Below, piece by piece: positions 1 to 64,000 of a stretch of 64,000 nucleotides of DNA (position 1 is its first letter; each line of letters starts with the position of its first letter). Both the position numbers and the translations under genes were made by a program. The stretch is taken from the NCBI RefSeq assembly GCF_007750395.1, contig NZ_CP036281.1:4425001-4489000 (forward strand), read 5' to 3'. A model generated the notes under the pieces. The model saw nothing but the letters and a program-made list of their open reading frames with translations. It did not search any database and had not been told where the DNA came from. The stretch comes from Polystyrenella longa (GTDB lineage Bacteria > Planctomycetota > Planctomycetia > Planctomycetales > Planctomycetaceae).

Positions 1-2
1 TA

Positions 3-131
3 ATCCATCTCGGGCAACAGATGACGCCCATCGAATATATGTTGTACCCGGAAACGGTGACCGATCTTTATCAGCAGGTCTCCCAGGCGATCGACTATCT
101 TCGCTCAGGGCAGCCTCTGCCGACCGGTTGA
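3..131 (+). CDS. C-terminal fragment of an unidentified protein
   Basis: An open frame enters from the left edge and ends at a TGA at 129-131, giving about 42 residues that finish in GQPLPTG. The fragment contains the stretch MTPIEYMLYPETV and an amphipathic helix-like segment. The gene start lies outside the window. It converges on the minus-strand propeller gene that ends at 157, leaving 25 bp between them. I do not recognise the family. The call rests only on the open frame and protein-like composition, so it could be chance. Confidence 0.4.
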   Translation: MHLGQQMTPIEYMLYPETVTDLYQQVSQAIDYLRSGQPLPTG

Positions 132-156
132 GAACAGTCGGGCCAAGTTCACCGGT

Positions 157-2493
157 TTACTTTTCCAGAGCGGTAACTTGTTTCACTGGATAGAAGGCCA
201 TCGACGTCTGCAAGGCATGTTCGCAGAAACAACCGGAACCCGTTTCCGGAGCGAGCAGCACACCCCCCGACGGAATCAGACTCAACCAGCAACCACTGCG
301 AACCCCCATGAACTGGGTCCGTTCCTGGGTTTCCAGATCGTACATCCCGTGGTACTCAAAACGGCGGAACAGCATGTTGTTGGAACCGGTCATCACACCA
401 CATCCATGCCAATCAAAATCGTCCGTCTCCAACACGTTGCCCGTGCGTAGTTCCACCGTCTGCTTGTTGTGATAGAGTTTGTCTCCAATCAGCACCGGGT
501 GGGCAAGATGACCACTGTGATGTTTTTTCTTAGCTTCTTCAGAGTGTTGCCACAACTCGTATCCATTTCGAGCATCGAAGGCATAGGTGTGGAAACTCTT
601 GTTTTGATCAGTTCCCGTTACCAGCAATGTATCGTTCGTATGACTGAGATAAGTCATGAATTCACATTTACTGAAGTCGTAACTTTTCTCCCATTTGATT
701 TCACCCGTCTCTAAATCGAGTGCGACGAGGTACTGGTGTTGTTGAACCTGATCCAGTAACCGACTTACTTGTTCATCAATTGCAGCCGGATTACGGCTTT
801 CGACAAAATAGACGTTCTCTCCATCGATCGTGATCGTGGAGTTCATGATTTTACCATCCTCATAAGTCCACCGTTTCTCTCCGGTCGTGGCATCGCGAGC
901 AGTGAAGTTATCGCTGGTGACGCGAGAGACCGAGGCGGCTTCGTAGTCTTCAAACCACTCGCCATTATCACCCATGTATTGTGCACCGCGGCTAGTGGCC
1001 GTACCGAGTAAGAGATTATTCACCACACCCAGGTAACCCCAGTTGTAGGCAACATCCCCTTCCTTCCGCTCCACCTGATACGTCGCAGTCAATTCGCCCG
1101 TTTGTCCGTCGAACATGAAACAGTCGGAATCAACGGCGAGATACAGGTAATCATCCGTCGCCACCATGTTTGAACCATCACGGGGCATGTTTGCACGCCG
1201 CATCGTAGGAATCTGTTTCGTCCAGAGAATCGTCCCGTTATAAGCATCCATTCCAAACAGAGTCCGGTCGCCTTGAACGTACATTCTGCCGTTTGCAGAA
1301 ACGGGGGCGGGGTTTCGTCCCCCCCGGTCAGGCATTGGACGCGATCCCGGACGTCCCCACCACAGAACAGACATCTTACCACCAATTACACCATCTTTAC
1401 TGCAGGACGAATTATCCGGGTGCCCATACATGTGGGTCCATTCGCCACTCTCCGGCAATTTGCCTCGGGTATAGGAAGCGAGCAAAACGTCCGATTCCGC
1501 CGTTGCAACCTGTCCCTGCTCAGCAGGAAGATTTCCCAACCATTCATTGAACTTGGTTAGTTGCGAGGCACGCTCCTCGTCTGACTCTCCCGATTGCAAC
1601 TGTCCCAGACAGACTGCACCTCCGGCAGGTCGCAAGATTCGGAAGATTTCACTCGACCATTCCGGTAAAGAGACTGATTCAAACGCTGATTCCGAGATCA
1701 CCAGATTGGCAAACCAAGGTCCGAATGGAAGTTGTTCCTGTTCCTGATGATGAACCGTTACGCGTGCACCGTAGACGCCAGCGTCATCGAACATACGTCG
1801 AATCGCCTGGACCTTGTCCATGTCTTGTTCGACGACAACGACATGTAAATCAGATTGATTGATCAACTCAGCGATTAACCGACCCGTTCCGGCGCCGAGT
1901 ACAACAGCATATCCCTTATGTGTCTGGATCGTCTTCAGCATCTCCGCAGCTGCGTTTTGATAGACAGGGGTAAGTTCATCCGTTTCGAACAAATCGACCT
2001 TCGGAGAAGCTGCAGGGAGATAATCGAGTGTGGGATCAAATTTGAATAATTCCGAAACAAACTTTTGACCCTCATTGGTTTTCCCAATGATCTGGAACTG
2101 ATATTTGGTCGTCATGTCCAAATCCGCCAACGTCGTCTGATGCTTAGTCCCCGCGCTGGTGGTTGGTACCTTTTTCAAAGATCCCCCTTCGGGCATCATT
2201 TCTAGATAAGAATCAGCAGGTAGACGTGTTTGCCAACTGACGAGAGCGTCCCCCGGAGCAGTCATTTGTACGAAGGGACCCGTCAATACTTTCTGCGCGA
2301 CTTCTTCAGGTTCGTTGCCGCTTGCGAGGACAGCCATCCCTGCCAGCAACAGCATCGCTGTCAGAAGCGTGAATATTGTTCGCAGTAACCGTAGCGATTG
2401 GAGGGTTTCCGTCCGTGTAATCGCCCGACTCTGGTTTTCAATATTGTTGGTCGTATTGCTATTCATGTGAGTCATTCGGTTTTTCCGACGCAT
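157..2493 (-). CDS. Membrane-anchored PQQ-like beta-propeller protein with a methyltransferase-like domain
   Basis: This 778-residue protein has a hydrophobic segment at about 36-58 that should act as a signal anchor, so most of it is probably outside the cytoplasm. Residues 70-150 look like a fibronectin-III or purple-acid-phosphatase N-terminal beta sandwich. Residues 185-330 resemble a class I SAM methyltransferase: VVLGAGTGRLIAEL at 197-210 matches the glycine-rich motif I, followed by an acidic strand end (VVVVEQD). From about 350 to the end there are PQQ-type blades (NGTILWTKQ, TGEKRWTYE, TGEIKWEK) and a Cys-rich finish (SGCWLSLIP, GSGCFCEHALQTS). It lies 78 bp downstream of another propeller gene on the same strand, probably in one transcript. 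Start choice among M1, M7 and M10 is uncertain. Whether the methyltransferase-like domain is active is unknown. An exported SAM enzyme would be odd, so a degenerate fold is possible. Confidence 0.85.
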   Translation of the reverse strand: MRRKNRMTHMNSNTTNNIENQSRAITRTETLQSLRLLRTIFTLLTAMLLLAGMAVLASGNEPEEVAQKVLTGPFVQMTAPGDALVSWQTRLPADSYLEMMPEGGSLKKVPTTSAGTKHQTTLADLDMTTKYQFQIIGKTNEGQKFVSELFKFDPTLDYLPAASPKVDLFETDELTPVYQNAAAEMLKTIQTHKGYAVVLGAGTGRLIAELINQSDLHVVVVEQDMDKVQAIRRMFDDAGVYGARVTVHHQEQEQLPFGPWFANLVISESAFESVSLPEWSSEIFRILRPAGGAVCLGQLQSGESDEERASQLTKFNEWLGNLPAEQGQVATAESDVLLASYTRGKLPESGEWTHMYGHPDNSSCSKDGVIGGKMSVLWWGRPGSRPMPDRGGRNPAPVSANGRMYVQGDRTLFGMDAYNGTILWTKQIPTMRRANMPRDGSNMVATDDYLYLAVDSDCFMFDGQTGELTATYQVERKEGDVAYNWGYLGVVNNLLLGTATSRGAQYMGDNGEWFEDYEAASVSRVTSDNFTARDATTGEKRWTYEDGKIMNSTITIDGENVYFVESRNPAAIDEQVSRLLDQVQQHQYLVALDLETGEIKWEKSYDFSKCEFMTYLSHTNDTLLVTGTDQNKSFHTYAFDARNGYELWQHSEEAKKKHHSGHLAHPVLIGDKLYHNKQTVELRTGNVLETDDFDWHGCGVMTGSNNMLFRRFEYHGMYDLETQERTQFMGVRSGCWLSLIPSGGVLLAPETGSGCFCEHALQTSMAFYPVKQVTALEK

Positions 2494-2571
2494 AGGAAAA
2501 TCTCAGAATCAAAAGGCTTAGTTGGTTTATGTCTCGACGAAGGTAGAGCCACGCTCAATTTCGAAATCAAA

Positions 2572-3975
2572 CTATTTTGAAGCAGCAACTTCTTCATCTT
2601 CGGAGCCAAACGAGTGGACATTGCCCCGGTCTGTACTGACGACGAGTCGTCCATTTGCCACTGCCAGCCCATAAGCGGCCCCCTCGACAGGGAGGATCAG
2701 GCGAAGTCGACCTTTTGAAAGATCATAGACTCCTACTTCATTCAATCCTCCGGCGTAAATCTGATTACCGGATTGAATGAGAGTGAAAGGATGGTCACAG
2801 TCGGTTTCCCAGACAACACACTCTTTGAGAATCTCGGAGAGTTTGTCAATTCCCTGGCTGAGCTGATCGATCTCCGTTTGAAGTTTTGCTTTCGCTTCGT
2901 CCTCTTTCAGTTTTTTGAGGTCTTTACCCAACTGTTTTTTCCGCTGAAGCAATTTTGCTCGTTTAGAAAAGGTATCGACGTACTTCTGATGTTCAATCGC
3001 CACCAGTTTTTTGTCTTGATGCACCAGGGTCAATTCACCCGTAACGAGAATATGATTCCCCTCGAAACTGGCAAGTTGAGTTTCTTGGCCTTCACTGTGA
3101 ATGGAGACTGTCCCCGTGATACCCGGTCCGTAAATCAACTGATCGTTATTAAGAATTGCATACGAACCCGTCGAATCGCCATCGGCCTGATACATTCTTT
3201 TGCCCGTGGAACGTTCAAAGACGAGTGGACGATGCCGTCCCGTAGTAACATACAGTCGATCACCCGAGGCCAGCATGTACCCTTGCGCGGGAAAGTCGGT
3301 CATCGCCTCGCGGTAGACTTCTTCCCCACTGTCAGTATTCAAAGCAAACAGGTATACATTCTCGGACGGAAAGACACCGCCGCAGAAATAGGCAATGTCA
3401 TCCATTACCACGACACCAGTTCGAATTGCCCATAGAGAAGTTAAACGTCCATTGGACGGAACTCTTCGGTCTTCGGTACCTGTCTGTTTTTTCCAGATTA
3501 GTTTGCCATCGGCACTATTCAAGCAGTAGACGAAACCATCGTCAGCGCCCACATAAACTTTATTATCGACGACCGTGGGAGCCAGTCGGACGGGGCCTTC
3601 CATATAAAAACGCCAGAGTTCCTCACCCGTTTTTGAATTGAGCGCGTAGACTTTGTCCTCTACGGACGAACCAAAGAAGACGGTGTCGCCAACAATCGCA
3701 ACATGAAAAGCTTTATCGTATTCCTGTCGATTCTTGAGACCAAAGACCCGGTGCCATCCATCCCACTTTGCAGGTTCATCCCACGCCGGCTGCGGACGGT
3801 AACGAGATTTCCAAGCCCACTTTTCTTCCAGATATCCCTTCAGCGATTCAGAAGTAACGCCAGACCGGGAATAGTCATGATAGTACGTTGGCCAGTCTTC
3901 CCCGGAAGAAACCGTACAAAACGCCAGCCCTGTAAACAGGCCACCAACAAGGAAGAGGGATCGTGTGAAATTCAT
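2572..3975 (-). CDS. Secreted PQQ-like beta-propeller protein with coiled-coil insertion
   Basis: The protein has 467 residues and a clear N-terminal signal peptide (about 1-25). EDWPTYYHDYSRSGVT follows at once, the typical opening of planctomycete PQQ-like (BamB-type) propellers. Blades are marked by repeats such as DKVYALNSKTGEELWRF and GFVYCLNSADGKLIWKK. Between blades, at about 328-385, there is a Lys/Glu-rich segment (KLLQRKKQLGKDLKKLKED) that looks like a helical hairpin or coiled coil. No calcium or PQQ ligand set of a true quinoprotein dehydrogenase is evident, so a binding or scaffold role is more likely than catalysis. It precedes the methyltransferase/propeller gene and probably shares its transcript. 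Confidence 0.88.
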   Translation of the reverse strand: MNFTRSLFLVGGLFTGLAFCTVSSGEDWPTYYHDYSRSGVTSESLKGYLEEKWAWKSRYRPQPAWDEPAKWDGWHRVFGLKNRQEYDKAFHVAIVGDTVFFGSSVEDKVYALNSKTGEELWRFYMEGPVRLAPTVVDNKVYVGADDGFVYCLNSADGKLIWKKQTGTEDRRVPSNGRLTSLWAIRTGVVVMDDIAYFCGGVFPSENVYLFALNTDSGEEVYREAMTDFPAQGYMLASGDRLYVTTGRHRPLVFERSTGKRMYQADGDSTGSYAILNNDQLIYGPGITGTVSIHSEGQETQLASFEGNHILVTGELTLVHQDKKLVAIEHQKYVDTFSKRAKLLQRKKQLGKDLKKLKEDEAKAKLQTEIDQLSQGIDKLSEILKECVVWETDCDHPFTLIQSGNQIYAGGLNEVGVYDLSKGRLRLILPVEGAAYGLAVANGRLVVSTDRGNVHSFGSEDEEVAASK

Positions 3976-4261
3976 GTCAACTCAGCTCAAAGAAATTGGT
4001 CGGAGAGGATTGGTTTGGAATGAATCAATTAAGGGCAGGAGGGAAGAAGCTGGTGGGAAAATCTTCGGAAGGTATCAAGCAGGATGGAATCCATTTTGTT
4101 GAATTTAGTCTTGCTCAGCAGTCAAGTGTAGCATCTGAACGCCCCCGTGCACCAGTTTGTTCTTGGCGACACCTCGAAAGCAGATCAAACCTTAATAAAA
4201 CAGGTATTTAACGAAGTGAGTGAATGAGCGATCAGACACTGAACGAAACTGAGCTGATTGT

Positions 4262-4936
4262 TCAAATGGAACTGATTTTGCCATTTTTCAATACGAGTGT
4301 CCGGTTGGCGAACTCAAGGATATCTCTTCCATGTGATACTGCCAGCACAGTCCCTCCCTGACGGCGATACTCATCGAGCAGCCCCAGAACTTCCGCGGCG
4401 TTTTCCGGGTCCAGATTGCCAGTAGGTTCGTCCGCAAGAATGACGGAGGGTTGATGGATCATCGCTCGCGCCAGCGCCGTTCGCTGTTGTTCTCCCGCAC
4501 TCAGCATCGCGGGAAAACTTTCCGCCCGGGAACTCAGCCCCAGACGTTTCATCAACTTTTCAATGGCGTCCAGATCTTTATTCAGTTGTCCCATGCGGAT
4601 ATTATCGCGCACATTCAAGTAGGGAACGAGATGGAACATCTGAAAGACGAAGCCAACTTTTTTCGAACGGAACTGATTCAACTGAGCAGGAGAAGTGCTC
4701 GTCACTTCGACATCGGCGACGTGAACAGTCCCCGAAGTCGGCTGCATTAATCCACCCGCAATCAACAGTAACGTCGATTTGCCCGCACCGCTGGCTCCTT
4801 GAATCACCGCGAAATCACCCGGTTCAACCTTAAAGGTAATATCGACGAGAGGCTCTATCAGTTCACGTCCCGTCTGGAACTGCTGTTGGACCTTTTTGAA
4901 TTCAATCATGTTGGAAATCTCAATTCGGGGAGGCAT
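4262..4936 (-). CDS. ABC transporter ATP-binding protein (LolD/MacB type)
   Basis: This 224-residue nucleotide-binding subunit has every expected motif: Walker A GASGAGKST at 47-55, Q-loop around Q99, signature LSAGEQQ at 145-151, Walker B VILADEPTG at 165-173 and an H-loop histidine at 202. The sequence is closest in style to the LolD/MacB/FtsE class, which works with FtsX-like permeases on lipoproteins, peptides or envelope substrates. Its gene begins 32 bp after the stop of the FtsX-like permease on the same strand, so the two form an operon and one complex. M10 (4909) is an alternative start; neither has a strong ribosome-binding site. No periplasmic adaptor is adjacent, unlike the second ABC system at 24-28 kb. 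Confidence 0.93.
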   Translation of the reverse strand: MPPRIEISNMIEFKKVQQQFQTGRELIEPLVDITFKVEPGDFAVIQGASGAGKSTLLLIAGGLMQPTSGTVHVADVEVTSTSPAQLNQFRSKKVGFVFQMFHLVPYLNVRDNIRMGQLNKDLDAIEKLMKRLGLSSRAESFPAMLSAGEQQRTALARAMIHQPSVILADEPTGNLDPENAAEVLGLLDEYRRQGGTVLAVSHGRDILEFANRTLVLKNGKISSI

Positions 4937-4968
4937 TCGAATCCAGGTTCAGTTTCGTCTGGTCCAGT

Positions 4969-6126
4969 TTAGTCCTGTCGCAACGTTCTGGCCGGATCGC
5001 GAGTTATCGCAAACACGGTCGGAATCAGACTACAGACCGCTGTAAACAGAGGGGCAACCGTCAGCGAACGTCTCAACAATTGGGAATCGGCTTTGAGGCT
5101 TTTGGAAGTCAGTTGGAACATCTCAGGACCGTAAGCAAGGCTAAGCCAGGTCGCAGCGTAATAACCGATCAAAGCTCCCACAATTCCAAGCAGGATTGCC
5201 TTACCGACAAACAATATTCCAATCGAACCGGAATCATATCCGAGAGCTCGCAGCAACCCGATTTCCGACACGCGTTGTCGAGCATTAATCATTCCTAAAG
5301 CAACCAGCCAGGCACCGCAGGTAAGCAATACAATCGGTGAAACGAACCGAATCGTGTTGGCCATCAACTGCCGTTGCCGTGCCCGGGTTTCTGCCATCTC
5401 CGAAAGCATAATGACTTTGGCTTCGGGCAGGATTGTTTCGAGTTCTGTTCGCAGAATTCCTAATGGGTTCTCATCAGGAGTCAAACAAAGACAGTCAATC
5501 GCTTTGACTTCATTAATTTGTTCAGGAAGTTCCAAGGCCCTCTGCACATCAGCCAGATTTCCCACGATGCGTAAGTCGTCCGCGGTCCCCATCTCGGGTG
5601 TCACACGCGCAATCGTGAAGGTTTCTTTTCGGACTGGAAGCTTGTCGTCTCGTTTAAGATTCAGTTGATTTGCAATTTCATGACCCACATGCACCGTACC
5701 GGGTTCAATCTGTGGAGTCATGTCTGGTTTTTTCATTCCGGGCGGATACATTTCTTCCGACAGACCTGTGACGATGGCGGATACGGTCTCGTCACCGCTG
5801 ACAAGTTCCACACGTTGATGCAATGTCGCGACGAGATGATTGTAGGAAACACTCCCCTGGGCCACGAGGCGTTTCAACACATTCTCGGGCATTGTCCGAT
5901 CTGTATACCCGGTGAGATAAAACTGTGTCATATCGGCATCACGGGGAATGATTCTCAGGTTGAACCCCAAGTCCCGAGTGATCCGTTTGGTCTCTCGTTC
6001 GGCCGCCGATTGAATCATAGCGACCACCACAAAAATTCCCACGGTTAAGGCGACTGCCATCACCGACCAGAATGCATTTCCGCGATGGTAACGCAGTTCC
6101 TTGAATATGAGTTGAATCGGTTTCAT
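4969..6126 (-). CDS. FtsX-like ABC transporter permease
   Basis: The 385-residue protein has the MacB/LolE/FtsX layout: one membrane helix near the N-terminus (about 18-40), a large extracytoplasmic domain (about 41-255) and three helices towards the C-terminus (about 260-282, 305-330, 350-375). The motif ISEIGLLRALGY-like (VSEIGLLRALGYD) after the second helix is typical of this family and is thought to couple to the ATPase. It is the first gene of a two-gene unit with the ATPase at 4262-4936. The substrate cannot be read from the sequence; lipoprotein handling or envelope export is the usual role. Confidence 0.9.
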   Translation of the reverse strand: MKPIQLIFKELRYHRGNAFWSVMAVALTVGIFVVVAMIQSAAERETKRITRDLGFNLRIIPRDADMTQFYLTGYTDRTMPENVLKRLVAQGSVSYNHLVATLHQRVELVSGDETVSAIVTGLSEEMYPPGMKKPDMTPQIEPGTVHVGHEIANQLNLKRDDKLPVRKETFTIARVTPEMGTADDLRIVGNLADVQRALELPEQINEVKAIDCLCLTPDENPLGILRTELETILPEAKVIMLSEMAETRARQRQLMANTIRFVSPIVLLTCGAWLVALGMINARQRVSEIGLLRALGYDSGSIGILFVGKAILLGIVGALIGYYAATWLSLAYGPEMFQLTSKSLKADSQLLRRSLTVAPLFTAVCSLIPTVFAITRDPARTLRQD

Positions 6127-6246
6127 TCGATCAAGCTATCGTTGGTTGCCAAGGGGGTGGGATATATCAGAATGGCGGGTGAGGTCTCTTTATTCTAGGG
6201 AATAGAGTGTTCAGTGAGAAGTGCCCCCTCTGGCGGATTAGCAAAC

Positions 6247-6285
6247 GAAAAAAACGCGTCCTGCGCTTTGCAGGACGCGTTTTTC
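6247..6285 (-). terminator. Strong intrinsic terminator, probably bidirectional
   Basis: A perfect 11-bp stem (6254-6264 with 6270-6280) closes a five-base loop. It is preceded by an A-run and followed by a T-run, so it can terminate transcripts from either side. It lies 75 bp downstream of the cysteine-rich lipoprotein gene on the minus strand and upstream of the ABC permease gene, and so separates these units. Confidence 0.9.
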
Positions 6286-6360
6286 ATATCTTAATAAACC
6301 TGAACAGTTCTCAATTACTTGATTTACTCACTCGAAAGAGTGACCGTCTGTTCTTCCCCT

Positions 6361-6915
6361 TTATCGATAGTGACGTTGGGGAACGGTGTAATGAGTCTGA
6401 GTTGCCGAGGGATCCTCGGGAGGCTTAATCGGTGCTGGTGTTGGGGTTGGTTGCCGTTTCATTTGCGGAGCCGAACTCGGTGCTGAGTACTCATGCGAAT
6501 AGACGGGGCCCGATTCGTAGATGGGATACCCAGCCGATGAAGGATAACCACAGCCACATGTTTCCGGAATAGCACAACCACAAGTGGGTGGGTATGCACA
6601 GGTTTCCGGTAGTGAACAGGTCACTTCTGGAATTCCACATCCACAAGTCTCTGGCATTTCACAACCATAGCTCATGGGGGCTTCACAGCTGCATCCCATA
6701 TCGGGCATGCCACAGGCAGGCATTCCGCATTCAGGTACCACCATCTCTGAACAACTGCCGCACCCAGGTTTGTCCTTCTTGCACCAGAAGCCAACTTTCT
6801 TACATTGCTGCTCAGTGATCCCGGTGCAGGGATTGTATTTATAAGAACAGTGATAACATCCCGTCATCATTGTGACGAGCATCAAACCGGCGCAAAGCAT
6901 CCCTGCTGATTTCAT
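6361..6915 (-). CDS. Cysteine-rich lipoprotein with Cys-Gly/Pro repeats
   Basis: This 184-residue protein starts with a lipoprotein signal: a hydrophobic stretch ends in the lipobox MMTGC, with C20 as the lipidation site. It contains 21 cysteines, all within the first 122 residues. Many sit in short repeats such as ECGMPACGMPDMGCSC, PETCGCGIP, PETCAYPPTCGC and PETCGCGYP. The tail (from about 150) is rich in Pro, Thr and Gln. The gene has a G-rich ribosome-binding site, is bounded downstream by the terminator at 6247-6285 and appears to be monocistronic. I do not recognise the family. The cysteines could cross-link a surface layer through disulfides or bind metal; the sequence does not decide between these. 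Confidence 0.8.
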   Translation of the reverse strand: MKSAGMLCAGLMLVTMMTGCYHCSYKYNPCTGITEQQCKKVGFWCKKDKPGCGSCSEMVVPECGMPACGMPDMGCSCEAPMSYGCEMPETCGCGIPEVTCSLPETCAYPPTCGCAIPETCGCGYPSSAGYPIYESGPVYSHEYSAPSSAPQMKRQPTPTPAPIKPPEDPSATQTHYTVPQRHYR

Positions 6916-7248
6916 GGTGCCCCCCCAAACTGGACCGGGTTAAGATTGAACTCTGTCGGGAGAAACCCCGCAGGTGCCAACCTCATTGCCCACTTCTATT
7001 CTGGAATCAACAGAACGGAAGTTGTGTTTCATTACCTACTTGATTGATTTAACTGTTTCAACTTTGCTCTTCCTGATAAACTGCGACTGGCAGTCTCGGC
7101 GGTAGAGCATAGTCATTCGCCAGTATCGTATCGTCGTAATGAAGAGGGGGACTTTACCGTTTTTCAGGCTTTGATCGATTAAACGGGTCCACTCGATTGG
7201 AACGGTAAAAACAGTTCGCACCCGAACCAATTCGCTTTGATCGAAAGA
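6916..7248. other. Gene-poor interval of 333 bp
   Basis: This lies between the stop of the sulfatase and the start of the lipoprotein, both on the minus strand. It should hold the lipoprotein promoter and leader. A 64-codon frame (7036-7230) is present but its translation does not look like a folded or exported protein. I see no terminator hairpin with a T-run. Confidence 0.5.
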
Positions 7249-8682
7249 TCACTTTACGGTTTCCAAAACCGGGTCACCAATCGTTTTCATTCGCTCTAAA
7301 ATCTGCTGGTGTAAATCCTCTTTGATTGCCACTACCTCGGGATCGGTTGATGCAATCAGGTTCTTTGTCTCCTGAGGATCCTCAGCGATGTAATAGAGTT
7401 CATCCCGCTCCGGATTGAGGAAGTCTCTGATCAGTTTCCACTCTGATGTTCGATACATCCGCATATGTGTACTCGACTGATGATGCGTACTGTACTCGGC
7501 ATACAAATCATCTTCCCAATCCGACATCTTCTCACCTTTCAGTAGGGGAGCAAAACTGCGCCCGTATTGGGTGGCGACTTCAGGAACTTCGACATCAGCC
7601 AGATCAAGAAGTGACGCAAACCAGTCTAAATTGGTTACGGTTTGATCGATCTTCGTTCCGGGTTTGATCATTGCGGGATATCGAATCGCTAACGGAACAC
7701 GAAGGGAATGATCGTACATATTGGGCCGTTGTCGCTGCGGAATATTTTCTGTCGCGGGCGGGAACTCGGTCAGTATCCAATGGCCGTTCCCTTTGTGCCA
7801 GATTCCGTTGTGCCCCATGTTATAACCATGATCGCTGCTGTAGATCACAATCGTATTCTCCGACAGATTCAACTGGTCAAGTTCTTCCAGTAAGCGACCA
7901 ATATTGCGATCGACACTTGTCACAGAAGCGAGGTATTCTTTCGTCTTCCGCTTTACGAGTTTCACATCGAGGTTGGGATAATCAGGGTTCGGGATCTTGG
8001 GGTCAATTGATTCATATGGAGCCCAGTCGGAATCGGCGACTGGTAACCACGGGGCGTGCGGTGCTCGGTAATGCAGGGACAACAGAAACGGCTTGGCGCT
8101 TTCCTTCTGAATGAAGTCGATAGCATCATCAGTCAGAATATCAGGTAGTAGTCCCGTAATTTTTTGTACTTTACCGTTAATTTCCAACGTTGGATCTTGG
8201 GGCCTGTTTCCCCCCGCACGAAACCCCATGAAGTAATCGTACCCGAATTGAATTGGATGAAATCGGTCTTCGGTTCCCAAGTGCCATTTGCCGATGAGTC
8301 CTGTTCGATACCCAGCCTTCTTCAGAGAACGCGGCCAGACCGGGTTAGCAGGATCGAGCCCCATCGTTTGTTCGACTCGCGGGTTTATCCAATCTGTAAT
8401 CTGCAATTGAGAACCATATCTTCCGGTCATCATCTCAGCACGAGATGGACTGCAGACAGGGGTCACCGTGAACGCGTTCGTAAATGTCGCCCCTTCGCGG
8501 TAGATACGATCCATGTTCGGAGTTTTGGCATGGGGATCACCCGCGGCGCCGACTGCCCAGGCAGCATGGTCGTCAGAGAAGATAAACAAGATATTCGGCT
8601 GCTCTGCTGCGTCTCCCGTTGAATTAAATAGAGCCGCTGCTGCAAAGACGAAGAACGTCCACTTTATGAATTCTAGCCGCAT
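7249..8682 (-). CDS. Secreted sulfatase (formylglycine Cys type)
   Basis: With the start placed at 8682 the protein has 477 residues. A longer open frame runs 34 codons upstream, but it overlaps the terminator of the preceding gene. The ATG at 8682 has an AGGA-type ribosome-binding site and is followed at once by a signal peptide (hydrophobic to about residue 25). FSDDH (D37, D38) supplies calcium ligands. CSPSR at 77-81 is the CxPxR motif in which Cys is converted to formylglycine, so a separate maturase is needed; none is in the window. YSSDHGYNMGHNG supplies further metal and catalytic residues. The likely job is hydrolysis of sulfate esters on algal or animal polysaccharides; the substrate is not predictable. 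A sialidase-like gene lies just upstream on the same strand, but a terminator separates them. Confidence 0.93.
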   Translation of the reverse strand: MRLEFIKWTFFVFAAAALFNSTGDAAEQPNILFIFSDDHAAWAVGAAGDPHAKTPNMDRIYREGATFTNAFTVTPVCSPSRAEMMTGRYGSQLQITDWINPRVEQTMGLDPANPVWPRSLKKAGYRTGLIGKWHLGTEDRFHPIQFGYDYFMGFRAGGNRPQDPTLEINGKVQKITGLLPDILTDDAIDFIQKESAKPFLLSLHYRAPHAPWLPVADSDWAPYESIDPKIPNPDYPNLDVKLVKRKTKEYLASVTSVDRNIGRLLEELDQLNLSENTIVIYSSDHGYNMGHNGIWHKGNGHWILTEFPPATENIPQRQRPNMYDHSLRVPLAIRYPAMIKPGTKIDQTVTNLDWFASLLDLADVEVPEVATQYGRSFAPLLKGEKMSDWEDDLYAEYSTHHQSSTHMRMYRTSEWKLIRDFLNPERDELYYIAEDPQETKNLIASTDPEVVAIKEDLHQQILERMKTIGDPVLETVK

Positions 8683-8774
8683 GATTGGTCGTCCTGTTTG
8701 ATAAGATTTTATCCAAGAAATCAGTGTCTCCGTGTTATCGGGATCGATCGTCCCATTATTCCTGAGACTGGAAA

Positions 8775-8818
8775 CGAAAAACAAGGCTGCCTTCTAAATG
8801 AAGACAGCCTTGTTTGTA
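8775..8818 (-). terminator. Intrinsic terminator after the sialidase-like gene
   Basis: An 11-bp perfect stem pairs 8779-8789 with 8805-8815, with some further pairing in the loop. On the minus strand it is followed by a T-rich tract. It sits 28 bp after the sialidase-like stop codon and argues that the sulfatase next to it is transcribed separately. Confidence 0.85.
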
Positions 8819-8845
8819 ATTCAGCATAAAGCAAATCCGACGAGA

Positions 8846-9892
8846 CTATTTCTCCAGCGGGATTTCTACTTTAGACAGGTAGATGCTCGTTTTCTTGTCA
8901 TGGGAAGAATAGTAGCTGACCCACAGCATGCCATCTTTCCAGACAAGACCGGCGTAACTGGTATCACCGCCCGAAGGAAGTTTCTGGAATTCAGTGACCT
9001 TGGCTGTCTCAGGATCGATCCAACAGAGAGACGTTCTCACAGGGGCATCGTAGAGCCGAACTGCCGCCACAATGCGACCATCCGGCAACTGCAGCATGTG
9101 AGGACCACCCAACCGGACACCCGTATCTTTGAAGTCCCATTCGGTGTAAGGGGGTCGTGAAGTTCCCCAGAGGCCCGTGTTGTGAGGACTGCTGTCTCGT
9201 CGTAACAGACAGTAGGCAGTGTCATCTTCGGTGAAGATAATTGAACTCTCGTTGGTGTAACCTTCATCATTGAAGGGCTTCACTAACGGTGTGAATTCTG
9301 TTCCGTTTTTAGAAGAATATAGAATGGTTCCTCGTTTATCACCCGTGTGATATCCCACGCCATATGCCGTTCCATCGTGCCAGGTGACTCGCCAGAGCCA
9401 GTTGTTTTTATCTCCGATGAAAACCGGCTCGGACCATTTGCGTCCATCTTCAGAAAACCAGACGTACGATTCATGCTTGGTCGCCGTCAGTTCCTCGCCC
9501 GCTTCTTTTTGTTTCGCGTAAGCCGACATATAGCCTGCACCACACAGCATCAGGCGTCCATCCGGGTGCACAGTAATCTTCGCATCTCGCAGGTCAGCAT
9601 CGTCAGAAGTGATTAACGCCGCTGATTCCCAGGTCTCTCCATCTTTGGAAACGAGCACTCGCAGTGCACCATCGGGCGAGATATGTCCCATTCCTTCACG
9701 GAAGACACAAAACCATTCCCCATTATGAAAAACGAGGTCGGTGAAGGCATTGTGCGGAGCCTTATCCCAGATTTTCTGAGTGCTGACGATTTTGATCTCG
9801 TCGTCGGCATGCACAGACGATGCTGTCAGTCCCTGTAAAGACAACAAAGTTGCCAGACAGAGAATTGCTGATGTAAGTCGCAGTTGTTTCAT
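8846..9892 (-). CDS. Secreted sialidase-like (exo-alpha-sialidase family) beta-propeller protein
   Basis: The start is placed at 9892, where MKQLRLTSAIL opens a signal peptide (about 1-30) and a GAGGGA ribosome-binding site precedes the ATG. The frame remains open for 56 codons upstream but reads poorly there. The 348-residue protein shows Asp-box-like motifs of six-bladed sialidase propellers (VSKDGETWES, FSEDGRKWSE, YSSKNGTEFT) and Arg residues in FCVFREG, LLRRDSS and AAVRLYD that could form the arginine cluster. Planctomycete members of this family are usually annotated as sialidase or neuraminidase-like; real sialic acid specificity is not shown. The aldolase gene diverges from it, which suggests a sugar-acid catabolic neighbourhood. 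Confidence 0.82.
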   Translation of the reverse strand: MKQLRLTSAILCLATLLSLQGLTASSVHADDEIKIVSTQKIWDKAPHNAFTDLVFHNGEWFCVFREGMGHISPDGALRVLVSKDGETWESAALITSDDADLRDAKITVHPDGRLMLCGAGYMSAYAKQKEAGEELTATKHESYVWFSEDGRKWSEPVFIGDKNNWLWRVTWHDGTAYGVGYHTGDKRGTILYSSKNGTEFTPLVKPFNDEGYTNESSIIFTEDDTAYCLLRRDSSPHNTGLWGTSRPPYTEWDFKDTGVRLGGPHMLQLPDGRIVAAVRLYDAPVRTSLCWIDPETAKVTEFQKLPSGGDTSYAGLVWKDGMLWVSYYSSHDKKTSIYLSKVEIPLEK

Positions 9893-10225
9893 AAGTCCCT
9901 CGGTTTGAACACACAAACTTAGATCATTATTTGATCCACTGTTTTCACTATTAAGACACAAGACTAAAGCATAATCGACCCTAAAAGGGTAACACAACTT
10001 AAACCCGGGAGGACAACCCTTTTTTTGTGGATTGCCCAATGGCACCCGCAGTAGCCCCATCAGTCTGTCCTTCAGATACGAACTGCCGTCAGACCAGAAA
10101 AACCGGGTTCCTTTTCGTCGTCGTTTAAATATGCGAGAATCGAGCTGATTGGTGAACCGTATTTGGACGTGGTTCCGAAATCAAAACACGTTCTTCCCGT
10201 TCCGCAACAGAAAGCAATTATTTCC
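9893..10225. other. Divergent intergenic region of 333 bp
   Basis: This separates the sialidase-like gene (minus) from the aldolase gene (plus), so it must contain both promoters. I see no convincing gene, terminator or known riboswitch in it. Both flanking genes have frames that stay open into it, but without good starts: on the aldolase side only a TTG. Confidence 0.5.
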
Positions 10226-11074
10226 ATGCGACCGAATCGCCTCCGCGAATTACTTGACGCCGATAAACCCACACTGGGCACGCACGCTCACCTTTCCTGG
10301 CCCACGGTGATTGAATTGATTGGTCACTCCAAGCAATTTGACTACGTTGAGTTTGTGGGGGAATATGCCCCTTACGATCTCTATGCTCTGGAAAATATCG
10401 GTCGCGCGATTGATCTGTTCGATAATTTCTCCGGAATGATGAAAGTCGAACAGGAACCACGACTGCAATTGGCGATTCGCTCGATCGGTTCCGGGATCCA
10501 GAACTTGCTCTTCGCTGATATTCGAACGGTGGAAGATGCCGAATTCTGCGTGAAAGCGACACGGGCAGAATGTCCCGGTTCCGATGGCCTGCATGGTGTC
10601 GGCATGCGGCGTGATGTCGGATTCGTACTCGAAGCGGGAACACCCGCATTCGTCAAAGCGCTCGACGACGCTGTTGTCGCCGTGATGATGGAAAAGGTTC
10701 CAGCCATCGACAACATGGAAGCCATCGTCAACGTCAAAGGGGTCGACATGGTTCAATTCGGTCCAGCAGACTATTCCATGAACCTGGGGCTGACTGGCCA
10801 GTTTAAGCATCCCAAAGTGGTCGAAGCAGAAGAGCGTCTGATCAAAGTCTCCCTCGAAGCCGGAGTTGCCCCTCGTGCGGAAATCGGTTCACCCGATCAA
10901 GCCAAGCGGTACCTTGATCTCGGAGTGAAACATTTCTGTATGGGAACCGATGTCAGCGTTCTTTACGACTGGTTCTGCCAGAAAGGGGACGGACTCCGTA
11001 AAGTGATCGACGGAACAGCCGAAGGAGCTAGCGGAAGCAGCGTTGGCCGCGAAGAGGCGGGTTATAAAGGCTAA
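10226..11074 (+). CDS. HpcH/HpaI-family aldolase
   Basis: The chosen ATG at 10226 gives 282 residues beginning MRPNRLRELL; the frame extends upstream only to a TTG. The protein matches the HpcH/HpaI class II aldolase barrel, which cleaves 2-keto-3-deoxy sugar acids or 4-hydroxy-2-oxo acids with a divalent metal. Visible markers are the early GTHAHLSWPTVIELIG segment, a glutamate in MMEKVPAIDNMEAI, and VDMVQFGPADYSMNLG with a metal-ligand aspartate. The C-terminus (RAEIGSPDQAKRYLDLGVK) is typical. It stands alone on the plus strand, divergent from the sialidase-like gene. A cytosolic role in breaking down a deoxy-keto sugar acid is likely; the exact substrate is not determinable. Confidence 0.88.
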   Translation: MRPNRLRELLDADKPTLGTHAHLSWPTVIELIGHSKQFDYVEFVGEYAPYDLYALENIGRAIDLFDNFSGMMKVEQEPRLQLAIRSIGSGIQNLLFADIRTVEDAEFCVKATRAECPGSDGLHGVGMRRDVGFVLEAGTPAFVKALDDAVVAVMMEKVPAIDNMEAIVNVKGVDMVQFGPADYSMNLGLTGQFKHPKVVEAEERLIKVSLEAGVAPRAEIGSPDQAKRYLDLGVKHFCMGTDVSVLYDWFCQKGDGLRKVIDGTAEGASGSSVGREEAGYKG

Positions 11075-11450
11075 AACCGCTGGAAAAACAGCGTGAGACA
11101 CATCAACCGAAGCACTATTCTGCCCAGTCAACCTGCAAGACCTATCCAACCACTTTGGATTAGAGGCCTATTTCTTGAAAGTAATTTTCAAAAACCTGTT
11201 GACTTAAAAATGCGAAACCACTATTTTTCGCCGCGTTGATCAACCAGCCCATTTTTGGACATTTAAGTTGATCTAACACTATAGCAGAATTCAAGTTGTA
11301 TTTTTCATCTCCTGGAGCAAGGATGTTCAAATGGGAGATGTTGAGCACGTGTTTCATTAGAAACTGTGCAGGCCTGAGCCGCGAGCAAGGATGCAGACCG
11401 GTTTCAGAATGCCTGGCTTGAAGGAACGCGAATTTATTAGATTACAATCG

Positions 11451-11512
11451 CCCCCGGGAGCGGATCGGCCACCTTAGCCCCCCTAGGTTAACCGTCCCTT
11501 CCGGGTTTTTTT
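11451..11512 (+). terminator. Possible intrinsic terminator with a long loop
   Basis: A C/G-rich arm around 11451-11464 can pair imperfectly with the arm at 11492-11505, directly before a run of seven T (11506-11512). The loop is long and the stem has bulges, so this is weaker than the other terminators. It could end a transcript running on from the aldolase gene or from a small RNA. Confidence 0.4.
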
Positions 11513-11524
11513 GCGCGTCGATTT

Positions 11525-11713
11525 ATGCAACATTTTGCAACACCCGCACGAAAAGCTGTACCAAAACAGCACATCCGTGCAATTTTGCAACACTTCTCGG
11601 AATTTGAGCATTTTCGCCAAATCGACGAGTATAAGCGATTAGAAGCTGCTATTAGAGCGGTTTCCAAAAAAACGAAAGAATTCCAGCTCTTCGGCACAGT
11701 TACTGCATATTAA
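11525..11713 (+). CDS. Possible small protein of 62 residues
   Basis: An ATG frame of 62 codons lies between the T-run at 11506-11512 and a strong plus-strand terminator that begins 55 bp after its stop, so it sits where a small transcription unit would be expected. The translation (MQHFATPARKAVPKQ..., then FEHFRQIDEYKRLEAAIRAV) is basic and helix-prone. No clear ribosome-binding site is visible, and the first half coincides with a DNA hairpin flanked by direct repeats. The coding potential may therefore be a by-product of a structured element. The opposite strand is also open here (11488-11697). Confidence 0.3.
   Translation: MQHFATPARKAVPKQHIRAILQHFSEFEHFRQIDEYKRLEAAIRAVSKKTKEFQLFGTVTAY
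11533..11593. repeat. Two-tier hairpin flanked by 11-bp direct repeats
   Basis: The 11-mer TTTTGCAACAC occurs at 11533-11543 and again at 11583-11593; a third TGCAACA lies just before the first. Between the copies an outer stem (11546-11550 with 11576-11580) and an inner stem (11555-11559 with 11566-11570) are stacked with a 4/5-base internal loop and a six-base apex. This could be a folded RNA, a REP-like dispersed element or a mobile-element relic. Confidence 0.6.
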
Positions 11714-11768
11714 TTGATCGCCTTCGGGGGTTAGCGTTGGCCCGCACTTACCTCCACTTGGCACATAT

Positions 11769-11808
11769 AGAGCGTTACAGGTTCATTCCTGTGACGCTCT
11801 TTTTTTTT
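11769..11808 (+). terminator. Strong intrinsic terminator on the plus strand
   Basis: A 13-bp stem with one G-T pair (11769-11781 with 11788-11800) closes a six-base loop and is followed by eight T. Its orientation is plus, yet the nearest confident plus-strand gene ends 700 bp upstream. It therefore points to an unannotated small gene or RNA between 11513 and 11768. Confidence 0.88.
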
Positions 11809-11860
11809 AACCACTTAATATTTCATTAATTAAAGAATGCTGAGACTTCGAAATCTGGCA

Positions 11861-12778
11861 TCACTCCTGACCGATCTCATCCAACCGGGACTTTGAATCG
11901 GCAGTAAGATTCAGCTCTCTCGCCGCAAACGCCTGGTCGAGATGACGCCGTTCCCGTGCTCCGACCAGCATCGAAGTGACCCCTTCGTTTTGAATGACCC
12001 AACGTAGTGCAAGTTGTAGCATGGGGATGCCGGTTTCCTCTGCAAGTTTTCGCAGATCGTCGATCACACTATACCCACGTTCGGAAAAGTAAATCGGTTG
12101 ATGCCCCGGAATGACGTCGAATCGAGAGCCCGTGGGCACTTCTCCATCGCGGCTATACTTGCCTGTCAGGAAGCCCGCCCCCAGCGGACTGTAACTGAGG
12201 ACGCCCACCTTCTGGTCCTGACAGAGTGGCAACACGTCGCTCTCGATTTCCCTTTGAACCAGATTATAAGGGGGCTGAATCGATTCAATTCGGGGTCCCC
12301 CTGTGGAAGCGGACCAGAGCAAACCCTTGGCCAACTGCCAGGCTTGGAAATTGCTGCACCCAATGAACCGCACCTTTCCCGCCTGAACGAGCTCCTCCAA
12401 GGCTCCGAGAGTCTCCTCCAATGGTGTCGTATTGTCCCAGCTATGTAACTGGTATAAGTCGATACAGTCCGTCTGTAATCGCTCCAGACTCTCCTCTGCT
12501 GAACGGAGGACATAATCCCGGGTCAGCTCTCCATTGACCTTCGTGGCCAGCACAACCTGATCTCGGCAGCCACGATCCTTCATCCAACCTCCGACAACCT
12601 GTTCCGAAGCGCCTGCAGCGTAAGCGGCAGCGGTATCGAGAAGGTTGATTCCTTTTTCCAGTGCATAATCCAGGATCTCAAAGGAACTTGCCTGATCAAT
12701 TTCGCGACCGAAAGTGACGCACCCCATGCCGATTTCACTCACCTGCAGGTCCGTTTGCCCCAAACTTTTCAGTTTCAT
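11861..12778 (-). CDS. Aldo/keto reductase
   Basis: The 305-residue protein fits the aldo/keto reductase TIM barrel. The N-terminus KLGSLGQ-like (MKLKSLGQTDLQVSEIGMGC) is characteristic. The catalytic tetrad is visible: Asp and Tyr in LLDTAAAYAAG, Lys in VVLATKVNG and His in LYQLHSWD. The C-terminal NADPH-binding part (LVGARERRHLDQ) resembles the R-x-x-x-x-x-N/D contact region. It is probably a cytosolic NADPH-dependent reductase acting on a sugar or aldehyde. It stands alone on the minus strand, with a 139-bp gap to the oxidoreductase gene that holds that gene's terminator. Confidence 0.9.
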   Translation of the reverse strand: MKLKSLGQTDLQVSEIGMGCVTFGREIDQASSFEILDYALEKGINLLDTAAAYAAGASEQVVGGWMKDRGCRDQVVLATKVNGELTRDYVLRSAEESLERLQTDCIDLYQLHSWDNTTPLEETLGALEELVQAGKVRFIGCSNFQAWQLAKGLLWSASTGGPRIESIQPPYNLVQREIESDVLPLCQDQKVGVLSYSPLGAGFLTGKYSRDGEVPTGSRFDVIPGHQPIYFSERGYSVIDDLRKLAEETGIPMLQLALRWVIQNEGVTSMLVGARERRHLDQAFAARELNLTADSKSRLDEIGQE

Positions 12779-12855
12779 TTTTATCTCGCTTTGTCATTTC
12801 GCCGTTCATGCGGACTGATCGTTACCGTCACCGTTTACTGGTTCGATTGATAACA

Positions 12856-12893
12856 AAAAAAGCGGCTCCTCCCAATGGAAAGAGCCGCTTTTT
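12856..12893 (-). terminator. Intrinsic terminator after the Gfo/Idh/MocA gene
   Basis: A stem pairs AAAGCGGCTC at about 12859-12868 with GAGCCGCTTT at 12882-12891, flanked by an A-run on the left and a T-run on the right. It lies 24 bp after the stop of the oxidoreductase on the minus strand. Confidence 0.88.
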
Positions 12894-12917
12894 GGATTTG
12901 TCATACAGAGGGCAAGC

Positions 12918-14201
12918 CTATACCTGTGGCTCCCAGCCCGGTTCGTATTCCCGTTTCCAGTACTTCATCGCCGCATCGTCGCCGATGATGTGACCGTTAT
13001 CAGGATTGCAGTTGAGGGTTCGCCCTGTGCGATGGGCAATATTTCCAAGATGACAGAGCAGCGTACTTTTGTGCCCTTCTTCGATCTCAGCATTCAACTT
13101 CAGAGGTTCATTGGTCCGCACGGCGTTAATGAAGTCGACGATGTGTTCTAAATCGCCGTTGTTTCCTTTTTCTTCCAACACCACACTATCAGTTTTATTG
13201 AACTGCTGGAAACCACCACTCGAATCAATAGCGATCGTGCCGGTTTCACCGTAGAAGGTGGCGAAACCGTCTTTGTGACCATTACAGCTCAGTCCCTGCC
13301 AGGTGATCGCTTTGCGATCTTTGAACTCGAAGCCAACCGAATGCGTATCAGCCGTCTGTTGATCATCCTGATATGCATAACGCCCCCCCGTGGAGGTGAC
13401 TTTGATGGGGTATTCGACACCCAGTCCCCAGCGGCACAGGTCGAGTGAATGGATACCATTGTTGCCGAGTTCGCCGTTACCCCAATGCCAGAACCAGTGC
13501 CAGTTGTAATGCACCCGGTTATCCAGATAAGGAGTTCGTGGAGCAGGACCTTGCCACAACTCGTAATCGAGTTCTGCCGGAACATCGGCTGGTTTTCCCG
13601 TACCAATCGTTCCCCGGTTAGCGCTGTGATACGCCTTAGCGGAATAAACACGACCGATGGCACCGTCGTGCATTAGCTGAATCGCTTTTTGAATGTTGGC
13701 CGAGCTTCGACGCTGAGACCCCATCTGTACGGCTCGGTTATGCTTGCGAGCCGCCTGAATCATCACTTCCCCTTCATAGGGATTATGGCAACAGGGCTTC
13801 TCGACATAGACATGCTTTCCAGCAGCACAAGCGAGAATGGTTGCAGGAGCGTGCCAGTGGTTGGGAGCGGCACAAACCAGGGCGTCGACTTCAGGATCGT
13901 TCAGAATCTCATTAAAGTCGCCGATCGCTTTGGGGCGTGCTGCACCTGATTTCTCTACAGCGGAGGCACCTGCTTCTGCTCGACCGGAATCGGTATCGCA
14001 GGTATATCGAATTTCGACACCCGGTTGAGTGATGAATCTAGCGGCGAGAGCCTTTCCACGCTGCATTCCCATCACACCGATGACCACTTTACTGGGCTCT
14101 TCATCAGCCCCTCGTGCGATCGCGGAATTCAGCGCCGTCAGCCCAGCGGCTCCCAGTGCGGTTTGTCCCAGAAACTGTCGTCGATGCAGACCTTCCGTCA
14201 T
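12918..14201 (-). CDS. Tat-exported Gfo/Idh/MocA-family oxidoreductase
   Basis: The 427-residue protein starts with a twin-arginine signal (HRRQFLGQTALGAAG) and an Ala-rich stretch, so the folded enzyme should be exported with its cofactor bound. The Rossmann domain follows (VVIGVMGMQRG, then an acidic CDTD after strand 2), and EKPCCHNPYEGE carries the EKP motif with the conserved lysine. The C-terminal part has the mixed sheet typical of the family (HWFWHWGNGELGNNGIHSLD). Planctomycetes carry many such Tat-linked members, mostly of unknown substrate but thought to act on sugars or sugar derivatives. It is followed by its own terminator. Confidence 0.92.
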   Translation of the reverse strand: MTEGLHRRQFLGQTALGAAGLTALNSAIARGADEEPSKVVIGVMGMQRGKALAARFITQPGVEIRYTCDTDSGRAEAGASAVEKSGAARPKAIGDFNEILNDPEVDALVCAAPNHWHAPATILACAAGKHVYVEKPCCHNPYEGEVMIQAARKHNRAVQMGSQRRSSANIQKAIQLMHDGAIGRVYSAKAYHSANRGTIGTGKPADVPAELDYELWQGPAPRTPYLDNRVHYNWHWFWHWGNGELGNNGIHSLDLCRWGLGVEYPIKVTSTGGRYAYQDDQQTADTHSVGFEFKDRKAITWQGLSCNGHKDGFATFYGETGTIAIDSSGGFQQFNKTDSVVLEEKGNNGDLEHIVDFINAVRTNEPLKLNAEIEEGHKSTLLCHLGNIAHRTGRTLNCNPDNGHIIGDDAAMKYWKREYEPGWEPQV

Positions 14202-14698
14202 GCAGTCATCTCCTCAATTATGTAGAGCATCCGATTAAACCCGGATTTACTCTCGTTAGTTGAATCAGCGAATGGATCAGTATTCAGTTAAATCAGAGTA
14301 TTCAGTTAAATCAGTATGCATTTAAGTGTACAAGGAGGCTGAGCCTAGATCAATCAAAATGCATACACTTTTGCGGTCTAGATTCACCCTATTTATTAAC
14401 TGATGAATTGGTTCGCCGTAGGAATTGCGAACCCGAATCGGAATTTGTATGAATCACTCGAATTGCCTGCTGGGAGCCGTCAATTTCATTTTTCGGGATT
14501 GAAGAGTCTTCACGTCTTTATGCGGTTCCCGAAGTCACCTTGTCGAGCCAGTTCATTTCCGGGATAGTGGTCGGACAAAATCGATACTCAACAGCTTTTC
14601 TTCCCAACTGCACAGCTCCTTTTCCCATTCGGGCAGGGCTTTACCTAATACAGAGCGAAGCCGCATTCTGTGGCTTCATGACTGCCAGAAAGACTTTC
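14202..14698. other. Divergent intergenic region with an 18-bp tandem repeat
   Basis: This separates the Tat oxidoreductase (minus) from the SLC12-like transporter (plus). It is AT-rich around 14270-14400 and holds two tandem copies of an 18-bp unit. A frame for the transporter is open from a TTG at 14540, but its first 46 codons do not resemble the family, so this part is probably leader. Confidence 0.5.
14279..14314. repeat. Perfect 18-bp direct tandem repeat, two copies
   Basis: The unit AGTATTCAGTTAAATCAG occurs at 14279-14296 and again, without a gap, at 14297-14314. A related AATCAG/GATCAG sequence precedes it. It lies about 80 bp upstream of the minus-strand oxidoreductase start and could be a pair of regulator-binding sites or simple slippage. 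Confidence 0.8.
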
Positions 14699-16894
14699 AT
14701 GGCTCAGGATGAACCAGCGGACTCCAAGTTCGGCACGTTCGGAGGTGTATTCACTCCGTGTACGTTAACAATTCTTGGCGTTATTATGTTTCTTCGATTT
14801 GGCCAGGTCGTCGGACAATCCGGTGTGTTGTTTGCACTACTGATCGTCGCCGCCTCCAAGTTGATCACTACATTCACGACATTATCCCTGTCGGCCATTG
14901 CCACCAACACGAGAGTCAAAGGTGGGGGAGCCTATTATCTGATCAGCAGAAGCCTGGGTGTTGAATTCGGTGGGGCCATCGGTGTCGTCTTTTATCTGGC
15001 GCAGGCAATTTCTGTAGCGATGTATGTCATCGGTTTTACGGAAGCATTCCTGATGACTTACAATCTCTCGGCAGATCACTTCATCGCCATTGCGACCGTT
15101 GTCAATATAGGGACGTTTATTTGCGTTTACATCGGGGCAAGTTGGGCCATCAAGGTCCAGTATTTCATTCTGGCTGCACTGGCACTATCGCTGGTTTCCT
15201 TTTTCGCCGGAGCCATCCCGGATATCAACCTGGAACTACTGCAAACCAATCTTCAGCCCCATTTTGAATCGGGCGAATCCCTGTTTACAATGTTCGCCCT
15301 CTTCTTTCCCGCAGTAACAGGCATTATGGCCGGGGCAAATATGTCCGGGGACTTGAAGCGTCCTTCCCAATCCATTCCGACAGGAACCTTGTGGGCCGTA
15401 TTGGTCACTGGCCTGATTTACATGACGTTGGCACTGGTGCTGGGAACTGTTCGATCTCATGACGAATTGATCAACAACAATCTGATCATGAAAGACATCG
15501 CCGTCTGGCCCGCTTTAATCACTGTCGGTGTCTTTGCGGCAACGTTGTCCTCCGCACTTGGCTCCATGATGGGCGCCCCTCGAATTCTGCAGGCGTTCTC
15601 CAAAGACGAGATTTTTCATTCGCTCAGATTCTTTGGAGCAGGAAGCGGAGCAACGCGAGAACCACGACGAGCCACCGTCGTCACTTTCGTCATCGCTCAG
15701 CTCTGTATCCTGCTGGGAGATTTGAACGCGATCGCTCCGATCATCACGATGTTCTTTATGATCACTTACGGGCTGCTCAATCTCGCCACGTTCTATGAGG
15801 CCGTTACCCATAACCCAAGTTACCGACCGACATTCAAATACTGCCACTGGTCCGTTTCTCTGGCCGGTACACTCGGTTGTCTTGCCGTGATGTTTCTGAT
15901 GAACTGGGTCTGGGCAACCATCTCCATTCTCATGATCGCCGGATTGCACTGGTATATTCGCTTTCGTGAAATTGAATCCCGTTGGGGCGATTTGAACAGT
16001 GGAGTCATTTTCGAACGATCGAGACAGAATCTGCTGCGACTGGAACAGGAAGTTTACCACCCGAAGAACTGGCGTCCGATTATCCTGGCCCTGAGCGGCA
16101 CCGCCTGGACGCGTCCCCACCTGGCGATTTATGGTCACTGGCTGACCTCCGGACATGGGATTCTCAGTCTGGGCCATATTGTGACGGGCAACATTGAAGA
16201 CTACGCCGAACGACGGGCAAAGTTTGAAGAGACTTTGCGGAACTTCATTAATGATGAAGAGCTGCTCGCCTTTCCCGCTGTCGTGATTTCTCCGTATATT
16301 TCTGACGGAATCGAAGCATTGGTACAATGCCATGGAATCGGTGGATTACGTCCCAACACGATTCTGCTTGGTTGGCCCGGTGACGAACAAAAATCGGAAA
16401 CATTTGGTGCGACCGTTCGGCTTGTTTCCAGGCTGGGTCGTAGCGTAATTGCCGTCCGATTCCTGGATGCCGACGTCGACAATGCCTGGGACGTTCCCCA
16501 CGGAACCATCGACGTCTGGTGGAGAGGGAAGAAAAACGGATCGCTGATGCTCTTGCTGGCTCACCTGCTTCACCAGAACCCGGAATGGCGCGGCAATCCC
16601 ATTCGGATGCTGCGTTCCGTTTCCACTGAAACCGGTCGCGAGGATGTAATCAATCACATTGAAGAACAATCCGCGATGGCGCGAATCTCCGTCGAACCGA
16701 TCGCCATTGTTTCCGAGAACGCAGAAACGGCGATTCAACACCATTCCCGTAATGCGGCAATCGTCATCCTCGGTTTCGAACCTCCCGAAGAGGGCAAAGA
16801 GGCCGAGTTCTTCAACCACATGGAAACATTCGCCGGAAACTTGCCGCGCGTCTTATTCGTTAACAGTGCCGGCGGGATGGAACTGGAATCGTAA
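14699..16894 (+). CDS. SLC12-like amino acid/cation-chloride cotransporter (APC superfamily)
   Basis: The start is placed at the ATG at 14699 (731 residues; 14678 is an alternative). The next residues, FGTFGGVFTPCTLTILGVIMFLRFG, carry the conserved first helix of the SLC12 family. About 12 membrane helices follow up to residue 430, including VKGGGAYYLISRSLG after helix 2 and FFPAVTGIMAGANMSGDLK in helix 6, both hallmark positions. The last 280 or so residues are soluble, with alternating beta/alpha segments as in SLC12 C-termini. Bacterial homologues are annotated as amino acid permeases or Na-K-Cl cotransporter-like; ion or substrate choice cannot be read here. It is monocistronic and converges on the helicase gene at a shared terminator. 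Confidence 0.9.
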   Translation: MAQDEPADSKFGTFGGVFTPCTLTILGVIMFLRFGQVVGQSGVLFALLIVAASKLITTFTTLSLSAIATNTRVKGGGAYYLISRSLGVEFGGAIGVVFYLAQAISVAMYVIGFTEAFLMTYNLSADHFIAIATVVNIGTFICVYIGASWAIKVQYFILAALALSLVSFFAGAIPDINLELLQTNLQPHFESGESLFTMFALFFPAVTGIMAGANMSGDLKRPSQSIPTGTLWAVLVTGLIYMTLALVLGTVRSHDELINNNLIMKDIAVWPALITVGVFAATLSSALGSMMGAPRILQAFSKDEIFHSLRFFGAGSGATREPRRATVVTFVIAQLCILLGDLNAIAPIITMFFMITYGLLNLATFYEAVTHNPSYRPTFKYCHWSVSLAGTLGCLAVMFLMNWVWATISILMIAGLHWYIRFREIESRWGDLNSGVIFERSRQNLLRLEQEVYHPKNWRPIILALSGTAWTRPHLAIYGHWLTSGHGILSLGHIVTGNIEDYAERRAKFEETLRNFINDEELLAFPAVVISPYISDGIEALVQCHGIGGLRPNTILLGWPGDEQKSETFGATVRLVSRLGRSVIAVRFLDADVDNAWDVPHGTIDVWWRGKKNGSLMLLLAHLLHQNPEWRGNPIRMLRSVSTETGREDVINHIEEQSAMARISVEPIAIVSENAETAIQHHSRNAAIVILGFEPPEEGKEAEFFNHMETFAGNLPRVLFVNSAGGMELES

Positions 16895-16946
16895 AAAACG
16901 ACAACCATCCGATCGCGGTCCTGCAATCGGATGCATCGCGTTTTTT
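16893..16946. terminator. Shared bidirectional terminator between convergent genes
   Basis: An 8-bp stem (16906-16913 with 16926-16933) is enclosed by an outer A-run/T-run pairing (16893-16900 with 16939-16946). It overlaps the end of the transporter gene (plus) and the stop of the helicase gene (minus), so it can serve both. Confidence 0.8.
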
Positions 16947-19326
16947 AAATAATCATTTCCTGACGGAGATGAGCCGATTCCAGCATTTCGTTCGTGCTGG
17001 TTGGATCGATATCGCGGCACCCTCGGGTGAGCGTCTCCCCCATTTCGCGAAGCTGGTCTTTCCATTCCCCATCGGTGAGACCGGGAGGAGTGACTTGTTC
17101 AAACTCTTCCAGCAGCAGAATGAGTCGTAACAGATGCTTGAAAATAATACCTTCCTGTTTGACCAGGTCGCGACCACTGACATACTTGTTGAAGTCCGCG
17201 TTAAACGTAAGAAAATCCCCCGCGCACCAGACGGGAGTAATGCGGAAATCGCGAACTCTCGGGAAGTCGGAATGAAATAGCATCCGTAACTTATCGGCGA
17301 AGGGAATCGGCCAGCGGCGTTCTTCGAACGGAATGTCATCGTCTCGCGAGGGATAGAGTTCATCATGTGCTGCCAACCCCCGCCTGATGACCTCCTGGTC
17401 AAGAAACTCACGAGCCAGATTTCCTGGCGGCATGACTTCAGGATAGGGGACCCTTACATTACGAGCTACTGAACCAGGCATTTCCAACACAGACTCAAAG
17501 GCCTGAATCCGTTCCTCCGGCTCCGCCTGAGCGAGTACTTCTGTCAGAAAGACGCCATAAAGCGGGTTGACGCTACGAAACTTCAGCAGCTGATGCATCT
17601 TCGATTGAGGATGTGCATATTGAGGAGCATAAATTTCCCGTTCGGGAACATCCTCCGTTTTTTTCTTCTTCTGTTTCGCTTCACCTGTTCCAGCGTCTTC
17701 GCGGGCTTCCATCAGTAGTGCCCCGAAAGTTCCCTGCGGTTTCTTGGCGGGTTCTTCTTCCTGCTTTTCTTCTTCTGTCTTTGGTTTTGGCGGGGGAGGA
17801 TCGAGTTTGACGTATTCACCGATCTCCAGACTGATCAGCATTTGTGTTAGCTCTTTCTCAGCCAGCTCGCGTTGTTTTGGTTCCATCAATCGAAGGGCGA
17901 TGAATTCTCGAATGCGACTGACATCTGGAGAAATAGTCAACAGATACGCGAGCAACCGCCAGGGCAGGGGACCATTCGAATACAGCTTTCCCGGAGGAGA
18001 GGTCTGCAATGTTTCGAATTGAGCTTCCGACCAGTATTGGAAAGTACTGCGACGGGTCGGGGCCTTCTTTTTCATTTTCTTCTTGGCTTTGATCAGCAGC
18101 GGGTCTTTGGTGTCTTCCGGAATCTGATCGTATTTCACTTTCCAGCGACTAATTTTGACGTCATCTTCGTGAGCCAGCGCGAATACGTACCCTTGTGTAT
18201 CAAACTGCGGTCGCCCCGCGCGGCCAAACATCTGATGAGCGCCGCTTGCTTCCATCAGCTTTTTCTTTTTCGGTGGCCCCTTCAACAATTCTGTCAAAAC
18301 AACCGACCTCGCAGGGAGATTGATTCCCGCTGCTAGCGTTTCGGTACAAACACAAACAGAGAGGAGCTTCTGCTGAAACAGATCCTCGACGATTCGCCGA
18401 AAGGAAGGAAGTACCCCGGCGTGGTGAACTCCTACGCCTCTAAGCAGAATCTGTTTAATTTTAGGCCCCGCTCCGTGAGAGAAATCATGTTTTTCCAATT
18501 CCTGATTGAGCCGTTCCCGTGTTGGTTTATCGACGAGATGTTTCCCCTTCAGATGCTCCGCGACGGACCAGCATTGTTCTCGATTAAAGCAGAATACCAA
18601 CGCGGGCGTTTTTCGATCCGCTTCGTCGCCGTCGGTCATCAGTTCCAATTGCTCGCTCAGCAGTTGATCTTCCACCCACTCATATCGGAGAGGAACTTTG
18701 CGTTCGAAGCTCTGCACAAGTTGGAGTCGACGTCCATGACTGAGCGTCAACCAGTTCAGGAACTCAGCCGTATTACCGACTGTCGCCGAGAGCAACATTA
18801 AGCGGATGTGCTTGGGAAGCAAGGTGAGGGACAGCTCCCAGACAATCCCGCGTTCCCGATCGGCGAAGTTGTGGAACTCATCCATAACGACCGAAGAAAC
18901 ATCTTTGAAATCAAAGGCCTCTGTATGCAGCAATCGGTTCAGCAGAATCTCCGCGACGACCACCAGGACTTTTGCGTTCGGATTGACACTTCGGTTGCCC
19001 GTGACCAGTCCGACGTCGTTGGGATCAAACCCCCAGAGAGCCGCTTTCTCCTGCAGCTCACGGAATTTTTGATCGGTTAATGCGATCAAAGGGGTAGTAT
19101 AGTAGGTCGTAGTGCCGGTTCGCAGTGCCTCGTAAATGGCAGCTTCAGCAATGAGAGTTTTCCCGGTACCAGTCGGGGCACATACCAAGACACCCGTCTT
19201 AGTACTGAACCAGGCGAGAAGCGCTTCTTCCTGAACGGGGTAAGGTTCGAACGGAAGCAAATCGAGATATTCAGAACAGAGTTCATCCCGTGAGACCGTC
19301 GGGTCGGGTGCATTAAATTCAGACAT
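16945..19326 (-). CDS. Ski2-like DEXH-box helicase
   Basis: The start is set at 19326 ([10 protein letters not shown], 793 residues); an upstream extension of 25 codons lacks family resemblance. The protein has helicase motif [10 protein letters not shown], motif II DEFH, motif III LSATVGN, and in the second RecA domain [12 protein letters not shown] (motif V) and [12 protein letters not shown] (motif VI), the pattern of Ski2/Mtr4/Brr2-type enzymes. An N-terminal Q-like segment ([11 protein letters not shown]) precedes motif I. A Lys/Glu-rich linker near 530-590 ([15 protein letters not shown]) separates the helicase core from an alpha-helical C-terminal region. It probably unwinds RNA or structured nucleic acid in the cytoplasm. 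Its start diverges from the aminotransferase gene. Confidence 0.92.
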
Positions 19327-19508
19327 ATAAAATCGAGTCGCTTCCGAAGAGTGAACCTGTTTCGCAGAAAGTTGTCCAGTTGAGAGGACGCCATGAAACA
19401 AAAACTGGAAAGTAGAGTTTCATGAGATAACCCTAAAGACAGTTTAATCATAGAGAAAACCCTCAGCCGTCGCGACAGCGCACAGAAACGAATCAAGGCA
19501 GGACGAGA

Positions 19509-20672
19509 ATGTTACTTGAAGAACGAACGGACACCATTTGGGATCGCTTCCGAAGCCAAATGCCTATTACCGAAAAATGGGCCTATTTCGATCACGCTGC
19601 CGTCGCCCCTATTACCCGGAACGCTCAGCAGGCGTTGCACCGCTGGACGGACCAGGCCGCCCTGGGAGCCATGCAGGGTTGGGGAGCCTGGCGGCAACAG
19701 ACGGAAGAAGTCCGCAATCTGGGAGCGACCCTCCTGGGGGCGAAAACGGAAGAGATCGCGCTCGTTCACAATACTACCGAAGGAATTAACTTCGTCGTGG
19801 AGGGCTTCCCCTGGAAAGAGGGGGACAACGTCGTCACGCTTTCGGGAGAATTTCCGACGAACTACATCCCCTGGCGCGAACTGAAAGCTAAAGGAGTCGA
19901 ACTCCGTGTTGTCCCGACCGACCGGGGACGCGTCAGCCTGTCGGAAATCGCCGAAGCTTTCGATGACCGCACCCGTCTGCTCACCCTTTCGTGGGTGAAC
20001 TACGTCAGTGGTTGGCGACATGACCTGAAAGCGATCTCTGACCTCACGCACAGCCGCAATGCTTACCTGATGGTCGACGCGATTCAAGGGTTGGGCGTTC
20101 TGCCAATTGATGTGGAATCAATGGGAATTGACTTCCTCTCCGCCGACGGACACAAATGGTTGCTTGGACCTGAGGGGGCCGGATTCTTTTATGTCAAACA
20201 GGATCTCTTAAACCTGCTCCGTCCGATCATGACTGGCTGGAACAGCGTGGAAGAAACCTGGAGTTTCGACAAACTGGATCGAGAACTCAAACAGAATGCT
20301 TCTCGCTACGAAGGAGGGACGGCCAACCATGGTTTGATTACCGCGCTCGGGGAGAGTTTGAAATTACTCTTGGACATCGGTGTCGACAATATCGAACAAC
20401 GTCTACTTGCACTCAACGAGCAGATTCGCTGCCGACTGGAACAAATCGGTGGGGAAGTTCTCAGCCCGCGTAAGTTCGAAAACCGTTCCGGAATTGTTTC
20501 CGTTCGTTTTGATCAGGTTGATGCATCCGCAATCCAACGCGCCTGCCGAGAGCAGGGGGTACTCGTGAATTCACGGGGAGGTGCCATTCGCATCAGTCCG
20601 CACCTTTATACGAATGGCGAAGAGATCGATCGATTAATCGACGCGATTGAATCCGCAACAGCATCGGCTTAA
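19509..20672 (+). CDS. Class V aminotransferase (cysteine desulfurase-like fold)
   Basis: The 387-residue protein is a fold-type I PLP enzyme. YFDHAAVAPI is the N-terminal signature of the NifS/CsdA-like group, HNTTEG binds the cofactor phosphate, D190 and Q193 in VDAIQG contact the ring, and K216 in SADGHKWLLGPEG is the Schiff-base lysine. No catalytic cysteine loop as in IscS/SufS is clear, so an isopenicillin-epimerase-like or other class V function is as likely as desulfuration. Its stop overlaps by four bases the end of the convergent MarR gene. It starts divergently from the helicase. Confidence 0.9.
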   Translation: MLLEERTDTIWDRFRSQMPITEKWAYFDHAAVAPITRNAQQALHRWTDQAALGAMQGWGAWRQQTEEVRNLGATLLGAKTEEIALVHNTTEGINFVVEGFPWKEGDNVVTLSGEFPTNYIPWRELKAKGVELRVVPTDRGRVSLSEIAEAFDDRTRLLTLSWVNYVSGWRHDLKAISDLTHSRNAYLMVDAIQGLGVLPIDVESMGIDFLSADGHKWLLGPEGAGFFYVKQDLLNLLRPIMTGWNSVEETWSFDKLDRELKQNASRYEGGTANHGLITALGESLKLLLDIGVDNIEQRLLALNEQIRCRLEQIGGEVLSPRKFENRSGIVSVRFDQVDASAIQRACREQGVLVNSRGGAIRISPHLYTNGEEIDRLIDAIESATASA

Positions 20673-21301
20673 GCCACAGGGCGTTCGCTCTGTTTTCCTG
20701 CCGTTTTCAGATACTCTACCGGTGCAGCAGGATGAGCAGAGGAGGTCAGCCTCAGGTGTAACTTACCCAGGAGGCTTAGCAACTGCTGGGATTCGTTCTG
20801 ATGTAAAGATGCAAACAATCGAGTGAGAAGTTGGTTGATTTGCCCCTGAACCTGACCGAGGATTTGTAGCGATTTCGTCGTCAGCAGCAGGTTCGATTTC
20901 CGTCGATCCGCCTGAGAGCGAATTCGGTAAACCCAACCATCGCGCCGCATCCGAGCGACCATCGCACTGATGTTCGCTTCGGACTGGCCGAGGCTCTGTG
21001 CCAGTTCGACCTGCGTACAGCCTTGGGGATGGGCGAGTGAAAGGGCTTTCAGAATCTCGATCCGGGCTTCGTTTAAATCGCTCTGATCGTAGACCAGCTG
21101 TAACTCTTCATCGATCTGCCCGAGAACTGTCCGCAACAGCAGGGTTGTTTCCTGCTCAACCGAATCAACAGGTTTCGTTGCTGCCGACTCCTGCGGAAAC
21201 GGGATCGACTGCCGATCTTCGGCGAAGGTATTCGAGAGCAAAGATTCCGGCGAATCCGCAAATGGATCCGGGGCTGCTTCTGCGTGTCGGTTCTGCTCCA
21301 T
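20669..21301 (-). CDS. MarR-family transcriptional regulator
   Basis: The start is placed at 21301 (MEQNRHAEAA, 210 residues), which has a GGAG-type ribosome-binding site; an ATG 33 bp further upstream is possible. After an acidic, probably disordered N-terminal 50 residues comes a MarR winged helix: LNEARIEILKALSLAHPQG, the recognition region CTQVELAQSLGQSEANISAMVARMRRDGWV, and the wing RIRSQADRRKSNLLLT with the conserved DRR. A C-terminal dimerisation helix follows (QINQLLTRLFASL). It is divergent from the sulfatase at 21560, with about 258 bp between starts, so it could control that gene. The effector is unknown. Confidence 0.88.
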   Translation of the reverse strand: MEQNRHAEAAPDPFADSPESLLSNTFAEDRQSIPFPQESAATKPVDSVEQETTLLLRTVLGQIDEELQLVYDQSDLNEARIEILKALSLAHPQGCTQVELAQSLGQSEANISAMVARMRRDGWVYRIRSQADRRKSNLLLTTKSLQILGQVQGQINQLLTRLFASLHQNESQQLLSLLGKLHLRLTSSAHPAAPVEYLKTAGKQSERPVA

Positions 21302-21559
21302 CGTCATCCACTCCGAACTGATTCTGCCGGGCAATTCACTGCTTTCGTGACCCGGAAATATTCCCTTAACCAGTTCATACTTCGGCTACGAAGGATCACT
21401 CTCTTGAGTGGGAATCGAGTTCGTCTGCATATTCCAGCAAAATTTTGGCATCGATGGCTGCTCTCTCTCCTCCGATGCGTTAATCTGGAGAAGATAGAAT
21501 TCTTTGCATTCATTCAACACTCACTATGCCCCGCTTCGTGGCGGGAAAGGATCGTATTG

Positions 21560-22996
21560 ATGCCATCTACTGCTCACTGGTCTTACTTTTCCTATTTCCT
21601 TGCTCACCTTCTGATATCCAGTGGAGCGGCGACGACATTACAGGCCCAATCAGCAGAGTCCAAATCGAACCAACCCAACATTGTCATCATCTTCTGCGAT
21701 GACTTGGGGTATGGTGATTTAGGCTGTTTCGGACACCCCACGATCCAAACCCCTCACCTTGATCGAATGGCGGCTGAGGGAATGAAACTGACGCAGTTTT
21801 ATTCCGCGTCACCTGTTTGTACCCCGTCTCGAGCCGCGTTGATGACGGGCAGGCTCCCCATTCGTAGTGGGATGTGCAGTAACACCAAACGGGTTCTCTA
21901 CCCCGACTCGGCAGGCGGTATTCCGGAATCAGAGGTTTTACTTCCGGAAGCACTCAAGGAGGCGGGTTACGCCACAGGTTGCTTTGGCAAATGGCATTTG
22001 GGGCATCTTCCCCAATTTCTGCCAACGAACAATGGCTTCGACGAATACTTTGGAATTCCTTATTCCAACGACATGGACCGGGCCGCAGACAGCCCTCGGG
22101 GACGGGCCGCTTTTAATGCTCCTGAAGTCGAGTACTGGAACAATCCCATCCTTCGGGGGACGAAAGAAATTGAGCGTCCCAGCCACCAACCCACCATCAC
22201 GAAACGGTATACGGAAGAAGCGATCCGATTCATCAAAGAAAACGAAGAGAACCCCTTCTTCGTATACCTCCCCCACAGCATGCCGCATATCCCACTCTTT
22301 CGCTCCGAGGATTTCGCAGGCAAAAGCCGTCGCGGTCTTTATGGAGATGTCATCGAAGAACTGGATTGGTCCGTCGGACAGATACTCCAGACATTGCGTG
22401 AACAGAATCTCGATCACAAAACACTCGTCTTTTTCACCAGCGACAATGGACCTTGGTTGACTCATGGTTTACAGGGAGGCTCTGCGGGTCTGCTGCGGGA
22501 TGGAAAAGGCTCTACTTGGGAAGGGGGAATGCGGGAACCATGCATCGCCTGGTGGCCGGGAACTATTCCTGCCGGAACATCCACCGCCGAACTGGGCAGC
22601 ACCATGGATCTCTACGTGACCAGCATCAACCTGGCAGGAGGAAAAGTTCCCGACGACCGGCCTGTCGATGGTTACGACCTGACTAAAGTGATTAAAGAGA
22701 ACAGCAAAAGCCCCCGGGAAGTCATGTACTATTACCGCGGCCAGCGGCTAATGGCGATTCGCAAAGGTCCCTGGAAAGCGCATTTCATGACCCAGGCTTC
22801 TTATGGACAACGAGAACCCGTCGTCGAAGAAACGCCTGTTTTGTATCATTTGGAATACGACCCCAGTGAAGTTCATAACGTCGCCGAACAACATCCTGAA
22901 GTTATTGCTGAACTCACGGAGTTGGCGGAACAACATAAATCGGGAGTGGAAGTCGTTCCCTCGCAATTGGAACTTCGACTGGGCAAGACCGAATAA
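21560..22996 (+). CDS. Secreted arylsulfatase (formylglycine Cys type)
   Basis: The start at 21560 is preceded by AAAGGA at a good distance and followed by a signal peptide ending near AQA/QS (about residue 30). Upstream codons of the same frame overlap the regulator gene and are not protein-like. The 478-residue enzyme has IIFCDDLGYGDLG (D47, D48 metal ligands), CTPSR at 87-91 (the formylglycine site), GKWHLGH with the catalytic Lys/His, and FFTSDNGPW further on. The layout and the long C-terminal subdomain fit arylsulfatase A-like family S1. It probably desulfates extracellular polysaccharide. A PPIase gene follows 59 bp later on the same strand. Confidence 0.94.
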   Translation: MPSTAHWSYFSYFLAHLLISSGAATTLQAQSAESKSNQPNIVIIFCDDLGYGDLGCFGHPTIQTPHLDRMAAEGMKLTQFYSASPVCTPSRAALMTGRLPIRSGMCSNTKRVLYPDSAGGIPESEVLLPEALKEAGYATGCFGKWHLGHLPQFLPTNNGFDEYFGIPYSNDMDRAADSPRGRAAFNAPEVEYWNNPILRGTKEIERPSHQPTITKRYTEEAIRFIKENEENPFFVYLPHSMPHIPLFRSEDFAGKSRRGLYGDVIEELDWSVGQILQTLREQNLDHKTLVFFTSDNGPWLTHGLQGGSAGLLRDGKGSTWEGGMREPCIAWWPGTIPAGTSTAELGSTMDLYVTSINLAGGKVPDDRPVDGYDLTKVIKENSKSPREVMYYYRGQRLMAIRKGPWKAHFMTQASYGQREPVVEETPVLYHLEYDPSEVHNVAEQHPEVIAELTELAEQHKSGVEVVPSQLELRLGKTE

Positions 22997-23055
22997 ACTG
23001 AACGACACCCAAGCACCCACTCATTGGCCACCACAATTCACACGGAAGTAATACA

Positions 23056-23982
23056 ATGAACGGTAAAATGGCATTTCGATCCGCTCGGTGGATTGCAATG
23101 ACGTTCCTGATTCTGGGGATGCTCGCCTGGTCATCCAGCGTGATGGCGCAAAACAACAAACCACTGGTGCAGGTGAATGGAACCACGATCACTGAACGAG
23201 ATTTGCAACTCCAGTTCCTCACGCGGAATATACCAGCGGAACAGCAGCTGGAATTACGAGAATCTTTTCTCAACGACCTCATCGAACAGCGATTGATTCA
23301 GGAATACCTGCAAGAAGAGAAAGTTCAAGTTAATAAAGTGCGCGTTGAAGAATCATTATCGCGAGTTTATAAAATCATCCGAGAAGCTGATCGAGACCCC
23401 GTAGAGGTTCTGGAACGACTGGGACTCAACGAGCAAATGCTGCGCGACGAATTGATGCTGCCTCTCGCCTGGCAGGTGCATCTCGAAGAAAAAGTTTCTT
23501 CAGACAAGCTCCGCGAGTTCTATGTACAACAGGGACGCTATCGTCAGTTTGATGGAACCAAACTTCACCTGCGGCAGATTTTTCTGAAATTAAGAACGGC
23601 CGATGCCGTAGACGAAATGGTCGAGCGAATGAATCAGATTGCTCAACAGATCTCCGACGGAAAGATCGACTTCGGGGACGCCGCTCGTAAGTACTCCGAA
23701 GCTCCGACTGCCGCTCAAGGTGGCGATCTTGGTTTCGTTCCTTATGAAGGTGTGATGCCGCTCTCAATTACCGGCCCCGCCTTTGCGCTACAGAAAGGGG
23801 AACTCAGCGAACCCTTTGTTTCCCCATTCGGAGTCCACTTGATTCAGGTCGTCGATGAGAAACCAGGCGATCTCAGTCTGGAAGATGTTCGAACCGAGGT
23901 TTGGAACGCGATGAGCGAATCAGTTTGGAACGACATAGTCTCCCATCGACGCGATGAAGCCGACATCGAGTGGATCAAGTAG
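23056..23982 (+). CDS. Exported parvulin-type peptidylprolyl isomerase (SurA/PrsA-like)
   Basis: The 308-residue protein has a signal peptide (about 1-32). It then has a SurA-like N-terminal chaperone domain (VNGTTITERDLQLQFL, a long helix set to about 150) and one PPIC rotamase domain at roughly 172-275, marked by LHLRQIFLK, FGDAARKYSEAPTAAQGGDLGFV and FVSPFGVHLIQVVDE. It should act in the periplasm on folding of exported proteins. It lies 59 bp behind a secreted sulfatase and may be co-transcribed with it. The gene converges on the export adaptor gene with only 22 bp between stops. Confidence 0.93.
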   Translation: MNGKMAFRSARWIAMTFLILGMLAWSSSVMAQNNKPLVQVNGTTITERDLQLQFLTRNIPAEQQLELRESFLNDLIEQRLIQEYLQEEKVQVNKVRVEESLSRVYKIIREADRDPVEVLERLGLNEQMLRDELMLPLAWQVHLEEKVSSDKLREFYVQQGRYRQFDGTKLHLRQIFLKLRTADAVDEMVERMNQIAQQISDGKIDFGDAARKYSEAPTAAQGGDLGFVPYEGVMPLSITGPAFALQKGELSEPFVSPFGVHLIQVVDEKPGDLSLEDVRTEVWNAMSESVWNDIVSHRRDEADIEWIK

Positions 23983-24004
23983 TTCGAAAAGAAAGTTTAG
24001 AAGT

Positions 24005-25231
24005 TTATTCTTCGATTTCCACCCGAGCCTGATCCGTCAGTTCTGAGTCCGGTGCCAGTATGACCTGATCGCGACTTTCTATTCCCTTTAAGATCTCGAC
24101 TTCGAAGTCATTCATCAGGCCTGTGTCTACTTCTGTTTTCATGGCTTTGCCATTACGCACGACGAAGAGCGACCAATTGTTGTTGAGGTCGCGAAAGAGG
24201 CTCGTTCGTGGCACTATCAAGGTATCGTCGCGTTCTTCCGTGATGATACTCACCCGCAGCCGATAGTCGATGCCCAGCTTTTTGTTAAGTTCCTTCTCGA
24301 TCTCCAAGAGTGGTTTTTCAAACTGAATAATGACCAGTACCCGCTGCTCTTCGACTCCCAGCGACGATACCTTCGTGAAACCCTGTGGATAAATCTTGGT
24401 CACCTTACCGTTGATTTTCGCATCACCTACCGTCGGGCCTTCGATTTCAACCGCATCGCCCACTTCGATCTCAACAGCCTGTTGCGTCAGCACTTCCGCC
24501 TCGACTTCCAGTTTGTCCATCTCGCCAAGTTCCAACAGCACTTCTCCCGCCTGCATCACTTTTTCGTTGGAGACATGCCGTTTCAGCACGGTTCCGGAGA
24601 CAGGAGTTTTAATGACTGACCGGTTCAGGTCCCGTTGATCTCGCAGACGTTCATCTTCCGAATTTATCTTGGCAATTAGCATGGCGGTCTGAATCGCCTG
24701 TATCGACCGCCAGGTTAACACGTCCGTCCGATGGTCCACGCGACTTTCAAATTGTGCTAACTCGGATGCTCCCAGGTCTGATTCGGAGATCGCCTTTTTC
24801 TCCGCCAATTCACTGACGCGCTCGTACTCTCGCTCCTCATACTCAAACTTAGCCAGACTCGCATTAATCTGCTCCTGGGCCGCCTCCACAGCCAAATTGA
24901 TTGACTTGACCACTTCAACAAACTGATTCACTTGTGCGTCGCTCGCTTTGAGATCGGTTTCCAGATCATCGTCGTCCATTTGAGCCACTTGCTGGCCCGA
25001 TTTCACCTGATCACCTTCTTCGAGTTCGATCGGCATGATTCGCCCCGTCAGCGGCATCGTAATTTCGTGAATCTCAGGAAGACGGGTTTTGGCACGTTCT
25101 TCAATAAAAGCGCGAATGGTCCCCTGGCGAACAGTCGCCACTTCGACCAGCATGCCTGATTGCAAATATAACCAGTAACCAAACGCGGCAACGGCGACGA
25201 GAACGACAAAGATAATTAAGAAACGTTTCAT
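24005..25231 (-). CDS. HlyD/MacA-type periplasmic adaptor subunit
   Basis: The 408-residue protein has one N-terminal membrane helix (about 5-23) and the classic adaptor plan: a lipoyl/barrel-sandwich half (GRIMPIELEEGDQVKSGQQVAQMD), a long helical hairpin (about 85-195), the returning half (NRSVIKTPVSGTVLKRHVSNEKVMQAGEVLLELGEM), then a beta-barrel and membrane-proximal domain with TLIVPRTSLFRD. It is the last gene of the ATPase/permease/adaptor set, 43 bp behind the permease. The three should form a tripartite-type exporter of the DevBCA/MacAB kind; no TolC-like gene is in the window. Confidence 0.93.
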   Translation of the reverse strand: MKRFLIIFVVLVAVAAFGYWLYLQSGMLVEVATVRQGTIRAFIEERAKTRLPEIHEITMPLTGRIMPIELEEGDQVKSGQQVAQMDDDDLETDLKASDAQVNQFVEVVKSINLAVEAAQEQINASLAKFEYEEREYERVSELAEKKAISESDLGASELAQFESRVDHRTDVLTWRSIQAIQTAMLIAKINSEDERLRDQRDLNRSVIKTPVSGTVLKRHVSNEKVMQAGEVLLELGEMDKLEVEAEVLTQQAVEIEVGDAVEIEGPTVGDAKINGKVTKIYPQGFTKVSSLGVEEQRVLVIIQFEKPLLEIEKELNKKLGIDYRLRVSIITEERDDTLIVPRTSLFRDLNNNWSLFVVRNGKAMKTEVDTGLMNDFEVEILKGIESRDQVILAPDSELTDQARVEIEE

Positions 25232-25274
25232 TGATCAGTGCCTGACAAGGAGAGAGGGAACGAGACCGTTAACC

Positions 25275-27656
25275 TTACTCTTTAACATTCAATGCCGCAG
25301 TCCAGTCAAGTCGATCAATCGATCGTTTTAACGGTACATGCGCCAACAAGGTAAAACCGATTCCCACCGCAATCGTGATGAGAATTGAACGAGGAGCGAT
25401 TACAAATGGAATCCGGAACAAATCGGTCCCCATGCTCTCACATAAAAGCCAACCCAGCCCAATGCCCAGGGGGAGCCCGACCAGTAGACCAATGACATTC
25501 AGCACGAGCGATTCCTGCAGGAACATACTCGCAATCTCCCGGGTCGTATAACCCAGTACGTGTAATGTCGCAATTTCCTGTTCCCGTTCGGAGAGAGAGA
25601 TCAGTGAAGAGTTCAACACCGAACCGAAGAAAATCATACCGGCGAAGACAATCGTAATGCCAAGAGAAATCATCAACTGGCCCGTCATCGTTACTTCCAG
25701 CAATTCCTTATCGTGGCGGGCAGAGGAAACAGACTGAACTCCTGGTGTATTCTTTAACTCACGAAGAAACTCATTCTCGACTTTCTTATTACGGACCGTC
25801 TTAAGTTGAATCGAACTAACTGATTCTTCATTGTCGACCAGACGATTGAGATAATCGATGTTCACATAAGCAGACAGACCCAGGTAAGAATTAATAATCC
25901 CCGCGACGGGCACCGCTCGTACTTCCTGTTCCCGTTCGGTGGGTTCGAAGTGGAGAATATCTCCCTCCGTGACATGCAAAATCTCCGCCAGACGTTTCGT
26001 CAGCAGTAAACCAACCGGCGGCAATTCCTGTCTTTCCCCGTCGACATTCATCGGGACCGTCAATTGAGAATGATTTATCAGGCCCGTAACCGAAACTTTT
26101 TTCTCATGATGCTCATACCGCAGTTTACAGGGAACATTCAAGATAGGTTCGGCGTAATCCACTCCCGGCATCCGTCTTGTTTCGAGATAAGCGGAGTAGC
26201 CTCGCGGGTCTTTAAAGCTGATTTCATAATCATTTACCAGCACTTTGGAAAACTGGAAGTCCATCATTTCATCCATGCTGTCGTGCATCGCCATCACAAT
26301 CATCAACAGCATCGCTCCCATACTGGCGGCGAAGATACCGGCCAGAGAACGCATTCGATTGCGGGCAATGCCACGCAATGAGAACTGCGTCTGCAATCGG
26401 AAAGACTTCCACAAGGTCGTCCATTTCTCCAACCAGATGCGTCTTCCCTGAATGGGTGGTTTGGGCCGCATCGCTTCGGCAGGAGAGAGCTTCATCACTT
26501 TTTTCACACCGCGTATCGATCCCAGAATCGAAAACAACAGGCTGATCAACACGCCCGTCATTAGAATTCCCGGATAAGGCCGATTGATCAATCGCGGAAA
26601 TTCAAAATAAGTGGAGTAAACATTCGTCGTGATAATGCCCGCAAACCAATATCCCAGAATGGATCCTGCGATCCCACCGCATAAACCGATCACCCCACCG
26701 AACTTCAAATAGTGTGAGAGGATCTCTCGATTCGTGTAACCGATTGCTTTTAATGTTCCCACCACAGTTCGTTGCTGTTCCACCAACCGGAGCATCAAAA
26801 CATTAAGAATAATGGCCGCGACGGAAAGAAAGATCCCCGGCAGAATAATAACCACCGTTTTCAGGTTCTCGATTTCGCTAGAGAGAAAGAAGTGAGACGA
26901 CTGATCTTCCAGTGGCGTGACTGCAGAAACTCCATAGGGATCCAACACCTGCTCGATCCGGTCGAGTACGTCATCAGGATGTTCCCGATACGATTCATCC
27001 AACAAGCCGACCACCTGGTTACACGCCTCTTGATAATTAAACAGGTCTTCCGCCAGACTCTCTTTGATATAAAAAATACCGGAATTCGCCGGATCAGGAA
27101 TAAGCCCTCCCCCTCCAACAACATAGACATACTCTGAACTGAGAGCCGTTCCGACGATATAAAATTGTTCCTTACGTTCATTCAGGATCAGTTCTATGTG
27201 GTCGCCTGGTTTCAGGTTTCGTTCCCGGGCGAACGAGTCATTCAGAATTATTTCCGGGTGAAGCGAATCCGTGAAGTAGCTCCCTTTGCGGATAACAATA
27301 TTATTGATAATCGGTGACGGCTCTGCAGGAAGCGACAGCACTTGTCCCGACACAGGACGATCGACACTGGGCAAATCAACGGTGACAGGAAACAGAATTC
27401 GCGGTCGAAACTCGGAGACACCTTTAATGTCGTGCAACTGATTCAGTTCAATCGTGGGCATCTTTTTCAGACTGACCGTGAAATCGGCCATTCGGCACTG
27501 GCTGTAATAGATGCGGCGCGAGGTTTCCAGATTGAAGTAGAGAGAGGCCATTCCCACAAAAAAGAGCACACCCGCCCCGATAATGCCGATGATCGCCGCC
27601 AGCATTCCCCGGGAAGATTGCATTTCCCGCCATAGTTTTCGGTCGAGTGGTTTCAC
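25275..27656 (-). CDS. Large FtsX-like ABC permease with duplicated FtsX units
   Basis: This 793-residue permease contains two FtsX-type units. The first has a helix at about 20-42, an extracytoplasmic domain and three helices around 265-385. The second repeats this, with a helix at about 430-455, another outer domain and three helices in 660-785. The coupling segments RTVVGTLKAIGYTNREI and EQEIATLHVLGYTTREI follow the same position in each half. It starts with GTG in a GTGA overlap with the stop of the ATPase gene, so translation is coupled. Double-length permeases of this kind usually work as a single polypeptide with an ATPase dimer. The substrate is unknown. Confidence 0.92.
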   Translation of the reverse strand: MKPLDRKLWREMQSSRGMLAAIIGIIGAGVLFFVGMASLYFNLETSRRIYYSQCRMADFTVSLKKMPTIELNQLHDIKGVSEFRPRILFPVTVDLPSVDRPVSGQVLSLPAEPSPIINNIVIRKGSYFTDSLHPEIILNDSFARERNLKPGDHIELILNERKEQFYIVGTALSSEYVYVVGGGGLIPDPANSGIFYIKESLAEDLFNYQEACNQVVGLLDESYREHPDDVLDRIEQVLDPYGVSAVTPLEDQSSHFFLSSEIENLKTVVIILPGIFLSVAAIILNVLMLRLVEQQRTVVGTLKAIGYTNREILSHYLKFGGVIGLCGGIAGSILGYWFAGIITTNVYSTYFEFPRLINRPYPGILMTGVLISLLFSILGSIRGVKKVMKLSPAEAMRPKPPIQGRRIWLEKWTTLWKSFRLQTQFSLRGIARNRMRSLAGIFAASMGAMLLMIVMAMHDSMDEMMDFQFSKVLVNDYEISFKDPRGYSAYLETRRMPGVDYAEPILNVPCKLRYEHHEKKVSVTGLINHSQLTVPMNVDGERQELPPVGLLLTKRLAEILHVTEGDILHFEPTEREQEVRAVPVAGIINSYLGLSAYVNIDYLNRLVDNEESVSSIQLKTVRNKKVENEFLRELKNTPGVQSVSSARHDKELLEVTMTGQLMISLGITIVFAGMIFFGSVLNSSLISLSEREQEIATLHVLGYTTREIASMFLQESLVLNVIGLLVGLPLGIGLGWLLCESMGTDLFRIPFVIAPRSILITIAVGIGFTLLAHVPLKRSIDRLDWTAALNVKE

Positions 27657-28369
27657 CAGCTGATTTCCTCCGGTGAAATGGGATGCTCGTTCTCTGTCAT
27701 CGACGCAATCGTGCCCGAACCAATATGCACAGTACGGGTCGCCATCTCTGAAATCGCTGAGTTGTGGGTAATCAGTACTACGGTCTTTCCCAACTCCTGA
27801 TTCAGCTTATGCAGGACACCCAAAATGCTGCGCCCTGTAGAGAGGTCCAATGCCCCCGTAGGTTCGTCGCACAGCAGTAGTCTGGGATTCTTGGCGATGG
27901 CACGGGCAATGGCGACTCGCTGTTGTTCGCCCCCCGACATCTGCGAGGGGAAATGCTCCACCCGATGTTCGAGGCCGACCAGTTCCAAAGCTCCTGCCGG
28001 ATCCATTCCCTCCTGGCTTAACTCGCTCGCGATTTGAACATTCTCAGTCGCAGTTAACGTGGGCACTAAGTTGTAGAATTGAAAAACAAAACCGACATGC
28101 TCGCGTCGATAAGCGGTTAACTGGGGATCCGTAAAACTGCTGACCTGCTGTTCTGGCCGATCAAACCAGATCTTACCTGTAGTTGGGCGGTCCAGTCCTC
28201 CGATCAAGTTCAGCAGCGTACTCTTCCCCGACCCGGAAGGCCCGACGATGACGACAAAGTCTCCCTGTTTAATCTGCAGATTGATCTCATGCAGCACGGG
28301 GACTTTCACGTCGCCCATAAAGAACGTCTTGCTAACATTCTCGATCGAAATGATCGTTTCGGCACTCAT
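27653..28369 (-). CDS. ABC transporter ATP-binding protein (MacB/LolD type)
   Basis: The 238-residue ATPase shows Walker [10 protein letters not shown], a Q-loop in [14 protein letters not shown], the signature [14 protein letters not shown], Walker [13 protein letters not shown] and an H-loop in VLITHNSA. It overlaps the permease start by four bases and is the first of the three export genes. The BFD-like gene lies 146 bp upstream on the same strand. It should drive the large permease and adaptor; ATPases of this class energise mechanical transmission in the periplasm or export of peptides and lipids. Confidence 0.94.
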
Positions 28370-28515
28370 GCATTCTCATTTCCACAGCACAACCCGGCTA
28401 GGGAGGAGAGATTCAGGCGAACTGTCCGGGCACTTTAGTTGAGTGTAATTGATTCACCGAGTGTGCGGGAGTCTCAGCAGCGGTAAGTCGAATGAAGTGC
28501 GAAAGGGATTGGTTT

Positions 28516-28809
28516 TTAACAATTTTGTGGAGGCGGGGTGGCTCCGGGTGGAGGAGTTCCTTTTCCAGAGTGAATGTATTGTCCTCGCGCTTGCGCGTAT
28601 TCTTCAGCAGTCAAGTCATCGACTCCCTGTCCTGATTGAGCCTGCTCGAAATATCGTTTCAAAAACGGAATACACCAACCACACCCGGAACCAGCACCAC
28701 CACATTCACTGACCTGACTCGCTCGTTTCGGCTGATAGATACGAATGTAGTTTTCGATCTTTCGTCGAGAGATATGAAAGCAGAGACAGACATGATCATC
28801 AGGTTTCAC
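28516..28809 (-). CDS. BFD-like [2Fe-2S] protein (bacterioferritin-associated ferredoxin type)
   Basis: The 97-residue protein begins with GTG. It has the BFD cluster pattern: C8-x-C10, then C43-x-x-C46 after 32 residues, within VCLCFHISRRKIENYI and CGGAGSGCGWC. An extra Cys is at 36. The last 35 residues are an added Gly/Pro-rich tail (GKGTPPPGATPPP) not needed for the domain. BFD proteins pass electrons to release iron from bacterioferritin or sit in nitrite reductases and similar enzymes; neither partner is in the window. It is 65 bp downstream of the 276-residue zinc-ribbon protein. Confidence 0.85.
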   Translation of the reverse strand: MKPDDHVCLCFHISRRKIENYIRIYQPKRASQVSECGGAGSGCGWCIPFLKRYFEQAQSGQGVDDLTAEEYAQARGQYIHSGKGTPPPGATPPPQNC

Positions 28810-28874
28810 AGGACAGCCAGTTTTCTATTTCGAATTTAGGAGAGCCGTAAACATCGCTGCATTTTAAATACGAC

Positions 28875-29705
28875 TTACTGTCGAGACGTCGGTTTCTCTT
28901 CAGCCGTCTCGATAGTTTGAATCACGATGTCTTCTTCCGTCAAATGGAAAATTAATCCCACCGGATCCAACGTCTGTTTGAGAACTTCACCAAACCCGGT
29001 TTGCTCGAGCTTAATGCTAACCATGGTCGGCTCAATTTCCAACCGGGCGCGGGCTTCGTCGTCATGATAGACGAATGTCGTGCCTGCCAGCATCTCCAGT
29101 TCGTCCAGAACCTTGACTCGATCCAACCCTGGAATTTCATATTGAGCGATTTCCAAACGCATTAACGCTTCCCACTTTTCAGGAATAGGAATCGGCGGTA
29201 CCGCGGGACGCTCTGCCAGTGCAGGGGGGAGATTGCGCGGAACCCAGGCCGGTCGCGGAGCTAACACCGGTTCCCTTTCAAGTTCCACAACTGATTCTGC
29301 ATTCGTGGTTTCAGTTTCTACCAGTTCTTCTTCAGAGACGACTTCGGGTATATCCGGAGAACTTTCCTCAACCGTCTTGACGACTTCGGGCAGTGATTCG
29401 TCCACCTCATGCTGGGGACGCATGATGTAAAAATAGCCCAGTAACGCCATTAATATTCCAGTGATGGTCCAATATAGTGGATTGAGATTTAACTCTTTCT
29501 TGCGAGCAACTGGGAGAGCGATCTCAGTGACGACGGGTTTCACCTCTTCGACTTCGATCTGATACGCTTTATTCAAGTGGACTCGCAGATCCATTTCGCA
29601 AGCAGGACATCGAATTTCTCTATTCACAAAACGACGTTCCCGTACCCGCAACTGTGTATGACAATTGGGGCAATGAAAGGTATAGGTGGGAAACGTTTTA
29701 GACAT
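28875..29705 (-). CDS. Zinc-ribbon, single-TM protein with STN-like C-terminal domain (short paralogue)
   Basis: The 276-residue protein begins with a four-cysteine zinc ribbon (C12, C15, C33, C36) of the MJ0042-like type. One membrane helix follows at about 77-95, then a long acidic Pro/Glu-rich linker (100-165), and a C-terminal alpha/beta domain. The end, VSIKLEQTGFGEVLKQTLDPVGLIFHLTEEDIVI, has the beta-alpha-beta look of secretin/TonB short N-terminal (STN) domains, in which a low-complexity loop leads to a strand ending in V-I. Ribbon inside and STN-like domain outside is the likely topology. It starts seven bases after the larger paralogue, so they are co-translated. The function is unknown. 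Confidence 0.75.
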   Translation of the reverse strand: MSKTFPTYTFHCPNCHTQLRVRERRFVNREIRCPACEMDLRVHLNKAYQIEVEEVKPVVTEIALPVARKKELNLNPLYWTITGILMALLGYFYIMRPQHEVDESLPEVVKTVEESSPDIPEVVSEEELVETETTNAESVVELEREPVLAPRPAWVPRNLPPALAERPAVPPIPIPEKWEALMRLEIAQYEIPGLDRVKVLDELEMLAGTTFVYHDDEARARLEIEPTMVSIKLEQTGFGEVLKQTLDPVGLIFHLTEEDIVIQTIETAEEKPTSRQ

Positions 29706-29712
29706 TGGTCGT

Positions 29713-31530
29713 TTATTGATTTTCTGTTGGGAATGCGTAAGGAGTTTGTTGTTTCGCTGTGGCGGCCGATTTCGTGGTTACGATCACTTTATTATCGGCT
29801 TCATTCAGAACAAGGGCCATTTTCGGATACTGCTTCATCAAATGGGCCAACGCCGTTTCGACGGTCACTTCTCCTAGATTGTAGTTCTGTTGCATATTCT
29901 GCGTATAGCCCTCATTTTTGAGCGCATCACCATCGATTTCGAAAACAATTTTCGATTCCTGACCGATCTGCTCAATCGCTTCCTGAAGCGGTGTCAAACG
30001 AAAATCGATGAACAGAGTCGCCTGCAATCGGTCTACCAGTGACTTCGTTTTCACAGTTTCCGTTGTGACAGGAGCAGCAGTAACGGCAGATTCCGGAAGG
30101 ATTTGTTCTCGCCAATATAACCAACTGGCCAAAGTGAGATTCGGAGCGGCCCGTTCAGACAACGTCGTATTCATCGTGACTCTTTGTTTTTCCACGTCGA
30201 CTGTCGTAAATCGGCTCGCCAGCTGAATCATCGCTGGGAATCGAGCCAGCACCGTCTGTGCTCCCACGGAATGCAATGCCTTGTTACGAAGTTCCTGCCA
30301 AGTCATTTTCCCCATTCCCTGAATGTTAGCCTGCCATTGCTGTTGCAACTTTTTACTGGCGGCAAAAGGAGAAGCTTGTAACTGAATCGAAGAATGAAGT
30401 TGATCGTTCTCCAAATTCAAATCCCATAAGACTGCCTCGGTATCATCACCCCAATAACTTAAAAAGGTCTGTAGAACCTGCTGTTCCCGGGAAGGAATCC
30501 AGTCCTTCATCCCGATCTCAACCGCTTTCAAATCGAACAGAATCGAGACTTCGGCATCGGAGTCTGATCGGGAAATCAACTGATCGAGTCCAGCCGTCAT
30601 CGGCAAGGGATCCGTTCCTGTAGTAATCGCTTCTTCTAATAGTGATGAGGGAACGGACATTCCCGTTTGATCATCCAGCCAGAACAAGCGTTGTTCACCC
30701 ACTGCATAAACCTGAAACCCATCCTGCTGATCGGTCGCGGCTTCCTGACCATTCACCCATGCCTGTAGATCGAAGGTTTCAATGGGTTTGAATTTATAAA
30801 CGAACGAAGGGAGTTGCCCGCGCGGACCGGGAATGAGGTAACAAGTGACGGTCTCTACGTCGGCAGACGATAGACCTGTAAAACCTGTCAATTCTTTTTC
30901 GAGCCAAGGCAGAAGGGCGCCACTGCATTGCCATAGTTCGCCCGGTTGGTCACCCGCTTGTTGAAGGGCCGCTGGCCGCCAATGAAAAACAACTCGCGCC
31001 CCGGTCGGGATATATTCGAACGTAAAAGGTTTGCCCCGGTCGATTTCCAGCACATTCGATTCTGTCTTAGCAGCACTGGCTGCCACTGGCTTGGAAACCG
31101 GTTTAGGAGAAGAAGCCGACGTCACAGGCTGGTTCGGCCCCGCCGTGGAGTTAACATATAAGAACCCACCCATAGCTCCCGCCGAGAGCAACAGAAAGAT
31201 ACCAATAACGATCCATTTCGATCCCGATGATTTTCGTCGACGTCGTTTTTGACGATTCAACAACAGATCATCTTCAGGGATATTCAACTGTGGAATCACG
31301 CCTGCCGGTTCGGACGAAGCTTCTTTTGTTTTTTGCGGTACTGGTTGAGTCGGTGCAACGTTCGGCGAATCCAGAACTCCAAGTTTATTCGAAGTTGGCT
31401 TATTCGTGGGTGGTTTGATTACCAGTGGATTTTTGCATTGCGGGCACTTAACCCGCTTGCCGACCAATTCCGGTTTATTGATCGTTAACCGCTTCTGACA
31501 CGAAGGGCAGGCGACTCGGAAGGGCTTCAT
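29713..31530 (-). CDS. Zinc-ribbon, single-TM protein with STN-like C-terminal domain (long paralogue)
   Basis: This 605-residue protein repeats the plan of its neighbour on a larger scale. The zinc ribbon (C8, C11, C29, C32) is followed by a Pro/Thr linker, a basic stop-transfer patch RQKRRRRK just before a membrane helix at about 106-126, and then an outer domain of about 350 residues that I do not recognise. The last 100 residues include FIDFRLTPLQEAIEQIGQ, followed by GEVTVETALAHLMKQ and ADNKVIVTT, the usual order of an STN or secretin-N module. It lies 19 bp behind ispD. Zinc ribbons of this type occur widely in planctomycete and myxobacterial membrane proteins; a signalling or envelope-assembly role would be a guess. 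Confidence 0.78.
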   Translation of the reverse strand: MKPFRVACPSCQKRLTINKPELVGKRVKCPQCKNPLVIKPPTNKPTSNKLGVLDSPNVAPTQPVPQKTKEASSEPAGVIPQLNIPEDDLLLNRQKRRRRKSSGSKWIVIGIFLLLSAGAMGGFLYVNSTAGPNQPVTSASSPKPVSKPVAASAAKTESNVLEIDRGKPFTFEYIPTGARVVFHWRPAALQQAGDQPGELWQCSGALLPWLEKELTGFTGLSSADVETVTCYLIPGPRGQLPSFVYKFKPIETFDLQAWVNGQEAATDQQDGFQVYAVGEQRLFWLDDQTGMSVPSSLLEEAITTGTDPLPMTAGLDQLISRSDSDAEVSILFDLKAVEIGMKDWIPSREQQVLQTFLSYWGDDTEAVLWDLNLENDQLHSSIQLQASPFAASKKLQQQWQANIQGMGKMTWQELRNKALHSVGAQTVLARFPAMIQLASRFTTVDVEKQRVTMNTTLSERAAPNLTLASWLYWREQILPESAVTAAPVTTETVKTKSLVDRLQATLFIDFRLTPLQEAIEQIGQESKIVFEIDGDALKNEGYTQNMQQNYNLGEVTVETALAHLMKQYPKMALVLNEADNKVIVTTKSAATAKQQTPYAFPTENQ

Positions 31531-31549
31531 AATGAAAAGTCACCTTTCT

Positions 31550-32296
31550 CTAGCGCCACTGGTCGCCGGGATCATCTTGGAAGGGATGGAGAGATCGTAG
31601 TGGATCTTTCTTTGGAAGCGCTTCGATCAACGATGACGCAATTTTAAAATCTTCGCCCGTGGTGATTTTGATATTCATCGGCGAACCTTCGACCACAGTC
31701 ACCGTGTGCCCGATGGCTTCCACCAGTTGAGCATCATCTGTGGCGATGAGTCCGTTCCGTTTCGCGTAAGCTTCCAAGAGCAGTTCCCGCCGAAAGACCT
31801 GGGGTGTCTGTGCGAGCCATAGATTCTCCCTCGGAACCGTTTCGACGATCTCGTTTTTATCGTTGACCCGTTTCACTGTGCTGGTCACCGGAACGGCGGG
31901 CATCGCCGCACCTGTTTTGATCGCCGTCCGAAAGACATCATCGACCCACTCTTCGACCATCAACGGCCGCGCTGCGTCATGCACAGCAACGAAGTCGATG
32001 TCGGACTTCACCCGCGCCAGAGCATTCTGAATCGAATCTGCCCGTTCCGCACCACCATCGACAATCTCAATATCCATGAACGCGAGGTTAGGGCGAAATT
32101 TCTCCTTAAACCACTCTCGGTCTTCAGGAGAGATGACAATGATCGTCTGTGCGACATCATCCCGATTGATAAATAACTCCGTCGACCGAACCCAGACAGG
32201 CCGTCTGTTGAGTTCCGCGAACGGTTTCTTCATCCGTTTCACGCGACAACGGGTACTCTGACCCGCCGCAGGTAATATGACTGCGAATTTCGACAT
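31550..32296 (-). CDS. ispD: 2-C-methyl-D-erythritol 4-phosphate cytidylyltransferase (IspD)
   Basis: The start is set at 32296 (MSKFAVILPAAGQSTR, 248 residues); the frame extends 11 codons upstream. The protein carries the nucleotide-binding N-terminus VILPAAGQSTR, then KKPFAELNRRPVW, the central VAVHDAARPL hallmark with the metal-binding Asp, and TDDAQLVEAIG near the C-terminus. IspD makes CDP-methylerythritol in the non-mevalonate isoprenoid pathway in the cytosol. The usual basic/Gln stretch (PKQ) is replaced by KKPF. No IspF or other pathway gene is adjacent; it sits between two membrane-protein genes, apparently in one transcript. Confidence 0.9.
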   Translation of the reverse strand: MSKFAVILPAAGQSTRCRVKRMKKPFAELNRRPVWVRSTELFINRDDVAQTIIVISPEDREWFKEKFRPNLAFMDIEIVDGGAERADSIQNALARVKSDIDFVAVHDAARPLMVEEWVDDVFRTAIKTGAAMPAVPVTSTVKRVNDKNEIVETVPRENLWLAQTPQVFRRELLLEAYAKRNGLIATDDAQLVEAIGHTVTVVEGSPMNIKITTGEDFKIASSLIEALPKKDPLRSLHPFQDDPGDQWR

Positions 32297-32461
32297 ACAG
32301 TTAACTTCACCACAAAAGCGCACGAACAAAACCAGATCCGCTCGCTACCTCATCGGCAACGAACGGACACCTGTCTTTATTCTACTCCATTCGTAATGAA
32401 GAGCAAACCGGAGCCATTGGAGAAATCAGCGGAAAGCGAATCGAGAACTCAAACAGCCAGA

Positions 32462-35400
32462 TCAGAAGTTCGGCAATTCAAACACCGCATTGTTGATCGG
32501 GTTAGGTTCTGCGTCTTCCGCTTCCAGCTTAGCCGCATCTGCTTTGACCTGTTGTTGCAAGCTCGCATCGGCAGTTTTCGCTTCAGCTGTCTCGAGGTCG
32601 TGTTCCCGTTTAGCCTGAGCAACCGAAAGCTGGCTGCGATAGGTACGCAGTGGACTCACCAGGAAACGCTCAAGATGCAGTTCACGAGATTCCCACGCAT
32701 AATCCTGCAGTTCAGTATTCGCAGCGAATTTTTCGAACTCATCAAAGGTGAGTTCAATCGCATCGAGTGAGTCCGTCACATCTTTCTGGGACAGTCCAAG
32801 TGAACCAACCGGCATTGTTCCACGAAGCATCCAACGTGATTTCATGAGCTGAAGCATAGCATTCAGCATGTCCGCGCGGCGGGGTTCATTATTCACCACT
32901 TCTGGATGTTCTACCAACAGGACCATCGCGCGAGCGATGTTCTTAATGGACCGATCCTGACTGGAACCATAAAATACGGTGTGCAACAGGTGTCGTAATT
33001 CATCACCTGCAAATTCTTCCGGCAGTCTTTCACAGAGTGCCGCCAGTTCCATATGCGAGAAATAACTGACCAGCGGATCGTAAGGTAGCGAGAACTGCTC
33101 GATGTCCTGCAGATGTCCGCGAGTAATTTGTTGTGCCTGAAACGCGTCGCCCAGAGACTCAAAGTATTCCAACCGGCGGCGGTCTTCTTCGTGCATTCGC
33201 TGCTGTGGACCTTCTCCTTTAACCTGTTTGATCACTGTGCGAGGTTTCTCCTGCACACGTTTACGAACCGGGTTTCGATAGGCCCAATACTTTCCGTTCG
33301 ACATGACCTGCAGTTCCCGTAAGGACTTCAGCTCTTCGAAGCGGTGACTCACTTGATGATCGTCGTCTTCGTCTTTGACCCAGGCGTAAAGTGTGTCGGA
33401 ATGTGGTGGCGCAGTAAGCACCTGCTTTTCCTGTACTTTATTTCCCCAACGCAGCATTTCATGAGGCAGGCTGTAAGCCAGCGATCCATTCGCGGCGGTG
33501 TTGATATGACCGGGTTGTTTTTTCAGAATTTCAGTCCAGGATTCATCGTCCAGTTGCAGAATTTCCAAAGGGACTGCCCAGTCCCATCCGAGGCTGGCGA
33601 GAGCCTGACGTGAATGCGGTTTACGGAGGCGACTCAGTAATCCGGCTCGATTCACTCCCTCTTCCGAATTGGTCCCGATGAGCAACAATTCTCCGGGAGC
33701 CGATTGAATCGTGCTTACCGAACGGAACGCGGCCCGAAGTGTGGTGACGATGTCACAAAGTGGTTGTGAACCATAATCAAAATGCTGGAACCGCTGACAG
33801 AAGAGCCCCTCTTCGTTGAGCGCGTTCGCCGCAGCCTGATAGAATTCGAGCGTATAGCAATTGGTCGACCGTTGTAGCATCGACATCGGTGGACTGGAGA
33901 TAATCACGTCCTGTGGTTCCGCCTGTGATAGGGCCAACCGTGCAGGAAGATCGAGAATTTCAAATCGAATATCGTTTTCAGGAGAGCGATTCTTCCATGC
34001 AGATTCACGGGCGAGTTCGATCACAGCATCTTCGGTTTCGACGCACTTTAATTCCTGTATAGGAAATTGCAGACAACTTTTCACAGAGACGCCCGAAGGA
34101 ACACCGAGCAACATCACCTGGTGAGGTGAACGATGCAGGATCAATGGGAGAACTGCAGGGAGAATCTCTCCTGTATGTTCAGGAATGATGCTTGCATCGA
34201 GGCTGGCGATACCCTGTGGAAGTCCATCAGCGCGGACGAACTGTTGAAGCCCGTTCTGCGACCAGACCGTGTATGTGGCCGATTCTCCTTCAACCTGCTT
34301 GATCAATCGCTGGTCGTTGAGGACTCCCAGTTCGTTGGTATCGGTACCGTTGCGGTAGGCAGCATAAACATCGCTTGAAAAGAGGTATTTCGCGGTACGA
34401 CTGGAATCGAACAGGCGATCAGCCAGAGGAGCGGCCAGGACCAACATCACAGCCGCACACAAACCGGCGACGACCGGTTTGCTGTAGCTGAACTTCCAGG
34501 TTTGAGCCCATTTGAGTCCTGCCAGTGAGAGTAGCAACCATTGGCAGCCGGTCATCAGGTTGACGAGCGAAATGCCGTTTGCCATTAAATATTGAACGGA
34601 AACACAACCCACCACTAAACCCAGCAGACGATGCCAGCGGCAGCAGGAAAGAATATTAACTCGGTTGCCCGGTTGAGCGGTCAACAGACAGCAAACAGCA
34701 GTCAGCCCCAAAGGAGCGACAGCCAGGACAATGCTGCCTAAGCGGAACAAAGTGATCAACCATGTCTGGGATAACTCGGCGCTGATCCACAAGCTTGACG
34801 CAAGCAAAACATCGCTGGCGAGCATCCAGAGAACGGTCCAGGCCGATGCCAGTACCACCATCAATAGCAGAGCAGAAGCAACTTCCGCTTGCGCTGTCTG
34901 AGAATCACCTTGCCGTCTGGCAATGAATTGCAGACCCCAGAACAATCCTATGGCAAAACCGATCCAGACAAACATAGAGACGTACACTGTCCCCGGCATG
35001 TATTGTGTAAACATCCGCTGGAGCAGGAACAATAAACCGCCAATCGCGCACCAGACGCCTGCTTGCCACAATTTTTCCAACCATAAGCTTTGGCCATCTG
35101 CCAGTAACGACTGAAACCCATAAGGGACGTGATGATTTTTGACCGAGGCTCCTTGAACGAGGCGTTCAATACAAACAACCACGAGAGCTGTCACGGAGAT
35201 CCAGGCGATAATTTGTAATCCCCAGAACGGGGCGAGTAAGAGCGACGTAAACGCGATTCCCGAGACCAGACCGGTGGCATAGCGAAAGAGATAACGTTGG
35301 TACTGGCTTCTTTTCTGTCCGTTGACTTCCGCACCCACCAGATCACTCGCGAGTGAATCGGCCGTTCGCACCAGCCAATAGGCCGGCAAGGTCAACGAGA

Positions 35401-35833
35401 TCAGTCCCGATAAACAGTAATAGACGAGCTGCGTGCCGGTTTCCGTTAGTGTAGTACCTGAAAACTGACTCAGCAGAAATTCATTCACCCGATCGAGGTA
35501 GGGGAGTAATACCACCCACATCACTAGACCAATCGTCGCTTGAATCCACGTCGGTAGTATCCGACGGATCAAATTGGAACGAAATGTCGTCGACCAGAAT
35601 AAACCACGGCTGACCGCCCAGGCGAATCCGATTGAAATCGCCACCATACCACCCGTCCGCGCAGGAAACAGATTTCCGGCGGTCGCGAAATAATGATGGA
35701 CGATCGCCAGAGCGATTGGTCCGAGTAGGAACCCAAGCATGAATAAACGAAACGACAGCGAATACAGAGCGATATCGAGAAGTGTTGTCAGCTGTCGGGA
35801 TGTGAACGTTTTTAGTTCGCGTCTTCCGAACAT
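32462..35833 (-). CDS. Polytopic membrane protein with spermidine-synthase-like domain
   Basis: The start is set at 35833, where AAGGA lies five bases before the ATG. This gives 1123 residues; the frame runs 61 codons further up but reads poorly. The first 480 or so residues contain about 12-14 membrane helices. The central part (about 560-760) resembles the Rossmann fold of spermidine-synthase-like proteins, with HQVMLLGVPSGVSV in place of motif I, CVETEDAVIELAR after it and DVIISSPPMSM. A helical cytoplasmic region of about 330 residues ends the protein. Such membrane/spermidine synthase fusions are common in planctomycetes and usually of unknown function. The weak glycine motif makes real aminopropyl transfer doubtful. 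Confidence 0.8.
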   Translation of the reverse strand: MFGRRELKTFTSRQLTTLLDIALYSLSFRLFMLGFLLGPIALAIVHHYFATAGNLFPARTGGMVAISIGFAWAVSRGLFWSTTFRSNLIRRILPTWIQATIGLVMWVVLLPYLDRVNEFLLSQFSGTTLTETGTQLVYYCLSGLISLTLPAYWLVRTADSLASDLVGAEVNGQKRSQYQRYLFRYATGLVSGIAFTSLLLAPFWGLQIIAWISVTALVVVCIERLVQGASVKNHHVPYGFQSLLADGQSLWLEKLWQAGVWCAIGGLLFLLQRMFTQYMPGTVYVSMFVWIGFAIGLFWGLQFIARRQGDSQTAQAEVASALLLMVVLASAWTVLWMLASDVLLASSLWISAELSQTWLITLFRLGSIVLAVAPLGLTAVCCLLTAQPGNRVNILSCCRWHRLLGLVVGCVSVQYLMANGISLVNLMTGCQWLLLSLAGLKWAQTWKFSYSKPVVAGLCAAVMLVLAAPLADRLFDSSRTAKYLFSSDVYAAYRNGTDTNELGVLNDQRLIKQVEGESATYTVWSQNGLQQFVRADGLPQGIASLDASIIPEHTGEILPAVLPLILHRSPHQVMLLGVPSGVSVKSCLQFPIQELKCVETEDAVIELARESAWKNRSPENDIRFEILDLPARLALSQAEPQDVIISSPPMSMLQRSTNCYTLEFYQAAANALNEEGLFCQRFQHFDYGSQPLCDIVTTLRAAFRSVSTIQSAPGELLLIGTNSEEGVNRAGLLSRLRKPHSRQALASLGWDWAVPLEILQLDDESWTEILKKQPGHINTAANGSLAYSLPHEMLRWGNKVQEKQVLTAPPHSDTLYAWVKDEDDDHQVSHRFEELKSLRELQVMSNGKYWAYRNPVRKRVQEKPRTVIKQVKGEGPQQRMHEEDRRRLEYFESLGDAFQAQQITRGHLQDIEQFSLPYDPLVSYFSHMELAALCERLPEEFAGDELRHLLHTVFYGSSQDRSIKNIARAMVLLVEHPEVVNNEPRRADMLNAMLQLMKSRWMLRGTMPVGSLGLSQKDVTDSLDAIELTFDEFEKFAANTELQDYAWESRELHLERFLVSPLRTYRSQLSVAQAKREHDLETAEAKTADASLQQQVKADAAKLEAEDAEPNPINNAVFELPNF

Positions 35834-36120
35834 GGCATCCTTGCCTTCCGGGGTCATTGAGGGAGAGTAGAAGCGTGCGGGAAACTTGAACCAAATTTCC
35901 CATAGGGCGCTATTTTTATCGAAAAACCGGTTCCTATCGCAAGACCAGTCTAAAACAGCGGTTGCGTCCCTACAAAACAAGGTCTCAAACAACAAGACAG
36001 GAAGTATAGGCAACACAGGAGAGACTCTCGTCCGCTTACACTTGCTCTCGCAATTTCCTATGATCCTGCGCAGTCGCTTTTGGTCGAAAATATCCAGCTT
36101 AAGAAAGACACCCGAGAAAT

Positions 36121-36804
36121 ATGAATTCCGACGTACAACTGGCGGTCCTGTTTGATATGGATGGCGTGCTGATTGATTCCTATGCTGCCCACTTCGAGAG
36201 CTGGCAAGTCGTCGCCAAACAACGTGGCGGGACCTACACAGAAGAAGAATTCGTCGCCGGATTCGGCCGTACCAGCCGGGAACTGATTCGGGAACAGTGG
36301 AACGGTGCCGAAAACTGGAGCGAAGATGAAGTTGCCCAACTGGATAACGACAAAGAAGCTGCCTTTCGAGACATTCTCAACGAGAATTTCCCCGCGATGC
36401 CGGGTGGCCGAGAGTTAATCTTTGATTTATACGAGCGGGGTTTTCGTATCGCAGTCGCTTCCTCCGGGCCACGCGAAAACGTACAGCTGGTAATCGACCG
36501 GTTGGAAATCGGTTCCTGCCTATCGGCAGTGATTACCGGCAATGATGTCACCAAGGGAAAACCGGACCCACAGGTCTTTCAACTGGCGGCACAAGGAGTA
36601 GATGTCCCTAACCCGCTTTGCTGCGTGATTGAAGATGCGCCAGCAGGAGTCGCCGCCGCGAACGCAGCAGGCTCATCCTGTATTGGTCTAGTCCGTCCGG
36701 GTAAATATTCTGTTAATCTCGACGACGCCAACCTGATTGTCTCTCATCTCAACGAGATCAATCCTGCAAAAATCGCCGAACTTATCCAGTCTCGTCAGGG
36801 TTAA
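36121..36804 (+). CDS. HAD-superfamily phosphatase/beta-phosphoglucomutase-like protein
   Basis: The 227-residue protein is a subfamily I HAD hydrolase. The nucleophile motif is LFDMDGVLIDS (D12 with D14), followed by a helical cap typical of beta-phosphoglucomutase and phosphonatase-like enzymes. Motif II is VASSGPREN, the motif III lysine is in VTKGKPDPQVF and motif IV is CCVIEDAPAGV. Asp at the +2 position permits phosphatase or mutase activity. It is probably a cytosolic sugar-phosphate phosphatase or mutase, which would fit the glucose-6-phosphate dehydrogenase gene 188 bp downstream on the same strand. Confidence 0.9.
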   Translation: MNSDVQLAVLFDMDGVLIDSYAAHFESWQVVAKQRGGTYTEEEFVAGFGRTSRELIREQWNGAENWSEDEVAQLDNDKEAAFRDILNENFPAMPGGRELIFDLYERGFRIAVASSGPRENVQLVIDRLEIGSCLSAVITGNDVTKGKPDPQVFQLAAQGVDVPNPLCCVIEDAPAGVAAANAAGSSCIGLVRPGKYSVNLDDANLIVSHLNEINPAKIAELIQSRQG

Positions 36805-36992
36805 ACAAAACGTGAGTGATACAATTCTTACGCGAATGAAAACAGACTGATTTATCGGGACAGTCTGAACGATACTTGTTAACATTATTTTGCGTCCACG
36901 CTTCAGACTGCTGTTCGCCCGTCGCGCCGAATTTTTTGGGTTCCGAAAATCGATTCTAATCACCTCTTCGCTTCGCAATTAGAAACAGGGAT

Positions 36993-38573
36993 ATGTCTCA
37001 AGGTCAACTTTATTACGCGTCTGACTCGACCATTGTGATTATGGGTGCTTCAGGAGACTTAACCGCCCGAAAATTGCTTCCGGCATTATTCACGCTCTGG
37101 AAAGAAGGTTTCCTGGCGGACAACGTGCCAATCGTTGGAGTTGCCCGTCGAGAAAAGACTGACGAGTCTTTCCGCGAAGAGATGCACCAGAACATTCTGG
37201 AACATTGCCGCATCAAACCGGACAGCCGCGACGACTGGAACAAATTCGCTGCGCGACTTTTCTACCGCGAGGTCGACCTCACCAGTCCGGACGACTACCA
37301 GATGTTGAAGAAGAGCCTCGAGAAACTCGAAACCGATTTCAATATCCCGACGAATCGCACTTATTACATGGCGATTGCACCCTCACTCTTTCTTCCTGTT
37401 GTCGAAGCTCTGCATCAATCGGGTCTCGTCCCCGACCGGGAATCTGATGATATTTTCCGGGTAGTTATTGAAAAACCTTTCGGTCGCGACCTCGCTTCGG
37501 CTCAACATATCAGCTACGAGCTGAGCCGCATGTTGCAAGAGGAGCAAATCTACCGTATCGATCATTACCTCGGTAAAGAAACCGTACAAAACATCCTGTT
37601 ATTCCGGTTTGGAAATTCCATTTTTGAACCCTTGCTCAACCGCAACCATGTCGAGCATGTGCAGATCACCGTGGCGGAGTCTCAGGGTATTGAAGGGGGC
37701 CGTGGCGCTTATTACGACAAATCGGGGGCGTTGCGAGATGTACTGCAAAACCACGTACTGCAATTACTCTGCCTGATGGGCATGGAACCACCATCACTTT
37801 TTCAGGCGGAAGCAATCCGCGATGAGAAACTGAAAGTCCTGCAGGCCCTCGCTCCCGGCAATCCGGGCGATCTCTCCAAATGGACGGTCGCCGGCCAATT
37901 CACTGAAGGCGAAGTGAATGGCAAACATGTCCCCGGTTACCGGCAGGAAGAACGTGTCCCGCCCGATTCAACTCGCGAAACGTTTGTCGCCATGGAGGTC
38001 AAAATTGACAACTGGCGTTGGGCGGGGGTTCCGTTTTATCTCCGTACCGGAAAACGGTTGCCCGAACGCGTAACAGAAATCGCGATTCAGTTCCAACTTC
38101 CACCGCTCCATCTCTTTGGAACTGTGGAGTGCGAAGGGGACATCTGCGATCTGGTCGGTGCTCGCCCGAATACACTCGTTTTCCGTATTCAACCGAAAGA
38201 GGCGATCTCCCTCGTCTTCTCGACCAAACGACCAGGAATGCAATATCAGATTCAACCTGTGCGGATGGATTTCGCCTACGACGAAGCATTCGATCGTGGT
38301 CTGCCCGAAGCTTACGAACGATTATTGCTCGACGTGATGCGGGGAGACTCCACTCTCTTTACCCGTAGCGACGAGCTCGAAGCGGCTTGGCGATTTGTCG
38401 ATCCGCTCCTCCAGCAACTCGACGACCCCGCGTTTGAACCCGAGTTTTATAAACCCGGCACCTGGGGTCCGGAAGGAGCCAATCTGATGCTCGCACGAAA
38501 TGGACATCGCTGGCGTGTCCCCGGTTCGGAGCATAATAAAGCCCAGTCTGGAGAAGGAAAGTCGCTCGGTTAA
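36993..38573 (+). CDS. zwf: Glucose-6-phosphate 1-dehydrogenase
   Basis: The 526-residue protein has the NADP-binding motif GASGDLTARKLLPALF at the N-terminus, the catalytic segment RIDHYLGKETVQN with the conserved His and Lys, and RTGKRL further on, all diagnostic for G6PDH. It oxidises glucose 6-phosphate to 6-phosphogluconolactone in the oxidative pentose phosphate pathway. Length is normal with a slightly long C-terminus. The start is the ATG after an AGGG ribosome-binding sequence. It converges on the VanZ-like gene with 19 bp between stops. Confidence 0.97.
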   Translation: MSQGQLYYASDSTIVIMGASGDLTARKLLPALFTLWKEGFLADNVPIVGVARREKTDESFREEMHQNILEHCRIKPDSRDDWNKFAARLFYREVDLTSPDDYQMLKKSLEKLETDFNIPTNRTYYMAIAPSLFLPVVEALHQSGLVPDRESDDIFRVVIEKPFGRDLASAQHISYELSRMLQEEQIYRIDHYLGKETVQNILLFRFGNSIFEPLLNRNHVEHVQITVAESQGIEGGRGAYYDKSGALRDVLQNHVLQLLCLMGMEPPSLFQAEAIRDEKLKVLQALAPGNPGDLSKWTVAGQFTEGEVNGKHVPGYRQEERVPPDSTRETFVAMEVKIDNWRWAGVPFYLRTGKRLPERVTEIAIQFQLPPLHLFGTVECEGDICDLVGARPNTLVFRIQPKEAISLVFSTKRPGMQYQIQPVRMDFAYDEAFDRGLPEAYERLLLDVMRGDSTLFTRSDELEAAWRFVDPLLQQLDDPAFEPEFYKPGTWGPEGANLMLARNGHRWRVPGSEHNKAQSGEGKSLG

Positions 38574-38592
38574 GACGTTCTGAATCCGGAGG

Positions 38593-39063
38593 TCATTCCG
38601 AGGCCGCTTCGGTTTCCAATGGAGAGACCAGAAAGAGGCGAACGATCCATGGTCGCGATAAATAAAATGCAATCGCCCCTATCACCAGACCGACCCAGTC
38701 TGCAATAGCATCGTGCAGGTCGGCGTGCCGATAGACTGGAATTTGCAGCAATTCATCCAGAACAGAATACACCATTAATACCAGAACGGCGAACCAGAGC
38801 GTATAACGCTTTCGGTTCCCGTTTTGGTTTTCTATCTGCTCTTGAATGTCACTCTGCTGGGCAGCAACCCACTGCCACCCGCGCAGGCAGAACATCAACC
38901 CGCCATAGCCCAGAAAGTGCGCTAGCTTGTCCGAGTCTTTCGGTACATCCATATGCACAAACCAAAGCGGAATGTGCGTCGCGATAAACAAGAGCGTCCA
39001 GTAGCTGATCAGAATTCGACGACTGATTTGTCCAAGCTCTTCCAGCGTATATCTGTACTTCAC
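38593..39063 (-). CDS. VanZ-like membrane protein
   Basis: The 156-residue protein, starting with GTG, has four membrane helices and the VanZ pattern: DKLAHFLGYGGLMFCL in the second helix region and VYSVLDELLQIPVYRHADLHDAIADWVGLVIGA, with the conserved Asp/Glu and Asp-x-x-Asp/N-type motif before the last helix. VanZ-like proteins are linked to teicoplanin resistance in some Gram-positives, but most, including this one, are of unknown function. No resistance genes are nearby. It lies 115 bp downstream of the start side of the aminotransferase unit, on the same strand. Confidence 0.88.
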   Translation of the reverse strand: MKYRYTLEELGQISRRILISYWTLLFIATHIPLWFVHMDVPKDSDKLAHFLGYGGLMFCLRGWQWVAAQQSDIQEQIENQNGNRKRYTLWFAVLVLMVYSVLDELLQIPVYRHADLHDAIADWVGLVIGAIAFYLSRPWIVRLFLVSPLETEAASE

Positions 39064-39178
39064 GATTCCTATTCCCTTGTTTTATAAACGTCCTTCAGCG
39101 CGGCGGACAGTTTATCGGAAACCGGGGTCACAGGGGAAGATCGTTCGTAAACATCCCGTTACATTATTTCTGGCAATG

Positions 39179-40447
39179 TTACTCCTGCGAGTAAGGCTTT
39201 TTCAGTTTGTGCTTTGGATGCGATTCGAGATAGCTTTGGATGCGGTCCTCGCGAGTAACCGCATCGGCGATGAATTCTAGAGCCTGCTCCAATCGATCAT
39301 TCGGTTCCGCGCAACTGAATCGCAGGAAACCCGCACCCGCTTCGCCAAAGCATTCCCCTCCCAGACAGGCGACTCCAAATTTGTCGTCGGCTCCTTCCAA
39401 GAGATATAGGGCCAAGCCGTGACTGGTGATATTCAGTCGGTTGCAGACATCCATCACATTGGGAAAGACATAGAACGTCGCCAACGGGTCGAGTGAATTG
39501 AAACCGTCAATCTTGTTCAATCCTTCGGTCAACAGGACGACTTTCTCGCGGAACTTCTGCATCACCGCATCTCGTTCCGCTGTGTCTCGTTCGAGCGCCG
39601 CTTGACCCGCAAGTTGAACGAGCGGGGGAGTACAGGAGAGGCTGGTGTTGATCATCTTACCGATATAATCAGCCACTTCCTTCGACGCGACCGCAAAACC
39701 TAACCGCCAACCGCTCATACTGTACGACTTGCTGAAGGTATACGCTGCCACCGACTGGTCCAACATCCCCGGTTGCGCCGCGATAGAATGATGGTCGCCG
39801 TCCCAGATCATGTGGCAGTAAGGTTCGTCACTGAAGATCGCGATATCTTTTCCGCGCAGCAGTTCGGCAATCTGTTTTAAATCTTCCTCGGTCGTCACTC
39901 CCCCCGTCGGGTTGTGTGGCGAATTCAAAAAGATCGCTTTGGGTTGAGGATCTTTCTTGAGGAACTCTTCAATCTGCGCAATCTCGGAGCGAAACTCGTT
40001 CGTCTGTTGGAGGGGCGCCAAGACCATACGGGCACCACGACGTTCGATGTTCGGTTGATACGTGGGAAAATGCGGACTAAAGACCAGCACTCCATCCCCA
40101 GGATTAAGAAACGCTTCACAAAAATACTGTTCGAAAACTTTCGCTCCTGGAGCAACCACGATGTTTTCCGCCTCCGCAGGAATGTTGAATTCATCCCGGA
40201 CGAATTTCGCCGCCGCTTTTCGAAAAGAGGGTAAACCGGGCGAAGGGCAGTAGTGCGATTCGTTCTGGTTGATCGCCTCGATCCCCGTCGCTTTCGCCGA
40301 GGCTGTCGATTCAAACGGGCTATCGCCAATTTCGAGTTCTACGACATCTTTCCCTTCCGCCTTCAACGCCTTCGCCATCGCGAGTACAGTAAAGGCAGTT
40401 TCAACGGTTAATGATTGAGCGAATTGGCTGATCGTAGGACTCACCAC
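39179..40447 (-). CDS. Class I/II pyridoxal-phosphate aminotransferase
   Basis: The 422-residue enzyme starts with GTG behind an AGGGAG ribosome-binding site. It is a fold-type I aminotransferase of the aspartate/aromatic group: YCPSPGLPSFRKA near the N-terminus, NSPHNPTGG (N178-type Asn), FSDEPY with the Asp and Tyr that contact the cofactor, K240 in AAYTFSKSYSMSGWRLG as Schiff-base lysine, and FLRFSCAEPNDRL with the substrate-carboxylate Arg. It is probably an aspartate or related amino acid aminotransferase in the cytosol; specificity cannot be fixed by eye. Confidence 0.93.
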   Translation of the reverse strand: MVSPTISQFAQSLTVETAFTVLAMAKALKAEGKDVVELEIGDSPFESTASAKATGIEAINQNESHYCPSPGLPSFRKAAAKFVRDEFNIPAEAENIVVAPGAKVFEQYFCEAFLNPGDGVLVFSPHFPTYQPNIERRGARMVLAPLQQTNEFRSEIAQIEEFLKKDPQPKAIFLNSPHNPTGGVTTEEDLKQIAELLRGKDIAIFSDEPYCHMIWDGDHHSIAAQPGMLDQSVAAYTFSKSYSMSGWRLGFAVASKEVADYIGKMINTSLSCTPPLVQLAGQAALERDTAERDAVMQKFREKVVLLTEGLNKIDGFNSLDPLATFYVFPNVMDVCNRLNITSHGLALYLLEGADDKFGVACLGGECFGEAGAGFLRFSCAEPNDRLEQALEFIADAVTREDRIQSYLESHPKHKLKKPYSQE

Positions 40448-40627
40448 AGATCTCCCTGGTTAACGATAGTGGAATTGGAATAACGAGGTTGAATAATGTT
40501 TGAGTTTTCAACGGAGTTCCGCTTGGAGCATATCATACATCAACCATAAGTTGATCTGGCTGCGGAAAACTTCATCTTCAAATACTCTTCGATCTCAGAA
40601 AATCGCCACAGGTATCTTGAACAAGTT

Positions 40628-40993
40628 CTAGTCGAACCATTCATCGTTGGATTCAAACTTCGGCAGACAGACAATGAGGACTTTCATTTTCCCAAGTGCC
40701 CGATGCCGCGTACCCGGTGGTATAACGATGGCGGTCCCCGGTTTAACCGAGATCACTTCGTCATCCAGTTCCATCTGCGCGTCGTCACCACACTCCAGAA
40801 AGTAATACGTCTCGGTCAACGTCTTATGATAATGCCGTTTCGCATTCTCCGAGATCTCCGTCCTATGCAACGTCCCCGGAAAAGCATCCACCTCAGTAAA
40901 CGCCCGCCGCGCCGTGCCGCAAGGGCAGGGGACCCCAGCAATCTCTGAAAAGTCCGCCAGATAATAGTTGGAAGAGGAAGAAGTCGATGACAT
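40628..40993 (-). CDS. Cupin-domain protein
   Basis: The 121-residue protein is a single cupin barrel. Motif 1 is RHYHKTLTETYYFLECG, with two His and a Glu as metal ligands; motif 2 includes GTAIVIPPGTRHRAL with the further His. An N-terminal segment has CPCGTARRAF. Small cupins of this type bind a metal and act as isomerases, dioxygenases or sensors of sugars; the sequence does not single one out. It diverges from the immunity-like cluster at 41.2 kb. Confidence 0.88.
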   Translation of the reverse strand: MSSTSSSSNYYLADFSEIAGVPCPCGTARRAFTEVDAFPGTLHRTEISENAKRHYHKTLTETYYFLECGDDAQMELDDEVISVKPGTAIVIPPGTRHRALGKMKVLIVCLPKFESNDEWFD

Positions 40994-41253
40994 TTAGATT
41001 ACCCGATATTGCCAGAAGTCTGCTGAATCGCGACGATTATATCAAAAGGTTATGAATCGAAGGGTGAAATCGAAGCAGGTCCGATTAACCCATTGTGGCA
41101 CGAGTATTGAACGATTACCAGCGAGGCGATGTTCGTGAACAAGAACTGGCCTTTGATTTACACGCACCACGAGAAGATTCTGGACGTCAGTTAAGAACTC
41201 CGAAACTGGGCCGACTTGGGAACAAGCACTTTTCGACCATAGGAATGAATAGA

Positions 41254-42045
41254 ATGATTTGGACATCGTCGCGAATACAGGAAATCGGTTTATCGTCTCT
41301 TAGTTGTGATCCTATCAGACATGTTTTAGGTCACGAAACGGTTCTGGAGAATGAAAAGAATTGTGACCCAAGAGATATGGGCCATAAAAAGTACATGTTG
41401 TTGCTCGATACGCGTTTAGCCGCAGGCTACTTTTTAGTCCAGGGCGACCACACGAACGCCAGGAAATGGGCCGCCATTAGCGTCGACGCGGCGGAGACTT
41501 ACTTCTTTGGGGAATGGAGAGATATTCAACCCTCCGGCAATGGTTCCGATCAGCCTCCCAGCCGAGAGTATCAGGAAATCAATGAACATTGGGTAGATTC
41601 ATACGACTGGTCAATGTGTTTCATCGCGGCTTTGCAGCAGTGGGACACATTTGATCGATTCGCTCACATTCTCCGAGACGATGTGCGGCTTAATATTGAT
41701 CAAACGGAAGCCCATCGCGCCTGGTGGCTTTATTTTTGCGGACGAGTTCGAAAACGTCCGCAACAGGAAATAGCAGGATTTCGCCAAACAGTTATGGAGG
41801 CAAAACGCGCCAAGACAGATCAACTCTTGCTCACTTGGGTGGATGCCTTGTTTGAGGGATCAGATGACGAGCTCCAGGACGCCATCAAAAAGTACTTCCA
41901 GCACCACCGCCGGGTGGAATCGAAGAAACCGGGTTTAGGTTTAGCGATTCGTGGCTCGATCCTACTACACTATGGCGAACATCTGGGCCGCCAGTTCTCT
42001 CGTCCCGACAACAGTGATTTATACATTGTAGAATTTGGGGAATAA
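41254..42045 (+). CDS. Imm49-like putative immunity protein
   Basis: The start is set at 41254 (263 residues), where AGGA lies at a fair distance upstream. The frame stays open back to a GTG at 41095, but those 53 residues read poorly. The protein is predicted to be mostly helical, with MLLLDTRLAAGYFLVQGDHTNARKWAAISVDAAETYF and YDWSMCFIAALQQWDTFDRFA, which looks like an array of helical hairpins. I recall this pattern from the Imm49 family of polymorphic-toxin immunity proteins, but cannot verify it here. No toxin gene is adjacent. Its stop overlaps the start of the next small frame (TAATG). Confidence 0.6.
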   Translation: MIWTSSRIQEIGLSSLSCDPIRHVLGHETVLENEKNCDPRDMGHKKYMLLLDTRLAAGYFLVQGDHTNARKWAAISVDAAETYFFGEWRDIQPSGNGSDQPPSREYQEINEHWVDSYDWSMCFIAALQQWDTFDRFAHILRDDVRLNIDQTEAHRAWWLYFCGRVRKRPQQEIAGFRQTVMEAKRAKTDQLLLTWVDALFEGSDDELQDAIKKYFQHHRRVESKKPGLGLAIRGSILLHYGEHLGRQFSRPDNSDLYIVEFGE

Positions 42046-42155
42046 TGTCTAATGTATATGCCGGAGTTAAAAGGGATCTATTTCATCCGGTTGAAAGAGA
42101 CGATCTGGGCGAAAGCACATTCAAGCCTTTGGAATGTAAAAATGATTTGGATTAA
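42045..42155 (+). CDS. Small 36-residue frame coupled to the Imm49-like gene
   Basis: An ATG at 42045-42047 overlaps the TAA stop of the preceding gene (TAATG), a classic arrangement for translational coupling. The frame encodes 36 residues (MSNVYAGVKRDLFHPVERDD, then GESTFKPLECKNDLD) and stops at 42153-42155. It is acidic and protein-like but too short to assign. It may be a genuine small partner, a remnant of a longer gene, or chance. Confidence 0.35.
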   Translation: MSNVYAGVKRDLFHPVERDDLGESTFKPLECKNDLD

Positions 42156-42188
42156 TAATTCCCGCTTCACAAACGGCTCTATATTGCC

Positions 42189-42578
42189 ATGAACTCTCTA
42201 CATGATGATTTGAAACGAAAAATAGGTGAGGCCATAAAAGAATCCTTTGTCGAACTCTGGGTAGATGATTCAGACAAGAGTACAATCCCAATCTGCGTTG
42301 GTATCGGATTCGTAAGTAGTGCAACATATATTCTCGCTTGTGCCGGTGACGGCGGTATCTCCGTTCGAAAAGAAAGACCTGATTCAACCCCCAAGACTTT
42401 TCAAAAAAGCCCACTTAGCCAACTACGAGGGAATTCATTTGAGTCGATAGAACTACTAAATAACAGTCTTTCAATTTTGACCACGAACCATCATCTTGAG
42501 CTTATCAATGATGATGATCAACTAGTTGTAAGACTCAACAATTGTACTTTATGGCCAAACTGGTTTTCTCAGAAATAA
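42189..42578 (+). CDS. Hypothetical small protein in the immunity-like cluster
   Basis: This 129-residue protein has no recognised family. The N-terminal MNSLHDDLKRKIGEAIKESF is a helix, followed by strands (IPICVGIGFVSSATYILACAGDG, LSILTTNHHLELINDDDQLVVRL), suggesting a compact alpha/beta protein without signal or membrane helix. It lies 33 bp behind the small frame and 143 bp behind the Imm49-like gene, on the same strand, in a segment visibly richer in A and T than its neighbours. By position it could be another immunity protein; that is inference only. Confidence 0.55.
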   Translation: MNSLHDDLKRKIGEAIKESFVELWVDDSDKSTIPICVGIGFVSSATYILACAGDGGISVRKERPDSTPKTFQKSPLSQLRGNSFESIELLNNSLSILTTNHHLELINDDDQLVVRLNNCTLWPNWFSQK

Positions 42579-42868
42579 CGGGGCAAGCTGAAGAAGAACT
42601 CTGTGAAGCTACATATTTTTAATCGACACACCCTACTTCATTATTCGACTTAATCACCCGCCCTTGTGATTCTTCCTGTCCATCGTCCACTCTCTCATTA
42701 AAGGACAGAATCGTAATCCTCCACGAATCCCAGCCCTTTTTGCGTTCTCTTCCAACAGCCATTACTATAATAGGCATGGCCGCCTCGCCCTTCAGCTTCC
42801 CTGCCAATGCCTGATTTCTGATTCAATGGCAAGAATCCCCGGTTCGAGCAATTTACTGGAATCACTCT

Positions 42869-45208
42869 ATGTATCTCAAAAAGATGTATCGCAAGAAGCC
42901 TCTGCTCTATCGCTGCAGCCCTCTCTTGCTGGCTTTTGCCTGCCTGATTTTCGCAGCCTATGCGGAAGACGGGACTCCGGCGTCGTCAGCGACGGCACCC
43001 ATGGTCACTTCCAGCGAAGGCCCTGCCGGAGCCGAGCGACCAATGCCTCTTGAGGAAACCGGCACGCTGGTCAGCGACATGGCCATCGAAGAGTTGGTGG
43101 CCCGCGCGCGGGAATCGGTCGTCGTCATTACATTTTCAGGTCGAGATGGCAAACAACTTGGCATCGGTAGCGGATTTGTACTCGAGTCCGATGGTTTAAT
43201 TGCAACTAACAGGCATGTCATCGGGGACGCGCGTCCGATTTCCGTCCAGTTCGCTAACGGTCAGAAGTATGAAGTCGCGGAAGTCAGAGCGACGGACAGC
43301 AAGCTCGACCTGGCTCTATTAAAAATCAACGCCAAAGATCTGCCGGCTTTGCCCGTTCGATTCACGGGAGAGGTCCGCGATGGCGAATCGGTAATCGCAC
43401 TCGGTAATCCGCTGGGTTTAAAACATTCTGTCGTCAAAGGAATTATTTCGGGTCAACGTGAAGTGGAAGGACGCAACATGCTGCAGTTGGCCATTCCCAT
43501 CGAACAGGGCAACAGCGGCGGTCCTGTTCTGAATCAACAGGGGGAAGTCGTCGGACTCGTCACCCTGAAATCGCTTGCCAGTGAAAACCTCGGATTCGCC
43601 GTTCCCGCCTCCGATTTAAAACTGCTCATCGACAAACCGAATCCGATTCCAATGTCTCGCTGGTTGACCATCGGAAGATTGGATGAAGAAAAATGGACTG
43701 ATCTCTTCGGAGCGACCTGGAGACAACGGTCCGGACAAATCCACGTTCAGGGTTCCGGAAAAGGATTCGGTGGTCGCGCCTTATTGCTCTCCACCAATGC
43801 AGTTCCCGAACCCCCGTATGAAATTGCCGTGCAAGTCAAACAGGATCAGACAGACGGCGCCGCCGGAATTGTGTTCGCTTCGAACGGGGAATACGAACAC
43901 TATGGTTTCTATCCCTCAGGAGGACGAATTCGTCTCAGCAAATTTAACGGTCCCGATGTTCTCACCTGGCAGGTGCTGAAAGAAATCGACAGCCCTTTGC
44001 TCCAAGAAGACTGGAACAACCTCAAGGTCCGCGTCGAAGAAGAAGGTGTTCTCTGTTATTTAAACGGGGAGCAGGTGATCAACTTGCCGCGCGTCAAAAT
44101 TGAAACGGGTTCCGTCGGCCTGGCCAAGTTCCGCGATACGACAGCCCAGTTCAAAAACTTTCAACTGGGTAAGGAAGTTGAATCACTCGAACCATCGGTT
44201 GAAGTCCGAAACAGTATCAACGGTCTGATTGACAACACCGACACCCGGAATCTCACCTCAGCCGAGCTTTCCAAACAGTTACTTCCTCATGCGACGTTTA
44301 CATCTACCTTACTCGAAAAGAAGGCCGCGGAACTGGAGCGGCAAGCAGAGCAAATTCGGCAACTGGCCCGAGACGTTCATCGAGAACGCGTACTCGCTTC
44401 CTTCGCAGAAGTTCTGCAGAACGAGGACGCCAACTTATTCACTGGTGCCTTGCATATCTCGTGGCTCGACAACGAAGAACTTGATATCACTAGCTATGAG
44501 CAGGAGCTGACACGGCTGGCCGATATTTTAAAGAGCCGATTCGAAGAGTCGACGAGCGAAGCGGAGAAGTTCTCCGAGTTGAACCGATTCCTGTTTGAAG
44601 AACTCGGATTCCATGGAAGTCGAACCAATTACTATCACCGCTCCAATAGCTACTTGAACGAGGTACTTGACGATCGCGAAGGGTTGCCGATTTCGCTTTC
44701 CGTACTTTATCAGGCCGTTGGAAAACGGATTGGACTGCAAATCGATGGCGTTGGGTTACCCGGTCATTATGTCTCCCGGTTTGTACCGACCGAAGGAGAA
44801 CCGCAGTTGGTTGATCCCTTCGAACAAGGCAAGTTACTTTCTCGTCAGGACGCGGAGTTAATTGTGCTGGCCTACAGTGGCCGCGCATTCGACGACTCCG
44901 CCCTCGCGGCACAAACCACGACTGAAACTTTGACCCGCATGTTGCGCAATCTGCTAAGTATCGCTCAAGACAAACAGGAAGAAGAACGCATGCTCAACTA
45001 CATGCATTTTCTGATTGTACTTGATCCGGAATCAGCCGAGGATCGCTGGGGCAGGGCACTTCTCGCTTATCGAGCCACTCGACTGGATCAGGCGATCGTC
45101 GACATCGAGTGGCTGGAAGAGCAATCGCCCCCCATCATCAATCCGCGAGCAGTCGCCCAACTTCGCCTCGCAATTCAACAAAAGCAGGACCGGCTTAATT
45201 CCGAATGA
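42869..45208 (+). CDS. Secreted HtrA-type serine protease fused to LamG-like and SirB1-like domains
   Basis: The 779-residue protein has a signal peptide (about 1-32). Residues 75-255 are a trypsin-like HtrA/DegP protease with the full triad: H116 in TNRHVIG, D147 in LDLALL and S216 in GNSGGPV. No PDZ domain follows. Instead, residues 265-445 look like a LamG/concanavalin-type beta sandwich (GAAGIVFASNGEYEHYGFY, VRVEEEGVLCYLNGEQV). After a helical linker, residues 500-720 match the SirB1/YchA transglutaminase-like domain (REGLPISLSVLYQAVGKRIGL, GLPGHYVSRF). The C-terminal 60 residues are TPR-like. It leads a plus-strand unit with yggS and yggU (74 and 17 bp gaps). Confidence 0.88.
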   Translation: MYLKKMYRKKPLLYRCSPLLLAFACLIFAAYAEDGTPASSATAPMVTSSEGPAGAERPMPLEETGTLVSDMAIEELVARARESVVVITFSGRDGKQLGIGSGFVLESDGLIATNRHVIGDARPISVQFANGQKYEVAEVRATDSKLDLALLKINAKDLPALPVRFTGEVRDGESVIALGNPLGLKHSVVKGIISGQREVEGRNMLQLAIPIEQGNSGGPVLNQQGEVVGLVTLKSLASENLGFAVPASDLKLLIDKPNPIPMSRWLTIGRLDEEKWTDLFGATWRQRSGQIHVQGSGKGFGGRALLLSTNAVPEPPYEIAVQVKQDQTDGAAGIVFASNGEYEHYGFYPSGGRIRLSKFNGPDVLTWQVLKEIDSPLLQEDWNNLKVRVEEEGVLCYLNGEQVINLPRVKIETGSVGLAKFRDTTAQFKNFQLGKEVESLEPSVEVRNSINGLIDNTDTRNLTSAELSKQLLPHATFTSTLLEKKAAELERQAEQIRQLARDVHRERVLASFAEVLQNEDANLFTGALHISWLDNEELDITSYEQELTRLADILKSRFEESTSEAEKFSELNRFLFEELGFHGSRTNYYHRSNSYLNEVLDDREGLPISLSVLYQAVGKRIGLQIDGVGLPGHYVSRFVPTEGEPQLVDPFEQGKLLSRQDAELIVLAYSGRAFDDSALAAQTTTETLTRMLRNLLSIAQDKQEEERMLNYMHFLIVLDPESAEDRWGRALLAYRATRLDQAIVDIEWLEEQSPPIINPRAVAQLRLAIQQKQDRLNSE

Positions 45209-45282
45209 TCGTGCATTAAACAATTCTCGCTCCCTTTATTTTTATCCAGCGAACAACCTGCCTCCACCTTAAAGCCGCCTCT

Positions 45283-45984
45283 ATGTCTGAAGTTGTAAAT
45301 CGTATTCGCCAGAACCTCAGAGGGATCGAACAACAGATCCAGACTGCTTGTGATCGTTCGCAGCGAAATGCCGCTGATGTGCAGTTAATTACTGTCACCA
45401 AATACGCGGAGTGGAATTGGGTCGAAGCTCTGCTGGAACTCGGTTATTGTCATCTGGGCGAGAGTCGTCCTCAGCAACTGGAAGAACGAGCGGAACTCGT
45501 TTCGAAGGAAATCCAGTGGCATCTCATTGGCCAACTGCAACGAAACAAGATCCGTAAAGTTCTTCCCGTCACCAAACTGATCCACTCAATCGATTCCCTG
45601 AAACTGCTGGACGCCGTAGACCGGATTGCCGGAGAGGAGCAACTAAGACCAAATCTGCTTCTTCAGGTAAATGTCTCCGGGGAAGAAACCAAACAGGGTT
45701 TCTCTCGAAACGATCTACTTGATCATTGGTCCGAGTTCGACCAGTTTTCCCACACCAACATCGTTGGCCTGATGACCATGGCTCCTCACGTCGACGATCC
45801 TGAACTGGCACGTCCCACTTTTCGCGATTTGCGTTTACTACAGGACGAATTGAATCAGCGATCTCAGACGGTCAAACTCAGCGAACTTTCCATGGGGATG
45901 AGCCACGATTTCGGAATCGCTATTGAAGAAGGCGCGACGCTCATTCGCCTCGGTTCCAGTCTCTTCGAGGGCATAAGTAAATAG
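45283..45984 (+). CDS. YggS-family PLP-binding protein
   Basis: The 233-residue protein is a single alanine-racemase-type barrel that binds PLP through K40 in LITVTKYAEW. Other family marks are LGESRPQQLEERAEL, WHLIGQLQRNKIRKVL, LLQVNVSGEETKQGF, GLMTMAPH and ELSMGMSHDFGIAIEEGATLIRLGS. The first is N-E/S-x-Q-like in the usual protein, here with S instead of N at one place. YggS proteins keep vitamin B6 and amino acid pools in balance and have no known catalytic activity. It is followed 17 bp later by a YggU-like gene, a common arrangement in bacteria. Confidence 0.94.
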   Translation: MSEVVNRIRQNLRGIEQQIQTACDRSQRNAADVQLITVTKYAEWNWVEALLELGYCHLGESRPQQLEERAELVSKEIQWHLIGQLQRNKIRKVLPVTKLIHSIDSLKLLDAVDRIAGEEQLRPNLLLQVNVSGEETKQGFSRNDLLDHWSEFDQFSHTNIVGLMTMAPHVDDPELARPTFRDLRLLQDELNQRSQTVKLSELSMGMSHDFGIAIEEGATLIRLGSSLFEGISK

Positions 45985-46001
45985 CGGAAAAAGGTCTATC
46001 C

Positions 46002-46307
46002 ATGTTACTTCCCACCATTTCGGATCATCCTGACGGTTTGATTCTGCCACTCAAAGTGAGTCCCAAGGCGAAAAGAAACGGAGTCACGGGAATTCATGAC
46101 GACCAGCTGAAAATCTCCGTCACTGCCGTTCCCGAAAAAGGAAAGGCGAATCTGGCCGTTTTGAAATTGCTGGCCAAAGAGCTATCCATTGCCCGATCCC
46201 AGTTGGAGATTCTGCGGGGCGACACCTCTCCGCAGAAACAAGTTCTCCTCCGAAATATTTCCCGAGACGAACTGGAATCACAGCTGACAAGCCTGTTGCA
46301 GGAGTAA
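46002..46307 (+). CDS. YggU/DUF167-family protein
   Basis: The 101-residue protein matches DUF167: LPLKVSPKAKRNGVTGIHDDQLKISVTAVPEKGKAN, then AKELSIARSQLEILRGDTSPQKQVLL. These are the family's central K-V-x-P-x-A-K and V-x-A-x-P-x-x-G-K-A-N motifs. It is a small alpha/beta cytosolic protein of unknown function that often sits beside YggS, as here. No terminator was found directly after it; the next gene starts 266 bp later. Confidence 0.93.
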   Translation: MLLPTISDHPDGLILPLKVSPKAKRNGVTGIHDDQLKISVTAVPEKGKANLAVLKLLAKELSIARSQLEILRGDTSPQKQVLLRNISRDELESQLTSLLQE

Positions 46308-46573
46308 AGTCACCGGCAGCTCAATCAGACTTGTTTGAGCGTCCTGAAAAATGAAGAAGTGCTCATTAAATGGCCAATCCGTTTACCCGATTTAAGGCAA
46401 GTGTTCGGCGGGCACTGGTTGCGTCTCCCTTAAATCACTTCTTATACTTGAAACACGGGTTCGATCAAGTCGTCAAGAACACAGACAATCCGTCACCTAT
46501 TTTCCGCCTGCCATCAATTTAAAACGCTCGCTCACAACAACACGATTCACCGCATTCCTACTGGGAGCAAACG

Positions 46574-47860
46574 ATGCCGCAACGACTCGTTTTCTGGCTA
46601 TTTGCCTGTAGTCTGATTCTTACTTTCGCTATTGCTGCCGACTCACTCCAAGCGGAGGACTGGCCACAGTGGCGTGGTCCCAGTCGTGATGGCATCTCCA
46701 ACGAAACGGGGCTCAATTTTAATTGGGAACAAAACCCACCCAAACTTCTCTGGAAAACAGAAGGCCTTGGTAACGGATACGCTTCCGTCGCCGTCGTGGG
46801 CGACCGCATTTATACCACCAGCAATGGTGAAGTCTCTCAGGCACTCTTGGCTATTGATGCCAACACTCACCAACGACTCTGGGCGAGCAAAATGACCGAC
46901 CACGTACCCAAACACGGATACGATGGTTCCCGCTGCACCCCCGCCGTCGATGGCGACTATCTGTACGTAATTCCGTCCAATGGAAAAATCATTTGTATGA
47001 AAACCGCTGATGGTGAAATTGTCTGGGAAAAAGACTTCGCCGAAGAGTGGGACGGCAAAATGATGTCGAGCTGGGGATTCTCAGAGTCGCCACTCGTCGA
47101 CGGTGACTGGGTCCTCTGCACCCCTGGAGGAAACGACGCCATGATCGTCGCTCTGGACAAATTGACGGGGGAAGAAGTTTGGAAAAGCAAAGCCCCCACC
47201 GGCGAAAAAGGGAATGATGGTGCTGGGTATGCTTCAATCCAGATCAGCAATGCTGCCGGAATCAAACAGTACGTGCAAATGGGTGGTCATGGTGCTTTTG
47301 GTGTTCGAGCCAGCGATGGCGAACTGCTCTGGTCTTACAACCCGGTCGCCAACGGAACAGCCAACATCCCCGACTTGCTCGTCGATGGCGACTACATTTT
47401 CTGTTCGACCAGTTACAACACGGGAGCTGCCTACCTGCACCTCACCAAGGATGGCGAAGGCGTCAAAGCAACGGAACAATACTTCCTGCGTCCCAATACA
47501 TTCCAGAACCATCACGGCAACATGATTCTGCTGGGAGACTACGTCTACGCCGGACACGGTCATAAAAATGGCTTCCCCATCTGCATTAAAACCGACTCGG
47601 GAGACATCACCTGGGGCGGAAAAATCCGGGGGCCTGGAACCGAGTCTGCCGCGATTATCTACGCGGACGGGCATCTGATCTTCCGATATCAATCGGGAGA
47701 AGTCGCGGCAATCAAAGCAACTCCCGATGGCTACGAACTTTCCGGTTCATTCACCCCGGATGTGGTCAACGCACCCGCTTGGGCTCACCCGGCGATCGCC
47801 AACGGTAAACTGTACCTTCGCGACCAGGAAACATTGATGGTTTACGACCTTGCCAATTAA
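46574..47860 (+). CDS. Secreted PQQ-like (BamB-type) beta-propeller protein
   Basis: The 428-residue protein begins behind GGGAG, has a signal peptide (about 1-27) and then EDWPQWRGPSRDGISNETG, the typical start of planctomycete PQQ-like proteins. Repeats of the form ALDKLTGEEVWKSKA, RASDGELLWSYNP, TADGEIVWEKDF and TDSGDITWGGK mark the blades. It lacks an obvious quinoprotein active site, so it may be a binding or structural propeller. It is monocistronic, 266 bp behind yggU, and ends 25 bp before a strong terminator. Confidence 0.9.
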   Translation: MPQRLVFWLFACSLILTFAIAADSLQAEDWPQWRGPSRDGISNETGLNFNWEQNPPKLLWKTEGLGNGYASVAVVGDRIYTTSNGEVSQALLAIDANTHQRLWASKMTDHVPKHGYDGSRCTPAVDGDYLYVIPSNGKIICMKTADGEIVWEKDFAEEWDGKMMSSWGFSESPLVDGDWVLCTPGGNDAMIVALDKLTGEEVWKSKAPTGEKGNDGAGYASIQISNAAGIKQYVQMGGHGAFGVRASDGELLWSYNPVANGTANIPDLLVDGDYIFCSTSYNTGAAYLHLTKDGEGVKATEQYFLRPNTFQNHHGNMILLGDYVYAGHGHKNGFPICIKTDSGDITWGGKIRGPGTESAAIIYADGHLIFRYQSGEVAAIKATPDGYELSGSFTPDVVNAPAWAHPAIANGKLYLRDQETLMVYDLAN

Positions 47861-47884
47861 GGCCGAGCCCTTATCCCAACCTAC

Positions 47885-47927
47885 AAAAAATGCCGCAGAG
47901 GACATCTCCTCAGCGGCATTTTTTTAT
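47885..47927. terminator. Intrinsic terminator, bidirectional
   Basis: A stem pairs AAAAAATGCCGC (47885-47896) with GCGGCATTTTTT (around 47913-47924), with additional pairing (GAGGA/TCCTC) in the loop. A-run and T-run flanks serve both the PQQ-like gene (plus) and the STAS-like gene (minus). Confidence 0.9.
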
Positions 47928-48025
47928 TACCTGGTCACAGGGAATTAGTATTTTCAGTCAACGTTCCGGCTGCTCTCTCAGAGTTATCGTGTTTTGCACA
48001 GCGACTACGTCGGAACGCATCTCAT

Positions 48026-48451
48026 TTAGTTTTTGGTAGACATCGTTTCCGCTTCCAACCAGTCTGCATCGGCAGTCCAGTCGCTGCTATCCTGGGGGAC
48101 AAGATCGTAGCGGGGTTTCCCCTGCAGAGCATAAGTGTTCTCGCCAATTCGTTTGAAGAACTGCCGGAACCAGAGCATCTCTGCGACGTGGGGTTGAGGA
48201 TTGTAGAGGCGAATTTTGACGCCATATTCGTGCCAGTCATACAACATGCCAAAGAATCCGCTCGGGATATATTTGACGTGTTCCATATTGACGCCCATCA
48301 GGCGGCATTTCTTATTCATGACGAGATCGCTTTGTGTATCTCGTAGTAGAGCCAGATCTGCCCCATCCCAGATTTCGACGCCGATCAGGTCGAGTACGGT
48401 GTAGTCATCCCAGTTGTGAAGCGTCATGCGCAAATGTCGACTTGTTGCCAT
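48026..48451 (-). CDS. STAS-like-domain protein
   Basis: The 141-residue protein has the beta/alpha order of STAS (anti-sigma factor antagonist) domains: TVLDLIGVEIWDGADLALLRD, NKKCRLMGVNMEHVKYIPSGFFGML with S64-G65 at the place of the usual S/T-x-G phosphorylation loop, then YDWHEYGVKIRLYNPQPHVAEML. The normal Asp before Ser is replaced, so phosphorylation by an anti-sigma kinase is uncertain. No anti-sigma factor or phosphatase is adjacent. It is monocistronic, with AGGA before the ATG. Confidence 0.75.
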   Translation of the reverse strand: MATSRHLRMTLHNWDDYTVLDLIGVEIWDGADLALLRDTQSDLVMNKKCRLMGVNMEHVKYIPSGFFGMLYDWHEYGVKIRLYNPQPHVAEMLWFRQFFKRIGENTYALQGKPRYDLVPQDSSDWTADADWLEAETMSTKN

Positions 48452-48881
48452 AATATCCTACTCTCAATTCCCGTTCAGGTTCCGGAGGAGTGGTTCAAAT
48501 CCTTGAGCCTGTGACCGTTCTACCAAGCCATCCTGGCATGTCATATAAAAGCAAAGGCCGGGCCGATCTTGATTCCCGTTAGTTTCTGAACTTGAAATTT
48601 TCTCCTAAACCTCGAAATAACAAGAGGTTACATATGGCCCGTCATGTTGAATTTTCTTCCGGCAGTTTTTGCAGATGTTTCAATTTGGAAACATCTACAG
48701 AAAAATGTTCAAAATTGACAACACACTGTCCTACTTACGACACATGCCCCACAATTGCTGGGGCGATTTCCATTCTTGCAAACAAAATGTAATTGAGTAG
48801 CGATACATTCGTTTCGTACTACAGGCAAAGCCCTGAGAAAGCGAACAGGGAGCTGAAATTTGTCTGGGAAGGAACTTCCCT
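48452..48881. other. 430-bp interval without a confident gene
   Basis: This lies between the STAS-like gene start and the stop of the sugar transferase, both on the minus strand. It contains a perfect 9-bp hairpin at 48673-48681 with 48688-48696 (six-base loop), a small CCCCA/TGGGG hairpin near 48750, and a plus-strand frame (48592-48792) whose translation is not convincing. Around 48470-48540 there is tRNA-like wording (GGTTCAAATCC) that does not fold as a tRNA. Confidence 0.55.
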
Positions 48882-49646
48882 TTAATTCTGGTCTCGTCGG
48901 ACATCGACGCGAAGGACATTCTCCATCCCTAAGCGGAACAAGTTCCCCAAGGCCGTTACTGCTTCCATTCCATTGATCTTCGAAGAACCATGGCGACGTT
49001 CCTCGAATAGAAAAGGGACCTCGACGAAACGGCAATCAATTCGATTACAGCGATAGAGAATCTCTTCCTGAAACGCATAACCGCGGGAAACGATTTTATC
49101 AAAATCGAGTTCCGCCAGACGGGAGACCCGATAACAACGGTAGGAACCACTGTTGTCCTTCGTCTTCAACCGCAGCAACAGGCGGGCATAGCAGTTGATT
49201 CCTCGACTCATCAGGTGCCGTTTGAGTCCCCAGCCCTCGATTTCTCCACCTTCAACATACCGAGAGGCAATGGCGACATCGGCATCGTCCATTGCTTTAA
49301 CCAGATCCGGCAGGTAACGGGGTGGATGGCTGAAGTCGGCGTCCATGTTAATCAGGTAATCGAACTCTTTTTCGATTCCCCAGCGAAAGGCTGCCACCGT
49401 TGCAGTCCCCAATCCCTGCTTGCCCGATCGTTCAATCAGAAACAGAGCCGGATTGTCCTGTTGCATTTCTTTAACGAGTGCACCAGTTCCATCGGGAGAC
49501 TTGTCGTCGACGACCAGAATATGTGCTTCCGGCAGACTCATGCGAATTTCGGGAATGAGCTGTTCGAGATTTTCGCGTTCATTGTAGGTACAAAGCGTAA
49601 TGAGAATTCGGCGGTTCAACGGTGCATATTTCCTGATGGGCAACAA
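48882..49646 (-). CDS. Polyprenol-phosphate mannosyltransferase-like GT2 (DPM1 type)
   Basis: The 254-residue protein starts at a TTG with no strong ribosome-binding site; no better start exists before the first conserved strand. LITLCTYNERENLEQLI, VVDDKSPDGTG (D47, D48) and LINMDADFSHPP (D102, D104) are the GT2 nucleotide-sugar and metal-binding motifs of dolichol/polyprenol-phosphate mannose synthases. It ends without membrane helices, like the soluble catalytic subunit. It should transfer a hexose, probably mannose, from GDP to a polyprenyl phosphate at the cytoplasmic membrane face, supplying glycosylation. It is 150 bp downstream of the TPR gene. Confidence 0.88.
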   Translation of the reverse strand: MLPIRKYAPLNRRILITLCTYNERENLEQLIPEIRMSLPEAHILVVDDKSPDGTGALVKEMQQDNPALFLIERSGKQGLGTATVAAFRWGIEKEFDYLINMDADFSHPPRYLPDLVKAMDDADVAIASRYVEGGEIEGWGLKRHLMSRGINCYARLLLRLKTKDNSGSYRCYRVSRLAELDFDKIVSRGYAFQEEILYRCNRIDCRFVEVPFLFEERRHGSSKINGMEAVTALGNLFRLGMENVLRVDVRRDQN

Positions 49647-49659
49647 GGGTCGATAAAAG

Positions 49660-49687
49660 AAGGCACCCCTCGGAAGAAGGATGCCTT
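49660..49687 (-). terminator. Possible terminator after the TPR-protein gene
   Basis: AAGGCA (49660-49665) pairs with TGCCTT (49682-49687), with further C-G pairing inside. The minus-strand flank is T-rich but interrupted. It lies 110 bp after the TPR gene stop and just upstream of the sugar transferase. Confidence 0.45.
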
Positions 49688-49796
49688 TAATTTACCAAGC
49701 TGGCCTTTCAGTTTCGACTGAACGCTTATTTCGAATCGATGACTCCGCAACGAGTAGATACCACCTCTCGACTATCACTTTGTTTAAAAATTTTGA

Positions 49797-51122
49797 TTAA
49801 TCAGGAAATTGTGGTCCAGTATCGATCCCGTTAGAAACCGGATTCGGGCCTGCTGAGGGGGGCGGGGGTTGAGGTAACTCGTCGCCTGGTGTGTCAGGTT
49901 TATAGTAAGAGGCTTCTTCGGGAGACACGGCAAGCACCCCATATCCTGGAGGAGGTAAGTCCGGGTAGGGAATGGGTTCCGCGTTGGCAGCCTCTTCATC
50001 AAGGACTTCCGCTTCTCCCCGGATGGGCGTCAGAAAGGCAAGGGCGACGTCGTCCTCTTCCGCTGTCGCAGTAGCCACTTCCAGAAATGCCCGAGCATCT
50101 TGTGGTTTTCCATCGAGAGCGAGGAAGGTGCCCATCAGCATCAGCCGATTAGGATCATCCTGATCTTCTTCGGTCCAGCCATATAAATTTGAAATCAGAA
50201 TTTCACGCTCGTTAGCTCCTTCTTCCCGGAAAATTTGATCGAGAGTTCGTGGTAATTTTTCCATGTTCGGTTCAAGCTTCGCCGCTGTTTCAATCTGCTT
50301 GAGCGCCGTATCAAATCGACCGGTCGCCGCCAGAACAGTGGCCAGACTGATGCGAAATTCGGCTTTGTCACTCGATTGCTTAACGGAGCGTTCGTAGTAT
50401 TCATAGGCACGACCAAATTCGCCCCGTCGCATCGCTCCATCTCCCAGAGCTTGAGCACGAACGCTCTTCAAATTGTCTTCCGGAGCCGAAGGACGCACGG
50501 CGATAATCACCCGGTCCGGCATTCCCGGTATCTTCTGGATCCATTCCTTCCGATTCTCTTCCACCTCTTTCTTCATGCGGAGGTTTTCAAGAGCGATAGC
50601 AGCCGGAGTGGGATAGGTTGTCGACTGGGGAACATTAAAGTTGTTCCCATAGAAATTATTGATTCCCCAGTTGTTGCCGCGATAGTAGCTATCGTTTGTG
50701 TAGTAGGGGTTCCCTAAATATCCGGAATACCCACTACCGTAATAACTGTTTCCGTAATAACCTGAGTAAGGCAGAAAGTTGTTTCCGTAATAATACGTGT
50801 AGGGAGCAATAGCGATGGGAGCACGGATCACAAACCGGTTCACGCCGGGAGGGGTACGAATCCCCAGTCCTCGTCCACGATAGGAGCCATAAAATCCGCC
50901 ACGTCCATATCCGTGGCCGTGCCTGTGACCGTGATGGCCTCCGCGACCATATCCATAATTCCCGTAAGCGTACGGGGGCACAATCGGGCCGAACATGCTC
51001 GGATAGAGGTGGCGCAATCCGTCTGCCCTGGCGCTGGAACCACCAGTGACGCTTTCACTGACGACCAACCCGGTGATCAATAACAGAAAACATAGTCGGC
51101 GTATAAATAATGTCATCTTCAT
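49797..51122 (-). CDS. Secreted Gly/Tyr/His-rich TPR protein
   Basis: The 441-residue protein has a signal peptide (about 1-33). The next 130 residues are a low-complexity region rich in Gly, Tyr, His, Arg and Asn (NYGYGRGGHHGHRHGHGYGR, YYGNSYYGSGYSGY). From about 170 on there are helical repeats of TPR type (GDGAMRRGEFGRAYEYYERSV, FRISLATVLAATGRFDTALKQIETAAKLEP, ALDGKPQDARAFLEVA), and a Pro-rich tail. It is probably periplasmic or surface-attached, with the TPR part binding partners. The His-rich block could bind metal. It lies 140 bp downstream of the KaiC-like gene on the same strand. Confidence 0.82.
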   Translation of the reverse strand: MKMTLFIRRLCFLLLITGLVVSESVTGGSSARADGLRHLYPSMFGPIVPPYAYGNYGYGRGGHHGHRHGHGYGRGGFYGSYRGRGLGIRTPPGVNRFVIRAPIAIAPYTYYYGNNFLPYSGYYGNSYYGSGYSGYLGNPYYTNDSYYRGNNWGINNFYGNNFNVPQSTTYPTPAAIALENLRMKKEVEENRKEWIQKIPGMPDRVIIAVRPSAPEDNLKSVRAQALGDGAMRRGEFGRAYEYYERSVKQSSDKAEFRISLATVLAATGRFDTALKQIETAAKLEPNMEKLPRTLDQIFREEGANEREILISNLYGWTEEDQDDPNRLMLMGTFLALDGKPQDARAFLEVATATAEEDDVALAFLTPIRGEAEVLDEEAANAEPIPYPDLPPPGYGVLAVSPEEASYYKPDTPGDELPQPPPPSAGPNPVSNGIDTGPQFPD

Positions 51123-51262
51123 GACGTACTCTCCCGAAGAAGAAAGAATCGAAATTGGACTCTACCTTGATTATCAAAGTCCAGATTCCAATCGTCAAGA
51201 AGATTACCGACTTCCGGTTCCGTTATCGCCTCACGTTGAATCAACCTCGCCTACAGACGGAA

Positions 51263-52153
51263 TCAGAGTTGCAATCCCTTTTCCGTGATTTGGAAAGGAA
51301 CAATCGATTCGTCACACGCGCTGCCACGATGTTTGGCGATCTGCAGGGCTCGGCCCATTTTGCCTTCCTCGCGTGTTTTTCCCATCAAAATAATGGTATT
51401 GGCATTCGAGAGCATATCGCCCGACTCAATAGGCCGCTCAAGCAGATCATTCAGCATAACCTCGTGACAGGTATAGAGTATGAGGCAGCTCAATTGTTGG
51501 TGATCGTACGGATGCTGTTCGACAATTGATTCCTGAGAACGGAACTGCGAGCGAAACAAATCACGGGCAAGCCAGTCCGATTCTTTTCGCAGCACCTGAT
51601 GATAAACGTAGTCGATCATATGGAACTGAAAACTATCACTCGCCTTTTCAGCAGGTTCAATTCCATCGAGTACGATACGGCGGACACCATGAACAAAGTT
51701 TCCGTAAAAGAAATAGATCGCCCGGTCCAGCTTGCGCGACAGTTCAACCTTCCACTCCCGCCACTGATCATCATCCAGGTCGCTCAGAGTGACCCGGCGT
51801 CCGGAACGTCGGAAAAGATGCAGGTAATCTTTCCGGCTTTGCTCGGCATCCCAGACGGTCGTCACATCAAACGACTCTCGACGAATATCAGCATTAGAGG
51901 CGGCCCGAAAATCCCAGTCGAACAGCCGCTTAGCATATTCATCCTGATTCTGCGCATCACCGCGACTCGTCATGTCAAAGAGAATCCCAGTTTCCCCTTC
52001 CTGCTCTTTACCAGCATGCGCGAACTGGAGACCAAGTTGAGTCTTACCAATGCCTGTGGAGCCCATCACCACCGTCATCGTGCCGGGAATCAAACCTCCC
52101 CCCAGCATTTCGTCCAATTGGGATAAACCTGTTGAATGTCGTGGTGTCGTCAT
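51263..52153 (-). CDS. Single-domain KaiC/RAD55-like ATPase
   Basis: The 296-residue protein opens with [35 protein letters not shown], the typical KaiC/RAD55 start with Walker A GSTGIGKT at 31-38. [10 protein letters not shown] is the likely Walker B, and [46 protein letters not shown] matches the last strands of the RecA core. Only one core is present, against two in circadian KaiC, and no kinase or other input domain is attached. A 100-residue insertion around 90-190 is helical and unlike KaiC. It may act as a regulatory or DNA-related ATPase. The partner is unknown; the next gene downstream is the TPR protein. Confidence 0.85.
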
Positions 52154-52275
52154 GATCCTCTGCTATCTCAATCTCTTCTAACTATCGTTGTCAAAATAAA
52201 CCTAAGTCCCAAGTCGCTTAACGTAACGCAGACGGTATCGAATTGGGGTTGTACTATAGTATTGAGTACCCAAAG

Positions 52276-52314
52276 AAAAAAGCCAGCCTCCATCTCAACA
52301 GGAGGACTGGCTTT
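52276..52314 (-). terminator. Intrinsic terminator after the alpha-2-macroglobulin-like gene
   Basis: AAAGCCAG-CCTCC (52279-52291) pairs with GGAGG-A-CTGGCTTT (52301-52314) with one bulged base, and is followed on the minus strand by six T. It ends the transcript of the 6.2-kb gene, 18 bp after its stop. Confidence 0.9.
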
Positions 52315-52331
52315 GATATTAGTACCATAGA

Positions 52332-55300
52332 TTAGTCGACGATCTGCAGTTTCATTTCATCACTATTCGCACGTAATTCAGGAGCGTACATCGCCGACCC
52401 CTGCGTTGGTAACGCACTGAACTTACCGGGAATTTCGGCCCGCAACTGGTAGGTCACACTGTGCTTGCCATGAGCCAGTCGCTGTACAAAGAACTTCACT
52501 TTCTCATTTTTGAATTCCATATACGCCCCCAGACGGTTCCCGTTGTATCCACTTCGCAAATCAACCGCTTCCAAACCGGCCGGTTTATAGTCTTCAAAGA
52601 TCAGGTACTCGTAATCGTTTTTACTATCGATGATCAACTCGACTTCAATCAGATCACCACTTTTCAGTTCGGCATGATTGACGAGTGGTTCGCGTTTGAA
52701 ATTCTCGCTTAATTGATCAATCGCTTGCCCACTGCTGTTCGCCACGGCCGTCTCTTTGTTGTCTGGAATCAAACGGGTGTATCGCCGTTCAACTTTGATT
52801 TCGAGACCGGCCGCTTCGATGAAGTCCTCTTTCGAGAACGTTTTCACATAAGCGTTATAATACAGCGGTCCCGAACCCGTTTTCCGAAGTTCCAGCGTAT
52901 GCCGACCTGATTCCAACGCGACGCCTTCAAGCGTAAACTTGTTATCAATTTCAAACAGGTTCTCAGGAGTGATTTTTACTTCCTTCTGCTTCTGACCATC
53001 AAACCAGACTTCCACCACCATATCGGGGCGATTCTCGCCACTTGCTTTCAAGTATTCGGCTAGAGCTTCAATGGACAGGGCGGTATCGCTGATGCTGCTC
53101 CAGTAGGTGGAGTTCTTTCTATTATTGAGGATGTATTTCACAAGCCGTCTCGCCCGTTCGCTACGTGGGTCGGTCCGTGAAAGCAGTTTCAGGTAGATGG
53201 CGTTGGCTTCGTCTTCGTTGCCATACCAGAACCACCAGAAGTGCCCTGCGGGTAATTGCAACCAGGCCGTTTCATTTTCGGCATCCTGTTGCAGGTACTG
53301 CTCCAGGTTTTCCATTACCTTCGCCAGACCCTCTTTGTCACCAAGGGTGTGCAGAGCTAGGCCGAGCAGACCTTTCGCATATACAGACAGGCTGACCCGG
53401 TCGCGATTCAGGTAAGCATGCATTTCTTCATTCACGCGTCCCCCCTCGACCAACACACCGAAGACGAGTGCGTCGAGATTGTCTGCCTTTTGTTTAAACT
53501 TTTTGTGTTCTGCTTTTTTCGCTTCGTTTTCTTCCCAGTTTTTGATCAGACGAATCTGTTCCTGTTGGTAGTTCTCTAACCAGGCGAGTCCCCGATCCAG
53601 CATTCCCGGAACAAGTGCCACCTGGTTTTTGTCTGCCAGAATCAAACCATGAACAACCTGAGCAGTAATGTGAGGCGAAGAATGTTCGCCGTAGCCGCTA
53701 AGCCAACCCCACCCGCCATCACTCAATTGACGATTGGTAACATCATCCACATGCTGCTTGACGAATTGCTCGATTTTATCCGGATTGTAAACCGGGTTTT
53801 CTTTATCATATTGTTTCCACTGTTTCGCTCGTTCCTGGGGATCGCCTAATTCCTGAGCATTGAGATTGGTCTGCTTTTTCTTAAGCTGTCTCAGATCAAC
53901 CCCCATCTCTTTCAAGATGTTGTAGGTGATGACCGTCGGCACAAACCGATACATCGCGGCATCAGTCGTTTTGTGAGGATAGTTCGCCAAATAAGGCAAC
54001 GCGTCAATCATGGCCGCAGCCAGCGACGGACTGAAACGGAGTTTCAGAACGGATTGTTCAGGAAGTCGTTCCTTCGGAATATCGAATTCGACCGTCGAGC
54101 TCGACTCCTCCGGTTTGACTGTTCCCGCATACGCTTCCATCCGTTCGGCACCATGAATATACACCGGGAAGGACATCTCGACCGCGTCCGACTCTTCATC
54201 GGTCAAGGCTTTCATTCTTAGTGTTACTTCGCCCGGTTGAAGCACCTTCACTCGCCAGTCGATGCGGATCTCTTCACCTGCTGTCAGATTGATTTCACGA
54301 GTCAACTCGTCCATCGATTCCAGCAGCCCCCCCTCCAGTTCGAGAATCGCCTGCACCGATTTGTCTGTTTCCAGATAACTGTGGATGTTTGCAGACAACA
54401 CCACTTCATCCGTTTCAACGAAGAACCGAGGTGCTTGAAGACGAACGAGAAGATTCTTGGAGGTGATCACTTCCGTTTCGCCATAACCGACGCGGGTCCG
54501 GTCACCCATTCCCCAACTGGCAATCTTCCAGGTAGTCAGACTGTCCGGCATTGGAAAGGAGACCAACACAATTCCGTTCTCGTCCGGTTCCAGGTTGGCG
54601 GCCCAGAAAGCGGTATCGGCAAAGTCTTTTCGAATCGTCGGCTCAACAGATTCCCCACCTCCTGCACCTGCTTCAGGGGCTGCTGGTGGGGCACCATCGG
54701 CCATTTCCATCGCCATCTCGCCTCCGAGGTGCATCTTTGACATCGGTGCAGACCGCATCATAGTAATGCTATGATCCGTTCCTCCGCCAAAGCCTCCCTT
54801 ACCTCTATCATAGAAGGACTCCTCGACAATAGCGCCAAACGTCCCCAATTGCTCCATTCGCTGCTGGTCCCGTTTATACAGAACATAGCTGTGGTGATTC
54901 CAACTGGAATTCGTCGACGAACTGTGATGCCGTTTGAAATCCCAGAAGAACTTTTTAATATCTCCAATGGATGAACCACCCGAGATATATTCCACACTTT
55001 TGTCATACGCCGACAGCACCACGGAACCTTGAATCGGATCTCCCTTCAAGTCGGTCAGTTTCAATTGCAGTTTGAGTTCTTCACCCGGCTGATACTTTGG
55101 TTGATCCGCTGTCACTTCAATGTTCATGATTCGTTTTTCAGGCGGAACCACGATGTTCTGTGTGACGCTGTGGATATCACCGTCCGAAATCGTCATGGCT
55201 TCGACGAAGAAATTCGGCATATCATCGGGTCGTACATCGATTTCAAACGAAGTACTTTTCCCGTCCAGTTTCAATGTATAAGGAACTTCATAAACACCGT

Positions 55301-58300
55301 TGACCGGTCGCACAAACAACAGCACAGTCGAACCGGTTCGATTCGTGTTAATGCGCAACTGGACTTTGTCGCCAGGTTGATATTCCTTCTGCTCCACCAG
55401 GAGTTCCAGATCGTTGTACCGGAATCCCTTCCCATCGAATCCTGCTCCGTAAACATTAAGGACGGTCGCCCCTTCCTGCTCGTGGCCTGCTTCATCTTTG
55501 AGTAGGTAAGAGATACGGTACTGACCTGCTTCCGCCAAATTCATCTTCTGAGTTACCAGGCCCTCTTCGTTAGTGGCGACGTCCCATTTCTCAACCAACG
55601 TTTCCAATGGCTTACCATCTTCGGTGTAGGTAATTTTGATCAGATGAACTGTTCCCTCACCTTTAACCGGTTTACGATTCAAGGTGTGTGCTTTGAACGA
55701 GGCTTCAATCGTATCACCTACCCGGGCGTATCCTCTGTTCGTCCAGGCGACGATATCAAACAGTTCACGCGCCACCAACACTTCGCCGTTACCGACGATC
55801 GTACGCCGTGATTCATCCACGACTTCCGCCGTAATTTCGTAGCGGTGATCCTGATCTCCATGCATCGCCTCGGCGAGAGCGGTATCGATCTCGACGGTAA
55901 CTGATCCATCGGCACCGATCTCCACCTCTTGATCCAGCACGACTTCGGGAGGATCACTTTGCTGAGGCCACCAATATGGATAAGGCCGGACGCATCCCCA
56001 ACGCGAGAAACCCGGGTACCAGTCCCATTCCGGAGTAAACCACCAGTAACCATTTCCGTACAACCAGTCCCAGGTGCCAGAAGGGTACCAGCGATTGCTG
56101 TATTCGCTTCGTTTAACAGTGAAATGAACGGTCGCGTTTTTCACAGGTGCCCCGAAGTAGTATTTAGCTTTAATCGTCGCCGTAATTTTTTCACCCAGTT
56201 GTACAGGTTCCTCTGGTGCGTCAATTGTCACTTCGTATTCGGTTTTTTTGTATTCCTCGACTCGGAAAGAACCCCAACCCTGCACGCGTGGGTTGTCGAT
56301 AACATTAAGCGAATAGGTTCCGAGAGTCGCTTCTTCCGGCAACTCGTATTCGCCATTGAAACCGCCAAAGGCGTCGGCCGTGAATTTTTTCGTCCAGACT
56401 TCTTTGCCTTGCGGATCGTTCAATCGCAACTGAAATTCTTTATTGGCATACACGGCCGGAGCCATCGTCGAGTAACGGGCATTGCGGACCCAGAACTTAA
56501 ACTGCACGGTATCCTTCGGCTTATAAACCGGCCGGTCGCTGATGTAGAAGGCCTTATGCGTATCGTGGCCCGGATCGTTTTTCGGCTGGTGCCAGATGCT
56601 TTGGAACCCAAGATAGGCTAAACGGCCTTCCTTCGTGCGCGCGATCATTAACCAGTTGAAATTGTGCGGTGCCCGGTTTTCCGAAACGGTGAACTGTCCC
56701 TCTTTGTCTGTAAACTCCGCAAAGTGCTGTGTTTTGATTTCGATCTGATTGGGATTACGAGGACGCGGGCGTTCAATTCGATACCCTATCATTTCCACAT
56801 TCGCTCCGGGAACGGGCGTTCCCGATTCCGCATCAGCGACTAGATACCAGCTTTTATTGTCCGCCCGCTTGCTGACAATAATCGTATCATTCATCCACAA
56901 CACAATCCGGGTTTCATTCCCATCCTGCATCCGAGCCGTGATGAAGTAGGCACCCGCTTGATTCAACGGAGCGCTGATTGTCTTTAGCTTGTCGTAATGA
57001 CCCGCCAGAGGATCGAGATCAACATTCCATTCAGCCACTTTTTTACCAAGGTATTTTTCCTGATTTCCCTCAACCAGTTGTTGTCCGATATTTTCAAACT
57101 GCAGTTTCAGCGAATCCAGTTGCTTGGGATGTGACTTGAGATGCTCAATACAATCCTTCAACAATTCATCCAGCTTGATTTCCACCGCTTCGAAATGCAC
57201 CTGTTTTCCATTACGGAAGCGATACAGAAATTTTCCGCCTTGAGAGGGAATCTGGCTTTCCGTCTCGACCTGAAACTCACCCCAGTTACCGATGATCTGG
57301 TCGAGGCTTTTCTGTTTGTGATCGTTATTGCCCGGTCCAAACCGCTTGATGTTCTCGCGGATCATTTCCGCCGCTCGGGCATACTGCCGTCGATTTTTGA
57401 AAATGTTTTCCAACCGACTTAATGCCTGTTCGGCGTAATTGCCTTTATCTTCCGCCGCGATTTCCAGGAAGATTTTGATGTAGCTGAAGTCTTCTGGCAG
57501 CGTAAACCGTTTGATTCCTGTCGCCAGCTGAGCCAGCGTTTCATCCTCTCCCAGTGTATGCACCGAGTAAGGAGCCGTTGTCTTGTCGAGTTTGTTCGGG
57601 TCGTCCGTTGCCTGTGAGATCTGCTTATAGAAGAGGGGTTGATCTCTCAATGTCTGCACACCAAACAGCGATTGTCCCCAATCGCCCAGCTGCATTTTGA
57701 CTCGCATTTTGTGATCTGAAGTCGTCGACGCCGCTTGTGCGAGTGCCCACCGCCAGCGCTGGCCATCATTGGCAGCAGCTTCCCAGCTTTCCGGAACAGT
57801 GAAGGTGATTGGATTTCCCTCATCATCGACAGGGGCTCCGTCAAAATCAGGAGCGCCCATACGGCGATAACCGCCAAAACGGGGATTGCTGTTCTCGGGT
57901 TCCGGAAGTTCGGAGAGGTCGGTCAACGTCTGCATTTTCCAGGAATCGTATGTAGAACGACTCATCTGCACGGTGTTCGCGAGCTCAAAGTAGAAGTCCC
58001 CCTTCTCTTTGGCTTTCACTTCGGTATCCTGCAGCTTCAACTCCAACGCCTGCACCATCAGCTGCAATGCCCGCACACGATCGCGTTCTTCCAGACTGAC
58101 ATACTGGGCACCACCCCGTGAATGACCACGCGTAATTTCATCCCCGATGATGTAACCATAATGCTGCACTGAACGATAGGAATTCGCGACTTCCTGCACA
58201 ATTCGCCAATCATCTCCATGCACCATCACCACCATTTCGAGTAGCGGGTCGATCTCTCCAATTCGGTCCAGGTTATACAGACAAGTGGTGAGTTCCTGCA

Positions 58301-58505
58301 GGCTCCGCCTAGCCGTGGTGGTATCGGTTTCTGGTTTCAGGACCAGATCATGGTAGATGTCGTATGCGTTTTTATAATTTCCATCCTTCTGTTCCTGATT
58401 GGCCTGTTCGAACAAAGGATTCTCTCCCTTTTCAGCAGCAAATAGATGACCTGTGAGATTGGAACTGATCGCTACAAAAACCAGGGTGAACAACAAACGC
58501 AACAT
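52332..58505 (-). CDS. Alpha-2-macroglobulin-like giant secreted protein, thioester site lost
   Basis: The 2057-residue protein has a signal peptide (about 1-24) and TPR-like helices in the first 200 residues. A macroglobulin body follows: [23 protein letters not shown] near 655, [15 protein letters not shown] near 920, [18 protein letters not shown] near 1040 and [20 protein letters not shown] near 1140. The ANL-type region [34 protein letters not shown] lies near 1300, and a helical toroid from about 1500. At Y1509-F1521 the family pattern YP-YGCTEQ-T-M-x-RF is replaced by [13 protein letters not shown], so the Cys and Gln of the thioester are absent. It can still act as a protease trap or structural protein without covalent capture. 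A Met/Ala/Gly-rich insert lies around 1255-1295. No PbpC-like gene is adjacent. It is monocistronic. Confidence 0.9.
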   Translation of the reverse strand: [2057 protein letters not shown]

Positions 58506-59010
58506 GAGACGCTCCTCTATATCTTGTCCAAGATAGGTGTGGCGACTACCGGACGCGAAAATAATTGAACACAGGATTTTGCGCCGCTAGAACCCTCCAC
58601 AATGAAACGGGAGGTGCTCTAGAGGACGAACCAAACAGGTAACGATGGATTGGATGCCGTTTCCCGCCTGTAAGTTCCCACTTTTTATCAAAACGCCCGA
58701 ATCCCCGGAAAAAGAAAACGATTCCCGGCAGGCCTTTCTTCGCTTAACGGTATATCACCCCGACCAGTTCCGCAATTGGAATACGGCCGGAAAGTATCCT
58801 GCGCTACTGTGAATTCACCCGGGTTGATCTATAAAAAAACCATTACCCTCGGCATCTTCGGGATTGATTCAAGATTCGTCTCTGTAAATCGAGCCAGGAT
58901 TATCACGTTCGCGATCCCCTCTTCAGGGATGATATTTCCTGACTGACTCTCTAAAATAATCGACTCGTTTTTATTGCCCCGTTGTTCGGTTGTCGTAGAG
59001 AGCGCGTTTC
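58506..59010. other. Divergent intergenic region of 505 bp
   Basis: This contains the promoters of the macroglobulin-like gene (minus) and the D-threonine-aldolase-type gene (plus). I see no gene longer than a few dozen codons, no clear riboswitch and no terminator with a T-run. AT-rich tracts near 58830 and 58950 are the most promoter-like parts. Confidence 0.5.
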
Positions 59011-60126
59011 ATGAGTGATCGTTATCAGATTTCGGATTCTAGTTCGATTATCAGTCCCGGTTTGGTAGTCTTCGAAGAACTGGTGGACGAGAACATTCAA
59101 AAGATGATTGATATCGCCGGTTCCGTCGAACGCCTTCGACCGCATTGCAAAACGCATAAAATGTCAGAGGTCGCCCGAAAACAATTGGCGGCCGGAATTA
59201 CTAAACACAAAGCAGCCACCTTCGCCGAAGCGGAAATGCTGGCCGACGCAGGTGCAGAGGATATCTTTCTCGCTTACAACCTGGTCGGACCGAACATCGA
59301 ACGGGCCGTCAAGTTCGTTAAAACCTACCCCACTGTCACCTTCTCGGTGACGGCAGATCACGAACGCCCCCTCGCCCAATTAAGCGAAGCATTTTCGAAG
59401 GCCGGACTCTCTATCGATGTGCTCCTCGATGTCGATACCGGTTTGCACCGTACCGGTCTGGAAGCGGGCACCGAAGCGGAAGCACTTTATAAACAGATTG
59501 CTGATTCTCCGGGTATCCAAGCAGGCGGCCTCCATTTGTACGATGGCCAGAACCACCAAACCGATCTCACCGAACGAACAGCCGCGGTCAAAGCGTGTTG
59601 GGATCCCGCCATTGCGATGAAGAAAAAACTGGTTGCTGCCGGCTACGACGTTCCCCGGATAGTCGCCGGAGGAACAGGATCGTTCCCCATCTTCGCTCAG
59701 TTCAATGACCCCGCACTCGAGTTGAGCCCCGGTACTTGCGTCTTTAACGACTCGGGATACTCCAACATGTTCCCCGATATGAAGTTCACCCCGGCAGCAG
59801 TCATGCTGACACGTGTCATCAGCCGCCCCACGGCGGACCGATTGACGCTCGACCTGGGAACCAAAGGAGCTGCCTCCGATCCACCCGCCGGTAAACGGCT
59901 CTTTTTCCCCGAACTGCCTGACTCGGAACATGTCCTGCAAAACGAAGAACATCTTGTCCTGCAGACTAACAAAGCCAAGAACTACCAACCGGGCGATGAA
60001 CTGATCGCCATTCCAACCCACATTTGCCCCACGTCGGCCCTGCACAAATCGGCCTACGTCGTTCGCGACGGAGAAGTCGTCGCTCAATGGAACGTCATCG
60101 CCCGCGACCGCTGCTTAACGATCTGA
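59011..60126 (+). CDS. D-threonine aldolase/D-serine dehydratase-type PLP enzyme
   Basis: The 371-residue protein belongs to the fold-type III group with D-threonine aldolase and metal-dependent D-serine dehydratase. RPHCKTHKM at 43-51 supplies the PLP lysine; LDVDTGLHRTGL and GGTGSFPIF bind the cofactor phosphate. IPTHICPTSALH near the end gives a H327-x-C329 metal pair, the His-x-Cys arrangement known from D-serine dehydratases, where D-threonine aldolases often have His-x-Asp. It is a cytosolic enzyme of D-amino acid use; which of the two reactions it runs is open. It stands alone and converges on the radical SAM gene. Confidence 0.88.
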   Translation: MSDRYQISDSSSIISPGLVVFEELVDENIQKMIDIAGSVERLRPHCKTHKMSEVARKQLAAGITKHKAATFAEAEMLADAGAEDIFLAYNLVGPNIERAVKFVKTYPTVTFSVTADHERPLAQLSEAFSKAGLSIDVLLDVDTGLHRTGLEAGTEAEALYKQIADSPGIQAGGLHLYDGQNHQTDLTERTAAVKACWDPAIAMKKKLVAAGYDVPRIVAGGTGSFPIFAQFNDPALELSPGTCVFNDSGYSNMFPDMKFTPAAVMLTRVISRPTADRLTLDLGTKGAASDPPAGKRLFFPELPDSEHVLQNEEHLVLQTNKAKNYQPGDELIAIPTHICPTSALHKSAYVVRDGEVVAQWNVIARDRCLTI

Positions 60127-60342
60127 GTTGAATTGCAGCGATTTAGATTTTACGAGCGGGTGACCCAGACATTCTCGAAGAGTTGTCCGGGTCGCGCAGC
60201 GACACTAAGCGAAGAATGTAGCTGGCGATGAAGGAGCTTGGCTGAAATCGCTCCCCTCGCCCGTTCACACTTATTAGCAATCATCATTTAGTGTGCCTAT
60301 GGCCCCGACAACTCTGGCGAGATTGTCTGGGCCACCCGAGAA

Positions 60343-61650
60343 TTATGTATACCGAATTTCTCGATGGTCTTCTTCGAAGTACGCGGGCAATAACGTATCG
60401 ACCTGCAGCAACCCTTTGCGGGTCAGCGTGATGTCGTCCCCGTCGATCGTCAGGAAACCGGTCTCTTGCTGGTGCTGGAAGGGAGTGGCGAATTCTTCGA
60501 GAATTTCGACACCGAATTTCTCTCGGAATGGTTTCGCCGAGATATGTCCTTCTTTCATTTGCAGAATCAGTTCGCGAATCAGCATTTGATGTTTAGTCGG
60601 TCGATAAGCTCGGTTGACCGGCAGACGACCTTCGTTGACGATCTCTTTATACTCTTCGATCTTGTCGTAGTTCTGATAATGAACTCCCTGCAAGTGACCG
60701 AAGGAAGAGACACCCGCTGCCAATAGATCGGATCCTCGCCAGAGGTTGTCACGGTAGACAAAGCGATCTGTTTCCGGATTGAGCACCAGTTCGTTCCCGC
60801 TGGAAACGTGGTACCCTTTCTCGCCTAACCAATCAATCGCTTCGTTCACCCAGCGACGTTTGGTGGCCCAGTCTGCAATGGGAGATTCCTTGCTTTCCTC
60901 TTTCATCTCTTTGGAGATGATCGTGTTAAACGGCAATTCCATCTGATAGACAGTAATATTGTCCGCCCGCATTTCATTCGCTTTTTCCAGACAGTTTTGC
61001 CAGTTCTCGTCCGTCTCGCCAATCATGCCGGCAATCAGGTCGATGTTCACTTGGGGAAATCCGACATCCTGAATCCAACCGTAAGCTTTATGAATTTCGG
61101 GGGAGAGGTGGGCACGACCATTTTCTTCGAGGATGCTGTCTTTGAAGTTTTCAACCCCCAAAGAAACACGGGTGACTCCGATCTCCTTGAGTGTTTTTAC
61201 TTTTTCTTCGTTCAGCGTTCCGGGTTCACATTCGAAGGTCACTTCCTCCGCATCGTCCCAGTTCAGATATTCGGAGAGGCGATCCCGCAGGGAGAGCAAT
61301 TGGCGGGAACTCAGGTAAGAAGGAGTTCCTCCACCAAAGTAAACGAACTTCAACTTTCGACCTTTGACCGCCGGTTGCTGGCTGATCATCTGGAATTCTT
61401 TTTCCAGAGCATCGACGTAGTCTTGAATCGTTTTCGCGTTCTGTTGGGTATAGACCCGGAAGTAACAGAAGCGACATCGCTTGCGGCAGAACGGAATATG
61501 AATGTACAAGCCGAGAGGAACCGAACTGTCTGGTTCGCTTTCATAAGCGGACTCGATCTCGTGTCGTAAATCCGACCTCCACAGGGAAAAGGGAGGATAG
61601 TTGGCGATAAAGTAACTACCAACTTCAGTTTTCGCAGTCTCTGTCGACAT
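60343..61650 (-). CDS. HemN/HemW-family radical SAM protein
   Basis: The start is set at 61650 ([10 protein letters not shown], 435 residues), with 61665 as alternative. [18 protein letters not shown] carries the CxxxCxxC iron-sulfur motif followed by an aromatic residue. [13 protein letters not shown] and FECEPGTL are further radical SAM marks, and [16 protein letters not shown] continues the barrel. The C-terminal HemN domain has [18 protein letters not shown] and winged-helix-like repeats. It could be an oxygen-independent coproporphyrinogen III oxidase, a HemW haem chaperone or a related methyltransferase. The short C-terminus and CRKRC motif leave this open. No haem genes are near. Confidence 0.85.
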
Positions 61651-61988
61651 AGTAAACCTGATCATCTCTGCAGGAGTGGATGCGCGCTTGTTCGAATCAA
61701 TAGTCCGATCATTTTACCAGATACCCCGGTAAAAGAGAACGACTCAATTCTACAGAAAGATTCACCAACGTCCAGAAGAGGCTGACTTCGGTCGACAAGC
61801 GTCTCACATCTTATAAGCGGTCCTGAAATTCTCTGATGAGGCAATTTCACCCCTGAAAGGTAACCTCGAAGCCAGCCACAACCTGGTTTCAGGATGAATT
61901 CTAATCGTAGCGGGTTCTTGTAGTGTAAAACGACGTTATTACTAAACTCTTCGCAAGATCGAATTGCCAAGAATAACGGTGAACAGCT
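61651..61988. other. 338-bp interval without a confident gene
   Basis: This lies between the start of the radical SAM gene and the stop of the acidic membrane protein, both on the minus strand. A 102-codon minus-strand frame (61662-61970) covers most of it, but its translation has no coherent secondary structure and no ribosome-binding site. No terminator hairpin with a T-run was found. Confidence 0.5.
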
Positions 61989-63839
61989 CTAGCTCTTCTG
62001 GTCGTCTTCCTCGTCGTCGTCATCAAAGAAGCTGAAATCAATTTCATCATCTTCTTCAAGATTCAGGTCGTCGCCAGAATCGGTTGAGTCCGTAACAGCG
62101 ATATCGTCATCATCTTCCAACGCATTCAGGAAGTTCTGAGCTGCCGATTCGTCATCGTCGTCGATGATCAAATCATCTTGCTCGTCGTCCAGAGCGATAA
62201 TCGTCTCTGTTTTCTCCAGGTCGTTTTCGGCCTCGTCCAGGTTGATTTCGGCAATTGTTTCGAGTGAAGAAGAATCTTCCGCTTTCTCAGGATCGTAAGC
62301 GGGAATTTCTGTACCTGTATCCTCGTCGTCATCTCCCCAGTCGAGATCATCCGCAGAGTCTTCGACGATTACGATTTCCTCGTCATCATCATCGTCATCG
62401 TCCAGGCTGATCACGGCCGAGTCTTCGATAACGATTTCCTCATCGCTTTCTTCAAAGGCAATCGCATCAGAAGATTCTGACAGCACCACTGGTTCTTCGT
62501 CCTCGTCCATTTCGGAGAGAAAGTCACCGGCAATATCTTCGTCGTCCGTATCAAGATCGAAAGCACTGGTGGAGGCGAGCACACTGTCGTCTAGCTGATC
62601 GTCATCATCAGTATCGTCGTACCCTTCGATGACGAGGTCCTCTTCATCATCGTCAAACTCATCTTCAACTACCAGGGCACTGGCGGGCGAGTCTTCTTTG
62701 ATGACCATTTCCTCTTCGAGGTCGAGGTCCATATCTTCGTCATCACTTAAATCAATCTCGTCGTCCAGGTCGATATCACTGGCCCCGAGAGCAACCGCGG
62801 TATCGTCCGCTTCGTCGAGGGCGAAATCGATTTCTTCGGACTCATCGTCGTCGACTTCGGCGACAATTTCTTCGTCTTCTTCGATGACGATTTCGTCGTC
62901 AGAAACCAAGTCATCCAAATCAAAATCGGAGGTTGCAGCCATGATGTCATCATCTTCGTCCATATCGACGACATCACTTTCTGAAACACTACCTTCAGCG
63001 ACACTATCGTGCAGTCCTGACAGTGTACTTTCCGAGTCGAGGCCCATATCGCTGATATCAAAGTCATCGGTGACTGCGACGGCATCGGCGGATCCCATTT
63101 CGGAATCATCGTCTAAATCGAGATTGTCTAACTCAACATCGCTGTTTTCGTCAACAACGGCGACCGGTTCATCGTCATCGTCCATAAAGTCATCAAGGTC
63201 GAAGTCGTCCGTCGCTGCAATCGTCGTGGAAGATTCGGTGACTTCAATCTCACCCGTCTCTTCAACATTGATGTCATCATCAATCCCAGGGCCTGTATAA
63301 GCTTCCAACGCATCCGCGGTTTCCGCGTCGTCGGAATCACCAACCATTAACTCGCTCGTTGAATCTGATACAATGATATCCGAGTCTTCGGCGAACGGAT
63401 CGTCGCTGTCGAAGTCATCTTGTCCCATTTGAACTTCGAAGTCATCGCCCGTCATGGTCTCACTGACCAGTACACCTGAGGTTTCCAAGTCACCATCGTC
63501 GAAGAAGTCTTCACCCAGCAAATCGGATTTCGATTCTTCTTCGACTGGCGGGGGTGCAGCAGCGGCATTACCAGAATCGGTTTCCTCGCCCATCTCTTCA
63601 CGAGCAGCGGCTTCTTCGATGGCGCGTTCTGCTTTTCGTTCTTTAATATGTTGATACAACAGGATAAACGGTGTGGCAATGATAGCGGCCGAACAGAGCA
63701 GCGCCAGCGCATTGGCAATCCAGATGGCTGTCCCCATGTTGCCACCGTAATTCACGATGGACATCGCCAGCACGAATGCAAAAATGCCCGCGGGAACCAC
63801 AGCCACTAGAGAGACCAACGTCGTCTGTAATTTATTCAC
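61989..63839 (-). CDS. Two-TM protein with an extremely acidic Asp/Glu-rich repeat tail
   Basis: This 616-residue protein starts with GTG behind GAGGT at a good distance. Two membrane helices (about 6-30 and 37-63) are followed by a basic/helical stretch (HIKERKAERAIEEAAAREE). The remaining 530 residues consist almost wholly of Asp, Glu, Ser, Val, Ala and Ile. Short repeats recur, such as ATDDFDLDDF, VTDDFDISD, ATSDFDLDD, ASTSAFDLDTDDE and VVLSESSDAIAF. The tail is probably disordered and strongly negative; it could bind calcium or basic proteins, or act as a spacer at the membrane. By hydrophobic pattern the tail is most likely cytoplasmic. I do not recognise a family. Confidence 0.85.
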   Translation of the reverse strand: MNKLQTTLVSLVAVVPAGIFAFVLAMSIVNYGGNMGTAIWIANALALLCSAAIIATPFILLYQHIKERKAERAIEEAAAREEMGEETDSGNAAAAPPPVEEESKSDLLGEDFFDDGDLETSGVLVSETMTGDDFEVQMGQDDFDSDDPFAEDSDIIVSDSTSELMVGDSDDAETADALEAYTGPGIDDDINVEETGEIEVTESSTTIAATDDFDLDDFMDDDDEPVAVVDENSDVELDNLDLDDDSEMGSADAVAVTDDFDISDMGLDSESTLSGLHDSVAEGSVSESDVVDMDEDDDIMAATSDFDLDDLVSDDEIVIEEDEEIVAEVDDDESEEIDFALDEADDTAVALGASDIDLDDEIDLSDDEDMDLDLEEEMVIKEDSPASALVVEDEFDDDEEDLVIEGYDDTDDDDQLDDSVLASTSAFDLDTDDEDIAGDFLSEMDEDEEPVVLSESSDAIAFEESDEEIVIEDSAVISLDDDDDDDEEIVIVEDSADDLDWGDDDEDTGTEIPAYDPEKAEDSSSLETIAEINLDEAENDLEKTETIIALDDEQDDLIIDDDDESAAQNFLNALEDDDDIAVTDSTDSGDDLNLEEDDEIDFSFFDDDDEEDDQKS

Positions 63840-64000
63840 TTAAAAACCTCGCCTGTATCAGGTGCAGAGGGTGTCAATCCTGTTAGCAGTCCTTACCTTG
63901 ATATTCTATGACAGTAATCCTTACTTATGTCGTAATTTACCTATTCTCACTACAGTAGAACTCTTACGAACAGGGCAGGCAACCTGCATTTCATCGATTC

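Follow-up and report, generated by a model that had tools for sequence, protein, structure and literature searches.

We identified a tandem gene pair in a 64,000-nucleotide stretch of Polystyrenella longa DNA (the window), the products of which, P0002 (29713..31530, minus strand; 605 aa) and P0001 (28875..29705, minus strand; 276 aa), both begin with a zinc ribbon and a transmembrane (TM) helix and end with a predicted STN/N0-type domain, reached through a TP0453-like domain in P0002 and a disordered linker in P0001. We give slightly less than an even chance to the interpretation that the two assemble in the planctomycete's inner membrane as a receptor/docking complex of the envelope. In such a complex the TP0453-like domain of P0002, followed by its STN domain, would bind a lipid, lipoprotein or other amphiphile outside the membrane, and P0001 would hold its own STN domain out on a flexible tether of ~75 residues. 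The STN domains would couple the two proteins by contacting one another or some STN-bearing partner in the envelope. The ligand state might then be relayed through the one helix of each protein to docking heads in the cytosol, which would be zinc ribbons here and a dead kinase on the P0002 counterpart elsewhere, with the P0001-like ribbon present in both lineages.

Arguing for this interpretation are a tandem arrangement kept in loci within and outside the host's family despite different flanking genes, the TP0453 fold, pseudokinase heads among counterparts, TP0453-like and DUF1559 modules fused in BlaR1-like proteins, and an order of parts resembling that of FecR/PupR. It would also give a testable function to a protein that almost every sampled genome of one planctomycete family encodes, in the poorly understood setting of the planctomycete envelope; for Planctopirus limnophila, approximately 20% of essential genes are reported in PMC10632474 to be without known function. 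Among titles and abstract openings we found no published description of the domain combination, the pair and the head swap, which is not proof of absence.

Domain anatomy of P0002 and P0001

A preliminary description of this DNA had assigned both proteins a four-Cys ribbon, a single TM helix and a C-terminal STN module outside the membrane, an assignment borne out by the sequences and predicted models. The P0002 ribbon (31411..31518, minus strand; Cys 8, 11, 29 and 32) consists of two CxxC knuckles, the four cysteines of which are kept in 42 of 42 aligned rows; Pfam ribbon matches of P0002 itself fall below cut-off. The P0001 ribbon (29544..29684, minus strand; Cys 12, 15, 33 and 36) is LysW-like, with fold matches to 3wwn and 3wwl (Foldseek probability 1.00, E 0.05-0.06) and a match to Pfam Zn_ribbon_8 at E 1e-4, under that family's cut-off. 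Among 34 P0001-like rows, C15, C33 and C36 are invariant and C12 is present in at least 90%. The two ribbons resemble each other, as they might after a recent duplication of one gene into the other, but the P0002 profile finds matches to its ribbon end phylum-wide. Judging from sequence, both ribbons would bind zinc. TM helices were predicted from the sequence of P0002 (31153..31221, minus strand; approximately residues 104-126, with RQKRRRRK just before) and from the model of P0001 (29421..29480, minus strand; residues 76-95). A charge bias of N-in/C-out type was found in all 41 P0002-like rows for which a TM helix was scored (42 rows aligned) and in 27 of 34 P0001-like rows, and for both proteins the N-terminus is predicted to be cytosolic and the C-terminus outside.

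On the basis of predicted models, both C-termini carry an N0/STN fold. For the P0002 domain (29755..30042, minus strand; residues ~497-592), the best STN match in VIA was 4m0n, a putative anti-sigma factor (Z 10.0, rmsd 1.8, 74 aligned), followed by 3gr5 (Z 9.9, rmsd 2.7, 84 aligned), the N0 domain of PilQ (4ar0; Z 8.9, 84 aligned) and XcpQ (Z 8.2), with contractile-spike chains reaching Z 9.8 and 9.1 alongside them. The P0001 domain (28911..29180, minus strand; residues ~176-265), modelled with mean pLDDT of 84-93 over blocks 181-260, matched 3gr5 (Z 8.8, rmsd 2.9, 84 aligned) as well as FoxA and XcpQ (chains 6i97 and 4e9j, each Z 8.6); baseplate chains outrank these STN structures in VIA (9qgm, 9.6), and Foldseek matches of this C-terminus were all weaker than E 0.001. 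The two domains also match each other, as the preliminary description would have it: comparison of their profiles by hhalign gave 83% and E 8.7e-6 at 9% identity, the P0001 profile (A7) retaining one row (L126) that looks unlike the domain. Pfam STN had no match in P0002 at E up to 5, was missing among 25 listed of the 37 families matched by the 42-row P0002 alignment, and had no match in P0001 itself, although 11 of 34 P0001-like rows of the family matched it at E 0.05 or better; two non-family partners reached 33.1 and 31.2 bits against a 28.4-bit cut-off. PDB-sequence searches returned ribbons and GspD at E 0.12 as the best matches of the P0001 profile, and ribbons at best for the P0002 and middle-domain profiles. 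An NCBIfam scan of both proteins was uninformative, and neither Pfam nor NCBIfam matched a secretin barrel domain in P0001 or P0002.

P0002 further possesses the extra domain noted in the preliminary description, although its length is nearer 300 than the claimed 350 residues (30118..31026, minus strand; residues ~169-471). The model covering it (mean pLDDT 86.4) indicates membership of the TP0453 fold, with matches to 3k8g_A by Foldseek (E 3.1e-9, probability 1.00, TM by target 0.52) and to 3k8i by VIA (Z 13.0, rmsd 4.6, 211 aligned of 247). TP0453 structures score Z 12.2-13.0 and the next rows confined to residues ~169-471 reach Z 4.9, bearing in mind that a family missing from a VIA list is not thereby excluded. 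The similarity is at the level of fold only (TM 0.50-0.56 by target, ~10% identity), which counts against the receptor complex: 3k8g-j were absent from PDB-sequence searches with profiles A1 and A10 at E up to 5. A candidate identity of this domain as a second secretin-type module was ruled out by the TP0453 fold. TP0453 is a protein of Treponema pallidum, the syphilis bacterium. A review places it, as a putative lipoprotein, on the inner face of the outer membrane, with a proposed role in carrying lipids and glycolipids (PMC5421087); it has also served as a control protein (PMC3406077), and work on it is cited in PMC10353723 and PMC5956850. Unlike TP0453, with its putative lipid anchor, P0002 has a TM anchor and a joined STN domain.

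Conservation of the pair and its genomic neighbourhood

P0002 is single-copy in the host genome and was matched at E<1e-20 in 140 of 150 genomes of the host's family (its own included). Eight genomes gave a match only at E 8.5e-8 to 8.4e-4, which may reflect the ribbon alone, and two gave none. Its near-universal presence in the family and its single copy in the host tell against the receptor complex, since they would suit a housekeeping component of the envelope no less than a sensor. For P0001, plain BLAST matched 74 of the 150 genomes, mostly at the ribbon end only.

Pairing of the two genes was nonetheless found in other genomes, as the preliminary description had led us to look for. A ribbon-TM ORF lies directly downstream of P0002 in 47 of 79 eligible family loci, versus 1 of 710 background ORFs (mechanically defined neighbourhood ORFs of at least 90 aa, some perhaps not genes). 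Outside the family, where 20 loci were hand-picked among long P0002 matches, a ribbon gene follows the P0002 counterpart in 16 of 19 eligible loci; 15 of these 16 partners have a TM helix at a cut-off of 1.7 (that of L260 scores 1.53), and 12 match an STN-like profile (E<0.1). Given this conserved pairing on both sides, we rejected the reading that two unrelated ribbon proteins had come to lie in tandem by chance. Counting against the receptor complex are the 32 of 79 family loci without a ribbon-TM neighbour. When 29 genomes with such loci were searched, 16 had a long P0001-like match either away from P0002 or next to it but lacking the ribbon, two had a split match and 11 had short matches only. 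In the host, it is the P0002 stop and the P0001 ATG that are separated by seven bases, rather than the two gene starts as first described.

Flanking genes vary among loci, with ispD upstream in some family loci and a beta-eliminating lyase gene upstream in L268. In the window, the IspD gene (31550..32293, minus strand; Pfam IspD E 9.8e-57) lies directly upstream, 19 bases from P0002. Downstream are genes for a BFD-type [2Fe-2S] protein (28516..28809; Pfam Fer2_BFD E 4.8e-9), an ABC ATPase (27653..28369), an FtsX-type permease (25275..27656) and an HlyD-type adaptor (24005..25231; Pfam HlyD_3 E 3e-16), all on the minus strand. Among 81 family loci, for which clusters present in at least five were identified by Pfam scan of representatives or by eye, the corresponding clusters occur in 15 (IspD), 21 (BFD-type), 13 (ABC), 7 (FtsX) and 7 (HlyD) loci. 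IspD is a neighbour outside the proposed complex, and an IspD/ABC operon was discarded as too weak a functional clue at 15 and 13 loci, respectively. Also identified were clusters of sigma-54 activators (7/81, mostly on the opposite strand) and histidine kinases (5/81, in scattered positions).

The downstream genes bear on the alternative of lipid or lipoprotein trafficking, in which the TP0453-like domain would shuttle lipid from the inner to the outer membrane, the STN domain would dock an outer-membrane acceptor, and the ABC, FtsX and HlyD proteins would supply energy. Such a role would accord with the presence of these genes in the window, with the TP0453 fold and with the lipid-carrier role proposed for TP0453 (PMC5421087). 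We nevertheless consider it distinctly unlikely, as the three genes recur in so few of the family loci, P0002 is anchored by a TM helix where TP0453 is described as a putative outer-membrane lipoprotein (PMC5421087), and the kinase and ribbon heads are left unexplained.

The neighbourhood also bears on sigma regulation of the FecR/PupR type, whereby the ribbon would hold an ECF sigma factor and the STN domain would read an outer-membrane transducer. PMC7186176 describes a layout of cytosolic domain, one TM helix, extra domain and terminal STN, and P0002 follows the part order of PupR. Since single-TM proteins with a terminal STN domain are already known from FecR/PupR, the layout of P0002 and P0001 is not unprecedented, and the novelty originally suggested for it is not supported. 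The likeness comprises STN folds (anti-sigma 4m0n being the best STN match of P0002, and PupR 6ovk matching at VIA Z 6.8 for P0002 and 7.9 for P0001), the STN position at the extreme C-terminus, the single TM helix with a predicted inside N-terminus, and Pfam FecR_C in one partner each of the family and non-family sets. By contrast, the extra domain of P0002 is TP0453-like rather than an all-beta CJM subdomain, the two proteins stand in tandem, and Pfam gives only ribbon-type matches, and no anti-sigma domain, at the N-terminus. No ECF sigma factor or transducer gene was recognised by eye in the window's ORF list, nor was either recognised among the 19 neighbour clusters present in at least five of the 81 family loci, the lack of a recurrent ECF sigma factor also counting against the receptor complex. 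TonB and TonB-dependent receptors were reported in only four planctomycete genomes of one survey (PMC3422733). Sigma regulation of this type is in our view highly improbable.

Exchanged cytosolic heads and fused ectodomains

Closer examination of the 20 non-family loci revealed that the head of the P0002 counterpart differs from that of P0002 itself, with a Hanks-type pseudokinase in place of the ribbon in 16 and neither head in four. A Pkinase match at E up to 0.01 was obtained for all 16 kinase heads scanned, that of L261 at 22.5 bits, under the 31.7 cut-off. The VAIK Lys is kept in 0 of 16, the HRD Asp in three and the DFG Asp in 0, and from these motifs the heads appear to be catalytically dead. 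The counterparts share with transmembrane Hanks-type kinases the same domain on the predicted cytosolic side; they differ in the loss of the catalytic Lys and DFG Asp in 16 of 16, and P0002 itself has no kinase domain. With pseudokinases in 16 loci and neither head in four, the outside part represents a constant core to which different cytosolic heads are attached, the dead kinase and the zinc ribbon being alternatives at this position. An ectodomain tree supports a repeated change of head on the non-family side. Because it sampled 24 of 81 family rows, has an arbitrary root and includes L266 and L269 with over-long stretches, it does not settle which head came first. A split envelope receptor of this planctomycete class, with a constant outside core (a lipid-binding TP0453-like domain and coupling STN tips on both partners) and swapped heads allowing one envelope signal to be read by different cytosolic machineries, is conceivable though somewhat unlikely. 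Counting against the receptor/docking complex, the head can be swapped or missing, so that its main role may lie elsewhere than in passing signals into the cell. Neither the TP0453-like domain nor the replaceability of the P0002 ribbon had been recognised in the preliminary description.

Variation was also found on the outside of P0001 relatives, where DUF1559, which has no Pfam match in P0001 itself, precedes the STN domain in 15 of 34 family and 3 of 16 non-family partners. This domain is pertinent to a docking scaffold for a secretin/pseudopilus machine, in which the STN/N0 domains would stack on the N0 ring of an outer-membrane secretin in a GspC/PilP-like role and DUF1559-bearing relatives of P0001 would touch the pseudopilin fibre. 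For a related planctomycete, this domain, SBP_bac_10, is reported in 91 of 100 prepilin-motif proteins (PMC8567305), an association of prepilin motif and domain in keeping with the scaffold. Secretin N0 domains (EscC, PilQ, XcpQ, GspD) are among the best folds for both C-termini, Secretin_N matches two of the 16 partners outside the family at E up to 0.05, and the host has a secretin of its own (Pfam Secretin E 1.1e-40, with STN), which is the only STN match of the genome at E up to 0.001 and the N0 domain of which matches the P0001 STN profile (hhalign 63%, E 6.8e-5). P0002 and P0001 themselves have no secretin barrel, and they carry C-terminally the domain that secretins have N-terminally. 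Against the scaffold, a common N0 fold does not show binding; the recurrent neighbours at the 81 family loci included no cluster recognisable as secretin or type II secretion; and the TP0453-like domain, pseudokinases and BlaR1 fusions are left unexplained. We regard the scaffold as rather unlikely.

Returning to the receptor/docking complex, BlaR1/M56 proteins of relatives were found in which a TP0453-like and then a DUF1559 module are fused on the outside, Pfam M56 and DUF1559 being present in three of three scanned. The TP0453-like match covers the first half only and, on the scale of whole-genome searches, is weak (E 1.7e-10 to 5.8e-4), which weighs against the complex. Within a sensor class already known, the fusion would link the outside part of P0002 to that of DUF1559-bearing partners; as P0001 has no DUF1559, the argument is not directly applicable to P0001. 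The likeness to this planctomycete version of BlaR1/M56 and BlaI lies in the outside modules, while P0002 and P0001 have no M56 domain and relatives carry the modules on two genes. These findings place in receptor-like contexts a fold that is known from an outer-membrane lipoprotein of a spirochaete, and the transmembrane sensor or assembly factor suggested by the preliminary description stays a candidate, strengthened by the pseudokinase counterparts and by these BlaR1-like ectodomains. At one locus (L301), the BlaR1-like fusion gene lies directly after a Penicillinase_R (BlaI-type) gene.

Anatomy and folds of the gene pair

Downstream of ispD, and on the minus strand, lie two genes, P0002 (29713-31530; 605 aa), which starts 19 bases after ispD, and P0001 (28875-29705; 276 aa), which starts 7 bases after the P0002 stop. 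Both proteins comprise a CxxC-x17-CxxC ribbon and one TM helix, and end in a globular domain. Among 42 P0002-like sequences, charge averaged 6.4 before the helix and 0.1 after it, with a positive bias in 41/41 scored rows; this bias was weaker among P0001-like sequences (27/34). Because positive charge precedes the helix, the ribbons are predicted to be cytosolic and the remainder of both proteins to lie outside the membrane.

A model of the P0002 ectodomain (residues 155-605), for which 43 relatives taken from named loci were used, reached a mean pLDDT of 86.4 and a pTM of 0.68. In it, Foldseek aligned residues ~169-471 with the Treponema pallidum protein TP0453 at ~10% identity (probability 1.00, E 3.1e-9 to 2.3e-8; target-normalised TM-score 0.50-0.56), as did VIA (Z 12.2-13.0, rmsd 4.5-5.0, 211-219 residues aligned), the next VIA matches limited to this middle stretch falling at Z 4.9. 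While the most direct inference from TP0453, a proposed lipid carrier, is that P0002 too carries lipid, this would leave the cytosolic N-terminal parts (heads) unexplained, and we consider it quite unlikely. Residues ~497-592 correspond to an STN/N0-type domain (VIA: 4m0n Z 10.0, rmsd 1.8, 74 aligned; EscC Z 9.9; PilQ Z 8.9; XcpQ Z 8.2), which was likewise matched by contractile-spike chains (Z 9.8 and 9.1).

In the P0001 model, based on only 14 relatives (mean pLDDT 73.5), the ribbon and a TM helix (76-95) are followed by a disordered segment that leads to a domain predicted well (176-265). VIA placed phage and injection-system baseplate chains (9qgm, Z 9.6) above STN/N0 chains (EscC 8.8, XcpQ 8.6, FoxA 8.6) for this domain, and Foldseek returned no match at E 0.001 (best 5.7e-3). 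The fold by itself does not single out STN, but sequence links do: we assign the domain to STN because its profile matched the P0002 STN (profile-profile E 8.7e-6, 83%) and the N0 domain of the genome's own secretin (E 6.8e-5, 63%), and because Pfam STN was found in 11/34 P0001-like rows (E up to 0.05). The preliminary description of a tandem of STN-like proteins was thus borne out, both C-termini matching STN and each other. The layout of a single-TM protein with a terminal STN is not in itself new: PupR and FecR already share it, and the authors of the PupR paper term the C-terminal STN a new domain arrangement (PMC7186176). P0002 and P0001 differ from these in lacking an anti-sigma domain, and were for that reason not classed as sigma regulators; a secretin was similarly set aside because the barrel is absent. 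As far as our searches show, three features are new to the literature: a TP0453-like domain joined to STN, a partner encoded in tandem, and heads that alternate between pseudokinase and ribbon.

Distribution and pairing within Planctomycetaceae

P0002 matches at E<1e-20 were identified in 140/150 family genomes, its own included; eight others gave weak matches only (E 8.5e-8 to 8.4e-4) and two none, with completeness below 90% in 8 of these 10. Searched alone, the middle domain was found in 20/294 sampled phylum genomes (17 from the same family and three from another family of the class), and once in its own genome at E up to 0.1. The P0002 STN is a member of a recognisable subfamily, with a motif around DGDALKxAGxTxNMPQ, and occurs once in its own genome. 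Other planctomycete proteins that carry this DGDALK-type STN are a membrane protein of TPR type, cytochrome-c'-like proteins, and DUF7133 or DUF7133/cytochrome proteins (L191:235-1518, L196:3061-4203, L193:4485-10301 and L194:1512-6260).

Pairing extends to other genomes: of 81 family loci (the window and 80 that were fetched), enough downstream sequence for inspection was present in 79, which are not independent cases, as several derive from the same genus. A co-directional ribbon-TM ORF lies within 700 bases downstream in 47 of the 79, at a median gap of 35, compared with 1/710 other neighbourhood ORFs. Searches of 29 of the 32 genomes lacking this neighbour revealed 16 with a long P0001-like match, either elsewhere or beside P0002 without a ribbon, two with a split match and 11 with short matches only.

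DUF1559 (SBP_bac_10) was detected in 15/34 P0001-like partners (E up to 0.05), with no match in the window's own P0001. Together with the N0 folds and the genome's own STN-bearing secretin, DUF1559 favours the main alternative, a secretin/pseudopilus scaffold, which we regard as rather unlikely. Among neighbour clusters present in at least 5 of 81 loci, none was recognised as ECF sigma or secretion-system; recurrent neighbours included a BFD-type protein (21), IspD (15), ABC ATPase (13), HSP20 (13), FtsX (7) and HlyD (7). A sigma-54 activator, for the most part encoded on the opposite strand, recurred in 7 loci, and a histidine kinase whose position varied in 5. Upstream of P0002 in 11/81 loci lies a multi-TM protein that in the window has 1184 aa and contains a spermidine-synthase domain (32462-36016, minus strand; Pfam E 2.3e-6). 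The minus strand of the window also encodes a 2057-aa bacterial alpha-2-macroglobulin-like protein (52332-58505; MG2, bait region, A2M, bMG10) and a 616-aa protein (61989-63839) in which inspection by eye shows two hydrophobic stretches at the N-terminus and a very long tail rich in Asp and Glu.

Head exchange and a possible docking complex

Many long P0002 matches in other families of the class are ~1000-aa proteins, of which we fetched 20 loci by choice rather than at random. In 16/20, the TM appears only after ~400-560 residues (750 at L279, where the start may be set too early), followed by the TP0453-like domain and STN; the other four, all of family f88, start near the TM. All 16 long-headed counterparts matched Pfam Pkinase (E up to 0.01), although some, such as L261 with 22.5 bits, scored below the curated threshold; L272, among the strongest, matched the solved kinases 4eqm (E 6.7e-26) and PknB (E 4.6e-23). 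The VAIK Lys is kept in 0/16, the HRD Asp in 3/16 and the DFG Asp in 0/16, with DFG Gly replaced by Pro in 15/16.

A ribbon protein follows in 16/19 eligible loci (L271 reaches its contig end); the three exceptions all belong to family f92, one (L273) having DAHP synthase next. Among these partners, a TM helix reached the 1.7 cut-off in 15 of 16 (1.53 at L260), an STN-like profile matched 12/16 (E<0.1), and Pfam Secretin_N weakly matched two. Several partners among L260-L279 (e.g. L261:7991-10417) contain two STN-like segments separated by stretches that we read as N1-like, resembling the periplasmic part of a secretin without its barrel. In the ectodomain tree, the window's family split from the rest at 100/100, and the four headless rows require two changes. 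Given pseudokinase or absent heads on a shared ectodomain with a retained partner gene, the ectodomain and partner are the more constant parts and the cytosolic head of P0002 varies.

Our preferred reading is that P0002 and P0001 quite possibly constitute an inner-membrane receptor or docking complex, in which the TP0453-like domain would bind an amphiphile, STN tips would link P0002 with P0001 or with an envelope protein, and the ribbons would dock cytosolic factors. This proposal combines the computed anatomy, folds, pairing and head swap with a ligand, STN-STN contact, zinc and information direction that we infer.

Apparent BlaR1/M56 fusions

In other family genomes, a TP0453-like module followed by DUF1559 apparently also occurs within BlaR1/M56 membrane proteins (L301:2595-6016, L302:3601-6399, L303:3124-5922), Pfam M56 and DUF1559 being found in 3/3 scanned. 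The match covers the first half of the middle domain only (E 1.2e-12 to 4.3e-8 in the small set; 1.7e-10 to 4.5e-6 in whole genomes); weaker matches were a secreted-looking DUF1559 protein (L304) and another ribbon-TM protein (L305). These BlaR1/M56 proteins are possible planctomycete envelope sensors. It follows that two kinds of outside module seem either joined in one receptor-like chain or divided between P0002 and DUF1559-bearing P0001 relatives. A penicillinase-repressor gene of BlaI type directly precedes the L301 gene (Pfam E 3.6e-26), and a single match covering at least residues 13-801 of L301 was found in 21 further of the 150 family genomes, seven of them from its genus.
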